NCBI GenBank assembly: GCA_947184155.2
Contig: CAMXCT020002713.1
Span: 336,001-400,000 of the forward strand
Length of the DNA: 64,000 bases
Direction: 5' to 3'
Origin: Cladocopium goreaui
Lineage: Eukaryota > Sar > Dinophyceae > Suessiales > Symbiodiniaceae
Below, one piece after another: positions 1 through 64,000 of this stretch. The position numbers and the translations under genes are program-made. Numbering within the stretch: position 1 is the stretch's first letter; the number at the start of each line of letters is the position of its first letter. The notes under the pieces are model-generated. The model did not search any database. It saw nothing but the letters and a program-made list of their open reading frames with translations, and was not told where the DNA came from.

Positions 1-196
1 ACAAGTTGAAGAAACCATTGGCAGAGCTTGCCCAACAGCCCATGACAGCACATGTCGCCCCAGCACCTCATGATTGCATTGTTGCTGCCAGCAAAACAAA
101 TTGAATAGTTCCAGTCCAACTATGTTTTCAAACGTAAGCATGACCTTTCAAGTCAGACATGACTAACAAGGCAAAGGAGGCACTCAAAGAAATCAC

Positions 197-2875
197 TCAG
201 TCCATGTCGCCCTCAGTGGCACCACCTCCAAAAGATTCAATCTCGGCTCGAGCTTCACCAATGGCATCAGCAGGTGGGGAATCAGAATCAGCACGCCCAA
301 CAGGCCCCGAAGCCACATCACCAGGACCTTCCCCACCACGAGGAGCATCATCAGCGACAGGAGCCATGCCCCCAGCGCCATCACCCACAGGAATCCTTAG
401 TTATAGTTGGTTGCAGCATGAGGAAAAGCAGGTTTCAAAACTTGCTCTCACTCACTCAAAAAATGTTTGTCCAAGTTTTAAAAAACATCATCCAAGACAC
501 TCAGGTTCGAGGGCGTGCGGCGGCACACATCGGTAAGGACAATCCATCTCCGTTTTGTTCGCACACTGTCTCCAATCCAGCACGCATGCACGGTGAAATG
601 CATGTGTGCACCACAAGGCCATGGTGTCATCCCCACGGCGCATGTGGTCCTGGCATATGCAGCAAGTTGGAAGATCTTCCTCATGATCAGCTTCCCCATC
701 CTGAGAACCATTCGCGGCAGTTGGAGCAACTGGAGCTGGTGCTGGTCGAACTTCCTCAGCAACAACACGAGCAGCCACTGACGTTGAAACTGGAGCCTGT
801 GGAGGGCGATTGACCTCAACCATCACACCGGAAAGGGCAGCGGCTGGTGGAAAAGCAGCCTTAGCTGATTACTGCTGCAGTTGCTTCGAAAACGTTGAAG
901 GGTACAATTGGCAGTATCATATATCTGTTCAATGTTAAATTAAAAGCACAGGAAAGAAGTATTGGCAAAATCACAAATCACTGCACTTGAAGGAACAGGG
1001 GCAACATCAGCTCCACCAGCTCTTGCTGGTGGTGGCACAGGGCGACCATGCTGGCGACCCAGCAACACAGCAATGTCCGGAGCTGCCACTTCATTGGCTG
1101 GAACTGGTGGGGCACGACGCTGCAACCAAGTGGCGCACCAGCCCAACTCAGCTGCCAAGGCAAAGAGAGCTTCATCTGTTGCCACAAGTGGAAGTTTCTG
1201 CAGGATCGCTTGGAAAGTCTGAGGACCAAGACCACTCACAATCCTCAATTTCCAAGAAACTGCCAATGAATGCAATGACTGTCCGTCTATTGTCAACAAT
1301 TAGTTACTTGTCAACCCCAATGTGCAAGTCAAGAAGCATCATTCATGTCATGGCGTGTGTCATTGTCAGTCATTTGTCACGTCATGCCAACATTTTATTG
1401 TGAAGTTAAGTAAGTTAGTGTGGCAAATCATATTATGTCAAACTTAATGAGTGTGTTGCTGTTGCTCATGTCATTGATGGCCAGCGTCGTCTTGTGGCGG
1501 CTCAGCATTTTCTCATTGAACTCCGAGTACCGGGCAACCCCTGGGCGGGCAGAGGTATGTGAAGAAATCATATTTCCAAAGACAAAACTTATTTATCATA
1601 CCAAGAGGAAATGTTAGTTAAAACCTTTCCCAACCAATCTATCAAATTTTGGGTTGGATTAAACACAAGACCCCAGAGGAAGTAACCAACTCATGAAGAT
1701 TAATGATCAGAGGATTCAGATTAGATTAACCCTCCGCACCACTTGAATCCCGGATAAAGAAGCATGGTCAACAAATGTTGAGCTGGGTCACTTAGGTCAC
1801 AGATTCGGACACTGGGTTTGATCCTTGTAAAGATCCAAAGCAGGCAAAGGAGGCCGTTTGTGGAGCACTCCGCTGTGTACCCACTCTCCAACCTTTTGTT
1901 CACGTACTCCATGCACTCGGACAACCTGTTTCGTGGCACCTGCCGGACGCAAGTGCATCCTCTGCCAATGAACTTGTCATCCAATGCAAAGCCCTGATCA
2001 TCGTAGAAAGCTGCAGTACCAGTAAGTGCTGGAGGTTGAGCAGGTGGATGGCGGTTCATGGAATTCTGTGGGGTGGCGACTGCATTAACATCTTCCAGAT
2101 CTGGCTGACCTCAGGGATTTGTCAATGTGATTCAATGAGTGATTGGTTTGATTATTTCCCAATAGGTGCACACAGGCTATTTTAGTTAGTTTAGGGGCAA
2201 AAAATTGTAATTAGCCATGGTTCCACACCCCCGTCCTGCTCCTTCATCAAGCTCTTCATCATATTCGTCCTCAGACAGATGCACCCCATTGGCAACCATG
2301 TGCTGTGGGCCTTGGTGAAGGTTCTGCGCAGCCATGCCCATGCCCATGCCCATGCCCATCTGGTTTTGAGCGACACCCATGCCCATCATCTGGTTTGGAG
2401 CGTTGCCCATCCCCATCATCTGGTGTGGAGTGTTACCCATGCCCATGCCCATCTGGTTTTGAGCGACACCCATGCCCATCATCTGGTTTGGAGCGTTGCC
2501 CATCCCCATCATCTGGTGTGGAGTGTTACCCATGCCCATCATCTGGTTTGGAGAGTTGCCCATGCCCATCATCTGGTTTTGAGCGACACCCATGCCCATC
2601 ATCTGGTTTGGAGCGTTGCCCATGCCCATCATCTGGTTTGGAGCCAGGCCCATGCCCATGATTTGCTGAGCATTGCCCATGCCCATCATCTGCTGAGAAC
2701 CACCCATGCCCATCGTGTGCTGCTGAGGCCCCATCATCGGCATGCCCATGCCCATGCCCATGCCCAGTCCAGGCTGAACCATTCCCACTGGTGCACCCAT
2801 GCCCATCATTTGGTTTGACTGCTGCTGCATGACACGAGCACGCTTTGTGCGACGAGTAGCTGCTGCGACAGACAT
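197..2875 (-). CDS. multi-exon RING-H2 finger protein, gene model
   Basis: This is a minus-strand gene assembled by eye from open exons. The 5' exon begins at the ATG at 2873-2875, and the last exon ends at a stop at 197. Two introns can be placed exactly. One spans 860-981 (GTGATTTG ... CTAAG, phase 0) and one spans 396-500 (GTGTCTTG ... AACTAAG, phase 2), and both keep the frame. The product would be a Met/Gly-rich repeat region, a short Cys-containing region, an Ala/Pro-rich region, a RING-H2 finger and an acidic Gly/Ala-rich tail. RING-H2 proteins usually act as E3 ubiquitin ligases, so that role is inferred from the family. The two upstream junctions are not resolved, so the 2186-2875 exon could belong to a separate gene. 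Confidence 0.55.
501..859 (-). CDS. RING-H2 zinc finger exon
   Basis: This exon starts at codon GCT (859) after a CTAAG acceptor and ends at 501 before a GTGTCTTG donor. It encodes a Pro/Ala-rich lead, an acidic stretch, then a complete cross-brace set: CCICQ, about 14 residues, CTHAFHRAC, a Trp two residues after the Cys-Val-Leu run, and CPYRC. The C-x-H-x2-H-x2-C centre is the RING-H2 arrangement that binds two zinc ions and recruits an E2 enzyme. The finger lies wholly inside this exon. Splicing to the 395-197 exon gives an acidic Gly-rich C-terminus ending in EGDMD. This is the clearest conserved domain in the left 16 kb. Confidence 0.75.
982..1255 (-). CDS. Ala/Pro-rich exon upstream of the RING exon
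   Basis: The minus-strand frame is open from 1299 and the exon probably starts at one of several AG acceptors near 1240-1260. It ends at 982 before a GTGATTTG donor, in phase with the RING exon. It encodes a helical leucine-rich stretch (FQAILQKLPLVATDEALFAL), a tryptophan pair, and a Pro/Ala linker. No known domain was recognised. The reading frame and the exact phase-0 junction to the next exon are the main support. Confidence 0.45.
1721..2110 (-). CDS. candidate internal exon with several cysteines
   Basis: The minus-strand frame is open from about 2110 down to a stop at 1721. It contains a natural-looking segment (DDKFIGRGCTCVRQVPRNRL, then ECMEYVNKRLESGYTAEC). A GAGGTCAG acceptor near 2110 fits the start. 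The 3' boundary is unclear because GT donors occur at several places between 1730 and 1860. It lies between the Met/Gly-repeat exon and the 982-1255 exon on the same strand, so it is assigned to the RING gene. No domain is recognised. Confidence 0.35.
   Translation of the reverse strand, partial: GQPDLEDVNAVATPQNSMNRHPPAQPPALTGTAAFYDDQGFALDDKFIGRGCTCVRQVPRNRLSECMEYVNKRLESGYTAECSTNGLLCLLWIFTRIKPSVRICDLSDPAQHLLTMLLYPGFKWCGGLI
2186..2875 (-). CDS. Met/Gly-repeat first exon
   Basis: The frame opens at an ATG (2873-2875) with a basic start (MSVAAATRRTKRAR). It continues into about 15 units of the type NQMMGMG with variable four-residue spacers such as NAP or VAQ. It then enters an acidic stretch (SEDEYDEELDE). 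At the DNA level the repeat is a minisatellite (about 2330-2820) built from a CATGCCCATCATCTGGTTTG-like unit. The acidic exit from the repeat and the ATG start argue for real coding rather than a chance open frame. Such low-complexity arms often sit at the N-terminus of RNA-binding or ubiquitin-pathway proteins, but function is unknown here. Confidence 0.5.
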   Translation of the reverse strand: MSVAAATRRTKRARVMQQQSNQMMGMGAPVGMVQPGLGMGMGMGMPMMGPQQHTMGMGGSQQMMGMGNAQQIMGMGLAPNQMMGMGNAPNQMMGMGVAQNQMMGMGNSPNQMMGMGNTPHQMMGMGNAPNQMMGMGVAQNQMGMGMGNTPHQMMGMGNAPNQMMGMGVAQNQMGMGMGMGMAAQNLHQGPQHMVANGVHLSEDEYDEELDEGAGRGCGTMANYNFLPLN

Positions 2876-3222
2876 TGCTCAGATAGACGACACAAGACAA
2901 CAGAGTGACACCCTGATTGATAGACAATTGACACCTGCGGTGACATAGATTTGTGCTCAAAGGTCCTACCCACGCCACACTTTTTCATCTTTTCCCACAT
3001 TTTCCCACTTTTTCACATTTTTCCCACACATTCAAGAGATTTGGAGCATCTCTGCCATTTTTGCCATAAATGATACATAATGATACTTAATGAGGTATAA
3101 AATGCACAAACATGATCCAACATGGAAAAAAATGAAAAAAAATGAAAAAAAATGCAGAAGGGACGCCATTGGTGTGCCAAAACCCTGCTGATGTAGTCGG
3201 TGGATTTCCCAAACCCTTCCGA

Positions 3223-3470
3223 TCTGTTCGGGGCCCCCACACAAACCCCTCCGATCTAATCGGCACCCCTACACAAACCCCGCCGATCTATTCGAGGTCC
3301 CACAAACCCCGCCGATCTATTCGAGTGTCTTACAAACCCCGCCGATCTATTCGAGTGTCACACAAACCCCGCCGATCTATTCGAGTGTCACACAAACCCC
3401 GCCGATCTATTCGAGTGTCACACAAACCCCGCCGATCTATCCGAGGGTTCATGAGAGAACCCCCCCACAA
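3223..3470. repeat. 30-bp minisatellite with GCCGATCTAT core
   Basis: About eight units of roughly 30 bp contain ACAAACCCCGCCGATCTAT followed by TCGAGTGTCA. The outer units are more diverged. The same GCCGATCTA core recurs at 16571-16600 next to a similar T-rich tract, so this is a dispersed family rather than a single-locus repeat. Confidence 0.85.
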
Positions 3471-3877
3471 ACCTATCTATTCAGGCGACCCCTGAAAAAC
3501 TTCCCCCAAGTAAGCGGAAGCCATTTGAACCCCCCTGAATCTGGAGCCCTGCAAGCCCATGGGGACCTGGACCACACAGTGAAGATCCTGGCTTCACGCA
3601 ATAGACCTGCAACAGATGCAGGGGCAAGATGACTGCAGGGGGATGGTTAAGTTGACATTGACAATGATACAGTCGTGTTTGGATTCTCACAGCTCCAACT
3701 CGCGAGCGATGTGGTTTTCAGCAGTGGCCCTCAGAATGGATGCCAGAATAAATGCAATCAACAATCGTTTGTGAACTAGGTGGGTGTAAACTTACCCTGT
3801 CAACATGTGACAACAATTGACAACAATTGACAACATGTGACGACGACTGATGACAACTGATGACAACTGATGACAAC

Positions 3878-4085
3878 TGACGACATGTGACTCAGTGACA
3901 TGATGCCAAAAGATACTGATCTTGAACTCACTGCTGAAAAGTGTGACGATGACAAACGACAACATGATGACAACTGACGACATGTGGTCAGTGACATGAT
4001 GCCAAAACTGAGACATTTATTGGAGCTATGTTTCTTGAACTCACTGCTGAAAAGTGTGACGATGACAAACGACAACATGACACAT
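3878..4085. repeat. tandem duplication of about 100 bp
   Basis: Two copies (about 3880-3967 and 3975-4080) share GACGACATGTG, CAGTGACATGATGCCAAAA and CTTGAACTCACTGCTGAAAA. The second copy has about 17 extra bases in the middle. Short TGACAACTGA-type repeats lie just upstream (3808-3880). Confidence 0.8.
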
Positions 4086-4187
4086 ATATTACTGATATGG
4101 CAATTTTTCCCCACCTGCCAGGTGAGGGTTGTTAGATTTTATCAGAGCTGTTCTCCTCCTCCGCCTCCTCACCCGCCGCCTCCTCCT

Positions 4188-4385
4188 CGCAGTCCAGATC
4201 CCAGTGGGCACAGCCGGACCTCCACCGCGAGCTCCAGATCCTAGTGGGCACTGCCGGACCTCAACCGCGAGTTGCAGATCGCAGTGGGCACTGCCGGACC
4301 TCAACCGCGACTTCCAGGTCGCAGTGGGCACTGCCGGACCACAACCGCGACTTCCAGATCGCAGTGGGCACTGCCGGACCTCAAC
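4188..4385. repeat. 42-bp minisatellite, five units
   Basis: About five units carry GTGGGCACTGCCGGACCTC and AACCGCGA, with single-base differences between units. The frame stays open on both strands because of the repeat. I see no independent sign of coding. Confidence 0.85.
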
Positions 4386-4605
4386 GGGAAGAATGTCAGA
4401 AAAGATGTCAGATAGAATGTCAGAAGATATGCCAGATAGAATGCCAGAAAGAATGTCAGAAAGAATGTCAGAAGATATGCCAGATAGAATGCCAAAAAAT
4501 GTCAGAGGATATGCCAGATAGAATGTCAGATAGAATGCCAGAAGATATGCCAGAGCATATGCCAGATAGAATGCCAGATAGAATGCCAGAAGATTTGCCA
4601 GTAAA
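4386..4605. repeat. short-period minisatellite (GAATGYCAGA units)
   Basis: Alternating 12-15 bp units of the type AGAATGTCAGA and AGATATGCCAGA run directly on from the 42-bp repeat. The predicted peptides are low-complexity Met/Ser/Glu strings, so I do not call a gene. Confidence 0.8.
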
Positions 4606-4619
4606 AAAATGTATAAATG

Positions 4620-5814
4620 TCATGGTGGGGATCATTCGAAGTGAAGCAATTTAACTAACAATCCCGAGTCCCGAGAGCAAACATTTTGGACTGACCCACC
4701 TGAAGCACCTGCCTGCTCTAAGACTTGGACTTGAAAGTCGCTGCACGGTCGTATTCCCTTTCACCTGAAATAGGCAGGCTTGGAAACTCCCTTCTCATGG
4801 GCTGATTGCAAGAAATAATTACATCTTGCTAGAAATGAATTTCAGAAAGCCGAGCATGCAAGGCACATCAGCTGGCAGCATTGCAGGTGCGTGAGTCACT
4901 GTCAATCACCTTGCTCAACAGCAGTCAGTGTCCACTGGTCAAGTGTCAAGTGTCAGCCAAGATCAGGGCCCCAGACCCAGTTCACCGTCACCCATCAAAA
5001 GCAATGACTCCTGAAAGATGCAAACAAAGCCACCCTCAAGTCAAATCACCACTGGACCACATCTGTCCATGCCACGTGTTTCTTCGACAGAATTATTAGG
5101 CGTTTTTATTGGGGTGGCAAACCTGAAATTTGACAATTGTCACACATTGAAATCACACTGGGTCAAAGCATTGAAAGTAAACCCTCACAACATCTCGCGA
5201 CTCACGACGACATTCAACTGTTACTTACATGTCACCTGAAGCCTATCGTGAGTGAGTCATGGTGCCATGTTTTGCCATGTGATCATCTCCACTTGTGTCC
5301 TTGTCTTGTATCGTCTCTCAACCTCAGTCAGAAAAAGGTGGACAGGTGGCTCATCCAATAACAGTGGACAGTCAGTCGTAAGCTTTTTGGCAGCAGGCCA
5401 GTGACATTTTAGATGATGCTAATCCCTGCATGACTGACAGCTAGTGTGGATTCAAGCAGCAAGTTGCCATTTTGTCAAATGGTCACTGCATTGAGTGAGG
5501 GGGTCTTGCAGATTCAGCCGCTCCGATTGGATTGGCTTAATTGATTATAGTGATGATCTGATTCGATCACGGCCAAAAGCCAATCAAATTAAATTGGGGC
5601 TAGAGCTGATCTGTGGCTCAGCATGGCATCGATCTCATCAAGTGGTTGTCAAATGAAAGTGATAGTGGAGATCAATCTGGATCTGAAACTGCTTGGTGGT
5701 CTTTGAATGTCTCATGCCGTCAAGCCTCTTCAGCTCAACCACTCTAGCCTAGTAGCTTTGAAAAATTTACCTTGTCTTAAGGTACCACGCTTACTCTAGG
5801 CCAAAAACACATGG
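4620..5814. other. intergenic, no gene seen
   Basis: The short open frames here show no recognisable protein and no consistent splice signals. A 16-base near-repeat (GGTACCACGCTT context) occurs at about 5780 and about 5822. The second copy covers the last codons of the gene to the right. Confidence 0.5.
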
Positions 5815-6105
5815 TCACCTTAGGTACCACGCTTTGCTCGGGCGGTACGTCCTGGTAGGTTTGATGATCTTGGCAATCGGCTTGGCCGCCTTCTTCTTGG
5901 GCGTTGCTTTGAAAGGCTTACGTCTGTGGGTCCATGGAATCAACCTGTCCCACTCCACATCCGATAATGCCCATGACTCTGACTCTGAGTCGGACGCATC
6001 AACTTTCACCACTTCCTTGACCTTGACATGGCTCTGAGGAGGTCGAGGTGTTGACCTGACGGGAGTGAAATGACTTCTGCATTCTGGGCTACTTACTACC
6101 ATCAT
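5815..6105 (-). CDS. terminal exon, acidic then basic tail
   Basis: The frame ends at a TGA at 5815. It encodes a Pro/Arg lead, an acidic Ser-rich patch (VDASDSESESWALSDVEWDR) and a strongly basic end (KPFKATPKKKAAKPIAKIIK). This acidic-then-basic design is typical of nuclear or chromatin-associated proteins, but no domain is recognised. The composition is unlike random translation of this AT-rich DNA. The acceptor is not fixed and probably lies between 6060 and 6105. Confidence 0.55.
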   Translation of the reverse strand: MMVVSSPECRSHFTPVRSTPRPPQSHVKVKEVVKVDASDSESESWALSDVEWDRLIPWTHRRKPFKATPKKKAAKPIAKIIKPTRTYRPSKAWYLR

Positions 6106-9100
6106 TTTCGATTCGAGTTGTCATTTTTGAATGGAGTCAAAAGAAACTTTAATAATAATATAACTTCGACATCCACTAGTGAAGTTAAAACCCTCCAACC
6201 ACTCCGATCCATCGGGTCGGCAGGTAAAGCCAAGCCAAACATGTTACATCAAGCAAAATGCACATTGACTGACACAATGATTGATGTCGAGACACACATG
6301 AATCATCTGAAGATTCAAGGAATGCGCGTTCTGACGCAACCACATGTCAAAAGTCGACATTATGCAGCGATGGAGTTGGTGATGCCAACCAGGACTAGTC
6401 ACACCTCAGGGCACTTGCTGTCAAATGGCCATGAGACAGCGAATGAGAACACAGTTTACCTTTTCATACAGAAAGTGAAAGACATCTTGGACTTCCAAAA
6501 TTCAATGGTCACTTTCACAGCTAAGCACTCCTTTGTGAGGATTGATCCTGCAATCCCTTTTTAAATTAAAAAAATAACTGCAGGGGTCAAGATTTGGGAG
6601 TAGCCGTTCAAGGGATTCTGTGGATCACTCAGAACCTTACATCACTGCTGTTTGATGCCACCCCCCACCTGCAAAAGCGCCGCACCAATAGTCAAACCGA
6701 AAGCTCTGAAGCGGCACGAAGAGTCAGTCACACCTTCACGACCAGGATCGATTTGCGCGAGCTTGTGCCACAATGGCTAGAAAGCACAGTCACACTCCAC
6801 ATGTTCACATCTCGTCATTGTTCTAAAATATCACTTAGTAAGATTCTCAGAGTCTTGACAGACAGATGACAACCATGAATGACAAATATTATTCTGTCAA
6901 TGTTTGATACACAAGCGTCTTCAAAGAACAGGACATTAACCGACCAATCAAATTTTTGACTTTGAATCATCGAATCAATAGCAGCTCTTGTGAGCCTGTG
7001 GTGCTTGCCCAGTTCATTCATGCAATGTTTATTGACAATGATCCAGTCAGTGACTCACACTGAACCTTGGACCCCCAAACAATATCGCCATTGGCTCGTC
7101 CCTGGCACTCAAAGAGCTTGTCAGTCTCTCAAATGGGACATAGCAGCTGGACACTTGTGCAGTTTGCTAGGTTGATTGAAGGTCACTTTGTGCAGATTGA
7201 ATGCTTGACTTGATTCAACTGATGGATGGCTGGTTGAACTGATTGATTACTCAGTTGATTGGTTGATTCAAACAAGTGAGGATACCACTCATGTGATTGA
7301 TTGATTGATTGATTGATGGATTGATTGATTGAGGACTGATGATCACTGAGATTGATTGATTAGTTGATTGACTGACTGACTGACTGACTGGCTGACTTAG
7401 ACTGACATTATCATGACTGCCACAGTGCTCTTGCAGCACCACGTCCCTAACCACTGAACCCACATGGCCTCGGATGCCCAGTTGGCAATCTGCAATGGGC
7501 AGTGCCTCAGTCTTGTCAAAGCTTTCATTTGTGTTTCAGGGCTGTGAGCACTGAGACAGTAGACGACTAGACAACAAGAGGTCACACATGACTCAGCAAG
7601 GCCTTCGAAAAGTTGCTGACAGTGAAACAATTCCGATGCCAACATTTAAACAACAGCCAGGATAAAAATACTCCATGATTGATTGACTTGCCAACCTACA
7701 CGCCAGAGGATTGCCAATGTCATTTGTCGGATTTTGTTTCCTTCAATGTTTCGAAATTCAAATGTGACTGAAAAAAACACGTTGCAAACACAACACCCTG
7801 GTTCCCTTGAAGGCCTGAGGCAAAGGCTGAAACCATGACTCGGAAATAAAGCCTTAGTCGGCGATTCCGTTGACTAACAGGACAATGGTCTCAAATGTGT
7901 CTCAAACATTGCTCAGGCAAGCCCCTGGTCTATTGACTGAAAGCAAAGCTCAGTAGTGAGGATATGCATGAAAAAGAAAAAGGTCCCGTACCAATGATGC
8001 ATTTTTTCTCGATTTCATTGGTCAATCTAGGTTCAGTGATGCTGTGCGAGGCTTCACACATCGCTCCCTTCAGAATGCCCAGTGGCACTTGGGAGACATT
8101 GTTGTCACTGTCAATCCAAACTCAAAACCAGTGCATTATTTGTAAGATAATTAATAAATGAGAGCAAGTTAGTGAAAGAGAAAGAAAGTAAGTAGGTCGG
8201 CAAACAGGGAAGTTTAGCAATTATTTTTCGCTTACTTACTCTTTGGCTTCACTGGTTGACTGACAACAGACTACAGCGGACATTGTCCCCTATCACAGCA
8301 TCACTAGGTCACAGGTCGCCGCAAAAGTTCAAGGTCGTTACCTTGGCTGCTGGTCAGATTGGCTGGGGATGGGTTTTGAAGTCTCAAGCTGTCAAGGCTG
8401 AAATCAATCAAGATCCTTTGTTTGAATCAAACAGACTGACACTTGGCAAATGGATCACCACTGGCACTGATAGTAGTTGATGCAGTGATCATGCTCTGTC
8501 AACAGTCAGTCAAGCAGTTACGTCGTAGTGAAACAATGCAGCAATGACTGTGGTGATGCTGTGGTGACCTGTGTTGGGATTGCAGAAACAAATGTCGATA
8601 CAGTAATAAGCCATAACTAGAACCCTTTAATAAACAATAATGAATATGCGTTCTCCCACTCAGGTTTGTCATCAGTCAGTTGTTTGTCTTTTCATGCCAT
8701 GCCCTGTCAATATTCATGATGAGACTCGCAGATCTTCGCGACTAGAAAGGAAGAAAGGCTGGATAAATGACAGCTCTCACAAATGTGAAAGCTGCTCAGT
8801 AAGAAGATGTTGACAATGGGCAGGATGAGTCAATGACTAATAGAGCAAGGAGCTGAATGAGAAAGTTTTAATCAATGACCACTGTGAAGTGAATGATGAA
8901 CATGCCAAAAGAAATGAATGAACCAAAACAACTGACAGACTGACTGGCTGACTGACTCATGACTGAATGAATGAAAAACTGAATGAACGAAATGAATTGG
9001 AATGAAATGAAATGAAATGACATGAAAATGAAATGAAATGAAAATGGAATGAAAATGAAATGAACTTATGAATGATTGAATGAATGAATGAATGACTGAA

Positions 9101-10832
9101 TGAATGAATGAATGAATGCATGCATCAATGATTGAATGAATGAAATGAATGAATGAATGAATGAATGAATGAAAGAAAGGAATGAAATAAAGGAATGAAT
9201 GAATGAATGAATGAATGAATGAAGGAAGGAAGGAAGGAATGAATGAATGAATGAATGAATGACATGAATGGATTGGTGGATGAAATGAAATGAAATGAAA
9301 TGAAATGAAATGAAATGAAATGAATGAAATGAATGAATGAAATGAATGAATGAATGAATGAATGAATGAATGAATGAATGAATGAATGAAATGAATGAAT
9401 GAATGAATGAATGAATGAATGAACGAATGAATGAATGAATGAATGAATGAAATGAATGAAATGAATGAATGAATGAATGAATGAATGAATGTGAATGAAT
9501 GAATGAATGAATGAATGAATGAATGAATGTGAATGAATGAATGAATGAAATGAATGAATGAATGAATGAATGAATGAATGAATGAATGAATGAATGAATG
9601 AATGAAATGAAATGAAATGAAATGAAATGAAATGAAATGAAATGAATGATGAATGAATGAATGAATGAATGAATGAATGAATGAATGAATGAATGAAATG
9701 AATGAATGAATGAATGAATGAATGAATGAAATGAATGAATGAATGAATGAATGAATGAATGAATGAAATGAATGAATGAATGAATGAAATGAATGAATGA
9801 ATGAATGAATGAATGGATTGGTGGATGAAATGAAATGAAATGAAAGGAAAGAAATGAATGAATGAATGAATGAACGAACGAATGAATAAATTGAATGAGT
9901 GAATGAATGAATGAAAGAAAGAATGAATATGAATGAACAAATGAATGAATGAATGAATGAAAGAATGAATGAATGAAGGTTCGAAAGAAGGAATGAATCA
10001 AGGCAAGGAATGCATGAATGAAAAGAAGGAAAGAAGGAACAATGAGTAAGGAAAGAAGAATGGTAGATATGTGGGGAGAAGGTTCGAGGAAAGAGCACCA
10101 CCATACCGGCAGAGAAAATGCAGACACAGACAGACCAATAAATAAAGCACAAAGACAATACATCAACTAATACTAAGCGCAGGCCAGGACTGAGTGAGTA
10201 GCACGAATAGGAACCCAAAGGCACTGGCACTGACTGACAGAGAACCCAAGTACAATGACCGCCCCCAAACTGCATTTTAAATAGGTGATTTGGGGGCCTT
10301 TTTTTGGGGGGAGACCATTGCCATGTGCAAAACTAGAATGGGGGTCTCAAAGAATCTTTATTGACATTCAAAACCCCAGAATCCAACAGCCAAATTACTT
10401 TTACTACCCAGCCAACCCGTTTTTCACAGTCAAGTCAAGCCACGGACACAATCCTCAAGCCACGCCGGGGTCAGCACACTGCGGTCATTGTTCAACAGGA
10501 TTTTGGTCCTTATCGCCAGTCAGTCATTGACTTCAGCATTACTGGTGCCAGCTTTGATAAGTTCAAGGTGGAAATAGCAGATTTTTTTTTTGACAGTAAC
10601 TTCGTTTGAGCAAATTGCACTTTGAATTGAATCAACCTGTGAGTCAGGCCAGTTCTCAATGGTCCAAGTCTGTCTGAGATGTCCAAGTCAAGCCAAGAGA
10701 CAGAAGTCTCACCTGTCTGCAGCGGCCTCTCAGCTGGAACCCCCCGAGTTGAAAAAAGAAGCATTGCGCACGCCTCGACATGCCGATGTCATTCAAGATC
10801 TCCGCCCTTAGGATGGCCGACAGTGTCTGCAT
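5815..10832 (-). CDS. multi-exon unknown gene, tentative model
   Basis: Candidate minus-strand exons share one direction. There is a possible start exon with ATG at 10832 (MQTLSAILRAEILND) and an exon near 10640-10764 (SWLDLDISDRLGPLRTGL). Others lie near 8290-8410, 7990-8150 (VSQVPLGILKGAM), 7440-7640 (QQLFEGLAESC) and 6870-7021. The terminal exon is 5815-6090. The (GAAT)n array at 8935-10060 would fall in an intron. Only the terminal exon is convincing, and the chain is inferred from strand, frame openness and spacing. Several of these segments also have open plus-strand frames. No function is assigned. Confidence 0.3.
7230..7395. repeat. (GATT)n and (GACT)n microsatellites
   Basis: Runs of TTGATTGATTGATTGA alternate with degenerate units, followed by GACTGACTGACTGACTG near 7370-7390. 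They lie inside the presumed intron space of the minus-strand gene. Confidence 0.9.
8935..10060. repeat. about 1.1 kb (GAAT)n / (GAAAT)n microsatellite
   Basis: A long imperfect array of GAAT tetramers is punctuated by blocks of GAAAT pentamers and rare GTGAAT or GGATTGGTGG interruptions. The GGATTGGTGGATGAAATGAAA segment occurs twice (about 9268 and about 9812), so part of the array was duplicated as a block. Long open frames on the minus strand (His-Ser-Phe-Ile strings) are produced by the repeat and are not called as genes. Confidence 0.95.
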
Positions 10833-10977
10833 GTCAAAACTTTTTGAATAGTCGTTGATGTTTTGATAAGCGTTGATTGCCGTTTGAAAGTTGAAGCCAA
10901 TGTCAATTGTCAGTTAATGTTGCCCGGCACTTACATTGTCAATTGTCCATCAAATTGAATGATTCCTCCAAAACTTG

Positions 10978-11370
10978 TCATGATGAATGCCTTCCATGGG
11001 ACATGACTTCGTCTCTGTTCTGGCTCACGGCAAAGTCATCAAACAGCGATTCTGCTTCCTCGTCGATGTACTCGAAATCATCATCATCATCCACCACTTC
11101 CACCACATTGTCACCTCGCCGACCTCGCCGCCATGGAGGAATGGCCCAGTCCGGTGGAGGGTGATCTGGCTCAGGAGGTTGATTGGGAGGTGGTAATGGT
11201 GGTTCAGTAGTCGGAGGTGATAGTGGTGGTGCAGTAGTCAGAGGTGGTGGTGGTGGTGGCAACGGTTGTGGTGGAGGGGAAGGTTCAGGTCGTCGTGGTT
11301 GCAAAGTGGAAGGCTGCTGTGGTCTAGCCTCAAAGAGCAGTTGACAACACCGGCGAAAATAAAACGGGCA
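10978..11370 (-). CDS. terminal exon, proline-rich then acidic
   Basis: This exon encodes a long Pro-rich segment (blocks such as PSPPPQPLPPPPPPL). A tryptophan/arginine turn (WAIPPWRRGRRG) follows, then an acidic motif (VVDDDDDFEYIDEEAESL) and a short tail before the stop. The jump from proline-rich to acidic with aromatic residues argues for genuine coding. Pro-rich arms of this kind commonly bind SH3, WW or profilin partners, but no partner can be named. Confidence 0.55.
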   Translation of the reverse strand, partial: CPFYFRRCCQLLFEARPQQPSTLQPRRPEPSPPPQPLPPPPPPLTTAPPLSPPTTEPPLPPPNQPPEPDHPPPDWAIPPWRRGRRGDNVVEVVDDDDDFEYIDEEAESLFDDFAVSQNRDEVMSHGRHSS

Positions 11371-14300
11371 CACCCCACTGTTCCCAAAAGCCCCTGCATG
11401 AACACAAGGCCACAAACTCCAAACACTCAGATTGACCAACTAAAATGCACTATAAATAAATTTGATTAACTTCAGATACCCAGCAACCTTTTTGAGCGGA
11501 GGTTGGTGGGTCGTAGGGTCAGCTGGAGGCTGCATCATGACCGGGCATACCAAGGTCCTGAGAGTCAATCGCCTTAGTCCCAACGGGTCAGAGAAGGAAA
11601 ATACGCGATTATGGATTGGCCACCACTTGGTCCAAAAGAAACATGCATGAGTTGACAAAACGCCGTTGGCCAAGTGACAGCGTGTCGGTCATGGACTGGC
11701 TCACTGACCTCAACATCTCTGACAAAGCCCCATTGCACATGTGCTCCCACTCGTCTTCCCAGAACCCATGGCTGTTCAAGATTTGGTTGTGCACATTCGT
11801 CCTGGCAATTGCAGGACACAGAAGTAAAGAATCTAGGTCCTCTGCAAACACTCTTTATCAAGTGTGAAGTTTGAGGGAAAACAAATAAGTGAAAAAAGCT
11901 GAAAATGTCCAGAACATTTTAAGGCAAGCCAAGTATCCATGTGCGATCACCCCGGAGGAATTGTCCCAGCATGGCGACGTCTCTGTTGCGATTCTGCGAT
12001 TGCTTCTGCAGAGTCATCGCCACTTCGATGCCACATGCCTGTTGCAGTGTTTAGGTGGCCCACTGTTGTTTATATGACCCTGAACCCAAGTAAGCAACCT
12101 TTAATTGTTGGTGGCTTCTTGGTCTGATGACTTGCATGGGTGCAAATGTCAGTTTTTATTAGTGCAAATTGTCTTTGAAAGAAGCCAAGCTGAGGCGCAT
12201 AAAGGATCGCAAAGACGATCACACACATTGCGCCAGTCCTGTGCCAACCAGCCAGACAACTGATCCTCAGAAACATTGAGGAAGCAGCTGGAAAAACTAC
12301 TGACAGTGACAATGCTTTGTAACCAGTGACAGCTAGTTGTACCCAGTGATGACACTGACATAACCCAAAGACTGCCAGCAAAATGGAACATTGGCCATCA
12401 TGAATGGGCAATATAAAAAACACGAATCAGACTACGATTCAATGTATCTACATCATCGACAACAGTGACCAGTTTCTATTTGTTATAATCGAAATTAATC
12501 CAAGAGTCTTAACAACCTGAGCTGGCACTGAAAGGATCGTCTTGAGCGCATCGCCAAAGAAAGGGTGGGAACAGATCTCAGTCAAATCAGCCGGACAGAA
12601 GCTGGCCAGTCATTAGGGGAGCCAAGGAGCCAGGGTCTTAGAGGTATCCATATTCCCTTTTCAATTAACTGTGGAGGTAATGGTTACGCAAGAGACCCCC
12701 TACTACTATACCTGCCTACTACTGCTGCTGCTGCTACTACCTCCCTTCCCATCATTAAACTCAGAATTCATGTCTGTCTTAACGTGGTGCTATTGACAGG
12801 GGTTCACTGACAACTTTTACTAATGACTTGACAAGGTGCTTGCTTCTGAACCTCCCTCACCAACCCACTGTCACTGCCACCACGGCCGCCACCCCGGCCA
12901 CCACGGCCCTTGCCAGTGCCCTTGCCATTGCCGTTGGCGTCTACGTTCCTCCCCTGCTGGTCCAAGATCCTTGGATTGAAATGGGACTGTTCGAAGAGCT
13001 GAAACTGACAAGATAATATACCCAAATTTCTTTCAAGTAAGTCATTGTAAACTAAGGAAGTTCGCAGTGCACTTTGATTTGCCAATCCAAGGCTCAATGA
13101 TTTTTTTGGTTGTCAGTCAAGTGTTGACTCGGCACACTTTTCCAATGACACACAAATGACCTCACTCAGATGAAACAATGACAACCTAACTACAAATGTT
13201 GTTTTCAAATCAAATCAAAATCAAATCAAATCGAACCAAGGGTCTTCGAAGGCAACAAGTCGAGCAAGTCGTGGTGGATCAGCTGCAATCCTTTCCACTG
13301 TCCCCAGTCTTGGAAGCTAGAAGACTTGTCGAGGCCAACAATTATGACCCGAGCTGGCCATTGGACCCAGTCAGGAGGAACCAGCTGGGCCTCGCCTGCT
13401 GCAACCTGTTGCTACAGCCAGGAATGCTTGACAAAATTCAAACAACAATATCAACAATAATTTATAAAGCGCCCCAACAGCAAAAGCCTGACTTGAACAC
13501 CCTGGCCAATCAATCAAACCAAGCAACTGCTTGTTGAGCCGCCACCTTGTACATCGGGTCCCTGCTTCGGCGCGTCAGACATCTGCTGCTTGCACCGCTG
13601 CTGGCAGCCATTGCCACTGACACTGTAGTCAGGAAATCCGAGACTGACGTTCAGCCTCAAGCAGCATTGACAGTCAATAAACAATGAGCCATCTTCGCTT
13701 CTATGAAAAGCCCTTGAATTGGATATTTAATGCAACTGGATTGTGATTGTCACAAACCAACCCTTCATAAACCCAATCAAACTTGTCAAGGCACAGTTCT
13801 ACCTCTTTCTTCACTGCTTTCAAGGTCCAGCCAGAGCGGTTTTTCCAGGTAGTGGGATCCCGCTGCTCTGAATGGTTCCTCAATGCTGTCATTGGGAATG
13901 ACGAGGTGCAAGTCAGCTGACTGAATGAAAAGGTGCCCAAAGAAAACCCAAACAAATTCAGCTAATCTCAACCTGCTCAAGTCTTTTGCCAATCCCACAC
14001 ACCAGACAGACACAGGTTTCCGCCAAGCATCCAAAGTTCACGGGCGGTGTGTGGATCCACCAGCTTCAGCAGATAGAGACCCTGGTCGAATCAGAAGATT
14101 CGGAGGAAACAAATTTCACAAAAGCTTGAGCTGGCTAAAATACAGGAGTGAAGCAAATAGCCTTCCAAAAAAAGACAGAAAATTAATAAGTCCAAACAGC
14201 AGACATGAAAACGCAATTAACTGCCAACCAGTGACTTGTTGGGCTGTCCTTAGAATCATTGCCCATCATCTCAATCAAACATTTGAAAACCTTTGGACTG

Positions 14301-16160
14301 ACTGACTCAGTCAGTAGTGTTGTCATGGTCGTCATCGGTCACTCATTGACTTGACAACAACATCACAGCGACAAACACCGACAACTAACTGTAACTGTCA
14401 AACTTCAAGTCACGCAAATCCTGGAACATTGAATGTTGACAAGATTCCTGGTCAGCTTCGAGTCGATGTCCTTGAACTCCAAATGTTTCAGAGCGGCAGA
14501 GGGAGTGCCAGGCCGGTTGGACGAAGACAAATTCGTCGCCACCATTGCGCAACGGGCAGCCACGCCCTGGGTGACGGAAACACAATTTGAGCAACATAGC
14601 CCAGGAAACGAACCGAGGCGTGTTGAATTGATGTCAACTGTCAACAGTGACCAGAGGTCGCACGCAATTTAAGTTATCTGAATCTCAAGTCATCATGACA
14701 TTCAGACACTTTAAGGCTTTGAAAGATTCAATCATGAACTGTATCATGACAACCAAATCAAATCATTGAACGAATTGGAAGATCACTGAATGATCAGTGA
14801 AATGCCAAAGGAAAATAAAATCAAAATATAATATAATATCTATTAATGCCAGCTTGTAAACTGACAGTGACTAGAGTTCCAGTTGATCACATGCAGCCAA
14901 GCTGATCGAACCCAATTCCAGGCCCCCAGACAATGCCATTGCGAAGGGAAGGAAAGTTGGTCGCTCAAGCTCCTGGCTGAGAATGAAGATGAAGACTGCC
15001 ACGGAATTACATCATTGTCATTCAAAGGAACCAAGTGCCGATTTGATTTTGACATTTGATTTGAAGAATGAATGAGTGTGGCAGAGTGTGATCAAAACCC
15101 TTTAACCCCTGATGTGTTGCGACCGACAAGACATTTGTGAATTCAAAAGAGGTGTAAATCCAACCCTGCAAACAACCAATGACAACAAATGTCAGCTGTC
15201 AGTCAATCAATTGTAGCCTAATGTCGCCCCCCAGGGAGTCCTTCAGCATTCATCAATGCAATTCATTGGACCTCAGGGGCAGCAGCGTTGACTGACAAAC
15301 AAGGGTTACTCGATTCAATCTAGTGACATTGTCACTAGGTCATTATATGAAATGACGAATTGGCAATTGTCAATGCGTGCTCATTTCGTTGGGATCCAAT
15401 TGCAGGGATTGACTTGCTACTGCTGACAATTGATTATTGGACAAATGTCTCAAGTTAAGATCGGCTTGGTTTTTGATCGGCTAGGTTTGGCCATAGGATT
15501 AAAAATGCAAAAACGTGTCTTGTTTTTTGGTGTTGGAAGAGTGATTGCTCCTACTTGTCAATCTTTCAAAGGGCGATGAAACAATAACAATGGACATAAA
15601 GTCATTCAATCCCAGAGGTCGCCAAGTTTCTACCTGATCATCAGGATGCTTAGAAAGAGTAGTTCCTACATGTTCCTACACAAAGGTTGCCCCTTTCAAA
15701 TTCACAACCACTCATGGCCAATCCTTCCGACTGAGGAAAAGACTTGAGCCATCCTCATCACCAGACCTGGGCCATTTCACTGTTCTGACTATGTCAATGT
15801 AATTTACATGACAGTTTATATTGTCATAATTCTGACTCACAAGGTGGCCTGACAACACACAAGTGTCAAAGTCAATTAGTCAAATGTCGGTTAGGAAAAA
15901 ACCGAAACAACAACACAGAGAATACCTGTCACTCTGAAGTCAATATCTGCCAGTCATTCCCTAGATCTCCTGAGTGCCCGGCACATTGCAAGTCCACAAG
16001 TGAAGCAATCTCTGCCATCACATTGGCCACGGATGGGGGGTTGACAGTTGACAAACATTGACATGACTGACAATGACTGACAGTTGACACCTGAGCTGAC
16101 ACTGGGTTGACACTGACACTGACGACTTACCGAGTAGGATTCGAAACAAAGAAGCCATTG
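10978..16160 (-). CDS. multi-exon gene with RGG, Pro-rich and acidic exons, tentative model
   Basis: A minus-strand chain of candidate exons starts near an ATG at about 16153 (MASLFRILL) with a good GTAAGT donor. It continues through segments near 15930-16020, 14870-15050, 14415-14610, 13760-13900, 13225-13415 (VPPDWVQWPARVIIVGLDKS), 12830-13016 (RGG-rich), 12200-12290, 11925-12050, 11610-11850 and 11480-11560. The last exon ends at a stop at 10978. The segments read as natural protein on this strand and all have the same direction. Junctions were not solved, and this may be more than one gene. The content suggests a nucleic-acid-binding protein, which is inference only. Confidence 0.35.
11609..11851 (-). 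CDS. helical internal exon
   Basis: The minus-strand frame encodes about 75 residues with strong amphipathic character (HGFWEDEWEHMCNGALSEML, then VSQSMTDTLSLGQRRF). There is no recognised domain. It lies between the 11925-12050 and 11480-11560 candidate exons and is one of the better-looking internal exons of this gene. Confidence 0.4.
   Translation of the reverse strand: MFAEDLDSLLLCPAIARTNVHNQILNSHGFWEDEWEHMCNGALSEMLRSVSQSMTDTLSLGQRRFVNSCMFLLDQVVANP
12830..13016 (-). CDS. RGG-box exon
   Basis: The frame encodes a glycine/arginine block (GKGRGGRGGGRGGSDSG) after an aromatic-containing lead (FQLFEQSHFNPRILDQQG). RGG boxes are RNA-binding and methylation-prone segments in many eukaryotic RNA-binding proteins. 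A CTTGTCAG acceptor fits the start of the exon. Confidence 0.45.
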
Positions 16161-16244
16161 ACTGGAAAGGCTGACAACACTTATTAACACTTGAAATATG
16201 GATGAAACAGGGCAGTGACATGATAGCATGACTGGATGACTCAC

Positions 16245-16650
16245 GTGGTGACCCTACTGATTAGTGGAAAACACTAAGCATCATTGCAACGAAAACTGAC
16301 AATCCACCTTTTATCCAAGGCTGAAAGAATCGTGTTTCATCCTTCCCCCCCCTTTGTACTGATCATGGGTTTTCCTTAGTTCTGTGCATGACCTTGTTCA
16401 GCTTCTGTTCTCAATTCCTATCATACTGGTTGAATTTCTCACACTTTTCCATTTTTTGCATTTTTTTTTGCATTGTTTTGCATTTTTTATCATTTTTGCT
16501 CATGTCCTACACGGTCATGTTTTTCACTTTTTCCCATTTTTTTGCATGTTTAATCCTATGCCCAAACCTAGCCGATCTAATACCAAGCCGATCTAAACCT
16601 GAGAAATTTTCCAATGAATAAATGAGGGTTGCTCCCGGGTGATGGACATC
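16245..16650. promoter_or_regulatory. divergent spacer between strand blocks, T-rich
   Basis: Genes point left below this stretch and mostly right above it. The spacer holds long T-rich runs (TTTTTTGCATTTTTTTTTGC, near 16450-16500). It also has two GCCGATCTA words that match the 30-bp minisatellite core at 3.2-3.5 kb. No promoter motif can be named. The assignment rests on gene direction. Confidence 0.4.
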
Positions 16651-16689
16651 ACTTCCCACATGCCACCGCTGAAGCTCCAGGGCCATGCA

Positions 16690-17195
16690 CCGCCGACGCA
16701 GGATGGAAAAGTACCACGATGACGCCTTCCTCGTGCAGTCTAATTGAGCCGATAGGACATCCGGTGCCGCCAAGTTCCAGTAGATAGTGCTCTCGCCGCC
16801 CATTGCACTTCATGTTCAGTGCGTAATAGAGCTAGAGTGCTAGCAGATTTAGACAGCTGCTGTTCCCAAGGGTACATTGGGTAATGGCGAGTTTTGTACT
16901 ATTACTCTGGAATGCGATCCTCAGTTACAGGACACTGCCAAGGCAGGGTGTGCAACAGGCCTCGTGACGCAGCGCGTGCAACATGTTGCCCGGGGAGAAC
17001 AGAGAAACTCCACGATGACGCCTCGCACGAGCAGGATAGACGAGCTGGTAGGACATCCATAGCCGCCAAGTATGGGTAAATAGTGTTCTCGCCGCCCATT
17101 GCACCTCATGCTCAGAGCTTGATAGAGCCTAGAGTGCCAGCAGCTTCGGACAGCTGCTGTTCCCAAGGGTACCTTGGGTAATGGCGATTCTCCAA
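16690..17195. repeat. two diverged 297-bp tandem units
   Basis: Unit 1 (about 16660-16890) and unit 2 (about 16957-17190) align at an offset of 297 bp. Shared words include CACGATGACGCC, TAGGACATCC, TCTCGCCGCCCATTGCAC and CAGCTGCTGTTCCCAAGGGTA. Each unit ends in the CCCAAGG hairpin. Divergence between the units is substantial. Confidence 0.75.
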
Positions 17196-17652
17196 CTCCC
17201 ACTTTGAAATGCGGCACACTGTTCCAAACCGGTGCTATCCTAGTGTGCTGTCCTTCAGCCGCGCCGAAATAGCCTCTGCATCGCCCTCCAGAGATGGAGG
17301 CATGTAGCTGTGAAGATCTTTCGTTTTTTCAGCAAGTCCCTTGGCGATGTGCAGCATTTCGGACCGTATTCGTGTACAGGGCAGCACGTAGCGCAACTGT
17401 GGACCATGGTCGTGCCTTAAACCAGCAGCTCTCCCTTTCCCCACCTCGTTCAACTTCTGCTTAGAAGTCTGCAGTGCCAGGTGGAGGAAACCATGAATGA
17501 CCTGGACAACATAGGGTTTGATGACAGGGTTTTCCCGCACTCCACCATTCAAGTAGTCCCGCATGCCCTCACCCCCCGCTGTGCCCCTCACATCGCTAGG
17601 AACATGACACATGTGTCTGTTTTTCCTCTGCTGTTCCCAAGGGCACCTTGGG
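16865..17652 (+). promoter_or_regulatory. three CCCAAGG hairpins upstream of the 18.3-kb ORF
   Basis: CCCAAGGGTACCTTGGG-type inverted repeats (7-bp arms, 3-base loop) lie at 16865-16881, 17162-17178 and 17636-17652. Each is preceded by TGTT and followed by TAATGG. Copy 1 has one arm mismatch and copy 3 has loop GCA instead of GTA. The surrounding sequence of copy 3 is otherwise unrelated, so the hairpin itself is the conserved unit. A related string (AAAGGCACCTTGGGGTAAC) is in the A repeats of the retrotransposon. Function is unknown. Confidence 0.6.
17235..17612 (-). CDS. hypothetical helical protein
   Basis: A 125-residue minus-strand frame has balanced composition (for example VVQVIHGFLHLALQTSKQKL, then RIRSEMLHIAKGLAEKTKDL). 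It lies in an otherwise plus-strand block, between hairpin copies 2 and 3. No domain is recognised. It could be a remnant of a longer gene, because the ATG-to-stop frame is short and no partner exon was found. Confidence 0.3.
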   Translation of the reverse strand: MCHVPSDVRGTAGGEGMRDYLNGGVRENPVIKPYVVQVIHGFLHLALQTSKQKLNEVGKGRAAGLRHDHGPQLRYVLPCTRIRSEMLHIAKGLAEKTKDLHSYMPPSLEGDAEAISARLKDSTLG

Positions 17653-18290
17653 TAATGGTGAGGGCTCCATTTTCACCCTACCAGGTACTCATCTTTCATG
17701 GTTCATCCTCCTCATGACTGTCACTTTCTTCCCAATATCCCGGCCCCATCTATGCTACCAACATCTGTACTCCTTGCTTCTGTCCTCCTCATTGTCCATT
17801 GCCTCTTGCCTATCTTGCACAGATTGCCACCTCCTCCTGTCATATGCTGCGGCTCCACCACGTGCCCCGCCCCGTGCTACTCACTCCGGTGTCATGAATC
17901 TCCTACTAAACCACAATACACTGCCCCCCCAATCCTGCCACCGGTCATATGTTGTACATCTTTCCTTCTGTTGAAGTGTCTGGTATTTTGTTGACTGAGC
18001 CTGGACCTAACATGACTCTCTCCGTCAGCAGCCATTGGTTCGAACTGTGAGGACACCGCACCTGCATAAGCCAGTGTTGCTTGGATCCTCACTTTTACTC
18101 AACTTCTAATTGCTCGCCCGTTCATTCTCCCTTAAGCCGACACGGGGTTCCCGTTGTTTGGCCCCTGCCCGTTTCCCGGTGTTTGGCCGCTGCCACGCAA
18201 TAGCGAGTGGTTCCTGTCGTTTGGTCCTACAAGCCGTGCAACTGCCTCCACTCTGAAGAGTGCTGCCACTGCAGGGTACCTGCTGCTGGT

Positions 18291-19861
18291 ATGCCGAAGC
18301 CAAACCCTTTTCCTTCTGGCCTAATCAGTGTTTCTGATCAACACCTACTGGACATATCGGCTGGAATGAATTGGAACATGCCAGCAGCCAGCAGCGTTCG
18401 TTTTCTTGCAGTGAGGGGCACAATATGGGTAGGTGATTGCCAGACAACATATAATTTCACATTGGTGAATACCACTTGCATATTGACGAGGTACCATGGA
18501 TCATTTTTTCGACCCTCGCCGACGCCCTTGAGACAGAGTTTGACCCTGCCTTCTGGGATACCGTCAATTATGGCCGAAAAGAGCGGTGGGGTTTTCTTGA
18601 ACTACCCTGGGATGGAAAAGTCTACGGTGCTGCACCACAGTATGCCCAAGTCCGACTATCCATCTTTAATCGTGACGCTCACACCATGCGTGTTGTGCAA
18701 CCGTTTGTGTGGAACCATACGCACCTAAAAGTTCACCCGAACGGAGCAATGGTTTTCCATGAACAAAAAAGATTAGCCTTCCTGCTGCCTTTGATAGTAG
18801 AAGCCCATGGGTTGCTGCCGCCTAAGCCATTGTTCTGGGTCAATGAAGACAATACCATCCCATTGTGGAGAACCACCCTGTGGACGCATGAAGAAACCAT
18901 CCAGTGGTTAGCTGAGACCGGAGAGACGTACCCGCAGGAACTGCGAGATGAACTCCAGCCGCGCATTGACCAACTTAAGCCTTCACAACATGCGAAACGG
19001 GCACTGCCTCCGCCTCCGCCGGTACCGACCAGGTGGGCGGAGCGATCCGCAGCAAAACAGCCAGCACAAAAAATGCAAACAGATGCTCCACCGGACCCTA
19101 AATGTACTCAGAGCACGCCACAGCAAGTGGCTGACCGAGAGCGGCAATACATGGAATTGCAGTCTATTATTCATCAAGCAAACCAACAAACGTTGGCAGA
19201 TAGCCGACCAGCGGCGACCAGACTGACCCAAAAACCAGCCAATTTGCTGGCCGCAAGTCAACAAAGCACAGACATTGCAGCAACGGCCGCATCGTCCAAT
19301 CCCAGTACAGGCGTAGTGGCGGAAGCTCCAACCCCGCAGCAAAGCAAGTCACCTGACAAAATCAGTGCACAGTCATTATTTCACAGACGACCAGGCCCAC
19401 CATCGGCCCTGCCTGCGAACAAAGCGCAAACGGATACCCCGGGTACCGGCGTGTTATCCTCTGACTCTCACTCTGCAACCCACAGCAAAGATGATGAGCA
19501 ACAACAACCTCCGGAACAGCTCGCAGCCCACGACGACACATCAACAGAAGAATCGTCGCCTGCAAATACACCCAAAGCATCGCCGGAGACTCAAGCGACT
19601 GACACTGCTGGTGCTAGCAGCCCTGAGCCCGCCAGTGACTCCATGCAGGACGTCGACCTCGCCGCAGCGGACATCCCAACGTTGCAGAACATGGAAAAGA
19701 CAGCCTGTGAAAGAGTGGCCTCCTGTGAAACGCGACTCCTCAATGCCCGCGAGCACCTTACTCGCATTAGAAAGCGCCTTAAAAGAATGCAAGATGCCCA
19801 CTCACCAGGCACTCTGCAACCCTCTCCTGTTGCAGATATGGAAATGGAAATCATTGACTGA
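18291..19861 (+). CDS. unknown protein with coiled-coil C-terminus
   Basis: A long frame from about 18479 to 19861 has no ATG near its 5' end. An upstream frame from ATG 18291 leads into it if the frame slips by -1 near 18470-18480, so either a frameshift or a missed short intron is likely. The first about 160 residues look globular and Trp-rich (RKERWGFLELPWDGKVYGAA). Next comes a Pro/Gln/Ala/Ser-rich linker of about 230 residues. The last about 70 residues form a charged coiled coil (KTACERVASCETRLLNAREH). It shares direction and intron-poor style with the large gene at 29.6 kb, from which it is separated by the retrotransposon. Function is unknown. Confidence 0.55.
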
Positions 19862-19915
19862 CCGTACAGACAGCTAGCACTGTGTGCACCTGACTGTGTG
19901 AAATCACCTGATCAG

Positions 19916-20301
19916 GGGTCGCCTCCGTCCGAGGTACGAGGTTAGGATAGTCCCTTTATTCCCTTTAGGTTAACTTGCCTTTGAACTCTGGTTCAAAGGC
20001 ACCTTGGGGTAACTTGGAGTGTTAGCCTTCTAAACTTCCACGCGTTGTTGCGACTCACACGCCCACAAACCAAACAAACAAACAACCAACTTAAACTTGT
20101 CACAGTTTTTTAGTTGTCACTGTTTCACTCTGTTTTATTTGGAACCAGAGTGCTGACAGTATCTGTTCTTATCAGACAGCAGTGCAGGTGCGTGTCGTGA
20201 GGCGGAACTGTTGTGACAACTTGTTTTTATTCTTGTGACATTTTGGTTTAAGTGGTGGGTGGGCGGGAGACCTTTTAGTTGCGGCATCCCAATTTTTCTT
20301 T
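19916..20301 (+). repeat. split direct repeat A1
   Basis: A 386-bp left terminal repeat begins GGGTCGCCTCCG and ends AATTTTTCTTT. It contains GTTCAAAGGCACCTTGGGGT, which resembles the CCCAAGG hairpins at 16.9-17.7 kb. It presumably holds the promoter and the left recombination site, by position only. Confidence 0.9.
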
Positions 20302-20466
20302 GCATGCGGCGTCGTGGAACTCCAGCTGACCGTGGTTACGTTGCAGCTTCACATCAGATTGTGCTGGGTCATTTACAGAAGCATTCACAGTTTTCTTTTT
20401 GCAATTTCTGTGCTGGATTTCTGGCAGCTTGCATTTGCATTGGGTGGCTTTTGTCGGGACCTCTAG

Positions 20467-20700
20467 ATGAGTGACAGCAGCTCTGACACCACACACGAGG
20501 CAATCTTGCACAACTTGGTAAGTCATCAGTTGCGCTTGTCCCGCCAAGTGACACAGGTTCAAAACGACATCCATTCTTTGCAGGCTCAATTGACTCTGAT
20601 TCAATCGCAGTTGCAACTTTTGCTGGTACAACATGGTTGTAAAGACCCCCCTGCCGAACGTCCAGACCAGGAGTCGACAGGCAACACACGACACGCTTGA
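20467..20700 (+). CDS. small coiled-coil ORF of the retrotransposon
   Basis: A 77-residue ORF with its own ATG begins 166 bp after A1. It is heptad-rich (QVTQVQNDIHSLQAQLTLIQ) and is predicted by eye to form a coiled coil. It overlaps the next ORF by 68 bp in a different frame. It may be an oligomerising accessory or a Gag-like piece. No homologue is recognised. Confidence 0.5.
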   Translation: MSDSSSDTTHEAILHNLVSHQLRLSRQVTQVQNDIHSLQAQLTLIQSQLQLLLVQHGCKDPPAERPDQESTGNTRHA

Positions 20701-22772
20701 GGCCATACCACCTCGAGAAGGGGTAGATGCGGGTATGACCTCAGAACTTGCTGCAGCTGAAGGTAATTTTGATGCCACTTCTTTCACAGACATGTTGAAT
20801 GAAGGAGCAGTTGAAACGCATGACAACAGTGCGTATGATGCAAACCTTTGGAGTGATGAGTTTGGTAATGCTCTGAACCTTTCTGGCATGGAGACGCCTT
20901 CAGAAAACTTTTCTGATGCTGCGGGCTTAGTCAAGAGAGGGTTTGCAGATGTTGTTGAAGGAACGGAAGTTGGCACCTCAACTGTGACCGTAGGACAACA
21001 GCTTGGACCTCAGGACATTGACAAGTTGGACTTGGACGCATGTGTCAATACAGCTTTGTTTTCTTTGCCAACGTGGGCCCCGAAACCTATTTGGGAAGAG
21101 AACATTTGGGCTGCAACTCTTGGTGACGGCATTTTGATGAAATCTGATTTTTGCACAGCAGAGCTTTACAAACCGTCATTTGTCCCCTGCCTGGACGCTT
21201 GGATGGGGCAGATTTCAGAATGCAGTCGGAAGCTCAAAAGATCCATGCAAGATAGTTTGAGTGACAGTTACGCTGATGTTGTCAGACATGTCACTGACCA
21301 GTCCTGGCAAGAGGAAAGGGAATCCTTGTTGCAGGCAGCACTCAAGAGGTGGCTGGTTGTGGTTATCTCGTTTCACCCAGCCACTACAGTTTGGGTGCAG
21401 CTGGCAGCAGAGACTGACGATGTTGGCAAGCTCACTGTTTTGGGTGATTTGTTCAGAGGAAAAGCGCCTACAACGCTTTTGAAAAGGGCAAGAGCAGTTG
21501 AGAAACTTTGGATTTTTTGGCGTGGGTGCGTTCCCCACCAGTGAACAAAAGATCTACCAATTTTTCCAGTATGAAAGATCGAAGAGTGCACCACCATCGA
21601 GGCTGAAGAGCTACCTTGAAGCCTTGGCTTTTTGCTTTCATGTTTTCTCAATGTCAGAACTGAAAGAGGTCGTGGCCAGTAAGAGGTTGCATGGATGTAC
21701 AATCCCCGCTGTGCCCACTTGCGTCATCCAGGCTGCCCCACTGACTGTCGAAGAGCTGACAAGGCTGCATGAGATTTTGCAGGACCAGTGCGACTGGAAC
21801 TCAGCTTTTGCAGGTGCAGTTTTATTTGTGGTTTACTCAAGGGCACGTTGGGCGGATGCCATGCACAGTCACAGCCTTTTGCCAGATCTGGATGAGTCAG
21901 GCATCACAAGGTATTTGGAAGCAACGTCAGCGGTGCACAAAACCATGCATGCGTCGATTTACAGACACAAGATGTTGCCACTGGTGGCACCGGCCGTGGG
22001 TGTGGTGAAAACCCCATGGGTTGACAGATGGATGGAAGTGAGGAAACATCTGAACATTTTGATGCCACCAGACCATGCGTTGATGCCGGCCCCATCAGGT
22101 GGAGGCCAACCGACCCAAAGGCCTTTGTCAGCGACGGAAGCTGGTGCCTGGCTTAGGAAGCTCCTGTTTGGCAACAAAGAACAGTTGGAACACAAAAGAG
22201 TTTCAGCCCATAGCATGAAAGCTACAACGCTTTCCTTTGCAGCAAAATACGGAGTTGACGCTGAGACCAGACTGCAGCTAGCATACCATGTTGGAGGGTT
22301 CAAGATGCTCCACACTTATAGCCGTGATGCAGCTGCCCAACCGTTGTTGGAACTTGAGAAAGTTTTGACCGCCATCAGGGAAGGTCGCTTTCGTCCTGAC
22401 TCCACCAGGAGTGGCAGGTTCATCCAAGAGCCTTCGGACACCCATGCATGTGAGAGCATGGAAGTGGTGGACCTGACTGAACCGAAGGAGGAGGAAACCT
22501 CCATCATCGATGAGGTACAGTCCAGTTCCTCTGATGAGAGCGAGGAAGAATTTCCTGCCTCCAATGGTCGTATCTTCAAGCCACCAGTGGCGCCTGAAGG
22601 TTACACGTTCTGGCAGCACCGTAAGTTGAGGACCCTTCACCTCACCCTGCCAGAATACAAGAGAGTCCTCATGTGCAACCGGATGATTGGGCCGCAGTAC
22701 ACACAAGAGGGCATGATCATAAGATATGACATGCCTGTGTGTCGACAGTGTGCAACGGCGGTTCGAAGTTAA
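20633..22772 (+). CDS. tyrosine recombinase (YR), frame broken at a T6 run
   Basis: Two frames join near 21512. The first (from ATG 20633) has an acidic N-terminus and a helical region. The second carries the catalytic core. The break is at TTTTTT (WIF to GVGAFP), where one base fewer would give a single protein of about 710 residues. Core motifs are the arm-like helices after 21600, an Arg in YSRARWADA (about 21840), HSMK (about 22208) as the H-x-x-R/K box, YHVGG (about 22284) and a candidate nucleophile Tyr in HTYSRDA (about 22315). The C-terminus is acidic, then Cys-containing. The family joins the circular cDNA to target DNA. The variant HxxK in place of HxxR is worth noting. Confidence 0.75.
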
Positions 22773-23405
22773 AACGGCGATGCATGTGATTTCAAACGTT
22801 TTTTTTAAACGCAGTGAAGCAAATGGAGAGTGGTCGAAAGTTTGATTCTTCGAATGTCAGACACTCACATTGGCTCATGCTCCAAATCATCTGAACACCA
22901 CATGCATGCGCTATCCTCCTACTACCCGATCGCGACGCGTAATGACGCAACACCGCGTTCCTCCTCTAGCGAGCGACATGACATGTATTAGGGGTAAACT
23001 CCCCTAACGCGGTCATGGTAGGATTCATCGAGTGCAGAGAGAATGTCAATAGACGTCATCTGCTGGTGGATCAAAGAATTTTTTCAGAGTGCAACATGTT
23101 CGAACATGGGGCCATGAAAACGAAGATGTCAGTTTGAATATTTCATGGGAGAGTCGGCATGGATCAGGGGTCATGCAACTCACCATAAAAATCTGCGCAA
23201 TCGTTCCGCAGCCAGCATTTTGTTGGCGGAAAATGTGAAGTGAGACAACTGTTATGCAGGCTTCATTTCAATTTTCGCACGATGCAAAGATTGGCTAAGT
23301 TTTTTTTTCAACATGTTGTTTTCAGGTGATGGACTGTTGTTTTCAGGACTCACATGAAGACATGCTGAATCCTCTTCTTTAGTTTGCTTACCGTAGTCAT
23401 CAAAC
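22773..23405. other. retrotransposon internal spacer
   Basis: A 633-bp stretch between the recombinase and Gag ORFs shows no coding signal. It holds the inverted repeat at 22988-23007. The base immediately before the Gag start (CATCAAAC then ATG) is the only start context seen. Confidence 0.6.
22988..23007 (+). terminator. perfect 7-bp hairpin in the retrotransposon spacer
   Basis: TTAGGGG and CCCCTAA flank a six-base loop (TAAACT). It lies between the recombinase and Gag ORFs, where a processing or 3'-end signal would be useful. The role is inferred. Confidence 0.4.
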
Positions 23406-24617
23406 ATGAGCATAGTGGACAGTGCGGCAGCATTTGAACGGAAGTGCAAGGAGCTCAAAGGCGGAGATGAGCTGTTTGATGGACTGGAAAAGCTGGGCGT
23501 TTCAGACTTCAGCACATTAGCATTTGCCTTGGGGACTCCACAGAAAGCCCCATCAGATGATCAATTTTCAGAGCTGGCGGGAAAGGTATTTGCTGCTCCC
23601 ACTTTGGGCCAATTGGCTTTACTGCGGAAGCTTCATTTCGAGGCTACAACGTTGATGGTGGCAAGCATCAATGAGCAGGTGAAGTCGGACAGTGGAGACC
23701 CTGCTGGGCTTACGAAGAGGCTACCTGCTGCAGAAAAACAATCTAGATTGGAAGCCCAGTCCAAGCGCTTGGCAGGCTTGAAGATAGCTGGTGAACTAGC
23801 GCCCAGTCACCAATTGCTGAACGCAACCAATGCAATGGTGGAATCTGGAATCATCACTTGGATTGCCCCTTCAAAGTGCTCGAAGCGTGATGACGAGGTG
23901 CAGGCTAATATAAAGCCATCAGCCTCCACCTTACAGATTGAGCAGTCAACCCTTAAAGTAGCACAGGTGCCTGTGGTGACATCAGCCGATGTTGGGTCTG
24001 AATTAAAATTACAATGGGCGCTGCAAAGGCGTGGACTGGCTATGGATCAGTGCAGGCTCCTTGACTGGACCTACCATGAAGACTGGGTCCAATGGCTCTT
24101 ACAGGCACTTACAAAGGATGTGCCGTCTGGGTTTGCCTCCATCAAGCTGGATCAGATCTTGCGTGCTGACAAAGAGTTGTGGACAATCCTTGCTCAGCAA
24201 CAGACGAAGTCACTACGACCGGTCAACGACCAACCAGTGCTCAACGAAGACTTCAAGAAGCTGACAACGGATCCGAGAATCACCATGCTGGTGTTGCCGC
24301 TGCCTACAACAGCAGCCAGACCGCAGACACAAGCTCCTCAGAAGAAGGCTGATCCACCAAAGCCTACAGGGGGCCATGGACCACCAAACAAGAAGAGAAA
24401 GCTGACCAGGGCAGAGAAGAACTGCCCGGAAGAGCTGAAGAAATACAATCTCAGGTTGGAAGGCAAGGGCAACATATGCTGGAACTACAACTTAGCAGCA
24501 GGGTGCTCCAACAGCGCATCCGGTACGCCTGCAAAGTGCATGCGAGGCTTCCACGCCTGTGCTCATTGCCACAAGCCTGGGCATAGCGTCACTGCCTGCA
24601 GGTCGAAGCCGTCGTGA
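23406..24617 (+). CDS. Gag-like protein with zinc fingers
   Basis: This is a 403-residue nucleocapsid-type protein. Most of it is helical. The C-terminus has a basic stretch (PPNKKRKLTRAEKNC), a CCCH-like set (C-x8-C-x10-C-x4-H in ICWNYNLAAGC ... GFHAC), and a CCHC knuckle (CAHCHKPGHSVTAC). CCCH plus CCHC near the Gag C-terminus is the usual design in DIRS/Ngaro-type elements. It ends in a UGA (24615-24617) that is in the same frame as the following Pol. Confidence 0.8.
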   Translation: MSIVDSAAAFERKCKELKGGDELFDGLEKLGVSDFSTLAFALGTPQKAPSDDQFSELAGKVFAAPTLGQLALLRKLHFEATTLMVASINEQVKSDSGDPAGLTKRLPAAEKQSRLEAQSKRLAGLKIAGELAPSHQLLNATNAMVESGIITWIAPSKCSKRDDEVQANIKPSASTLQIEQSTLKVAQVPVVTSADVGSELKLQWALQRRGLAMDQCRLLDWTYHEDWVQWLLQALTKDVPSGFASIKLDQILRADKELWTILAQQQTKSLRPVNDQPVLNEDFKKLTTDPRITMLVLPLPTTAARPQTQAPQKKADPPKPTGGHGPPNKKRKLTRAEKNCPEELKKYNLRLEGKGNICWNYNLAAGCSNSASGTPAKCMRGFHACAHCHKPGHSVTACRSKPS

Positions 24618-24621
24618 CTAG
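24615..24621 (+). promoter_or_regulatory. candidate stop-codon readthrough site (TGACTAG)
   Basis: The Gag stop and the next four bases read TGA CTA G. Downstream codons continue in the same frame for more than 1000 codons. UGA followed by CUA(G) is a well-known leaky stop context in eukaryotes and their viruses. There is no ATG for Pol before the zinc-knuckle stop region in this frame, so readthrough is a simple route to a Gag-Pol fusion. Confidence 0.6.
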
Positions 24622-27600
24622 AGGGCTTGCATGGCAACAATGGGCCTTTTTCCAGTGTCGCCGAAGTTGTGAACACTCCGGAGCCCAAGCCGAAGCCATG
24701 TGAGAGGATTGAACCTCCTAATTCAAATTTTTGCTTTTCAAAGACTTGCAGTGAGCCACAAGGACACCACCAGAGATTTGCAGGTGTTGCCATAGATGAG
24801 TTGCTGGTAATTGAAATCTGTGCAGGCTCTGCGCGCCTGACAAAGACATGTAGGAAACTGGGTATCAGGGGCCTTGCAGTTGATAAAATAACGAGTCGCA
24901 GCTGTGGCATTGACATCATGACGCTGGATTTGACAGTACCGTCACAGCTTCAACTCCTGCTTGATATCATCAAGGCAGAACGAGATCGATTGCTCATGGT
25001 CTTTATTGCACCACCTTGCGGAACAGCCAGCCGGGCTCGAGGGAGGCCCATAAAGAGCAGCCTCCTCAATGGACGCAAAGCACCTCAACCATTGCGTACT
25101 GACTCACAACCGGATGGCAAAGACAATTTGACAGGTGTTGACAAACTGAAGAAGACAGAGCTGGCAAACCAACTGTACGATGCGGTTTCCCAGATCATTT
25201 TGTTGGCTCACAGCCTTGACATTTGTGTGGTTGTTGAAAACCCTGCGAACAGTCTTTACTGGAAGACATCGTTTGCTTTGAAATTTTTGCAATGCATTGA
25301 AGGCTTCAACATCGATTTTCACAACTGTTGTCATGGGGGAACACGAGATAAATTAACGCGCTTCTGGTCCAACAAGAATTGGTTGGAGCCACTGAGACTT
25401 CTTTGCGATGGGTCCCATCCGCACCAGAGTTGGCGACCGAGAATCCAGAACGGGCAGTTAATTTTTCCTACCGCTGAGGAAGCAGCTTACCCATGGTTAC
25501 TGTGCACACGAATTGTCAATTTAATTTTGGTTGCAGGTAAACAACTTGGTGCAACGGTTTATGAAACCCTGGGGGCACAAATGGAACAGCAAAATTTTTC
25601 AATGATGAACAGATATATTTTTGGAGCCTTGCCACGGTCTACGAAACTACGACCTCTGGTGTCGGAGTTTGCGGATTTCCACCACATCATAACGCCTGCA
25701 CAACATGTTGACCACAGCACGGCGGTTTTGCAAATATGTCCAAAGGGCTCCAAACTGTTATCCCGCAGATTGTGGAGGTGGGGTAATTTTCGGGCGGAAC
25801 AATACGCTGGTGCATGCAAGTTCCTGGGAATTTCAGAAGACGAGCTGCTTGATGATAGCACTGTGGAATGCCATCATGTTGGAACAGTACATGATCCCAT
25901 GAGCTTTGTTGCAAAGGCAGTTGACGCCGGACACCCTAAAGACTTGCGTAGGCACATTGACCAGTCCTTGCACGAGGTGATTTTGGAGAACTTCCACAAA
26001 CCACCACACCTTCTTGCACAAAAGAGGATTGACTTTCTGAAGAAGTATACAGAGGTAGCAAAGAGTTGCAAGGCAGCTGAGCTCAAGTTAAGGTTAAAGA
26101 TGCCTGATCACTTGAGAAAGCTGATGGTCAATAAACGTCTGGTCCTGCTGGGGACTATGCTCAAAGACCTTGGGTTCCCTGACGAGAAGCTCATAGAAGA
26201 TATTTCTACAGGTTTCAAACTCAGCGGTTGGATGCCGGATTCAAAGATCTTCCCAAACCATGTGCGAGGCCCTACTTTGACATTGGATGCCTTGCGACAA
26301 ACAACGGATTCCTTCAACTCCAAGGTGCAAAAGCAGATGCAGTTGAGACAGGACTCAACCTTGGAGACTGACACATGGAATGAAACTGAACACGAACTGG
26401 AACAAGGTTGGATTTGGGAAGATGAGAGCGCAGATTGGACCGGCAAAGCAGTTGCCCGCCGATTTGGGATAAAACAGGGGCAAAAGACCCGTGTTATCGA
26501 TGACTGCACGGTTAGTGGACTCAACCTTACAGTGGGAACCAAGGAGAAGTTCACTCTACATAGCATTGACCAAATGTGCAGCATGATTGACCACAGTTTG
26601 GAATTGGCCGCAGGGCCTCACTGCCCTATTTTGGGCAGAACATACGACCTCAAATCAGCATACAAACAATTTGGTCTATGTGTGGAGGACCGGAACCTTG
26701 CAAGAATCGCTGTCAATAAACCTGGGAGCAAGGTTCCCATTCTGGTGGGTCTCAACGCGCTACCATTTGGCGCCATTGGGTCTGTCGCTGGGTTTTTGAG
26801 GATATCTTTTGCAATTTGGTGGATTGGCGTTTTTGGCCTGGGAATAGCATGGAGTGCATACTTTGACGATTATTCTACTATCACCCGCCCTGAGTTGGAG
26901 GCGAGCACTCACTGGGCTGTAACCACTTTGTTCGAGTTGGTTGGGCTCCTCTATGCCAAAGAGGGGCCGAAAGCTCCACCTTTCAATGCAACTTTCAGAA
27001 TGCTTGGTTTAGTTGTGGACCTTCAGATGATTCCTTACAAACAATTTTTTGTGACCCATACAGCAGAGAGACGTGACGAGCTCAAGCAGTGCCTTGAGGA
27101 CATTGTGCAGAAAGGTGAAATCACGTCGAAAGAAGCAGAAAGGGTCCGAGGACGAATGCTTTTCTTTGAATGCTTTGTATGCGGCAGGGTGGCCAATTTG
27201 GATCTGAAATTGTTTGGAAATCTGTGCAGATCAGGTCGCACGACCAACGTCTTGACCACTGGTGAAATTGAGATTGTGAGGCGTTTGAGTCGAAGGATAG
27301 AGACTGGTACTGCAATTCCACTTGGAATAAAAAACCTTGATACCTGGTTAATTTTTACAGACGGTGCTTGCGAAGGTGAGAGGCCTCGCGGGAGTGTCGG
27401 TGGAGTCCTGGTTTCGCCGAACCACCGCGTTGTCCATCACTTCGGAGAAACAGTTCCTGAAAACCTCATGTCTTTGTTGCTTGGTTTTTCGAGCCACCCA
27501 ATCCACGAGCTCGAAATGATCCCTGTCTTCATACCCTTCCTTCTTTGGCAGCACTTGTTTGGTGGCAGCCAAGTGGTGCACTACATTGACAATGAGTCAG

Positions 27601-27848
27601 TCAGACTTGCGTTACTCAGGGGAAGCGGTGAGACAGAGATTGCTCGCTTAGTGGCGGCAAAAATCATGGATGCCGAATTTACTGCCGGCACCAAATCTTG
27701 GTATGCTAGAGTTGCTAGTGAAAGCAACATAGCAGACGCACCGAGTCGCTTGGATTTCAAACTTCTTGAAACTTTGGGTAGCACCTGCTTTGCTGTGGAG
27801 TGGAATCTTGTGCTTGCGAGTTGCTCACCTCTGAATGGGGGAACGTGA
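24618..27848 (+). CDS. Pol: cytosine-methyltransferase-like, reverse transcriptase, RNase H
   Basis: About 1076 residues are open immediately after the Gag UGA. The N-terminal third is C5-methyltransferase-like: a motif I-type segment (LVIEICAGSARL), a Pro-Cys motif (IAPPCGTASRARG, about 25008) and an Glu-Asn motif (VVENPANSLYW, about 25230). The middle third is RT: TRVIDDCTVSGLN, YDLKSAYKQFG (about 26645), LPFGAIGS and the catalytic AYFDDYST (about 26856). The last third is RNase H-like, beginning IFTDGACEG (about 27352), with IDNESV and a late acidic/Asn motif (SNIADAPSR). Such a polymerase copies element RNA into DNA. The methyltransferase could mark the new copy, but its activity is unproven. 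Methyltransferase capture by retroelements is, to my knowledge, reported in dinoflagellates. Confidence 0.85.
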   Translation, partial: LEGLHGNNGPFSSVAEVVNTPEPKPKPCERIEPPNSNFCFSKTCSEPQGHHQRFAGVAIDELLVIEICAGSARLTKTCRKLGIRGLAVDKITSRSCGIDIMTLDLTVPSQLQLLLDIIKAERDRLLMVFIAPPCGTASRARGRPIKSSLLNGRKAPQPLRTDSQPDGKDNLTGVDKLKKTELANQLYDAVSQIILLAHSLDICVVVENPANSLYWKTSFALKFLQCIEGFNIDFHNCCHGGTRDKLTRFWSNKNWLEPLRLLCDGSHPHQSWRPRIQNGQLIFPTAEEAAYPWLLCTRIVNLILVAGKQLGATVYETLGAQMEQQNFSMMNRYIFGALPRSTKLRPLVSEFADFHHIITPAQHVDHSTAVLQICPKGSKLLSRRLWRWGNFRAEQYAGACKFLGISEDELLDDSTVECHHVGTVHDPMSFVAKAVDAGHPKDLRRHIDQSLHEVILENFHKPPHLLAQKRIDFLKKYTEVAKSCKAAELKLRLKMPDHLRKLMVNKRLVLLGTMLKDLGFPDEKLIEDISTGFKLSGWMPDSKIFPNHVRGPTLTLDALRQTTDSFNSKVQKQMQLRQDSTLETDTWNETEHELEQGWIWEDESADWTGKAVARRFGIKQGQKTRVIDDCTVSGLNLTVGTKEKFTLHSIDQMCSMIDHSLELAAGPHCPILGRTYDLKSAYKQFGLCVEDRNLARIAVNKPGSKVPILVGLNALPFGAIGSVAGFLRISFAIWWIGVFGLGIAWSAYFDDYSTITRPELEASTHWAVTTLFELVGLLYAKEGPKAPPFNATFRMLGLVVDLQMIPYKQFFVTHTAERRDELKQCLEDIVQKGEITSKEAERVRGRMLFFECFVCGRVANLDLKLFGNLCRSGRTTNVLTTGEIEIVRRLSRRIETGTAIPLGIKNLDTWLIFTDGACEGERPRGSVGGVLVSPNHRVVHHFGETVPENLMSLLLGFSSHPIHELEMIPVFIPFLLWQHLFGGSQVVHYIDNESVRLALLRGSGETEIARLVAAKIMDAEFTAGTKSWYARVASESNIADAPSRLDFKLLETLGSTCFAVEWNLVLASCSPLNGGT

Positions 27849-28187
27849 CGGGAACTCGAAGCAATTCTCCCCGCAGAAAAAGAGTGGCGGCCTGTTTCAT
27901 TCATGAATTCCTGATTTGATTCGAACGATTGGTGCGTCAGATTTATTTTTAATTTTTTTTTGTGGAACTCGGCGAACATCACGAGGAGTTGATCACTCCT
28001 TCCCGAAGGGTTCTCGGCATGTGCACGTTGATGTTTCTCATGTGCGTATGTTTGCGAGCATGTTCGTACGATACATATATACTTGTATGTGTGTACCCAC
28101 ATGTTTGGTTTAGTTGTTGTGAGCGTAGGCCGTTACGCGAGGTTGAAGGCTTCCACAGGTTACCCCTCTTAACCTTCTGAGGAATAA
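27841..28187 (+). repeat. split direct repeat B1
   Basis: A 347-bp repeat starts at GAACGTGACGGG, overlapping the last codons and stop of Pol, and ends GAGGAATAA directly against A2. Confidence 0.9.
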
Positions 28188-28573
28188 GGGTCGCCTCCGT
28201 CCGAGGTACGAGGTTAGGATAGTCCCTTTATTCCCTTTAGGTTAACTTGCCTTTGAACTCTGGTTCAAAGGCACCTTGGGGTAACTTGGAGTGTTAGCCT
28301 TCTAAACTTCCACGCGTTGTTGCGACTCACACGCCCACAAACCAAACAAACAAACAACCAACTTAAACTTGTCACAGTTTTTTAGTTGTCACTGTTTCAC
28401 TCTGTTTTATTTGGAACCAGAGTACTGACAGTATCTGTTCTTATCAGACAGCAGTGCAAGTGCGTGTCGTGAGGCGGAACTGTTGTGACAACTTGTTTTT
28501 ACTCTTGTGACATTTTGGTTTAAGTGGTGGGTGGGCGGGAGACCTTTTAGTTGCGGCATCCCAATTTTTCTTT
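28188..28573 (+). repeat. split direct repeat A2
   Basis: A 386-bp copy of A1 with about three substitutions. It is followed by a 59-bp spacer (28574-28632) that contains CCCTAAAC and AACCCTAC words before B2. Confidence 0.9.
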
Positions 28574-28632
28574 CCCACCCTAAACACGTGGCGTTTTCCC
28601 AACCCTACTTGGGATAGCCTAACCCTACCGTC

Positions 28633-28976
28633 GAACGTGACGGGAACTCGAAGCAATTCTCCCCGCAGAAAAAGAGTGGCGGCCTGTTTCATTCATGAAT
28701 TCCTGATTTGATTCGAACGATTGGTGCGTCAGATTTATTTTTAATTTTTTGTGGAACTCGGCGAACATCACGAGGAGTTGATCACTCCTTCCCGAAGGGT
28801 TCTCGGCATGTGCACGTTGATGTTTCTCATGTGCGTATGTTTGCGAGCATGTTCGTACGATACATATATACTTGTATGTGTGTACCCACATGTTTGGTTT
28901 AGTTGTTGTGAGCGTAGGCCGTTACGCGAGGTTGAAGGCTTCCACAGGTTACCCCTCTTAACCTTCTGAGGAATAA
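28633..28976 (+). repeat. split direct repeat B2
   Basis: A 344-bp copy of B1 with three fewer T in one T run. It forms the right end of the element and stops at GAGGAATAA against flanking TGCAATTTC. Confidence 0.9.
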
Positions 28977-29401
28977 TGCAATTTCTAATGCCGCCTACTC
29001 CGTAGATGCGCCAAGAGAAAAGCAGCTGTGTGCCAGGCTAACACCCCCCAAACCTGCAGTAAGGGAGAGTACCCACTAAGTATGACCCCCATAAACGGGA
29101 GCAAAGGGATTTATGGGTTTTTCAATCTTTTTGAACTGTCTGCGAAGTCTCCTTGCTAGGTGTGTGTCCCAGGTCCTGTCACCGTTGGTCACCTCAATGT
29201 CTGTCACCTAACATGTGCTTTGGGTAAGTAGGTTGCATAAACTGTTAGTGGCTCAATTGTTCGCACTGCAGCTTTTGTGGCTCCACTAGTTTTCATAGCT
29301 AGGTCAGCCATCTGACATCAATTCGCACACTAAGGTGTAAGACAAACCCTGATTGTTTTGCTTCCTACCTGTTTCACCTCCAACGCATTGGCCCTGTAAG
29401 G
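28977..29401. other. right flank of the retrotransposon, leader of the large gene
   Basis: No ORF is supported here. Before insertion this DNA lay about 55 bp downstream of the stop at 19861. It is therefore the natural spacer between the 18.3-kb ORF and the large gene. Confidence 0.5.
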
Positions 29402-29440
29402 GGGAACCCTGACCCCGGGTGCCGGGTGTTCAGGGTTTCC
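29402..29440 (+). promoter_or_regulatory. leader hairpin 1 of large gene copy 1
   Basis: The 11-bp outer stem pairs GGAACCCTGA-type sequence with TCAGGGTTTCC. A 1x3 internal loop leads to a 5-bp inner stem (CCCGG with CCGGG) and a GTG loop. It is a strong fold for its length and lies 125 bp upstream of the ATG at 29565. Confidence 0.6.
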
Positions 29441-29512
29441 TTAGCCTTGCCAATCCTGTTGATATACTTTTGCACTCGCTGCCCGTATAGCATTCACTAT
29501 CTTGGCTAGTCA

Positions 29513-29553
29513 CTTGGCACCTGACACCCGGGCACCGGCTGTTCAGGGTCAAG
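29513..29553 (+). promoter_or_regulatory. leader hairpin 2 of large gene copy 1
   Basis: This is a second version of the 29402 hairpin. The stem CCTGA/TCAGG encloses an inner stem CCGG/CCGG with loop GCA, and an outer CTTG/CAAG pair is also present. It ends 11 bp before the ATG at 29565. The loop and outer bases differ from hairpin 1 while pairing is kept. Confidence 0.55.
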
Positions 29554-29564
29554 CTGGCGTCAAC

Positions 29565-32500
29565 ATGCTGCAACAGCTTATGACACCAAATAGGTTCATT
29601 TCGTTGACGTCGCCTGACCCTGATGAATCAGAAACAGACATTGAACCAGCAGAGCCAACCGCTCCAGATGACACAGTCGAGGATGTGTCAATGCACAGTG
29701 ATACAGAATACTTTGACGCCCTCGAGACGGATGACGACGTTCCATATTTCCAACAAGGGACTGAGCCTCCCCCAAGGGAGAAGTGGGAAATTGCCGCACC
29801 TATCGATTTCTTGAATGTTCACGAGGTCACACAGTTAAGCCACCAGCTTGACCAACTGTTCCTCTCGCAAAAAGAAGTTGAGACCCCGCTCGGCATGGAT
29901 GACATAAAACAGAGGTGGAAATGGGACGATGTCGGCTCCTGTCGAATGCCCCGGTCACCCCTGACATACCCTGCACTCATGGTGGACGAAGGGAACGGCA
30001 TCCAACGACCCGCAGCCAGCCAGGTCCATCATAAAACGCTCTTCCAGTGGATAACAGATAATCTCTCATGGTTACCTCAGTATGCCACCGTATATGTTTA
30101 TGTGGACAACCGCAAACTGTCAGGCACTGACCCTCCAGCCTACTGGCCGCATTTTGCACCCTGGATCCAAGGCCGATGTACAGTGACTGGCCCTTACCAG
30201 GAGAAAACTACTGCGATCCATTTTCCCATTCATGCTGACACAGGTTTGCACCAGGTCCATTATACCTGGGCTGGTGCCGCAGCTCTGGAGGCGCTGTGTC
30301 TAATGTTCCCCACTGTAAATTTTGCTCTCATCGACTCTGACTGCGTGCCAACCTCATTGTTTGAAGTAGCCGAGCTCGTCAATCTCATGACGGATAAGTC
30401 AAGCAGAGCCGCAGCAATGCAACATAACACAATGGCCAGCTCTAACCAGTGCCCTCCAGCAGTACTCCTTGCCACAGAAGCCAAAGCCGAACTTAATGCC
30501 GGCTTGATCATTGTGACAGGGCACATCCCGACTGAGGCACCCGATGTAGAAATGGCCCAAGCAGACATGCCACCAGCCCCTGCCCAAAGCTCCTCTCCGA
30601 GTGCTGCACCTGCCCCAAAGGCACGACGAATAGCCCACCCTGCCAATCGCACAGCAGATGATTGGGTTACCGCACTCCAGGATAGCAGAGCCAGTTTCCT
30701 AGCTACAACCGCTGTGCCAGAAGACCCTGCGGAAGCAATGAGGGGAGGACTGCTTCTCACCCCCCTACTCGGCTGTAGAGCTAGAACCCCACTTGACTGG
30801 ACACATGCATGGGCAATGTTGGGCGAATGGGCAGGAGCCATTGCATTCCCCATCCCGGAGCGAGGAGAATGGCCACGTCACGGGGATGGCCGATACCTTA
30901 GACCGGACTTTGCCGAGCGGACCCCGCCATTCCTTACCTGGGCACGCCCCATTTTTGAACAAGGTGCACTCTCCCCTCTGTCAGTTTTCCCAGCCGACTT
31001 CCCCATACTTTGTCTTCCAGGAGACAAACTGTTCCAAAGCAAGGAGTTAACCATAGGGTATAGTCTGCCACCTATAGTGCACGCCTTCCATGGGAGCAAA
31101 GTAGGCCTAGGACAACAACTCCGACAGTGGCTAAACAAAGGGCTGCAACCGCTTGCTGTGTCGCTCATAGGAGTCGACGAGGCACCACCGTTGTGGACAC
31201 ACCCCACAGGCTGCGATTTTGTTAGAGGGAGTAAACTAATCGCCAAGCCGCATGTCCTGCAAAACAGAAGCCTTACCAAGCTGCAGGTGTTGCTTCTTCA
31301 GAGTCTGTGGACGCCGGTGGAAGCCCCCAACAACAACAATGACCATACACCTTGGTCCAAGACTTGCGATCCTGCCAATGTTTTCTGCGGTCAGCATGCG
31401 AGCCTCCAGCTCCCCAGTGCCCCAATCCTCCCCCTGCTGGAAGCGCTGCAACGGCGACTGGGCATTGACCCTGGCAACGCAGAACTAGCAATCAACGAAG
31501 TGCTTGCTAGCCATGCTGACCCCCAATACACTGCTTGGAAACTCACTGTCATGGATAACACCTCCTGGCAACTCAATGAGGCTGACCCAGGGTCCCTGGA
31601 AGTTCAGTGCACTGGGTTGGGTGGAGGAGAACTCGATGAAGACTGGGACGTACTGCTAGCCTGCAAAAAGGAAGCACATGTTTACGGGCCATCCCTAAGC
31701 AAACAGGACGATTGGAATGCAAGAGCTGGCACAGTAGCAGGCACTGCTCATACACAAGAATATTTGCTCTTGCACATCGCCATGTTTCCCATAGGTGCAC
31801 ACTTCTGGTGCCGCATCTTAGGCATGCCCAGTGCGAACCAATTGCAAGCGCAAATTATCAGTCGGGCCATGAAGCTGTTGCAATTCTGTCCCATCATCCC
31901 AGCACACAGGAAACCACCGTGGCCCGGGTACATACATGGCCTGCGACTTTTCACTAAGTTGCTAGTTGCACACCCGCTAGTCGGAGTATGTCTGCCCCCT
32001 GAAATCCGCCCAGTCGATCTTCTGAGATTAACAGGATACATGGTAGGCTCCATCTACATTCGGGGGCACAGCGCTGGCTCGTACGCAGGAATGGTATGGG
32101 AAACTATCCTCTCAGAATTCCCAGATGTTGGTGGCAAAACCGTGCTAGCAGCCATTGCGCTACCACCATCGCTGCTCACGACATGCAATTTATCTCAGCT
32201 GAGAGAGATCCACCTCATTCACCATGCAGATGACAGGCTCTGCGTATGGAACCCGTCAAACCATGACATCAAGCTGCTTAAGCAACGGGGCTTTAAAATT
32301 ACGCATATCACAGGATGGAGAGCGTACCTCGGTACTGCACAACATAACTACTCGCATTGGACAAGAGTTGCCCTCCCAGAAGGACGACCAGATATGGAGC
32401 AGTTAGAAGGTACCCCTGGAGTGCTCCCCTTCGAAGTGTACTCACAGGCTCCCCTCCGACTGATCTCATGGTGCAGCTTTGAGCTCTCAAGAATTGCCAG

Positions 32501-33404
32501 AAAACTCCTGCGTGAATTAGCGGAAATGTGTGAGCTACCTGAAACCACGACACAGGCACTTGTTACACACATTGCTGCCCACAATTCAGAGGTCAAAACT
32601 GAGCAAGAGGCAACCCAATACTTAGCCACGTTGGCAACAGTCACCATTTCCTCAAGGTCCAAGTTGCTCAACTATACCACTATGGTACAACATTTCCTCG
32701 GCACCTTGCAATTGCCCCTGGCTATCTACATGTTAGACTACTACTTGCCCATGCTCAGTCCCAATGAAGGCTATAATGAAACAGGGTTAACAATGCAAAG
32801 TGCAGGCCCCATCCGGCAACCATCGCAACCCATCGCCCTAGAATTCCTTTTCAAAGGCAGCGAGTTTGGACACTGGAAAGTTAAAGGCGGGCAGGATGCT
32901 TTCACGTTCCGACACCCAAGCCTGGGCAAAACCGAAGTGTTCAGCCTGCTGGCCAGCGATGCGCACCATCACAAAGTCAGCCCCATTGGCACGGGTAGGC
33001 TCATTGCCATGGTGGGTACAGCGGACGCACTAGCTTATGATGGAGATGACCTTCAAATCCTTTTTGGCTTGGTCCTCGCCATCACGCCACGCGCAGCCAA
33101 AAAAAGGATGAGCTGGCTGCCTCACGCATATACAGACAGTGCAACCCTAAATTCATCGAAGTTGCTTTCCTCTCAGGACCAGCCATTGAGTTTTTTGCAA
33201 AGGAACAACTCGAAGCCCTCCAAGACTGGTATAGTGCCTCCGGCCAGCACCTGGACCCCGTCGACGCGACCGTCCAGGGGCAGAACAGCCCGGTCCCCCA
33301 GACCTTCTTTCTCGATACAATGTGGATGTTCGGATGTACTAAGCCTACCCGTGAGCTTACCGCGGTTGCGCAAACCCCCCCGTGCAGGTACCACCTGGGA
33401 TTAG
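29565..33404 (+). CDS. large gene copy 1, part 1: GT8-like and alpha/beta-hydrolase-like domains
   Basis: From the first ATG (MLQQLMTPNRF) there is an acidic N-terminus and then a GT8 glycosyltransferase-like domain. Its marks are VYVYVDNR, a DSD metal motif (NFALIDSDCVP, Asp257), an INAG-type motif (ELNAGLIIV, Asn311) and a late metal/phosphate motif (VHAFHGSK, His506). GT8 enzymes move sugars from UDP-sugars to protein, lipid or glycan acceptors. Next is an alpha/beta-hydrolase-like domain with nucleophile elbow GHSAGSYAG (Ser836), a conserved DDRLCVW Asp and a HNYSHW His, consistent with a Ser-Asp-His triad. Homology to copy 2 (43024) runs throughout. The frame is lost at an A7 run (33099-33105), and the last about 100 residues printed by this frame are not homologous. 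Confidence 0.75.
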   Translation: MLQQLMTPNRFISLTSPDPDESETDIEPAEPTAPDDTVEDVSMHSDTEYFDALETDDDVPYFQQGTEPPPREKWEIAAPIDFLNVHEVTQLSHQLDQLFLSQKEVETPLGMDDIKQRWKWDDVGSCRMPRSPLTYPALMVDEGNGIQRPAASQVHHKTLFQWITDNLSWLPQYATVYVYVDNRKLSGTDPPAYWPHFAPWIQGRCTVTGPYQEKTTAIHFPIHADTGLHQVHYTWAGAAALEALCLMFPTVNFALIDSDCVPTSLFEVAELVNLMTDKSSRAAAMQHNTMASSNQCPPAVLLATEAKAELNAGLIIVTGHIPTEAPDVEMAQADMPPAPAQSSSPSAAPAPKARRIAHPANRTADDWVTALQDSRASFLATTAVPEDPAEAMRGGLLLTPLLGCRARTPLDWTHAWAMLGEWAGAIAFPIPERGEWPRHGDGRYLRPDFAERTPPFLTWARPIFEQGALSPLSVFPADFPILCLPGDKLFQSKELTIGYSLPPIVHAFHGSKVGLGQQLRQWLNKGLQPLAVSLIGVDEAPPLWTHPTGCDFVRGSKLIAKPHVLQNRSLTKLQVLLLQSLWTPVEAPNNNNDHTPWSKTCDPANVFCGQHASLQLPSAPILPLLEALQRRLGIDPGNAELAINEVLASHADPQYTAWKLTVMDNTSWQLNEADPGSLEVQCTGLGGGELDEDWDVLLACKKEAHVYGPSLSKQDDWNARAGTVAGTAHTQEYLLLHIAMFPIGAHFWCRILGMPSANQLQAQIISRAMKLLQFCPIIPAHRKPPWPGYIHGLRLFTKLLVAHPLVGVCLPPEIRPVDLLRLTGYMVGSIYIRGHSAGSYAGMVWETILSEFPDVGGKTVLAAIALPPSLLTTCNLSQLREIHLIHHADDRLCVWNPSNHDIKLLKQRGFKITHITGWRAYLGTAQHNYSHWTRVALPEGRPDMEQLEGTPGVLPFEVYSQAPLRLISWCSFELSRIARKLLRELAEMCELPETTTQALVTHIAAHNSEVKTEQEATQYLATLATVTISSRSKLLNYTTMVQHFLGTLQLPLAIYMLDYYLPMLSPNEGYNETGLTMQSAGPIRQPSQPIALEFLFKGSEFGHWKVKGGQDAFTFRHPSLGKTEVFSLLASDAHHHKVSPIGTGRLIAMVGTADALAYDGDDLQILFGLVLAITPRAAKKRMSWLPHAYTDSATLNSSKLLSSQDQPLSFLQRNNSKPSKTGIVPPASTWTPSTRPSRGRTARSPRPSFSIQCGCSDVLSLPVSLPRLRKPPRAGTTWD

Positions 33405-33829
33405 GCATTTACAATGTCCAAGCAGCAGTAGAAGGAATGGAGGGCAACAAAAGATCGCATTTCTTGCATTTGTGCGGCCAGTTGCTCCGCCTAGTGCTAA
33501 TTCCATGTCACGTGGAGGGCGAGCTTCACCCTTGGACTCGCTCCACTGCACTTTCCTTTGCCGCTGAGCTTGACGGACACGTTTTAGGCACACTCTGCGC
33601 AGTGACAATGGCGTTGCTCACCAACCGGCTAGATCTGTGCATCCAAGGGCTTTTCGGAGCAGGCAAGTCGAAATCGATGGCAATCCTCATCCTGGCCTTG
33701 ATTGAAATCGACACTACCGACAGCCTCAAAATATTGTTCATTTGCAAAGAGAACTCCGGCACTCGATCCTTTGCGGACCTCCTCCTATGGCTCGACCCCC
33801 CGTCGGGGGGTGTTTGGGCGCATAGGTAG
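33107..33829 (+). CDS. large gene copy 1, part 2: start of SF1 helicase
   Basis: After the A7 run the homology to copy 2 continues in the -1 frame (PKFIEVAFLSG aligns with PKLLELVIVSL). This frame carries the Walker A motif LFGAGKSKS (33653-33676). It closes at 33829 just after a C6...G6 stretch (about 33796-33808), where the homologous frame shifts again by one base. No natural start exists for this part, so it only makes sense as the middle of one interrupted gene. Confidence 0.7.
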   Translation, partial: DELAASRIYRQCNPKFIEVAFLSGPAIEFFAKEQLEALQDWYSASGQHLDPVDATVQGQNSPVPQTFFLDTMWMFGCTKPTRELTAVAQTPPCRYHLGLGIYNVQAAVEGMEGNKRSHFLHLCGQLLRLVLIPCHVEGELHPWTRSTALSFAAELDGHVLGTLCAVTMALLTNRLDLCIQGLFGAGKSKSMAILILALIEIDTTDSLKILFICKENSGTRSFADLLLWLDPPSGGVWAHR

Positions 33830-36800
33830 GCTGGTGGGAGACCAAGAGCGCAACAAAAGCAGTTACTCGCACACGCAATTTGATATCCACCCGAGAGAAA
33901 GAAGGCAAATGCTGAACAAGTGTCAATTAATATTAGCCACCGGGGGAACGGTCGCCCAGGATCTTACCATGCAATGGTCCACAATGAGTGGATTCATGCA
34001 AGAGCTCTCCCTCCTTGTCATTGATGAAGGCCAGCAGTACGGCACTGACCGCGAAATTGCAGTTATCAGCCTGCTGAAACAGCAACCCCTGGTCCTGTGG
34101 ACAGGAGACTCGGAGCAGACACCTGGCGGTATTGATCGGGCAGCTCGCAACGCCAAACGGGCACGACAACTACTGTTAGCCAAAAAGCATGGCCTGCGAA
34201 GCGACCGCAACTACTACATGCCCGCCAACCTTGCCGATGCAATGATCCGACTGCTAGATGGTTCGGCAAATGAAGGCTTAACGGCTCTTAGTCAAATCCT
34301 CAAACGAGGCCAGTCCACATTAGGTCAGCTATGGACAAGTCACCTCTCGCCGCAGGATGAGGAAGACCTCAGGGCAGCCAGCACTGTGCTCCCAGGCCTC
34401 AAAGCCGTATTTGAAGCAGCTCAACCAAATATGCAACGACACTCCCGATTCGTAGACTCGGAACTGCTGGCGGGTACCGCTCTCAATTTTCCACGGTCTC
34501 TCGTGCGCCTTGCCTGGATTTTGCAGCATGCCGCTACCCTCCTGCCCATGGCTGGTGACATACAAGCAGTATTAAACTCTCAGACCGCCGGCGTAAGCGA
34601 CATCCATGCCTGGGGGTTAATGCTTCCGTCCAGTTCCAGGGTTAGTCCTGTGACATACCATGCAGTAGTTGCAGTTAGATATCCTAATCTTTGCGGGAAG
34701 ATCAATGGCCTATGGGAACTAGGAAGTTTTGCTTCGGGAGGCCTTCCCGACAAGCCACCCGGGTTCCAACTAGTGCTCTGGGATACTAATGCTAGGATCA
34801 ACGGTTTGGTAGCGACGGATTTAGAAACTCTAGTGTCAGAAGTACTCAGCCCCTTCCCTCACAATGCTGGATTTGCCGATGGACTTTTCACAATGACCAC
34901 AGCAACTGATCATAAGAACAATTTGAACCGCTCCGTGCTCAAAAGAGATTATGTTCGCACCCTGCGTGTAGAAACAATAGCCAATTCGGCAGGAGGAACA
35001 GCGCAGGTATCAATCGTAGCTCAGCCCAGTATTGGATTTCTCAACACTAAGTATTACTCCAATGGCTCTCCTACAGAAGACACTGAAGACTGCCTAGGCA
35101 GAATCACTGTCGGACTCACTCGGTCCAAATCGTTAACCCTGCTGGTCTCCCCGCTAGACATGATGGGGCTCATGGGCATGGCACAGGTGATTGCTGCCAT
35201 TGCATATGGCATCCGGGGCCTACGGAGAGGAGAAACGACATGGAGCATGCCAAAATTTGACCCTGACCCAGTCCAAGAGAATCTAGCACAGCTAAGTCGG
35301 TGGTCACTCAATTCGGCACCAACCTGGGAGTACCCTCCCCTTGCAATTGCCAATCAATACTACGATCAGCAAGCTGACGAAGTGAAGCGAGCAAGATATC
35401 GGCTGATATTGGTGCGAGGGTCAGACCTTAGATGGCTGAACAGGGAGCGCTTCCAAGAAATTCAAGCAGGGTTACGAACTCAACACAAGTGGCTCCCCGA
35501 GCAAAATCTCCCTTTCTCTGAAGTTGTTCTATATGCCTACGCTGCTGATCGCACACACTCTCCCACGTACGTGTGCCTACCCTCAGGACTGTACAAAGCA
35601 CGCACCGGGCACATAATAGCACAGACGGGCCCAGAACAGGAGATCCTGTCCCTGCCTGGCATATACTTCTTTGATGGATGGCGATTACACCCGAAGTTGC
35701 CGATCCCAGACCACTTGCCACGCGCAAAAGAGGCGCCAGTCCAAGGTACCGCTCTCGCTGCACCTGCACCTGATACGGAACCCAAACGGTCGCCAGAAGA
35801 AGAAGCACGAGACATCCTCGCAGTCGCTGCCAAGAACCAGCCCGAAGATGGGCCAAGCACAAGAAGAGCAGCTGTTCGCGCATGCAAGTACTTACGAGCC
35901 ATGGTCAGCCAATATGAAACCACCATCCAAGCCGTGCACAGTGCCGCCCGCACCCACACGCAAAGAAGCAAAGGCACGGTGGGACCTGCAGTTGACTATC
36001 GCCCACAAGGAGAAGCCCTCCCCGTCATCTCGGCGGACCTAACCTCCGAATTGTTGCATTGTCTGTCCACGCTCCCAGACCCATGGCCCCTAGCTAAGAT
36101 CACCATAGACATGGAGAAACCGAGCCAATGGGTCTCAAAGTTGTGCAGACTTTATTTTGCTGACGAGTATGCCAAGCGAACAGTTGGGTTGCCCTCGCGT
36201 AGGCATGTTCCGGACATCGCGGGTGCACTGCGAGCAGTTCAAGCCATCCTCCCTAAACTCGAAGTCAAAATGATTGAGTTCTTAGCTGAATGGATGGTAA
36301 CTCTTCTAATGCCAGCCTCGCACGTATTGGAAGTGAGGGCACCTCACCTTTCCTTTATGATGCTTAAGGAATACTGGTTTAGAGAACTTTATCTAGGCCT
36401 GAAAGTCACAGCGTCCTTCGACCGCTCTGAATCATACACTAGAGTGATCGATGGTCAAGTAAGATGTATCACGCCTGAAGTCAAGCCGCAGAACCTACAG
36501 GTTATCTGGAATGTGCAGTTCATCACAGTCTTTGTGCCGGCATGGATGATCCCGCCCGTCTATCATAGCCTGCGCAGAGAAAGCATTAAAACTACAAGTT
36601 CTGCAAGTCCCATAGGAGTCCAGTCAGTCCGTCCCACCTGGTTTGAAGACACAACACCCAGGGACACTACATCCCAGCAACCTCAAGACCCTCAGAAAGA
36701 GCAACCCCAGCCACTGCATGGACTGAAGTTAGTCATCAAAGAAGAGGTGCTACCAGCGACTGACCAACCACAATTCCAGTCACTTGAGCTGCTGGCTGGC

Positions 36801-37682
36801 AGAGGTCTCTTAGCACCTGACACATGGAAGTGCAAACGTGCACAAGTCAGCCTTAAAGCAACTATCGATGTCCCAATGTTGGGTACAATCATAGAGGAAA
36901 ATGGTGACGGACTCCTGGAAGATTCCCATATGCCTGTGGGATGGCCACTCCACATCGATGGCGCTGTCAGACAATGCTGTATTCACAGAGCTGCTAGCTT
37001 ACAAGAATTAGATGACATGCTCAAAGAATATGACATGAAAAGGGATTCAGTAGAAATCAACCGTGACGCGCCCCAATGGTCCCATCATGCAGTATGGAAC
37101 CGAAAGTATATGGAACCGAACCCAGGATACACACTGGAGCAACTATGGGCCGACTCCGAACCTGCCATAAGCAAAAAAACAACCACGTCATATGATGTAC
37201 AAACAAGTGACGTGCAACGTGCAGTAGCGGCCATTCAGCACTTCCCATCCCCCGTTCCCCCTGATAGCCTCTTCATAAGAACACTAGGGACACCGGCGGC
37301 CCTAAAAGCCCCACCGCAGACGGACACCCTGGCGCAAAGAGCTCTAGAAGAATGGGAACGCACTGTGTGTGAAAATAAGGCAGTGGCAATCCTCGCCGAG
37401 ATCCAAGCTGGCCGACCGACTATAATCCATAAAGATGGGGGTGAAATGCTCATTGCCATTGTCCTTGATAGGCCACTGGCGGAAGCGAAAGCACTAGTGG
37501 ATGACCCTGCGGCATTCGCTCGCGAAATGACGCGAATCCTGCGTGACAAACAAACCCACCCGCTTATCGCCCAAATGATGAAACCAGCGGCAAGCAGTAA
37601 TCCACCCTCCGCCGCTGCTGCAGCCAGTGGTGCTAGTAGCAGTAGAGAGCCTCGCGCTGCCTCACACGAGCAGTTCCAGTGA
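33790..37682 (+). CDS. large gene copy 1, part 3: SF1 helicase and C-terminal region
   Basis: The frame resumes at GVFGRIGRLVG. SF1 helicase motifs are Ia-like LILATGG, Walker B VIDEGQ (34020), motif III TGDSEQTPGG (34101), and motifs V-VI with GFLNTKYY and DCLGRITVGLTRSK (about 35087). The last resembles the UPF1/SMG-2 motif VI (RLNVALTRA). UPF1-like enzymes unwind RNA or DNA 5' to 3'. After the helicase is a conserved YAADR/LPGIYFFDGWR block, then about 650 residues of mostly helical, unrecognised sequence ending in an Ala/Ser-rich tail. With parts 1 and 2 the intact gene would encode about 2700 residues. Confidence 0.75.
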
Positions 37683-38011
37683 GCCACATGAAGTGACGCA
37701 GAGACCCCAAATTTATCATCCGTGCATTTAGCGCGTAACTTGCTTCAGGTTGAGCGGGGTTGTCACCATGGGGTACTCATGGTTGATGGCCACCTGCTAC
37801 AATTGCCTATGCTGTCAGCATGTCGGAGCCAATCGGGGAAGGGAGGCGGTAGGGGGCGGATATCTTAATCCTGCTCTGGGTTTTTGATTTGTATTTGTTC
37901 ATGTTGTGCTACCTTAATTGTTGCATGGTAGTTTAGTGCGATGTCAAAGTACATCAAGCCATGGCGCCCGTTGCTGTCTTGCTCAGGCAAGCCAGTACCT
38001 GCATTGCTTGA
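37683..38011. other. spacer with a hairpin before the next ORF
   Basis: There is no ORF here. The only structure with some weight is the hairpin at 37972-37997. A weaker CCATG/CATGG inverted repeat lies at 37768-37784. Confidence 0.5.
37972..37997 (+). promoter_or_regulatory. hairpin 15 bp before the 38012 start
   Basis: CTTGC pairs with GCAAG around a TCAG loop. After a single mismatch, TGCTG pairs with CAGTA (one G-T). It lies immediately upstream of ATG 38012. Confidence 0.45.
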
Positions 38012-38467
38012 ATGTCACCCAACCATATGAGCTCCGTGCAATCAAGTGAAGTAGTATGCCTGCCTCAAGAACCCCAGACTCACAATGAGGCACAGGATCT
38101 CCTCCTACTGCAGGACTATGTGCACAGACTGACGAATACTCTCAGAACTTTGGAAGACACCCACGCCGTATTGCAGCAAACAGAACTTCTTGCAGGTGTT
38201 ATCAACGAGCAAGACTGCAGAGACATTCGCACAGCCTGCTGTTGCATAAGAAGTCTGCGCATTCGAGTAGAAGCCCGTGCCAATGTTACGGAACGAGAAG
38301 TGATTAGTCGACAGCTACAGCTCATGCATGCGAGCGTACAACACTACCGGACTGAGGACCTTAACACAGCTGACACAAGTTGCCTGTCCAGAACCTCGTT
38401 TGAACATTTTGAGGATAGACCTGGTCCTTGGGCAGAGAAAAACGCTCGTATTCCTACACCAAGGTAA
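38012..38467 (+). CDS. small helical protein, unknown
   Basis: A 151-residue ORF starts at an ATG 15 bp after a hairpin. It is almost all helix (LLLLQDYVHRLTNTLRTLED, then a CCC cluster, then VISRQLQLMHASVQHY). No domain is recognised. The next ORF (38529) has a similar helical layout and may be a diverged relative. Confidence 0.5.
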   Translation: MSPNHMSSVQSSEVVCLPQEPQTHNEAQDLLLLQDYVHRLTNTLRTLEDTHAVLQQTELLAGVINEQDCRDIRTACCCIRSLRIRVEARANVTEREVISRQLQLMHASVQHYRTEDLNTADTSCLSRTSFEHFEDRPGPWAEKNARIPTPR

Positions 38468-38528
38468 CTGAGCTAGCTACCATGATCACCTGACTGCATT
38501 TAATGCCGTTGATTTCAACACTTGCTAA

Positions 38529-38924
38529 GTGACCGCTCGAGCTGCGCAACGCTTGCAAGCCTGCATCCATATTGTCGAGCTCGCCCTTCGCGAACTCGAT
38601 CGCATTGGATTCAGTTTTGAAAGCGGTATACACCGCCAGAGTGCACTGCAACTCCCATATATGGGTACAATTTCCCATATCACGAAACTGCATAGCATGA
38701 GCACTCGCATAGTGAAGCTGCTCACAATACCGGTGCAATATGATGATTGGAAAAGCAGTACTGAGCGGACTCTGAGGGTAGCTGAGTGCTGTTACCGCGC
38801 CGTCTTTTTCACCTTAGATCACGTTTCACCCTTCTGTCTCACGGCGGTAGTTTCTCACCACTTTGTTGTGACCCGGCGTTGTCGGTGTTTGCTTCAAAGT
38901 GTCAGGGTGAATGTCATGCCATGA
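38529..38924 (+). CDS. possible diverged relative of the 38012 ORF
   Basis: This frame is open after a stop with no good ATG at its start. It has helical character (ACIHIVELALRELDRIGF, then RIVKLLTIPVQYDDW). By eye the spacing of helices and of the final Cys/Tyr region follows the 38012 protein, which suggests an old tandem duplication. A minus-strand frame (38454-38738) also looks protein-like, so the coding strand is uncertain. Confidence 0.3.
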   Translation: MTARAAQRLQACIHIVELALRELDRIGFSFESGIHRQSALQLPYMGTISHITKLHSMSTRIVKLLTIPVQYDDWKSSTERTLRVAECCYRAVFFTLDHVSPFCLTAVVSHHFVVTRRCRCLLQSVRVNVMP

Positions 38925-38945
38925 TGGCTGCTCTTTGTGATCTCG

Positions 38946-38968
38946 GGGATCCTGGCTGGGGGGATCCC
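38946..38968 (+). promoter_or_regulatory. hairpin with TGGCTGGGG loop, copy 1
   Basis: GGGATCC pairs with GGATCCC around the nine-base loop TGGCTGGGG. The same loop is closed by an unrelated perfect stem at 54091-54115. It precedes a GT-rich tract and the ORF at 39397. Confidence 0.6.
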
Positions 38969-39174
38969 TGGTTTCCGCATTGAGCTTTTTTGCTTGCACC
39001 CTCGGAGTGGCCCTTTGTGATTTGTTGGCGGTTGATTGTTGTTTGTTTTATTTATGGGCCGGCGAACATGACACATAAGCTGTCATCTGCATGTGCCGAG
39101 ACGATACTAAGCTATCACAACTCGCTTCAACAGAACTGTTTCACCCATAAACTGGAACCCGTCACGTCACTGTG

Positions 39175-39300
39175 GTGCGTTTGTGTGGTTGTTTGTGTTT
39201 TGTGTGGGTTGTTGTTGTGTTTTTTGTTTGGGTTTGTTTTTGGTGTGTTTTTTGTTTTTTGCTTTCTGTTCTTTGTGTTTCGGTTTTTGCTCTCGAAATG
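39175..39300 (+). other. T/G-rich tract in a leader
   Basis: About 120 bases are almost only T and G on this strand (TTGTGTGGTTGTTTGTGTTT type). Similar T/G or pyrimidine tracts lie at 42780-42900 and 54018-54080, each in a leader that also carries a hairpin. Confidence 0.6.
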
Positions 39301-39396
39301 TGACAAGGGATTTGGACTATGTATCGGTCCTCTACCAGTTTACTTTTGCGGCCATTACAGCTTCGGCCCCTGCACGAGTCAATTAATTAATCTCAT

Positions 39397-40158
39397 TTGC
39401 AACATGCTTGGAAACATGTTGAACGACCTGGCGGAAGCCATAAGGCGTTGGACGGAAAAAAAAGAAGATTTGCAGTCATCACGAACCACCAACACAATGA
39501 GAAATTGAATCATTTCTATGTCGACAGGATGCATGAACATAATATCCTGGCAAATCGCACACCGTGCTGGCCCTTCACTGAACTGACCAATAGCTCAGGC
39601 AAGGTGACGGACAAAACTATCGACCTGAACAGAGAATCCCGCTGTAGTTCAGCAGTTCACGAAACTTTCAAGACTGGCTTTGAACACAAGAGTGCCATGA
39701 AGCCTATGCCACGTAGAGAAGAGAACCTACATGGCAAGAGAAAGTACTCGGACCCCTCGGGACAGACGAGTACCCAACAGTTTGACCCGTCCGGGAACTA
39801 CAGTGCCCGTGATCTGCAGAAACTCAATGCGACCTTTGCCGATCAGTCTGAGACTAAATCAGCCGCAACAGTGCCAACCCATACAACCAGCAAAGTCACG
39901 ATGTGGCGACATGGTGAAGTACCGCCACTAGGACCTGCAGCAGAGGGCCGGGCCCGGGCTGCTAAACAGCTGGCGTATGCACGCACTCTATTAAATGCTG
40001 TCATGGAAGCAGCCACCCAAATGGAAGAAGTAGTGAGCAATTTAGTGCAAATCGAGCAAGAACAAGCAACGGCTAAAGAGGAAGATTTGGGGCAAGCTGC
40101 TTCAGCTGCTCCAACCGAATCTTGCACAGAGCCAGCTACAGAGGGAAGTCAGAACTGA
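39397..40158 (+). CDS. unknown protein with helical C-terminus
   Basis: The frame runs to 40158. The most likely starts are ATG 39403 or ATG 39531. The N-terminal part is polar and unrecognised. The C-terminus has a long helix (AAKQLAYARTLLNAVMEAAT, then MEEVVSNLVQIEQEQATAKE) and an acidic tail. This layout (disordered front, coiled coil at the end) resembles the ORF ending at 19861, but no sequence similarity is clear. Confidence 0.45.
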   Translation: MQHAWKHVERPGGSHKALDGKKRRFAVITNHQHNEKLNHFYVDRMHEHNILANRTPCWPFTELTNSSGKVTDKTIDLNRESRCSSAVHETFKTGFEHKSAMKPMPRREENLHGKRKYSDPSGQTSTQQFDPSGNYSARDLQKLNATFADQSETKSAATVPTHTTSKVTMWRHGEVPPLGPAAEGRARAAKQLAYARTLLNAVMEAATQMEEVVSNLVQIEQEQATAKEEDLGQAASAAPTESCTEPATEGSQN

Positions 40159-40776
40159 GTGCACATTAGATTGACATCTGCATGCTGTATAAAGTCCGAG
40201 GGAACCACAGCGAAGACTGTGGCCTTATTCTCACCCTGAGGATGCAGGACGTGAAAAGAAGGTAATTGCACTAGATGGTACGCCTACTGATGGATCAGTA
40301 AAAGTCAAGTAGAATACAATATATAAGAATGCATGATTAAACATTGTCTTGCGATATGTTATCCTTTGCACACATGCAGGATGTGTCTTTGTGAGCATGT
40401 GGCCATTTGTCACGCTGCTCGGTGGAGTGCCTGCAACATTTTTGGCTCAAACAAAAGCACTGTTTTGATTATCACCACCCTTTCCTGGTACAAGCAAGTC
40501 TCTTACTAAATAGATTAGCGTATCTGCTAGACCTGTGCTATCACCGACGGCTGCACCGCACGTGCCTGTGACATCTGACTGCTGTTACGCATAGATTGTG
40601 CTGTCTTGCATGTCAATGAGACCACGTGGCAAGGTTTTCTTGTTTGATCTGCGAAGCAATTCTGGCTCGAGTACGAATGGTCAGATCAGTTGTTGACTTT
40701 TATACTTCCAGGCATACCCCTCGGTATCCTTCCTATCCCCTACCTAGACGAGGTTTGTGGTTGCAGTCATAAGTGC
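40159..40776. other. spacer without a gene
   Basis: No supported ORF. A CATTTTTGGCTCAA string at 40437-40450 slightly resembles the end of the dinoflagellate spliced leader but is judged too imperfect to call. Confidence 0.5.
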
Positions 40777-40812
40777 GAGGCCTCTCTGGCTAAAGACTGT
40801 CAGGGTTGCCTC
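40777..40812 (+). ncRNA. covarying leader hairpin, copy 1 of 6
   Basis: Outer stem GAGGC/GCCTC, 2x2 internal loop, inner stem CT+CTGGC with GTCAG+GG, loop TAAAGACT. It ends 22 bp before the ATG of the ankyrin ORF at 40835. Confidence 0.8.
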
Positions 40813-40834
40813 CGCTTCATCTTACGGGGCAAGC

Positions 40835-41953
40835 ATGCGACTCCGTGTGCGCCATGGAATCCTTGGCGAAACAGCCCTGACGATGGACGTCGTGGAACGG
40901 ACAACTCTCGGATGGGACATTATGAAACAGACGGCGATGGTGCTTAGGTTGGACTCACCCTTCCAAGTGGTCCTCTACGCAGCCAGCTCGTCAGTGATCC
41001 AATCGCCATTGAGGGCTGTCCAATCCGACACTGATACAAATGAGGCAGCATTATGCTATATAGTACAGTCATTGCAAGTCCCGTCAGCGCAGCAATATCA
41101 AGACCTTATAACTGCCATTGATCACAAAGATGTGATTGATGTAAGCTATCTTCTTGGCAAGGGCGTAGGCCTTATGGACGTGACGACTGAGGGAGGGCAT
41201 GTCAGCACATTAGTAGCCTCTGCTATCCTTCGAGACCACTCTGCTGATCCGTATGCTTACCAGCCTACTGCTGGCCACTGCTTCCCTCGACATGGGGCCA
41301 GTTTAACTTATCTACTGCTACAAGCCCAAGCTGACCCCAATATCATCCCGCCCAAAACGCAACCTACCACTATGTTGGAATTAGCAGTTGAGTTGGGCAG
41401 CTCGCAGCTTGTTCAAACTTTGCTTGAGGCTGGTGCCTCGGTGATGCCCGTGAAAGGAGCGCTACCACCCCTCTTCCTTGCTGTCCTCCATCGGCACAGG
41501 ACAAATGTACAGCTGCTCCTAGATGCACAAGCGGACCCGTGGCAGGAGATTGAGATTGCCTCCGTGCTTTGCCATTCACTGCAATGGTACGGTCACCTTG
41601 CCCGTAACGAAGTCTTCAACGCTGTACAAGCTGCTGCTGCGCAGAGTGCTGAAGACACGGTCATTGACCTGCTACAGCAATTCTGTAGCGCAACAGACGT
41701 GATGAGACGTGAGCAATCTTCTTTGGCGCGAGTGAAACCCACAGCGTTGACAGATAGGGCCACCACTATCATGAATCAAACTGTGTGGAAATACCAACAT
41801 ATCGTTGACAAACAGTCTCGACAGATAAACTTCGCTACGGTTCGATGGCGCAGAATACTAGAAGGACTGTATTTACCAGTACGAATACGAAATGAGCTGC
41901 AATCACCCCCGGAGCTCAACCGGGAAGGAACATTCCTGCACCAAGTTGACTAA
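40835..41953 (+). CDS. ankyrin-repeat protein
   Basis: The ATG at 40835 (MRLRVRHGILGE) is chosen because it follows the leader hairpin directly. The first about 65 residues may form a beta-grasp (ubiquitin-like) fold, judged only from the strand pattern. Ankyrin units follow: HGASLTYLLLQAQADPN, TMLELAVELGSSQLVQTLLE with AGASV, and PPLFLAVLHRHRTNVQLLLD with AQADPW. The C-terminal about 150 residues are helical and unrecognised. Ankyrin proteins are protein-binding scaffolds, and the partner is unknown. About 370 residues in all, with no intron visible. Confidence 0.75.
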   Translation: MRLRVRHGILGETALTMDVVERTTLGWDIMKQTAMVLRLDSPFQVVLYAASSSVIQSPLRAVQSDTDTNEAALCYIVQSLQVPSAQQYQDLITAIDHKDVIDVSYLLGKGVGLMDVTTEGGHVSTLVASAILRDHSADPYAYQPTAGHCFPRHGASLTYLLLQAQADPNIIPPKTQPTTMLELAVELGSSQLVQTLLEAGASVMPVKGALPPLFLAVLHRHRTNVQLLLDAQADPWQEIEIASVLCHSLQWYGHLARNEVFNAVQAAAAQSAEDTVIDLLQQFCSATDVMRREQSSLARVKPTALTDRATTIMNQTVWKYQHIVDKQSRQINFATVRWRRILEGLYLPVRIRNELQSPPELNREGTFLHQVD

Positions 41954-42410
41954 TTGTGTGCTCCAGATGAACACTTTCCCAATGAGAGGCTGGCACCAGG
42001 TAAAGGCTGAATTCTGGCCTGCTTGTGACCCTGGAAAAACGAAAGAGCAGTACACATTAGTCACATTCTTCATTCAACCATGATGTCCTTCACTACACAA
42101 GTATAGTGTGCTCTTTTACATGTAGCTGCCGCTCCATGCGATCCTATCGGCTCAAAGTGCGGCAGTAGACAGACCTGCTGCCTCAGCTTATTTCCAGAAA
42201 AGGGCAATATAGAGTGCCTCCTTACCTCGGTGAGGGATCGATATAGCAAACCCTTCCGGTGATTGGGCAAAGGGTATTACTACTGGCTTGTTTTGTCATA
42301 CAACAGATCACACCTTGCTCTTTCGTGCATTGGGACCTTATTCCACGATAGTACCCTTCATTGCGTGATCTCCTTTCACCTTACTCCCTTCTCTCCTTTC
42401 CATTTGGTTT
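41954..42410. other. spacer upstream of the hairpin array
   Basis: No supported ORF. From about 42370 onward the plus strand becomes strongly pyrimidine-rich and stays so to 43010. Confidence 0.5.
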
Positions 42411-42447
42411 CTGGTTTTTCTGGCCAAAGACGTGCCAGGGCTACCAG
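42411..42447 (+). ncRNA. covarying leader hairpin, copy 2 of 6
   Basis: Outer stem CTGGT/ACCAG, 2x2 internal loop TT/CT, inner stem TT+CTGGC with GCCAG+GG, loop CAAAGACGT. Confidence 0.85.
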
Positions 42448-42565
42448 CGCCTCTCTCCACCACCCCTCTCTTTCTTTTGCTCTCTCCTCTCCTCTTTTGT
42501 TCTTTGGCTCGTCCTTGCGGTCTGCTCCCTCCCTTTCCCTCTCTTTCTCCTTTTCATTGTCGTGC

Positions 42566-42601
42566 CTGGATTCTCTGACTAAAGACTGTCAGGGCTTCCA
42601 G
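42566..42601 (+). ncRNA. covarying leader hairpin, copy 3 of 6
   Basis: Outer stem CTGGA/TCCAG, 2x2 internal loop TT/CT, inner stem CT+CTGAC with GTCAG+GG, loop TAAAGACT. Confidence 0.85.
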
Positions 42602-42750
42602 CCTCTCTTGTCCTTTCCTTCCCCCCTGATTTCACTTTTGCTCCCTCACTGCTCCCTCACTGCCTCGTGCGCCGCCTCTGCTGTGTTGTCGTACCTTAAT
42701 TTCTTGAGTGTTGGGTGATTTTCGATCCACTTGTCTCCTGTTAAAGGTGC

Positions 42751-42787
42751 TTGAACTGCCTGGCCAAAGACGTGTCAGGTTTTTCAA
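42751..42787 (+). ncRNA. covarying leader hairpin, copy 4 of 6
   Basis: Outer stem TTGAA/TTCAA, 2x2 internal loop CT/TT, inner stem GC+CTGGC with GTCAG+GT (G-T pairs), loop CAAAGACGT. Confidence 0.85.
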
Positions 42788-42920
42788 CACTCGCCCCCTC
42801 CCCCCTTGTTTCTTTGGTTTGTGTTGCTTTTGGCCTTTTCTGGTTGTTGTTTGTTTTGTCGGTCTTGCGTTGGTTTTCCCTTATTTGGTTGATTTCGACT
42901 TTCGAGACTGACTGGAGTGC

Positions 42921-42957
42921 TTGAGTCTTCTGACCAAAGACGTGTCAGGATTCTCAA
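42921..42957 (+). ncRNA. covarying leader hairpin, copy 5 of 6
   Basis: Outer stem TTGAG/CTCAA, 2x2 internal loop TC/TT, inner stem TT+CTGAC with GTCAG+GA, loop CAAAGACGT. It ends 66 bp before the ATG of large gene copy 2 (43024), with a C-rich stretch between. Confidence 0.85.
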
Positions 42958-43023
42958 CACCCCCCACCCTCCCCCTTAATAACTTTTACACCCAATTCTG
43001 CTACACAGGAACTGCACAGTGTG

Positions 43024-45360
43024 ATGTCTCTGATTTCCAGGGAACAAGTTGTGAAGTCCTGGTACGCGAAGAACCCTAACATCAGCTTCTTTGACTTGCT
43101 CTACGCACTTGAACAGCACAAGAGCATTTCTACTGAGTACGGGCTGAATGTATCAATTGAACAGCACTGGCGATTTGGTGACCCCCATAAGAAGACAGCT
43201 GAACCTGATCGCCATGACTACGAAATTGCAATAGTCAACGGGAGCGAAACCTTACCTGGACCTGACTGGCACAAGTTGTACCGATGGTTGGTTAGTCAAA
43301 GCTCTGCTTTCTTGCCTTACCATACGGTATATTTGGTGACGGACAATCGTGATTTGCAGTCGGACGAGGTCAAGTCTGTGCCTGGACTCAGCCATTGGCC
43401 AATGGTCGCTGCTTGGTGGAAAGAACGGTTACGCTATGTCGGTCCATATGGAGAACTCACCACAGTTGTCTTTGTCCACATTTCAGATGACACTGGTCTG
43501 CATAAAGTTCACCCGACATGGCCAGGGACGTACATTCTTGATGCTTGTGTGTTCCTCTTTCCGACCATCAATTTTGCACTGATTGACAGCGATTGTGTGC
43601 CAGTGACCCTCTTTGAGATACAAGAACTTTGGCTAGCGAGCACTGACCCAACCCGCCCAGCTACATCAAGCAAAGCTGCAAAGAGCAAACTGTCAAGCCC
43701 CATTGCGTCATCGCACAAACGTGCGCGCTCTGTGGACACGGGAAGGGACATGCAGCAGCCTGGTCCACCATCGAAGCTATCCAGATCGCATAGTGCGGAC
43801 CATATTGCTGTCCGAACAGCTGATCCACTACGAGCCCCTCCGTTCACCTACGGTGCCAATTTGGCAGACGAAGTTGACTATGGTGATTCGCCAGACCCGA
43901 GTCCCCGCATGTCTCGTCGGGCGACGTCCAGCAGCGATGACTCCTCCCCGGCGGGGTCAACCAAACCTACCCGGAAGGACAAAGCAGCCGTGGATGAAAC
44001 TGCCACTGCGCGTAGGCCCAAAGGAGTCATCCTTGTGAGTGAGGCATTCACTGAAATCAATGCGGGTCTGTTCATCGTACTAGCTTCGGGTCATGAGAGT
44101 CCTGTACCTGTCACTGCCTTGGAGGACTCGGATACGGATCCTGATGAAATAGCCCAAGTTGTTACCAGTGCTTACCATAGACATGTCGAAGCCTACCTTG
44201 CTACTACATATCCACCTGCAGACGTTGAGCAAGCAGTTGCTAGTGGATTACTTGGCTCTCCTCTGCTTGGCACGTCCACCCGTGTTACTGCAGATTGGTG
44301 CCATGCGTGGAGTTTGTTAGGCCAGTGGTCTGGATTAGTCACCTTTCCGGTTCCAGCCTCTGGAGTCTGGCCGCGCCATGGTCATTTACGGAGGATCCTT
44401 GATGGCTACCAAGGCAGACAGCCGAACTTCCATAAATGGGCTCGGCCTGCCTACGAGCAAGGTGCCCTTCCGACCCTTAGCCTGCTGCCAGGTGAGGTCA
44501 GTGTACGAGTGCTACCAGGAGACAAGATGTACCAAGCCATGGCAATCGAGCCACATTATATGCGGCCTGTTATTCTGCATGGGTTTGGCACCAATGCCAA
44601 GAAAAGAATGCCTAGCAGTCTCGGTGACCTCGCCCAATTCGGCTGGTTGCCGCTGGCTGCGGCTTTATTTGGTACACAAGAATGGAAGCCCCAATGGCTG
44701 CATCACAATTTCCTTCCAGTGGTTGGTCTTCGACTGCATGCCAAAGTGCCTCCTCCTCCTCTCTCCCAAGCTCAACTAATCTTGCTGTGTGGACTGTGGC
44801 AACGGAAGGAACAATCGGAACCCTCCTGTACATCGCTGCAGCAAGCAGCTCCTTTAAAGTTTGGTCTTCCGTTACCTTTCAGAGAGATGGCTAAATGGGA
44901 AGTCACTGCTAATGAGCAGGCCATAGATGTTGGAGAAGTATCCAAACAAAACTACATTGGAAGACAACCTGAAGCTGCGCTGCCCGTAGCGCTCCAAGGC
45001 TCTGCCGAGTGGGCCTCCTGGGTCCTTTCCCTCTCAGAAGTCTGGCAAGATGACGCCCCAATGCAAGACCGACCCCTGGAAGTGCATTGCAGTGGATTAG
45101 GGGGTGGCCTACTTAATGGCGAACACGACTATGATATTTTCCTGCAAAATCTTGCGCAAACAAAGGTGTATGGCCCATCGCTTGCGATGACAGATGATTG
45201 GGAAGCACATGTCACCCAATTGGGCCTCACCAAAACAGTGCATGAATATGCGGTATACCAGCTACTCTCCACTGCAGAAGGATGGGTAGGGGGATGGGGT
45301 CCCCAATACCATGTCCTTAACAGGGGGAGGTGGACCCGAGAGGGTCCGGGGGGACGTTAA
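43024..45360 (+). CDS. large gene copy 2, part 1: GT8-like domain and start of hydrolase region
   Basis: From the ATG at 43024 the GT8-like domain shows VYLVTDNR, the DSD metal motif (NFALIDSDCVP, Asp188), FTEINAGLFIV (Asn346) and ILHGFGTNAKK (His519). The last matches the GT8 H-x-x-G-x-K idea loosely. A Ser/Pro-rich insert of about 100 residues separates DSD from NAG. Further shared blocks with copy 1 are WPRHG, WARP-x2-EQGAL and VHCSGLGGGLL. Homology to copy 1 stops near 45285 (after LLSTAEGW). The remaining about 25 codons to the stop at 45360 belong to inserted sequence. Protein identity to copy 1 is low (roughly a third by eye), so the two genes are old paralogues. Confidence 0.8.
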   Translation: MSLISREQVVKSWYAKNPNISFFDLLYALEQHKSISTEYGLNVSIEQHWRFGDPHKKTAEPDRHDYEIAIVNGSETLPGPDWHKLYRWLVSQSSAFLPYHTVYLVTDNRDLQSDEVKSVPGLSHWPMVAAWWKERLRYVGPYGELTTVVFVHISDDTGLHKVHPTWPGTYILDACVFLFPTINFALIDSDCVPVTLFEIQELWLASTDPTRPATSSKAAKSKLSSPIASSHKRARSVDTGRDMQQPGPPSKLSRSHSADHIAVRTADPLRAPPFTYGANLADEVDYGDSPDPSPRMSRRATSSSDDSSPAGSTKPTRKDKAAVDETATARRPKGVILVSEAFTEINAGLFIVLASGHESPVPVTALEDSDTDPDEIAQVVTSAYHRHVEAYLATTYPPADVEQAVASGLLGSPLLGTSTRVTADWCHAWSLLGQWSGLVTFPVPASGVWPRHGHLRRILDGYQGRQPNFHKWARPAYEQGALPTLSLLPGEVSVRVLPGDKMYQAMAIEPHYMRPVILHGFGTNAKKRMPSSLGDLAQFGWLPLAAALFGTQEWKPQWLHHNFLPVVGLRLHAKVPPPPLSQAQLILLCGLWQRKEQSEPSCTSLQQAAPLKFGLPLPFREMAKWEVTANEQAIDVGEVSKQNYIGRQPEAALPVALQGSAEWASWVLSLSEVWQDDAPMQDRPLEVHCSGLGGGLLNGEHDYDIFLQNLAQTKVYGPSLAMTDDWEAHVTQLGLTKTVHEYAVYQLLSTAEGWVGGWGPQYHVLNRGRWTREGPGGR

Positions 45361-46385
45361 ACTGGTGTATAGCGCTGGGGAGTTGCTGAAGGCCCCCGTC
45401 CCTAACGAACCGTGAATTAACACGGTACCTTGGTACCCCCTAGTCGGCGTGTGTTGACATGTTGGGTTGCTCCTCATGTCACACCCTCGTTTGTGTTTGC
45501 GCACATCCTTGGGTGATCGTGCGGTATCTCGGGGTTCTCCCGGACCGATCGGTACACACGTGGTACGGGACCGACGGGTCTCACCTTACCTTGTGTCTAG
45601 GGTAGCAACACCCAATGATGACACGGGGGAACAGGCAAGGTCGGTGAACCTCTTAGAGACTTGGGGACTTGTCTCGAGGAGGGGTCAACGGGGCAACCCG
45701 TTGGCTAACGGTCAATATTCACCGTTGGGTAGCTAAGCTCGCGGTGGACAAGACCGTCGGTTCCTCCCTAACAGTGTTAGGGGCCTGTCGCAAGACAGGT
45801 GTATCCCCCTGGGATACATGGGATCGCTAACGACTGGGTCACCGACCGGTTCACTCTCATCCTTCGGGGAGAGTGGGCTCAATGTACAGTCTGGCCACAG
45901 TAAGGACCTTGTTTTTGGCTCTAAGGTCCGAGCTGTGCTCCATAGGGACTGGGGTCACTGAAAAGGTGACTAAGACTTTCCACTCCTTTCTTGGATCGTC
46001 TTCTCCGGTAGCAGCTGGAGTCCGGGAACCTATGGGGGCATCATGCGTTGGCTTTACTTGGGTGTGGTGGTGATCATCTTGTGTGGTGACTTTTGGTTTC
46101 TGTGTTCCACGTCCCTTGAGGAGTGATCATCTTGGGTGAAATGAATGGTCTCCGTGTCCGCACGGTTTCCACGTCACTCGGTGAGTGGATCTCCTCGGGA
46201 AATGAATGGTCACAGTCTCCTTGTCACCCGGTGAGTGGATCCACCTGTCCTGGGTTGGCCATCGGCGCATGGTGTGGAAAGGGTACCGCCCCTGGGTGCG
46301 CCTGGTGCTTGCGGGGGGCCATGCTTCTGCGTGGTTTTCGCCTTTTTGGCGTGGCCCTGCACCGGGAGCCCAAAGGTACCAAGCG
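45286..46385 (+). other. insertion with RNA-like structure inside large gene copy 2
   Basis: Copy 1 has no counterpart to this about 1.1-kb stretch. It contains a dense series of stem-loops. Three have GNRA loops: GGACCC-GAGA (45332-45347), CAACGGG-GCAA (45686-45703) and CCTGTC-GCAA (45784-45799). One has a UUCG core (45852-45875). Others are at 45409-45426, 45707-45726, 45801-45817 and 45904-45929. The right part (46100-46250) holds two copies of a GTGAGTGGATC/AAATGAATGGTC repeat. A pyrimidine-rich CTCCCTGAACAG lies at the right edge. It could be an intron, a structured-RNA mobile element, or both. No group I or II core was found by eye. Confidence 0.6.
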
Positions 46386-47188
46386 GGACAGCTTGGCGAG
46401 ATTTCCTCCCTGAACAGTTCTCCGATCAACAACTGCTGCTCACGAGAGCGATTCGCCTCATTGAGGCTGCGAATATCCGGCCAGCCCATGCCAGGCCACC
46501 ACACCCGACATGGTCAACAGCAATTATGCAGATCTTTCGTTGCTACCATCCGCAAGGGAAACATCTATTTCTGAAGTCGTGTTTTCCACACTTAGTCACG
46601 ACAGCGGATACAGGAGGTGTCAGGGACATCAACGTTTATGGATTCTCGGCAGGGTCCTATACGGGCCTTGCAGTCCACGAGATCCTGAGTGAATTCGCTG
46701 CGTTCCCTGGCCTCACCAAAGTTGCTGCGATCGCGACGCCGCCAGAGATGATGCGACTTGCCACGGGCGAACGCAGAGTCACACTGGTGCATTGTCTGGA
46801 AGACCGGCTATGTGTGTGGAAACCTGACCCCCTGACAGAATTCAATTATCAGGTTGTTCTTATAGAAGGGCACCCCACATGGAGTGGGCGTGCCAAACAC
46901 TCCTATGGCCACTTGCTCTTCATTGACCTTGATGAAGGAGTCCATGAAATCCAAAGATTGCAAATCACCACCCCTCAAGTCATTCCACATGGAGTACGGT
47001 GCGAGGGATTGCTGCGTGTACTTTCATGGGTTAGCTTTGACCTTCCTGAACACCTCAAGACGACTCTAAGTGCTCTGTTAGTAGCAGCGGGAGAGGGGAA
47101 CACTGAGCTACAAACAGTACCCATTGTCGGACGGGACATTCGGGATGGTCAGCCTGATACGGAAGCTGAACTACAAGCATTGCGATGA
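46385..47188 (+). CDS. large gene copy 2, part 2: alpha/beta-hydrolase-like domain
   Basis: Homology to copy 1 resumes around WRDFLPEQFSDQQLLL. The frame is open further left (to 46235), but that part is inserted DNA. The nucleophile elbow is YGFSAGSYTG (Ser codon 46646-46648). The acid is in LEDRLCVW and the His in AKHSYGH, the same three positions as copy 1. The stop (TGA, 47186-47188) overlaps the next ATG as ATGA. Copy 1 has no break here, so either a one-base change split the gene or termination-reinitiation is used. Confidence 0.7.
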   Translation, partial: GTAWRDFLPEQFSDQQLLLTRAIRLIEAANIRPAHARPPHPTWSTAIMQIFRCYHPQGKHLFLKSCFPHLVTTADTGGVRDINVYGFSAGSYTGLAVHEILSEFAAFPGLTKVAAIATPPEMMRLATGERRVTLVHCLEDRLCVWKPDPLTEFNYQVVLIEGHPTWSGRAKHSYGHLLFIDLDEGVHEIQRLQITTPQVIPHGVRCEGLLRVLSWVSFDLPEHLKTTLSALLVAAGEGNTELQTVPIVGRDIRDGQPDTEAELQALR

Positions 47189-50166
47189 TTCCTACACCGG
47201 GAGGATCCCATGATGAGGGAGGGTTGCTGGTTCGCAACTTACTGGCGGAATTCCTGCGTGGTTTTTCATTACGTACCCTCATCTTCCTACTGGACATGGT
47301 GCTTCCGCAACTAGACGCTTATCATGCGGGACGGCAGCTCCAACATCTCCAGCCCTGGGTTAGTGTAGAACTAGCTCAGCAGAAGAAGCGAGGACAAACG
47401 GGAACACGGTTACAGGTTACCTACCAATATGAGGCGTATGCTGGCTTTCATGTCATTCACCTACATACTGACGGTGCCCCGCTCCTGCTCTTTAGTGCAC
47501 CTTCGGAAGTTCCAACGACCTCGCCGCGTGCTCTCTGTGAAGCTGGGAATCTAGGCAACTTGGAAGCCAACGTGATGGCGGGCAGAGCACTACTGGGAGT
47601 ACTCCAGTTGCCAGACACTCAGCAGCGGTGTGTCATATTACTGGTACATGAAAAGGTGATGCCTAGCGGAACCAGCAAGAACCCTGCTCAGCGAGCGCTC
47701 AAGCGCATTGCCCCGAAGTTGCTGGAGCTTGTTATCGTCTCGCTACCCATTGCTCGGACCTTTTGTGGGCGACTTTTGGACCAGTATCTCAAAACAATGA
47801 GTTACTTTGATCCTGCACAGGACTGGCCGAAACCCATCGAAGACCACGTGTCCATGGCCGTAGTGTGGGAGGAGCTAGCCTTTCTGGGAGACACACGCAG
47901 CCGCCATGAACTCTTAGTGTTTGCACAAGCTAACCAGTCGCGCCTACCATTGGCAATGGGCATCGTGCAGCCGCATATACCTGTTCGCCGTATGGCCAGC
48001 GAGCGCAAAACGCAGCTGACTGATGCATTAGTCAGAATCTTGAGCCGGTTTTTGACACCAGCCACGATCTCGATGGATGGGGCCCATGACAGTTATTACC
48101 GTGAGCATCTACTTCCTCTAGCAGCCCACGGTGATGGACATATCTTGACTGTCTCAATTGCACTGTTGCTGGCCATTTTGACAGGAAGATCTGACTTATG
48201 TATTGCAGGGGTCTTTGGTGCTGGCAAAACGCGGTCCCTTGCGGTCTTGCTCATTGCCCTGAGCTGCGAACTCAAGGACTTTATTGCGATCATCTATACG
48301 AAAGAAAATGTAGCTGCCAAAGCACTTGCGGATCAGTTAAGTGACCTCGCGCCCCCCACAATCCGGAACTTTGGTAGGCTAATTGGTCGCATGGAGGAAG
48401 GCAAAGGAGACGCATATGCCTCCAAAATTGATGTCCGATGCAGTGACCGCAATAGAATCATCGCTCACAAGAATGTACTCATTGCAACAGGTGGCTCAGC
48501 CACGGCGGAAATGGCGATGCGCTATTCCACTTTTGGCCATTGGATCTCTCGCACCTGGCTTGCTTTCATGGACGAAAGTCAACAGTATGGCAATTACCAT
48601 GAAATTGCAGCTCTCGCTGCCATTCAACAACCAACCCTTACAGTCTTCATTGGAGATCACAGGCAAACACCAGGAGGGCTGTCCAAAGGCCGAGCAGCGG
48701 CTGTCAATCGACGCAAACTGTTGCAACGGCCGTTAGGGCTCCGAGCGCTTGAGAAGCCAGGAGACTATCTTCCGCCGGCACGAATGGCAGCCCTTGTAGC
48801 TCAACTTTGGCCTGATGCGAGCCAAGATCCGGAGTCAGATCTCTTTAAACTGCTGAGACTTGCAAATAAGCCGCATAGTGGCCCATGGACATCCACTCCG
48901 CAAGACTATGAGCTGCCTGTCGCCCTAAGGCGGGTGCTCCACTGCCGAATCTCGTGTCAGTTGGATGCACATAGCAGCCTCATTGCAGCAGCTCTAGCAG
49001 TCCTGCTGATTGCCACAGCACCAGAGGAGTTTGGAGTACCTGAGTGTACCACAACCCTTGAAGCAGCCGGGCTATGTGGTCCTCATCGATGGGGTATCAT
49101 TCTCCCTAACAGCTCACGGGTCTCAATGCTGACGTACCAAGCGATCGTTGCAGTTCGTTATCCTGAATTAGTCCTTCACGAGCCCAATCACATCTACATT
49201 GGACACTTCGTGCCACATGAGGCCACTGTGGCACAAGGAGGTTTCCGTACAGTACTGTGGAATGCACCCAAAGATCTAAGAGCAGCTGTTGAAGATGTGG
49301 TTGCCTTCTGCACCTACCTGAAGAATTATTATCGCAACTTGCAACAGGGAGCAACCTCGCAGCTGCTTGTCTTATGCAACCGTACAGCGGTGCACAACTT
49401 GCTGCTCCAGCATGGCTTTCAGTCCGCGTGGTATGGCGGGCTGAGAGTTTCCACCACTTCCTCTGCTGCAGGGGCGACAGCACGCATTGCGGTCATTGTT
49501 CAAACAGGTGTCGGGTTTCTAAGTGGAGGACGTAGGGATGCAACAGCAGACGAGCGTGAGGACTGCTATGGAAGAGCAACTGTAGCGCTGACAAGAGGCA
49601 TTGAACATACCTATATTGTCTCGCCTCTCGATATGGCAGGCATGATTGGCATGGCTCAGACAATAGGAGTGTACCATTATGGATACTTCACGCTGAAAGG
49701 CCGAGACATTCAGTACCATGGCCCTACAACCTACCCCAGCGACAAAAGTGCCATACTGGACTGGGGATTAAAGGCACCTTTCATTCCCCAAGATAAACCC
49801 CCCCTTGCTATTGCCATGATAGTGACCACTAATGGAACACGAGCGTGGCGGCGATATCGGTTGGTTGTGGCATGCAGAGACAAACTACGTCTTCCCCCTG
49901 ATGTCCTCGCAGCGCTAGAGTCCCGCACACGTGACCATGTGCTGACGGCCAGCGGGTTTTTCCCCTGCTCGATTGATCGTGAATACTTGTATGGTTACGC
50001 TGCTGATGGTTACAGATCTCCCCTCTGGCTATGTGCAGCCTATAATGGGTCCCCAGCACTTGTTCATCGACATAGAGGCCACAAAGTCTTCTTTCACGTG
50101 GGTATACAGGATCGACAACTTGTCGTAATCCCGGGTATCCATTACTTCGATGCCCATCGGTTGTAG
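47185..50166 (+). CDS. large gene copy 2, part 3: UPF1-like SF1 helicase
   Basis: About 990 residues. A helical linker leads to Walker A VFGAGKTRS (48214-48240). Then come LIATGGSAT, Walker B FMDESQQYG (about 48568), motif III IGDHRQTPGG (about 48652), a SRVSMLTYQAIVAVRYP segment (motif IV/V region) and motif VI DCYGRATVALTRG (about 49561). Motif III and VI are close to the UPF1/NAM7 group (GDHRQLPP and NVALTRA). Conserved tail blocks YAADG and VIPGIHYFDAHRL match copy 1. The frame ends at a TAG (50164-50166), but homology and the same frame continue beyond it. Confidence 0.8.
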   Translation: MIPTPGGSHDEGGLLVRNLLAEFLRGFSLRTLIFLLDMVLPQLDAYHAGRQLQHLQPWVSVELAQQKKRGQTGTRLQVTYQYEAYAGFHVIHLHTDGAPLLLFSAPSEVPTTSPRALCEAGNLGNLEANVMAGRALLGVLQLPDTQQRCVILLVHEKVMPSGTSKNPAQRALKRIAPKLLELVIVSLPIARTFCGRLLDQYLKTMSYFDPAQDWPKPIEDHVSMAVVWEELAFLGDTRSRHELLVFAQANQSRLPLAMGIVQPHIPVRRMASERKTQLTDALVRILSRFLTPATISMDGAHDSYYREHLLPLAAHGDGHILTVSIALLLAILTGRSDLCIAGVFGAGKTRSLAVLLIALSCELKDFIAIIYTKENVAAKALADQLSDLAPPTIRNFGRLIGRMEEGKGDAYASKIDVRCSDRNRIIAHKNVLIATGGSATAEMAMRYSTFGHWISRTWLAFMDESQQYGNYHEIAALAAIQQPTLTVFIGDHRQTPGGLSKGRAAAVNRRKLLQRPLGLRALEKPGDYLPPARMAALVAQLWPDASQDPESDLFKLLRLANKPHSGPWTSTPQDYELPVALRRVLHCRISCQLDAHSSLIAAALAVLLIATAPEEFGVPECTTTLEAAGLCGPHRWGIILPNSSRVSMLTYQAIVAVRYPELVLHEPNHIYIGHFVPHEATVAQGGFRTVLWNAPKDLRAAVEDVVAFCTYLKNYYRNLQQGATSQLLVLCNRTAVHNLLLQHGFQSAWYGGLRVSTTSSAAGATARIAVIVQTGVGFLSGGRRDATADEREDCYGRATVALTRGIEHTYIVSPLDMAGMIGMAQTIGVYHYGYFTLKGRDIQYHGPTTYPSDKSAILDWGLKAPFIPQDKPPLAIAMIVTTNGTRAWRRYRLVVACRDKLRLPPDVLAALESRTRDHVLTASGFFPCSIDREYLYGYAADGYRSPLWLCAAYNGSPALVHRHRGHKVFFHVGIQDRQLVVIPGIHYFDAHRL

Positions 50167-51693
50167 CCGGACCTTTTGGCCACATTGGATCGCCAATTTG
50201 ATCCAGGGTCTATGAAACTCGCAAGCCCTGAGGGTGCAGGAGACACAGTGAATGACCCCTCCTCGGATGAGGAAGCAGCCTCTACCGATGACGAAAGTGA
50301 TCCAGAAGACCCTACAGTTGCGTGGTGCCCACCCATACCTGATGCAGCTGAAGATCCCTCTGAAGACGAGATCGCGAGTGCAGCTGACCAGCTAGCAATT
50401 CTGATTACTAATGTCCAACCTAACGGAAACCCTTTTTGCATACCCGAAAACCTTGGAATTCTCCCGCCGCTGTGGCTACAGGCGAGATTGACGTTGTCTT
50501 TGACTGCCATCCAAGAAAAGTTTGCGCGCATCTTGCTGAGTGTGGCCTGTGAACTGTGGTTGCGCGGGCAAATTGCCAGTGTGGAGGATGTCCTCCAGCA
50601 GACGGCAAGAGCTCTCACAATTCGACTGGCAGAGAAGCTCGCCCAGGCGATGAGCTCGCTGATGAGATTGGCTGAATCCATGGTGACTCCAGAAACTGAA
50701 TGCCTGTTGTATGCCACTTACTGGTTTCGGCCCATCCTGTCTGAACTCATTGGCTCGGCCCGAGAGAGCTCTGAGGTGAATCGAAGTCGAGCGCCGAGTG
50801 GCCCAGTTAAAGTCTTGGTCACAGATCGGCCGCATCGACGCACTACTGGGTTAGTGGACCTTACGAGTGGTGCCTCTGCCCTACTGGCATGGTTCCCGGC
50901 TAGCTGGGCCAGCAAAATTGCTCCCAAACTTCTCGAGAATGCTCCTGAGAATGCGCAGAAACCACAAGAAATCAACATCACGTGCCCGAAACGTTCCTGT
51001 GACGAGACTCCAGTGGAGGGAACAAAGCAGCTACTCCAGGCAGTTAAATTTGCTGCCAAAAACATGCCTGGTTTTCGCCTTGGATTGGATGAAGACTTTC
51101 AAATGGCTGGATGTTTCCAGGAGCTCATCCATGGATATACCACAGGGCTCGTTGAACCATACATGATGCGAGGTCTCCAACCGTTGGGACCGAATCGCAC
51201 TACTCTGGAAGTGATCATACCCTCTCAAGTAGGGCTTACACCTGAAAAGTGGAAAGAAACAGCCACACTGTGCCCACTTGATTGGCCTTCCAACTACAGT
51301 CTGTTGCGATTGTGGCATACCAATGGAAGCCTTCATCAAACGGAAGCGCGACTCAGGAATCAACTGTCACACAGCCATATGTTTGCTGAGTGGACAGTGC
51401 ATCTCCACAGATTTGCAGAGCGAGTTTTATTCCAGCAACCTGCAGTTTATGTAGCGGGACATGCCTTGCAAACCAACCTGCGGGAACGAAACTTCCCGGA
51501 CAGGAAAGTCCGCAAGAGAGTCTCTCCTGAAGATCTGGACGAACATCAAAGGGCGATCCGAGCGCTTCACCAGCGTGCTATTGCTCAGCAAGGAGTGAAC
51601 CCAGTTTCGTTTGGACTCACCAACGAATGGAACGACACTATCACATCGGATAAAAAGCATTATTTGGAACACTTCACGAGAGGTATGACATGA
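50167..51693 (+). CDS. large gene copy 2, part 4: C-terminal region after an in-frame TAG
   Basis: The codons directly after the TAG at 50164 stay open to 51693 in the same frame. They align with the C-terminal third of copy 1 (for instance CPLDWPSNYSLLRLW with MPVGWPLHIDGAVRQ, and the following SLHQTEARL with SLQELDDML). The region is acidic at first, then helical, and unrecognised. No ATG lies close to the TAG (first one at 50212). The product is therefore either a readthrough extension, a separate protein, or the dead 3' part of a decayed gene. Confidence 0.65.
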   Translation, partial: PDLLATLDRQFDPGSMKLASPEGAGDTVNDPSSDEEAASTDDESDPEDPTVAWCPPIPDAAEDPSEDEIASAADQLAILITNVQPNGNPFCIPENLGILPPLWLQARLTLSLTAIQEKFARILLSVACELWLRGQIASVEDVLQQTARALTIRLAEKLAQAMSSLMRLAESMVTPETECLLYATYWFRPILSELIGSARESSEVNRSRAPSGPVKVLVTDRPHRRTTGLVDLTSGASALLAWFPASWASKIAPKLLENAPENAQKPQEINITCPKRSCDETPVEGTKQLLQAVKFAAKNMPGFRLGLDEDFQMAGCFQELIHGYTTGLVEPYMMRGLQPLGPNRTTLEVIIPSQVGLTPEKWKETATLCPLDWPSNYSLLRLWHTNGSLHQTEARLRNQLSHSHMFAEWTVHLHRFAERVLFQQPAVYVAGHALQTNLRERNFPDRKVRKRVSPEDLDEHQRAIRALHQRAIAQQGVNPVSFGLTNEWNDTITSDKKHYLEHFTRGMT

Positions 51694-51897
51694 TCCCCAG
51701 CTCACCCCTGCTCGCACCACTTATACCCTTTCTGTGTCCACCCCTTCCCCCCCTTCCTCTTTTGTCTCATTTCGGTTTCACTCCCCATTGCTCCCTCACA
51801 CAGTATTCGGCCTTTGTTTCATCAACAATGGTGGTGGGAGTTGACCTAAATCTCTATTTGGTCCCGTCGTCATGTCTACTTAAGGTTACTGTCCATA

Positions 51898-51934
51898 CCG
51901 GTGTGTCTGTCCAAAGACGTGACAGGTGCACTGG
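51898..51934 (+). ncRNA. covarying hairpin, copy 6 of 6, after the large gene
   Basis: Outer stem CCGGT/ACTGG, 2x2 internal loop, inner stem GT+CTGTC with GACAG+GT, loop CAAAGACGT. It has the only CTGTC/GACAG version, a two-sided change relative to CTGAC/GTCAG. It lies 205 bp after the last stop of the large gene. Confidence 0.85.
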
Positions 51935-53544
51935 TATGCAGTAGGGGACACAGCTCTTCCTCATTTATAATTGTTAGGTTCATGATGCTGTACATGCCTG
52001 GCCCCTACCTACTCAGATCTCTCAACAGTTGGTAGCCGCATTTGTAGTTGTGTGTGAGTGCCAACTTAGGCATAACAGATCGGGCAGCATGATTTCTCTT
52101 TGCACTAGTTTTCAGAATGTGTTGTCCAGTCGAGAGCTTAGACTATACTAAGGTCGCCTCCACCATGAAGCCTATTGCACGAGCGCACGCTCTCGCAGCC
52201 TTTGCCTGACAATCATCGATGGGTAATGAAACTATTGTTATTCTCCCCAGACTTAGTCTTGACGAGACACCCACTTTCCCACCCTTCCCACTAGTTAAGG
52301 TATCTGAATTCGTTGACTAATCCCTAGGTTTTGCCCTTAGCAGAGCTACATTAGGTGTTGGTGCCTTGTTATCTAGTTCTGGTTTTTGTTGCCTGTTCCC
52401 TGCCTGACGTGGCCCTCCCTCCCCCTCGGATGGTCCTCTTCGGCGCCTTGGCCCAGGTTTTACTGGTCCCTCCCTCTGGGTATCGTTGCTTCCGGCGACG
52501 GCCTGGTTGCCTTGCCTCTGTGCGTGGAGTGTTTGTTGCGCATTGTCTCCCCTCCTCATCATGTCTCATGGCAACAAAGGCCTTTGGCCCTGTGTGGGGA
52601 TCTTTCCCTCTACACCATGCTTCATGTGTTGTTGGGGGCTGTGTGCTCCCTCACTGAGGTATTCATCATAGTATGATCTTTGGCCCCTTTTTGAACTCCG
52701 CTAAGGCACGTTTGTACCCCTTCTGGTGCGGGTGTGTCCTTTCTCACTCTGTCCTCTGCTGCCTCCTGGCTCCTCTCCTCGCTTTCTCTGTGTGGCTTGT
52801 GGCGTTGTGTGTGTTGTGCTTTGGCCGCTCCCCCCTTTGTGCTTCCCCCCATGATGGCAGTTTTCTTTTGGCTGGCTCTTTGTCGTTTTGCTTCACCTGT
52901 TGCCTGGATACCGAGGTTACCGCTCTACATCATAACTTTTCGTTTCACCTTTGCTACATGAGACTCATCTGGTAGTGACTAAGGATTTGTCCGAGGTGGG
53001 GCGTTTTTGTCACCGTCCCCCCCTCTCCTTGTTTCCCCTTTGAATTCGTTTGTTGTTTGGTTTGGTTGAGTCTTGTGGCTCTTTCTTTGGCTGTATTGGG
53101 AAGGGCCCTTCTCGCTCTGTTTTGTTTCTGCGTTTTTTCCGAGAGGGGCGGTAGATTCCCGGTAGAGCCATGGAGTAGGCTGCACTGCAGTGAGCTCTAC
53201 TGGCGCTGTCCAGTTGTGCTTCCTGCTGTTCAGTCTGGAGCGCCCGAGTGCAGCAAAGCCTGCCCACATGGTTCGTTGTGCGGATATTCTGTACTGCCCT
53301 GGCAATGGCCCACTCGGTGGGAGAGAGTGGCCTCGTCTGGAAAACACAGCTAACATACGGTGCATCTGGTCCTCTCCGCAGGACTTGCTGGGACGATGAC
53401 GCCTAGTGACTCCTGTGTGAGACCTAGTGCTGACGCAGTGAACCACTTCAACCTTCATAGTTTAGGGGAACGAGTTTGACAGCAATGCGAATGCGACTTT
53501 TGCATACATAGCGGCAGTATCATACTGGAAGTGCTCACGAGCCC
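51935..53544. other. pyrimidine-rich spacer without a supported gene
   Basis: The plus strand is C/T-rich between about 52370 and 53060, similar to the leader at 42370-43010. A perfect palindrome CAAAGGCCTTTG lies near 52575. The open frames give Cys/Leu-rich strings expected from C/T-rich DNA, and I do not call them. Confidence 0.5.
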
Positions 53545-53907
53545 ATGCTATGGTCGGAAGCTTCATCTGTCTGTCATGGCCGTATTGTGCCGGTTAGGCC
53601 TATAGCCACCTTTTTACCCACGGTCTTAGGGTCTTGGGCCTATTGCGCTCTGACGGTTCCTGCGAGTGCTCACACCATTTTGCAGGCTGTCAAGTGCTCT
53701 CCTCCCCACTTAGGGGGGGAAATAGATTACAATCCCTTGCGGTGGTGCATATTGACAGGAACAGACTGCCGTGCATACGCTGAACGATACAGAGTGAACA
53801 GCAGCGATGCGAAGTTGCTATTGACAAGACGTCCATACAGGCGGCCTTTGTCGTGTTACACATCAGTCTGCCTGCAATGTTGGATTCGCTTCTCTCTTCT
53901 CAGGTAA
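53545..53907 (+). CDS. hypothetical small ORF
   Basis: A 120-residue frame with an ATG start. It has a hydrophobic segment (LPTVLGSWAYCALTVPASAH) and a basic middle (RRPYRRPL). No domain and no leader hairpin are seen, so it may be chance. Confidence 0.2.
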   Translation: MLWSEASSVCHGRIVPVRPIATFLPTVLGSWAYCALTVPASAHTILQAVKCSPPHLGGEIDYNPLRWCILTGTDCRAYAERYRVNSSDAKLLLTRRPYRRPLSCYTSVCLQCWIRFSLLR

Positions 53908-54090
53908 GACAGTCTGGACGATCGTGTACTATACTCTATGCACTGCCGCAATTAATTAGTTTGCATGTTTTTGAGGATGATACAGTGGCTTAGGTCACTG
54001 TATCCAAGGCAAATCTCATGTTTTGGTTTTGGTTTTTTGTTGGGCCCTGCCCCGTTCTTTGTTGCTTCGCTGTTTTGCTTTGTGGCGAAA

Positions 54091-54115
54091 CGCAAATCTG
54101 GCTGGGGGATTTGCG
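54091..54115 (+). promoter_or_regulatory. hairpin with TGGCTGGGG loop, copy 2
   Basis: A perfect 8-bp stem (CGCAAATC with GATTTGCG) closes the nine-base loop TGGCTGGGG. A 2x2 internal loop and a weaker outer stem (GGCGA with TCGTT) continue it. The stem shares nothing with the 38946 copy but the loop is identical. Confidence 0.65.
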
Positions 54116-54601
54116 GGTCGTTTTTGGTTGCGTGATGATTTGCCAGAGTTTTTGGACCACACGTGTCCTATACTTTACTGCTTTTCACCGCTTACGCAAT
54201 TGTAAGGACCGTGCCTAGTGCGATCGGCCAAATCGGAGAAAAAAAAGGAAAGAAGGCACAGGAGACAAAATGGCAAAGCGACAACAAAACCGAGGGAAGA
54301 GAAGAAGGAAGGGGAGGGTCGGCCGAATGGACAACACAGAAACCGAGTCTTTGAGGCTGAAGTGCTGCCATACTGTCTGGCTTTGACTTCCTGGGCACGT
54401 CTTGAAGACCGCCACCTGGTAATCTTCATCAGCAAGGATGGAGGAAGACACAGTTGGACTCAAAGCATGCACGTTGGATGAGAGTGTCCCCACTTCAGGA
54501 GAGTGCCCACAGCCAGCAATTCGGCCGATGGGCCTTCTCGCCTCGACTTTGACCTGTGCATCCGACTGGGTGCAGGCACTGTGCTTTGATGGGACGGCGA
54601 G

Positions 54602-55039
54602 GTGGTTGAATGTCCACTTGGGGTGGTGATGGCTACCCCGACCTACTCAAAGCGTAGTTGGAAAAAGGGTTGCTTTGGTCTGTTGAGTGCATTTTCCATG
54701 AGAGTTTTCGATGCGAGGTTCTTTTTTGTTTTGTGGCGGCGTATTCATAGATTTGTAAAATTTGTGCCTACGATTTTTTTGACACAGATGGCATTCATGA
54801 GAACGCCCGAACGCGCGTGGAAGCCGGAATTGGAATCAGTTCTTTGGTTTGATTGGGATCGCGCGCTTTCGCGTCGCACAGTTTGTTTGAGTTTTCACAA
54901 GACAACCGCACTTGCATGTTGTGCTTTGTGTTTAGGCCGCACTTTTTGGAAATTGTTGGAAGATAAACAATTTTCTGCTTTAGTAGATGATGCTTTATCT
55001 GTAAATCGTTTCCCCGTGCGAAGTTGCACGGTGGTGTAA
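54602..55039 (+). CDS. hypothetical basic protein
   Basis: The frame runs to 55039. The likely ATG is 54629 (MATPTYSKRSWKKGC). It encodes about 136 residues with a hydrophobic-aromatic middle (RVFDARFFFVLWRRIHRFVK) and a Cys-containing C-terminus. No domain is recognised. A 38-bp piece of it (about 54876-54913) recurs at 55450-55488. Confidence 0.4.
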   Translation: MVECPLGVVMATPTYSKRSWKKGCFGLLSAFSMRVFDARFFFVLWRRIHRFVKFVPTIFLTQMAFMRTPERAWKPELESVLWFDWDRALSRRTVCLSFHKTTALACCALCLGRTFWKLLEDKQFSALVDDALSVNRFPVRSCTVV

Positions 55040-55443
55040 CTGAACGTAGTGCGACGCGGTTGTTGTTACGTGTTGTTTGTGCACCTTTGTTGCGGTTGAA
55101 TTGTTTTCGCGGCTGTTGTCAAGTGTGAACTGTTTTCGGTTTGCGAAATCGTCGCCGTTGTCAAATCTGTGAAAACTCTGTTTAGTTTCAGTTTTTGTGT
55201 TTCCCTAAAACTGGTGGAAACGAACAACTAAACAGACCCGTTGTTTTTTAAGTTACAGAGTTCCGAAGGAAGAGTCTGAATATTTGTTGTGTGGGTTGCC
55301 ATTCTGATGTCAAGTAACATGGGGGCGCATGTGCTCCCACCCTTGTCCCACCCGCACATTCTTCCATGTCTCTTTCTCTTCTTTCTGGTCTAACCCTAGC
55401 AGTTTGTTGATGGCACCTGGGATATACCCCTGGGAGCCTGCGC

Positions 55444-55500
55444 TTTGACACACAGTTTGTTTGAGTTTTCACAAGACAACCGCACTTTGTTGGAAGATAA
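55444..55500. repeat. partial duplicate of the 54.9-kb ORF
   Basis: CACAGTTTGTTTGAGTTTTC followed by ACAAGACAACCGCACTT is shared with 54876-54913. The words after it (GTTGGAAGATAA) match the ORF further downstream with a deletion. It is a fragmentary copy. Confidence 0.7.
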
Positions 55501-55856
55501 GACGTGGGTTTATAAATTTGGATTGCGCCAAAGGGGCAACATAAACAAAACCACAAAATCACCGTGACTCCAAACCCGCAGCTAAACGGGACAATCATTG
55601 TTTTGTGTTTGTTTTCGGTGCATTTGGACGTTGTGATTTGAGCAAATGTTGTGTTTTTTTTTATTTTCCGGTTTGTGTGTGTGTTTTTTGTATTGCATGT
55701 GGGTTGTGGCACAAGGGATATTTACTTTATTTGTTTTGCAAAGCAGTGCGAAATTCGTAATCATGTTGTTTTTCCACCCTGGATTTTTTAGTTTCAATTC
55801 GTCCATCTGCGCGCCCATTGATGCCGTGACATTGAACATCCAGATTTCGCAGAACA

Positions 55857-56516
55857 TTGACATGGCGTGCAAACGCTGATTTCAACACTGGTTTGTTAGG
55901 TACATTTTGGGAAAACAACAAAAAATGTTGCAGTACTTTATTGCAAGAGTCTAGGTGGTTGTCACAGAAACACCGCCACATGCGGAAACAAAAACCACAT
56001 ACAATCACCAAACCATTGTTCAGTTGGGACACATCACCAGAAACAATGGTTTGTGTGCATGCCAGAATTGTACGTGGGCAATTTTTGAAGGGGCACTGTC
56101 TCTCGAATTGTGCGAAATGTCACATGTGTGACGTGGATTTAAGTATGGCGAAAAATGTGTTATGCATTGACCCGACGTGTCCAAAACAAGGCAAGGAATT
56201 GTGTTTGTCCGAATCATCAATGTTTCGGTCAACATTTTGGTCATTTTTGAATTGGGGTTTTGAATATTGCTGGCATCTTACTATCCAATGCGTTGCCCGC
56301 CAATACTTGTTGTTTCAGAATGCATTCAAAACACATGTGGTGATTCATTGTTGCACAAATCATTATGTTTGTTCCATGAAATGTTCGTTTTTTTCCAAAT
56401 CATGGTCGTGGCAACTGTGGAAAAATCAATTCAACAACTATTGTGCCAATCATGTTGCAATTTTTTGTGTGCAGGCCAAATTTCGGATTTGCACCAATGA
56501 GTCTTTGATGCAATGA
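55857..56516 (+). CDS. possible Cys/Trp-rich ORF
   Basis: A 219-residue frame with an ATG start (MTWRANADFN) in otherwise AT-rich DNA. It has a Cys cluster (CLSNCAKCHMCDVDLSMAKN) and more Cys/His after it, which could bind metal, but the spacing fits no family I can name. Coding is plausible because of length only. Confidence 0.3.
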   Translation: MTWRANADFNTGLLGTFWENNKKCCSTLLQESRWLSQKHRHMRKQKPHTITKPLFSWDTSPETMVCVHARIVRGQFLKGHCLSNCAKCHMCDVDLSMAKNVLCIDPTCPKQGKELCLSESSMFRSTFWSFLNWGFEYCWHLTIQCVARQYLLFQNAFKTHVVIHCCTNHYVCSMKCSFFSKSWSWQLWKNQFNNYCANHVAIFCVQAKFRICTNESLMQ

Positions 56517-56770
56517 ATGATGAGTTCCTTTGCAGATTGTCGACCCCAACATGTTGGACACAAATTGTTGATTCCGCCCACCTAATCAGACAAAATTTAT
56601 TTTCTATGATTTTCTTACTTTGACAACACATAGGAACTTCAACAAACAAATGTAATTATTTGATTTTCGGTTGAAATTATTGCAGCATTTTGTATCTACA
56701 GCACGTCGGAACCCATAAACTCAACTGACGAAGCGTCCTCATCCTTGAATTGATTTTTTTCGAATGAAAA

Positions 56771-58140
56771 AACATGGAACATACAATTTGAAATCTGTGG
56801 GTCCGAGGTGGTTGAATCAATAAGGCCGCGATCCGTTGCGCCCCTGCATGAACATTATGATTCGTGTGGGCCTTGGTGGGGCCAGACAAAAAACTTGTGA
56901 ACGTATGTAAGAGCAGATTGCAACTATTGCGAACTTCAAACACATTCTATGCATGCGGGGTTTCGCAGGTTGCCTTGGATCCTTGTTTTTTTTCCATGTG
57001 GTGTTTGGTAATGTAGACTGTGCACAAATTCGACAAAAATATGACACATGTTTTCCATCATGAAAACAGTTTCTTGTAGCACATGTGTTGGATCAACAGC
57101 ACAAACAGACCAAATGTGAAGAACTGTCAGGGAGGCAGTCTGACAAATCGCGCTTGAATATTGATGCGCCACCACCGGTGCTATTTTGGGTTTGCTTCAA
57201 CAACCAAATGCTTCGCTAGACTTCTCAGATGGCCCAAGGGGCCAGTGTGCGTTGACATTTTGTTACTCAGGTTGCCGGTGCCATTGCATTCTTTGGAAAG
57301 ACCAAAGCACAGCCCAAACAGTTTTCAGGCTTCGGGTGGGAGCAAACACCCGATGGGTTGATTTTGAGGCCTCCCCAGATCAGATGGTCAGAACGTGGAA
57401 ATTTGTGTTGAAAAGAAAAAGTGAATTTAGGTGCAACAAAGGGGGTAGATTCTGGGGTAGATCATTTTGGTCAGTTGAATTTCTGGGAACGACCCAACCT
57501 TTTGGGATCCGGGAGGCCCGATTCGGACAAAAAAAAATGATTGAGTAAGGGGATTTGGAACATAGAATTTGAAATCTGTGGATCCGAGGTGGTTGAATCA
57601 ATATGGCCGCGATCCGTTGCGCCTTTGCATGATCAACATGATTCGTGTGGGCCCTGGTGGGGCCGGACGAAAAACTTGTGAAACTACGTGAGAGCAGGCC
57701 GTTTGATGCAGACTGCAATTATTGCGAACTTCAAACACATTCTATGCATGCGGGTTTTCACATGTTGCCTTGGATCTTTGTTTTTTCTGAACGCAGTGCT
57801 TGGTAATGTAGACTGTGCACAATTTTGACAAACATATGACACATGTTTTCCATCATGAAAACAGTTTCTTGTAGCACATGTGTTGGATCAACACAAACAG
57901 ACCAAATGTGAAGAACTGTCAGGGAGGCAGTCTGACAAATCGCGCTTGAATATTGGTGCGCCACCACCGGTGCTATTTTGGGTTTGCTTCAACAACCAAA
58001 TGCTTCCCTAGACTTCTCAGAGGGCCCAAGTGGTCAGTGTGCGTCACATTTTGTTACTCAGGCTGCCGGTGCCATTGCATTCTTTGGAAGGACCAAAGCG
58101 GAGCCTGAAGAGACTTCAGGCCCTGGTGTTGGAGCAAACA
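56771..58140. repeat. diverged tandem duplication of about 790 bp
   Basis: Unit 1 (about 56771-57560) and unit 2 (about 57558-58140) share long stretches, for example GGCCGCGATCCGTTGCGCC, TTGTAGCACATGTGTTGGAT and TTTTGGGTTTGCTTCAACAA. Unit 1 has about 200 extra bp near 57330-57540. No gene is supported in either unit. Confidence 0.85.
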
Positions 58141-58390
58141 CCCATTTTGAGGCCTCAAATGCATAAACACACACGCACAGCGGAAATGAAATTTGACAAG
58201 AAGGAGGGCTAGTGTGAAGAGACAGAGGGTGTAGGAGCAAATGCCTACCAGAAGGGTATGGGTGCTGAGGGCAATGGAATTTCATCCTGCAACGGGCCTG
58301 AATGGCACCCAAACCAGGAAAAACAACCAAAGATATATAGAAGTGGACTCCTCATTACGTAATCAATCGTAATCATATACTTCATCATTG

Positions 58391-59039
58391 CTACGTGGCG
58401 CAATGAACCGACGGCATCAAGAGCACCCAAGGTTTGTTGGTTTCGCTTCCCTTGAATTGAGTGCCATTTTGGGTGATCGTGGTTAGTCGTTTTTCCTTTT
58501 CTGTTTTCCATCTGTCTTCCCGGTGAGGTCTCATGTCGTATCGACCCTCTTTGATCCCTTCAACATTCACTGCCATACTGGCCATATTTTGATAAAAGAA
58601 CACTTTGATTCCAGTAATTTCCAGAATTTTAGCCTCCATACTTCGGGTGAACATCATTTCTAAGCTGCTACGACCTGCTACGACCTGCGAGGCCGTCCTT
58701 CGAGAGGTTGAAAGTGGGGAGAGAGAGTCCCAGAGCGTGTCGAGTCTGTGTGGGCAGTTGAAAAACAGCGGCTACACACAGGTGCCGCACGGCCCACAGA
58801 TCGGCAGATGCTTTAGAATTTGGGTCTTTTTTTTTCGGGTAGCTTTGGACGCTTAGGTTGTTGATCTTGATTTTTGACGCTTCCATTCTCAAACCGCAGA
58901 GTTTGTCATCGATCAGGGCCACCCTAGCCTTCTTTGTATGATTTTTTATGTCTGAGACCTTAACCCCCCCAAAGTAGAAGCACATATGTACATAATTCAC
59001 ATCATCCATAACAGCATCTTTGCAAATCTGAAAAGCCAA
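58391..59039 (-). CDS. two adjoining minus-strand frames, possible gene fragment
   Basis: The frame 58668-59039 (MAFQICKDAVMDDVNYVHMC, then KARVALIDDKLCGLRMEASK) and the frame 58391-58657 (TRSMEAKILEITGIKVFF) read as plausible protein and lie head to tail. An intron or frameshift would have to join them near 58660. No domain is recognised. They could be a decayed mobile-element protein. Confidence 0.3.
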
Positions 59040-59114
59040 GGATGATCAATCCGTTCAGTCACAGGGTTCAGAGAGAGTGCCTGCCGCGTTGTACAGTCCA
59101 CCATACATTTTCAA

Positions 59115-59520
59115 CACACAGACACACACACACACACACGAATACGTAATCACAAACACATGTTATCATATTATTATAGGTACAATCATGTTCTATGTGC
59201 CCAAATCTGCATTGGTATTCGTATCCGTATCTGTCTGTGTGTATGTGACGCATTTGCGTATTTGTGTATGTGTGCATGTGTGTGTGTGTGTATGTATGTC
59301 TGTGTACGTGTACGTGCGTACGTGCGTACGTGCGTACGTGCGTACGTGCGTACGTGCGTACGTGCGTACGTGCGTATGTGCGTACGTGTGTACGTGTGTA
59401 CGTGTGTAAGTATGCATGGATGCATGGATGCATGGATGCATGGATGCATGGATGCATGGATGCATGGATGCATGGATGCAGGATGGATGGATGGATGGAT
59501 GGATGGATGGATGGATGTTT
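59115..59520. repeat. compound microsatellites
   Basis: In order: (CA)n near 59118-59140, (TG)n near 59265-59295, an eight-base GTACGTGC array (59308-59395), ATGGATGC units (59410-59478) and GGAT units (59480-59516). Open frames through them on both strands are repeat artefacts. Confidence 0.95.
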
Positions 59521-59799
59521 GCCGTCCGTTTGCAGTTGTTGGTTGTTTGGGTGTGTGGGGGTGTGGCGTCGGGGCGGTGGGGAGTTTTTGGGCTGGCTGT
59601 TGTTGTTCTGCTTGCTGTGTCGGGCAGCGCCGCCTTTGCACGTCGTCGCTGCCCCTGACGAGTAGCGTGCATTGGTGACGAATTGCAGCCTTATTCGCTG
59701 TCTTTTAAGGGCAGCGTAAGGGTCTTAGTACTTGTGCAGGGGACTGACTGCATGGGGAAGCGCTTGGACGTTTGTGGTCCGTTTGCAGTTGTTGGTTGA

Positions 59800-59989
59800 T
59801 TGGTTGGTATGTGTGTATGTGTGTATATGGATACGTGTGTATGCGGGTATATGAGTATGTATGTATCTAGATATGTGCGTATGTGTTTGTTGATGTCTTT
59901 ATGTAAATGCGTATATGTCCATTATGTATATATATATATACATATGTGTATATATATATGTATATATATATATACATATGTATTTATAT

Positions 59990-60044
<55 letters not shown>

Positions 60045-60045
60045 T
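59800..60045. repeat. (TATG)n, (TA)n and (GATA)n microsatellites
   Basis: Imperfect TGTGTATG and TATA runs from about 59800 lead into a (GATA)n block at about 59991-60043. Confidence 0.95.
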
Positions 60046-60850
60046 AATATACACATTCATATCCACGTGGATAGATGCTAGCTGAAATACAGATTCAATA
60101 CTCTGAGGCCCATAGAAATAGCTGCAAGTGACTTGGAGAGTCGATAGCCTTAGTGAGTCCGGCACTGGAATTGCCTTCGGCCAGGATTATTTGGCGCAGC
60201 AGATTCGTAACTATCTGGCAGGTGAGAGTCGGAATCAGGCTGTGTGGGCGATTGTGTTTTGTGAGCCTGTGGCAGTAGCACGAGATGCATGTTCAAATGG
60301 CAGTTGAAGTTGAAGGACGAGGGAAAGATGATTTCAAATGCACTACTTCGACCTGTGGCCACATGGGGTCGCAGGATAAAATTCAGTCAGGTCATTTGTA
60401 GATTGTAGATGTTCTGAATGCCACTCTGAATGTCTCATAGGTCCCCAGCTTTGAATGCTGAAAAACACTGGGGGACCCCTTCACATCATAGCCTCCCGTA
60501 GTCTCTGGAACTCATAGCTTCATCTATTCTTGGGGCGGGATTTGCTAAATTCGAGTTGGCTATTGTGGGTGGCAAGTCATCTTATTTCATGGCCGACTGC
60601 AGGTGCTGGAAGCCTTAGATCTTCGATTGTTGGCATGTCACCATGTGCTGCTGGAAGATCTGTCAGAAGATCTCTTGGAGGCCAGCGGGTCTCGGCAGAT
60701 GATAGCAGATGGCAGATGTCCACAGATTCTTCGCAAAAACAATATAGCAGCAAGAGACGCCAAACAGGGTCGGGGTAGGAAGTCATTGTACCAGGTGCAA
60801 GCAACAGTATCTATGGAACAGTAACAGATCAGGTGAGACAGTATATATTT
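60046..60850. other. no supported gene
   Basis: Short frames on both strands (for example 60530-60778 plus) lack domains and splice context. Confidence 0.4.
60440..60477. other. long-armed inverted repeat
   Basis: GGTCCCCAG pairs with CTGGGGGACC (9 bp plus one bulged G) around a 19-base loop. Single copy in the window. Role unknown. Confidence 0.45.
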
Positions 60851-60884
60851 GTTTGGGGCGCAAGAAGCAACGCTGTCTACTCAT

Positions 60885-61325
60885 CAGGACCTCATACCAG
60901 AACCTAATACCAGGACATCTAAGAGAATTTCAAAAGATTGTCAAAGAAGGACCTTCTATATCTCACAAGATCCTCATAGAAGAACTTTCTATGAACATCC
61001 GAGAAGAACTTTCATACAAGCACCAATGCAGAGCATCTTCAAGATCTTACTGCAAGGACCTCTTGAGGCTGATTTAAACAGGATCTCCACAAGCTCTTCT
61101 CACAAGGACCTGTCCGAGATAATGCTAGCCTCTTAGAAAGGATTTCACCAAGATCCCCACAGGATCTTGTCACAAGGACCTGTACAAGATCATGCAAGAT
61201 GGCATTTCACCAGGATCTCCACAAGATCTTCTCATAAGGACCTGTGCAAGATCATGCAAGGACCTCTTTGTGGATTTCAGCAGGATCTTCGCAAGATCTT
61301 CTCACAAGGACCTCTACAAAGTCAT
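60885..61325. repeat. degenerate repeat with AAGGACCT and AAGATCTTCT words
   Basis: Some eight to ten imperfect units of about 45-60 bp contain AGGATCTCCACAAGATCTTC and TCACAAGGACCTGTGCAAGA. The same family reappears at 61965-62130. Confidence 0.75.
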
Positions 61326-61684
61326 CCCGCCGGGTGGGTAATTGAACGTGGCGGCGTTGCCTTTTTAATGTTTGTGGATTCTGTGTCGTTTTGCGTTTTG
61401 CAATGGATTTCATTTCTTTTTGTCAAGTTTGCGTCTCATTTCCATTGGTTTTATTGCTTTTCTGTGCGCGGGCCATCAAATTTTGACATTTCACACCCAG
61501 AAAAGTACTCTATTTTTTGGGGTCATTTCACAAGGTGACAGTGGGGCCATAGTTTTTGCACATGAAAGCGGCGATTTTTTTTGCAGAGCTGGTGACATCA
61601 GTGTGGTCACATCTGTGCCAAGGTCTTGCCAGTCAGAGACATGAGGATATTTCCGTGTTTCAGGGATTCCCAGCGCCATTGGGA
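61326..61684. other. no supported gene
   Basis: T-rich DNA with one 123-residue open frame that runs in from the repeat. No domain seen. Confidence 0.4.
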
Positions 61685-61810
61685 TGCTAACGTAGCTGGA
61701 AGTTGATAGACAAGATAACAATGTACTTGGAAGATGTCTTACACGGGATGCTAACGTAGTTGGAAGTTAATACTGTAAACGAGATAACAACGTAGTTGGA
61801 AGATAACTTA
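61685..61810. repeat. three units with AACGTAGTTGGAAG
   Basis: GATGCTAACGTAGYTGGAAG units recur at about 61684 and 61748, with a partial third near 61788, each followed by GATAACA-like sequence. Confidence 0.7.
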
Positions 61811-62142
61811 CAAGAGATGCTCACCCACCCCGTGCAAGATGTTAGAGAAGCCAATAACGCACCAAGGACAATGATACCCCACCCCACCTTACCCACCCCA
61901 CCCCAAGATGTTAGACAATCAAAATAGTGACAGCTACACGTTCGGTTGTCCACCCGGAGGCAAAATCATGCAAGGACCTCTTAGAGGGTTTCATCAGGAT
62001 CTTCACAGCACCTTCTCATACGGACCTTTACAACACCTTGGTCAAGATCTTCATATATTAGGGACTGCACCATCAAACTCTTGCAAGATCGTCATAGAAG
62101 GACCTGATCAGATCTCTTTACCAGGATCTCACAGAATCAAAA

Positions 62143-63370
62143 ATCAGCACCGCGCCACAGCGAGAGTGGTCTGACACGCACAAAGTGCCGAGAGGATTGT
62201 GCGAGCGATATCAAAATTGGCACCGTGCCACAAGGAGAGCGATCTGCCACGTGCAAAGTGCCGAAACGGTTGCGCGAGCGAGATCCAAATTCGCACCGCA
62301 CCACAACGAGAGCAACCTGAAAGGCACAAAGTGCCGAGAGGGTTGTGCGAGCGATATCAAAATTGGCACCGTGCCACAAGGAGAGCGATCTGCCACGTGC
62401 AAAGTGCCGAAACGGTTGCGCGAGCGAGATCCAAATTCGCACCGCGCCACAGCGAGAGCAACCTGACAGGCACAAAAAGCCGAGAGGGTTGTGCGAGCAA
62501 TATCAAAATTGGCACCATGCCACAAGGAGAGCGATCTGCCACGTGCAAAGTGCCGAAACGGTTGCGCGAGCGAGATCCAAATTCGCACCGCGCCACAACG
62601 AGAGCAACCTGACAGGCACAAAGTGCCGAGAAGGTTGTGCGAGCGATATCAAATTTGGCACCGTGCCACAAGGAGAGCGATCTGCCACGTGCAAAGTGCC
62701 GAAACGGTTGCGCGAGCGAGATCCAAATTCGCACCGAACCACAACGAGAGCAACCTGACAGGCACAAAGTGCCGAGAAGGTTGTGCGAGCGATATCAAAA
62801 TTGGCACCGTGCCACAAGGAGAGCGATCTGCCACGTGCAAAGCGCCGAAACGGTTGCGCGAGCGAGATCCAAATTCGCACCGCGCCACAACGAGAGCAAC
62901 CTGACAGGCACAAAGTGCCGAGAAGGTTGTGCGAGTGATATCAAACTTGGCACCGTGCCACAAGGAGAGCGATCTGCTATGTGGAAAGTGCCGAAACGGT
63001 TGCGCGAGCGAGATCCAAATTCGCACCGCGCCACAACGAGAGCAACCTGACAGGCACAAAGTGCCGAGAAGGTTGTGCGAGCGATATCAAAATTGGCACC
63101 ATGCCACAAGGAGAGCGATCTGCCACGTGCAAAGTGCCGAAACGGTTGCGCGAGCGAGATCCAAATTCGCACCGCGCCACAACGAGAGCAACCTGACAGG
63201 CACAAAGTGCCGAGAAGGTTGTGCGAGCGATATCAAAATTGGCACCGTGCCACAAGGAGAGCGATCTGCCACGTGCAAAGTGCCGAAACGGTTGCGCGAG
63301 CGAGATCCAAACTCGCACCGCGCCACAACGAGAGCGATCCGACACGCCCAAAGTCACGAGAGTCTTGCGC
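62143..63370. repeat. 146-bp satellite, eight copies, each two 73-bp halves
   Basis: Monomers begin (GCGAGCGATATC) at 62201, 62347, 62493, 62639, 62785, 62931, 63077 and 63223, an exact 146-bp period. Each monomer contains two related 73-bp halves: one with GATATCAAAATTGGCACCGT and one with GATCCAAATTCGCACCGC. Identity between monomers is high. Frames open through the array on both strands are artefacts, because 146 is not a multiple of three. Confidence 0.95.
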
Positions 63371-64000
63371 GAGCACAAAATAGATTTTTACAAAACATTG
63401 CGCACACCACGAAAAACGAACATTGAAAATGTCAAAGCCGATGTTTTACCGAGGTTCCGTTTCTTTTTGCAAAAAGGAGCCGGAGGAATCTGAAGTGCTG
63501 CACTTGCCACACCGAATCATCATCATGTCCGAAATCAAAAATGACAGTTTCACAAAACGAAGCTTTCTAGCCGCTCAAATTCGCCAAATAGTGCGCCGGC
63601 CACACAAAATGGCTTCCAAAAACGACCTCTAATTTTGACCCACGCCTGCCAACGTTTTAGCAACGCCTAGAAAATGCCACGCCTGCCACGCGGATGAAAA
63701 AGTGCCAGATGTCCAGCACCTGCAGCTCAAAACAGCGTTTTAGACCTCAAAATTTCCCGGATGCCTCAGGCCTGCGACACGAAATGCGCATAGCTCAAAA
63801 ACGAGCGCGGCCCGCTAGTAAAACGAGCCCTTGGGAAAAGGCAAAACTTAAGCTTACATCTTCTGCGAGCCTGCGCAGTCAAAATGCACGTGAACATTTC
63901 ACAAGGGAACCTATATGCGAGAATTTTCAATGAAAATGCTGCAGACCAAAACACAGCAAAAGTGCGGCGCTCATTTTGTGCGAGTTTGCGCAGTCGAAAT
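63371..64000. other. repeat-flanking DNA, no clear gene
   Basis: Two short plus-strand frames (63423-63632 and 63694-63933) show no domain. A GCGAGCCTGCGCAGTC-like word occurs at about 63866 and about 63980, suggesting the start of another repeat that leaves the window. Confidence 0.4.

Follow-up and report, generated by a model that had tools for sequence, protein, structure and literature searches.

Hairpins and genes in the window

We analyzed a 64,000-nucleotide stretch of Cladocopium goreaui DNA (the window), which carries an ankyrin gene, a large helicase-like gene, and the 3' part of a further gene (gene D), together with six copies of one RNA-like hairpin. All six copies were present, and all on the + strand, at the positions given by an earlier sequence-only reading, which had correctly placed them before the ankyrin ORF (slot E) and the large gene (slots F to I), with one behind the large gene (slot J). 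The features are as follows.

39463..54250, + strand: visible part of a retrotransposon copy, collinear with copies C34, C35, C113, and C26 and running 3' into an A-run at about 54250
39463..40158, + strand: gene D, 3' part only, with 99% identity to C34 over 231 aligned aa; left side lost to an insertion
40777..40812, + strand: hairpin slot E, ankyrin-gene leader; ATG at 40835 (offset +22)
40835..41953, + strand: ankyrin gene, 372 aa from the ATG; dN/dS of 0.22 between copies
42411..42447, + strand: hairpin slot F, helicase-gene leader, first of four
42566..42601, + strand: hairpin slot G, helicase-gene leader, second of four
42751..42787, + strand: hairpin slot H, helicase-gene leader, third of four
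42921..42957, + strand: hairpin slot I, helicase-gene leader, fourth of four; ATG at 43024 (offset +66)
43024..51693, + strand: helicase-like gene, AAA_19 match below the curated cutoff in the window; frames broken, with a 1.1-kb insertion
45286..46385, no strand assigned: insertion within the helicase-like gene, not in C34, C26, or C113
51898..51934, + strand: hairpin slot J, in the element's 3' region, continuously paired, with no sign of a conserved gene downstream
51935..54250, + strand: 3' region, taken as untranslated

A covariance-type model was made from the six window hairpins, and the whole window was searched with filters off; the six scored 50.1 to 58.7 bits and the next-best match 12.9 bits. 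By pair count, 72 of 72 cells in the six copies were paired. Two-sided change was found in 6 of 12 pairs, a number reached in 13 of 500 shuffles, and the covariation score was 0.750, versus 0.240 in shuffled sets and at most 0.189 with slid partners. When the folding of each copy was compared with that of its own shuffles, z scores ranged from −2.11 to −4.44, with 0 to 5 of 200 shuffles folding as well. The loop YAAAGAC(G)U and the 7-bp upper stem were nearly fixed, whereas the lower stem drifted with compensation. The architecture described as common to all six was retained for the pairing, but the 2x2 internal loop was present in only five; the copy at 51898 has no internal loop and pairs continuously, with several U-G pairs and one G-U among its outer pairs. 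No Rfam family at an E value of up to 1 overlapped any of the six hairpins, so that the absence of a named motif holds for Rfam; a self-cleaving ribozyme was rejected because no ribozyme family of Rfam matched the window.

The hairpin family and its fold

A genome-wide search for the hairpin core gave 3,223 strict matches (versus 2 for the reversed control). In viral and prokaryote collections, none of 41 core-matching rows (some of them the same DNA twice) showed the outer-stem pattern, versus six of six window copies, and 14 further rows from two related viral scans were also without it. By a rough estimate, the viral and prokaryote core matches were about as many as expected by chance. A chance origin of the family was rejected on the genome-wide count and on the lack of stems in the control-scan rows.

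Ten hairpin slots (A to J) and leader arrays were recognized, with stems that differ in sequence and yet pair. In a set of 53 distinct hairpins, pairing held in 96.8% of cells and the covariation score was 0.616, versus 0.172 in shuffled sets and 0.051 to 0.130 with slid partners, which bears out the proposed selection on the fold; one of five measures did not separate the set from its shuffles, two-sided change being seen in 8 pairs versus 7.2 (reached in 145 of 500 shuffles). The loop cytosine was C in 53 of 53. The inner stem CTGNC/GNCAG, which holds for the window copies, is replaced by CCGAC/GTCGG in slots B and C, and a compensatory change was seen inside slot C (GTTGT/GCAAC versus GGTGT/GCACC). 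Outer stems, said to pair in every copy, do so in the six window copies but are looser across the family: in the fixed register, all five pairs formed in 20 of 41 distinct hairpins and four pairs in 8 of 41, and outer pairing took other ways in slots A, D, and J and in the arrays. As to whether cores without stems are as common as cores with them, the opposite was found for the inner stem: in a model-free search by loop alone, the next four inner pairs were all present in 70 of 72 matches.

The choice between RNA and single-stranded DNA had been left open. Inner stems held 63 G-U pairs (the near-fixed U-G pair counted) versus 0 A-C, indicating that it is the coding-strand RNA that folds, and outer stems read on the coding strand held 20 G-U versus 7 A-C. 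Hairpins were 95% identical (159/167) versus 73% for the spacer (661/907). Judged from sequence, a hairpin that is an RNA fold of the coding strand under selection is supported.

A giant non-LTR retrotransposon

On the sequence evidence, the six hairpins belong as constant components to a giant non-LTR (LINE-type) retrotransposon of the dinoflagellate genome. The element measures about 34 kb, a length summed from pieces of several copies, no single uninterrupted copy having been read, and its order is spliced leader, DNMT-like ORF1 (2,272 aa), reverse transcriptase (RT), six small genes, a 2,524-aa helicase-like gene, and an A-rich end. The spliced-leader 21-mer occurs 172 times in the genome (control, 0). 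It starts both complete leaders seen, which points to an RNA intermediate capped at a single 5' end; a third leader, in C35, is without it. The window and the five other copies looked at share one 3' end, with short, impure A-runs followed by unrelated DNA. An 18-bp exact target duplication flanks one insertion. A 5'-truncated minus-strand copy lies in C35, and its empty site is found in the window at 36324-36342; an imperfect duplication of about 19 bp was read by eye in the flanks of this copy, where a script detected no exact duplication. Of the 76 to 91 indels per pairwise comparison in the 3' region, 12 to 16 were multiples of three. That the hairpin copies belong to one mobile element could not be seen in the sequence-only reading.

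Nine genes were recognized on the element, and ten comparisons of eight of them (RT left out) gave dN/dS values of 0.05 to 0.23, indicating purifying selection. The RT ORF matched RVT_1 (E = 3.6e-9), with R2 proteins the best among solved structures (E = 1.6e-4), and its ATG lies 15 nt past the ORF1 stop. The DNMT match of ORF1 was weak (NCBIfam dcm, E = 0.0017, under its cutoff; motifs FDGVG, SPCQ, and CGN by eye), and Pfam gave no DNMT domain in ORF1 at an E value of up to 0.1. A Pfam scan of two pieces of ORF1 and of pieces of the RT ORF beyond its first 195 aa showed no endonuclease domain (APE or RLE). From RT to slot A, gaps are not frame keeping, and this stretch probably holds no gene. 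In C35, the frames of gene A are broken. No Pfam domain above cutoff was found in gene B, C, or D, and a conserved 131-aa ORF (dN/dS, 0.23) lies between gene C and slot D. Gene B was tried as a candidate RNA binder, but its structure model was unusable (pLDDT, 41.5), and it had no PDB relative. The helicase-like gene is one 2524-aa frame in copy C113; a PDB search with its alignment gave no match, and none of the viral contigs encodes a relative of the protein.

Placement of hairpins relative to genes

A hairpin, or a row of four to eight, precedes seven of the nine recognized genes, within their untranslated leaders; there is none before RT or before the 131-aa ORF, and one hairpin stands in the 3' region. 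Small genes have a single hairpin, the helicase-like gene a row of four, and ORF1 arrays of five to eight. Since the conserved 131-aa ORF lacks a hairpin of its own, hairpins and cistrons do not correspond one to one. Mapped hairpins sit in the spacers between conserved ORFs, none inside a conserved one, and mapped element copies share the same slots in the same order, although the C113:565-575 kb copy lacks slot F and has a decayed slot A and C113 has two slot J hairpins in tandem. The offset to the ATG was +25 in slot B (4/4 copies), +20 to +22 in slot E (6/6), and +65 to +68 in slot I (6/7; the seventh, in C34, is at the edge of the stretch read). In intact frames, the distance from hairpin to ATG was about 20 to 25 nt for slots B and E, 65 to 68 for I, 80 to 87 for ORF1, 107 to 109 for C, 127 to 128 for A, and 218 to 225 for D. 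The spacers of neighboring hairpins were not alike (10 comparisons; 12 to 185 of 200 shuffles scored as high), and tandem duplication of a larger unit was rejected on this dissimilarity as the origin of the row of four.

Possible roles of the hairpin

Our tentative main reading (probability roughly 0.36) is that the hairpin may be a cis-acting RNA element that licenses the expression of cistrons from a multigene element RNA. A single factor, supplied by the element or by the host, would read the loop, and its binding would let the cistrons behind the hairpin be expressed, most likely by internal ribosome start; RT would be reached by termination-reinitiation after ORF1, and the 131-aa ORF would be served in some other way. 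The location of hairpins between genes and before ATGs, with the genes under purifying selection, speaks for licensing, and the variable distance from hairpin to ATG, the loss of slots, and the 131-aa ORF without a hairpin speak against it. We think it rather unlikely that the fuller form of this reading is right, in which some nine genes would be carried on one nuclear RNA of about 34 kb, most of them expressed through a reusable hairpin code that recruits an internal-initiation factor, with one hairpin before small genes and several before the largest proteins. In a bolder form, the DNMT-like ORF1 protein might itself be the reader and might modify the loop cytosine. Eukaryotic 18S rRNA is taken to contain a GUCUUUGG stretch, to which the loop CCAAAGAC is complementary; a given 8-mer occurs in 1.8 kb by chance about 3 times in 100, and the match is a lead only.

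The arrays before ORF1, a gene whose 5' end already bears the spliced leader, and slot J, behind which no gene was seen, fit binding or packaging as well as licensing or better. Here the hairpins would be a cis-preference signal by which the ORF1 or RT protein coats or selects the element's long RNA, and they would lie between genes for want of space within coding sequence. The spread of sites along the RNA (5' arrays, a mid-element row of four, one in the 3' region) and an invariant loop on a drifting lower stem, the look of a protein site, agree with such assembly, as does a conserved 131-aa gene that manages without a hairpin; the regular placement in gene leaders, near the ATGs in slots B, E, and I, argues against it, and we hold it to be possible but doubtful. 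Improbable, in our view, is that the hairpin marks or exposes a nearby trans-splicing acceptor through which every cistron would become a separate spliced-leader mRNA. Dinoflagellate mRNAs bear the spliced leader, as does the element's 5' end, the spacers of the four-hairpin row are 66 to 88% C+T, and an AG closely precedes the hairpin in slots A, B, D, E, H, and I (by eye, copies inspected), but slots C, F, G, and J are without a close upstream AG (also by eye). A 21-mer 106 nt before slot E, which could be a very worn relic, differs from the leader at 5 of 21 positions in the window, C34, and C35, at 6 in C113:615 kb, and at 7 in C4; five mismatches are, however, within chance (0.1 matches with up to five mismatches expected per 64 kb and strand, with the window and eight loci scanned), the best match in the other C113 copy had no fewer than 8 mismatches, and only one exact leader fragment, at the C80 5' end, was found across the window and all own-genome loci.

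Some LINE leaders carry tandem monomers, and the tandem arrays in the ORF1 leader would suit promoter or cruciform repeats acting at the DNA level. Duplex DNA would lack the polarity seen in the excess of G-U over A-C in both inner and outer stems; a DNA cruciform or promoter was rejected on this ground as the main role, and we consider a DNA-level element highly unlikely. Least credible to us is a self-propagating small repeat, introner- or MITE-like, that does no more than build up in spacers. It could draw on the tandem slot J pair and on the hairpin introners described from the parasitic dinoflagellate Amoebophrya (PMC7789003), but the slots and their order are fixed, neighbors have unlike spacers, and no hairpin lies inside a conserved ORF; an introner is disfavored by the fixed slots and the location in spacers.

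Comparison with known systems

The iron-responsive element and similar protein-bound mRNA hairpins have a fixed loop and upper stem, an internal loop, and a drifting lower stem, in one or several copies in untranslated regions. The layout here is the same, but the loop sequence differs, and our hairpin stands in a transposon with a putative binder only. The introner hairpins of Amoebophrya are likewise from a dinoflagellate, repeated, and hairpin forming; they are introns (PMC7789003), whereas the element's hairpins lie in retrotransposon spacers and share a fixed loop. Terminons, the giant Penelope-like elements of rotifers, are alike in giant size, many extra ORFs, and structured RNA motifs but have a hammerhead ribozyme motif and a Penelope-class RT (PMC6431247), unlike the present element, with no ribozyme family matched in the window and an RT nearest R2 among solved structures.

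The closest known element appears to be SymbioLINE-Dnmt (de Mendoza et al. 2018). As described, SymbioLINE-Dnmt has two ORFs, conserved 5' and 3' UTRs, no poly-A, and transcription skewed to the 3' end (PMC5890265). Both are dinoflagellate LINEs with a cytosine methyltransferase-like ORF before the RT ORF (here a weak match) and are also alike in an RNase H-like region, target duplications, and purifying selection; the element here differs in the six small genes, the 2,524-aa helicase-like gene, and the hairpins behind RT, and in A-runs at its 3' ends. The word "hairpin" occurs 0 times in the main text of that paper (PMC5890265). Among literature titles and abstract starts (open-licence papers only), none describes this hairpin or element, which is weak evidence of novelty.

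Significance

LINEs are usually regarded as compact elements that carry an ORF or two. One that spans about 34 kb and has nine recognizable genes, of which the eight tested are under purifying selection and seven are hairpin led, would be a rare many-cistron RNA in a eukaryotic nucleus, and it suggests that genes may lie in the so-called 3' UTR of SymbioLINE-Dnmt elements. Gene control in dinoflagellates is regarded as largely posttranscriptional, and few defined RNA signals for it are known to us; the hairpin is a defined, short, and abundant RNA motif that would be easy to use in a reporter or as bait.

Six hairpins in the window and their genomic relatives

The six hairpins were all found on the plus strand, at the positions and beside the genes where the sequence-only reading had placed them.

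40777, plus strand: slot E, before the ankyrin ORF
42411, plus strand: slot F, before the helicase-like gene (large gene copy 2)
42566, plus strand: slot G, before the same gene
42751, plus strand: slot H, before the same gene
42921, plus strand: slot I, before the same gene
51898, plus strand: slot J, after that gene, in the 3' region

A covariance model built from these copies, a check which that reading had proposed, recovered the same six at 50.1 to 58.7 bits, and the next-best window match (filters off) scored 12.9 bits. Pairing of all stems despite their differing sequences was upheld in every pair cell (72/72 standard); two-sided change was present in 6 of the 12 pairs, a number reached by 13 of 500 shuffles, and the covariation score was 0.750, versus 0.240 in shuffled alignments. 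The 2x2 internal loop described as common to the six copies was lacking in the copy at 51898, which is paired throughout, and stood for the others. The outer stem pattern was seen in 6/6 window copies versus 0/41 core-pattern rows from viral and prokaryote collections.

Searching the whole genome (1.166 Gb, 6,202 contigs) with the core pattern CTGNCNAAAGACN{0,1}TGNCAG gave 1,613 + 1,610 matches (reversed control, 0 + 2). Among the matches listed, series in the window's order and with similar spacing occurred on several other contigs of this genome (e.g., C34, C35, C107, and C113), and partial series or other groupings on further contigs.

Coding-strand RNA as the folding molecule

Folding was assessed in a model set (85 model matches, 53 distinct hairpins, alignment fitted to the model) and in a model-free set of 72 places, namely every closing C-G with the loop YAAAGAC(G)Y within 270 kb of sequence. 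Among the 53 distinct hairpins, 96.8% of cells were paired, with a covariation score of 0.616 (0.172 shuffled, 0.051 to 0.130 slid); pairs with two-sided change numbered eight in this set, a count not separated from shuffles (145/500 reached 8). All four next inner pairs were present in 70/72 model-free places, and one in the other 2. G-U pairs exceeded A-C pairs in the inner stem (63 versus 0, near-fixed U-G pair counted) and outer stem (20 versus 7) of the model-free set, as well as in the model set with the near-fixed pair left out (59 versus 2), and therefore the folding molecule is coding-strand RNA. The earlier proposal of selection on an RNA or single-stranded DNA fold is thereby narrowed to an RNA hairpin.

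The loop was near-invariant, with A23 and C24 in 53/53 distinct hairpins. In fixed register, all five outer pairs formed in 20 of 41 distinct hairpins, four in 8, and fewer in 13; slots A, D, and J and the arrays before ORF1 achieve outer pairing by other arrangements. Between the window and the copy at C113:615 kb, the four clustered hairpins were identical at 159/167 positions and the remaining spacer at 661/907.

Extent and ends of the retrotransposon

Upon comparison of 19 stretches of ≤10 kb and one of 4 kb with the window, positions 39463-54250 were collinear with copies on C34, C35, C113, and C26 (identity mostly 83 to 98%) and, at 72 to 79% identity, with a truncated minus-strand copy on C35. 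The window and 5 other copies examined had the same 3' end, beyond which came A-runs and, after these, unrelated DNA. Of three leaders, two (C113:531026 and C80:951617) carried the spliced leader plus a second, worn leader at their start; the third (C35) had no spliced leader there. The dinoflagellate spliced leader had 81 + 91 exact genome matches (reversed control, 0), and the same relic of the leader appears in PMC12014239; the genome is accordingly that of a dinoflagellate.

The 18-bp sequence GACTGCCCATGGAGGTTT flanks both the C113 leader at 531026 and the C113 A-run at 641850 (longest match to 2,000 random 75-mers, 12). Judged by this match, the two were taken as the putative ends of one insertion containing other insertions (535-565 and 575-581 kb lay outside the sequence read). 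Summing the leader (1.14 kb), ORF1 (6.8 kb), RT (6.1 kb), the stretch to just before the ankyrin gene (7.2 kb), that to slot J (10.3 kb), and the 3' region (2.3 kb) gives about 34 kb, an arithmetic total over pieces of different copies rather than an assembled sequence.

Upstream of both complete leaders and opposite in direction to the element lie mutually related minus-strand ORFs (C113:525001-529575 and C80:946003-951153; gag-like in C113, with a zinc knuckle), perhaps a preferred insertion neighbourhood. Window 36324-36342 is the empty site of a 5'-truncated minus-strand copy at C35:262232-266653.

Hairpins and genes along the element

Hairpin-gene map (58 hairpin copies in ten slots, A to J)
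Arrays of 8 (C80), 7 (C113), and 5 (C35) hairpins: before ORF1
No hairpin: before RT
Slot A: before a 127-aa ORF (gene A)
Slot B: before a 269-aa ORF (gene B); ATG offset +25 (4/4)
Slot C: before a 248-aa ORF (gene C)
No hairpin of its own: conserved 131-aa ORF between gene C and slot D (C35:311720-312115, C113:595162-595557)
Slot D: before a 388-aa ORF (gene D)
Slot E: before the 372-aa ankyrin gene; ATG offset +20 to +22 (6/6)
Slots F, G, H, and I: before the 2,524-aa helicase-like gene; ATG offset from I +65 to +68 (6/7)
Slot J: 3' region

Seven of nine genes were hairpin led, hairpins shared the orientation of the genes in the copies mapped, and ATG offsets were larger for slots A, C, and D than for B, E, and I. 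Three minus-strand hairpins on C26 fell outside the slot assignment, the C113:565-575 kb copy had a decayed slot A and no slot F, and the C35 copy had gene A in broken frames.

The RT ORF, upstream of the window-held part of the element, matched RVT_1 (E 3.6e-9), with R2 proteins nearest in PDB and a weak RNase H-like match; the long ORF1 ends 15 nt before the RT ATG. The ORF1 C-terminal piece (41 of 754 candidate places scored) and the ORF behind the arrays (42 of 2,356 scored) form the two halves of a single 2,272-aa frame, e.g., on C3335. The C-terminal half matched DNMT weakly and carried motifs of that enzyme; Pfam found no DNMT in it. Genes B and D are mutually related (25 to 29% identity). 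Public data contain a large helicase-like family, with 52 proteins found and clusters of as many as 1,018 members.

Ratios of dN/dS (Nei-Gojobori, stop codons left out, genes other than RT) were 0.10 for ORF1 (660 codons), 0.10 for gene A, 0.07 and 0.05 for B, 0.17 for C, 0.10 for D, 0.23 for the 131-aa ORF, 0.22 and 0.22 for the ankyrin gene, and 0.09 for the helicase-like gene (991 codons). By these values (0.05 to 0.23), the genes compared are kept by selection. A 1.1-kb insertion in the helicase-like gene (window 45286-46385) is missing from C34, C26, and C113 (junction alignment overlap, ~2 bp).

SymbioLINE-Dnmt (PMC5890265), a LINE of dinoflagellates whose DNMT ORF precedes RT, is described as having two ORFs and conserved UTRs and as lacking poly-A; its transcription is reportedly biased to ORF2 and the 3' UTR. 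Our element resembles it in DNMT-RT order and in target duplications and differs in its extra genes, hairpins, and A-runs. Terminons (PMC6431247) are giant retroelements with many ORFs and with hammerhead motifs. Among the papers listed by searches of the open-licence literature, no title or abstract start described this hairpin or the extra genes.

Other repeats

Large gene copy 1 (window 29463-37682) is a distant relative of the helicase-like gene (29 to 31% identity). No hairpin matching the model was found near it within the window, and it may therefore be part of a truncated element or of a different element family. ORFs in window 20239-27848, mostly about 34 to 45% identical to elements at C113 ~598-614 kb and C35 ~295-302 kb, make up a further large repeat family, in which the hairpin model had no match within the window. 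Window 27841-28976 has flanking direct repeats (~345 bp, 99% identity) around a stretch 99% identical to 19916-20301, either a recent duplication or an LTR-like insertion. A 1.33-kb unit is inserted at window 38136-39464 and C113:636920-638253 (the latter with a 19-bp target duplication). Window 62147-63361 is a tandem array (146-bp unit, 8.3 copies, 95% matches), and 8959-10022 an ATGA microsatellite (257 copies).

Possible role of the hairpin

We propose that a factor would read the hairpin loop and bring about expression of the cistron, most likely via internal initiation, with RT reached through coupling to ORF1. The main rival, that the hairpins are an assembly site for the element RNP, accounts better for slot J, the arrays, and the 131-aa gene that lacks a hairpin, but worse for hairpins close to ATGs. 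Trans-splicing at the hairpins is also possible: AG dinucleotides closely precede 6/10 slots (by eye), and a 21-mer with 5 leader mismatches lies 106 nt before slot E (window 40651-40671) in three near-identical copies (window, C34, and C35). The best matches in three other copies had 6 (C113:615 kb), 7 (contig C4), and 8 mismatches, and chance allows such matches; the 21-mer may have arisen by chance or be a very worn relic left by gene capture. The results show that the hairpin is an RNA structure under selection and that it is tied to the leaders of genes in a multi-gene retrotransposon, which moves as spliced-leader RNA.
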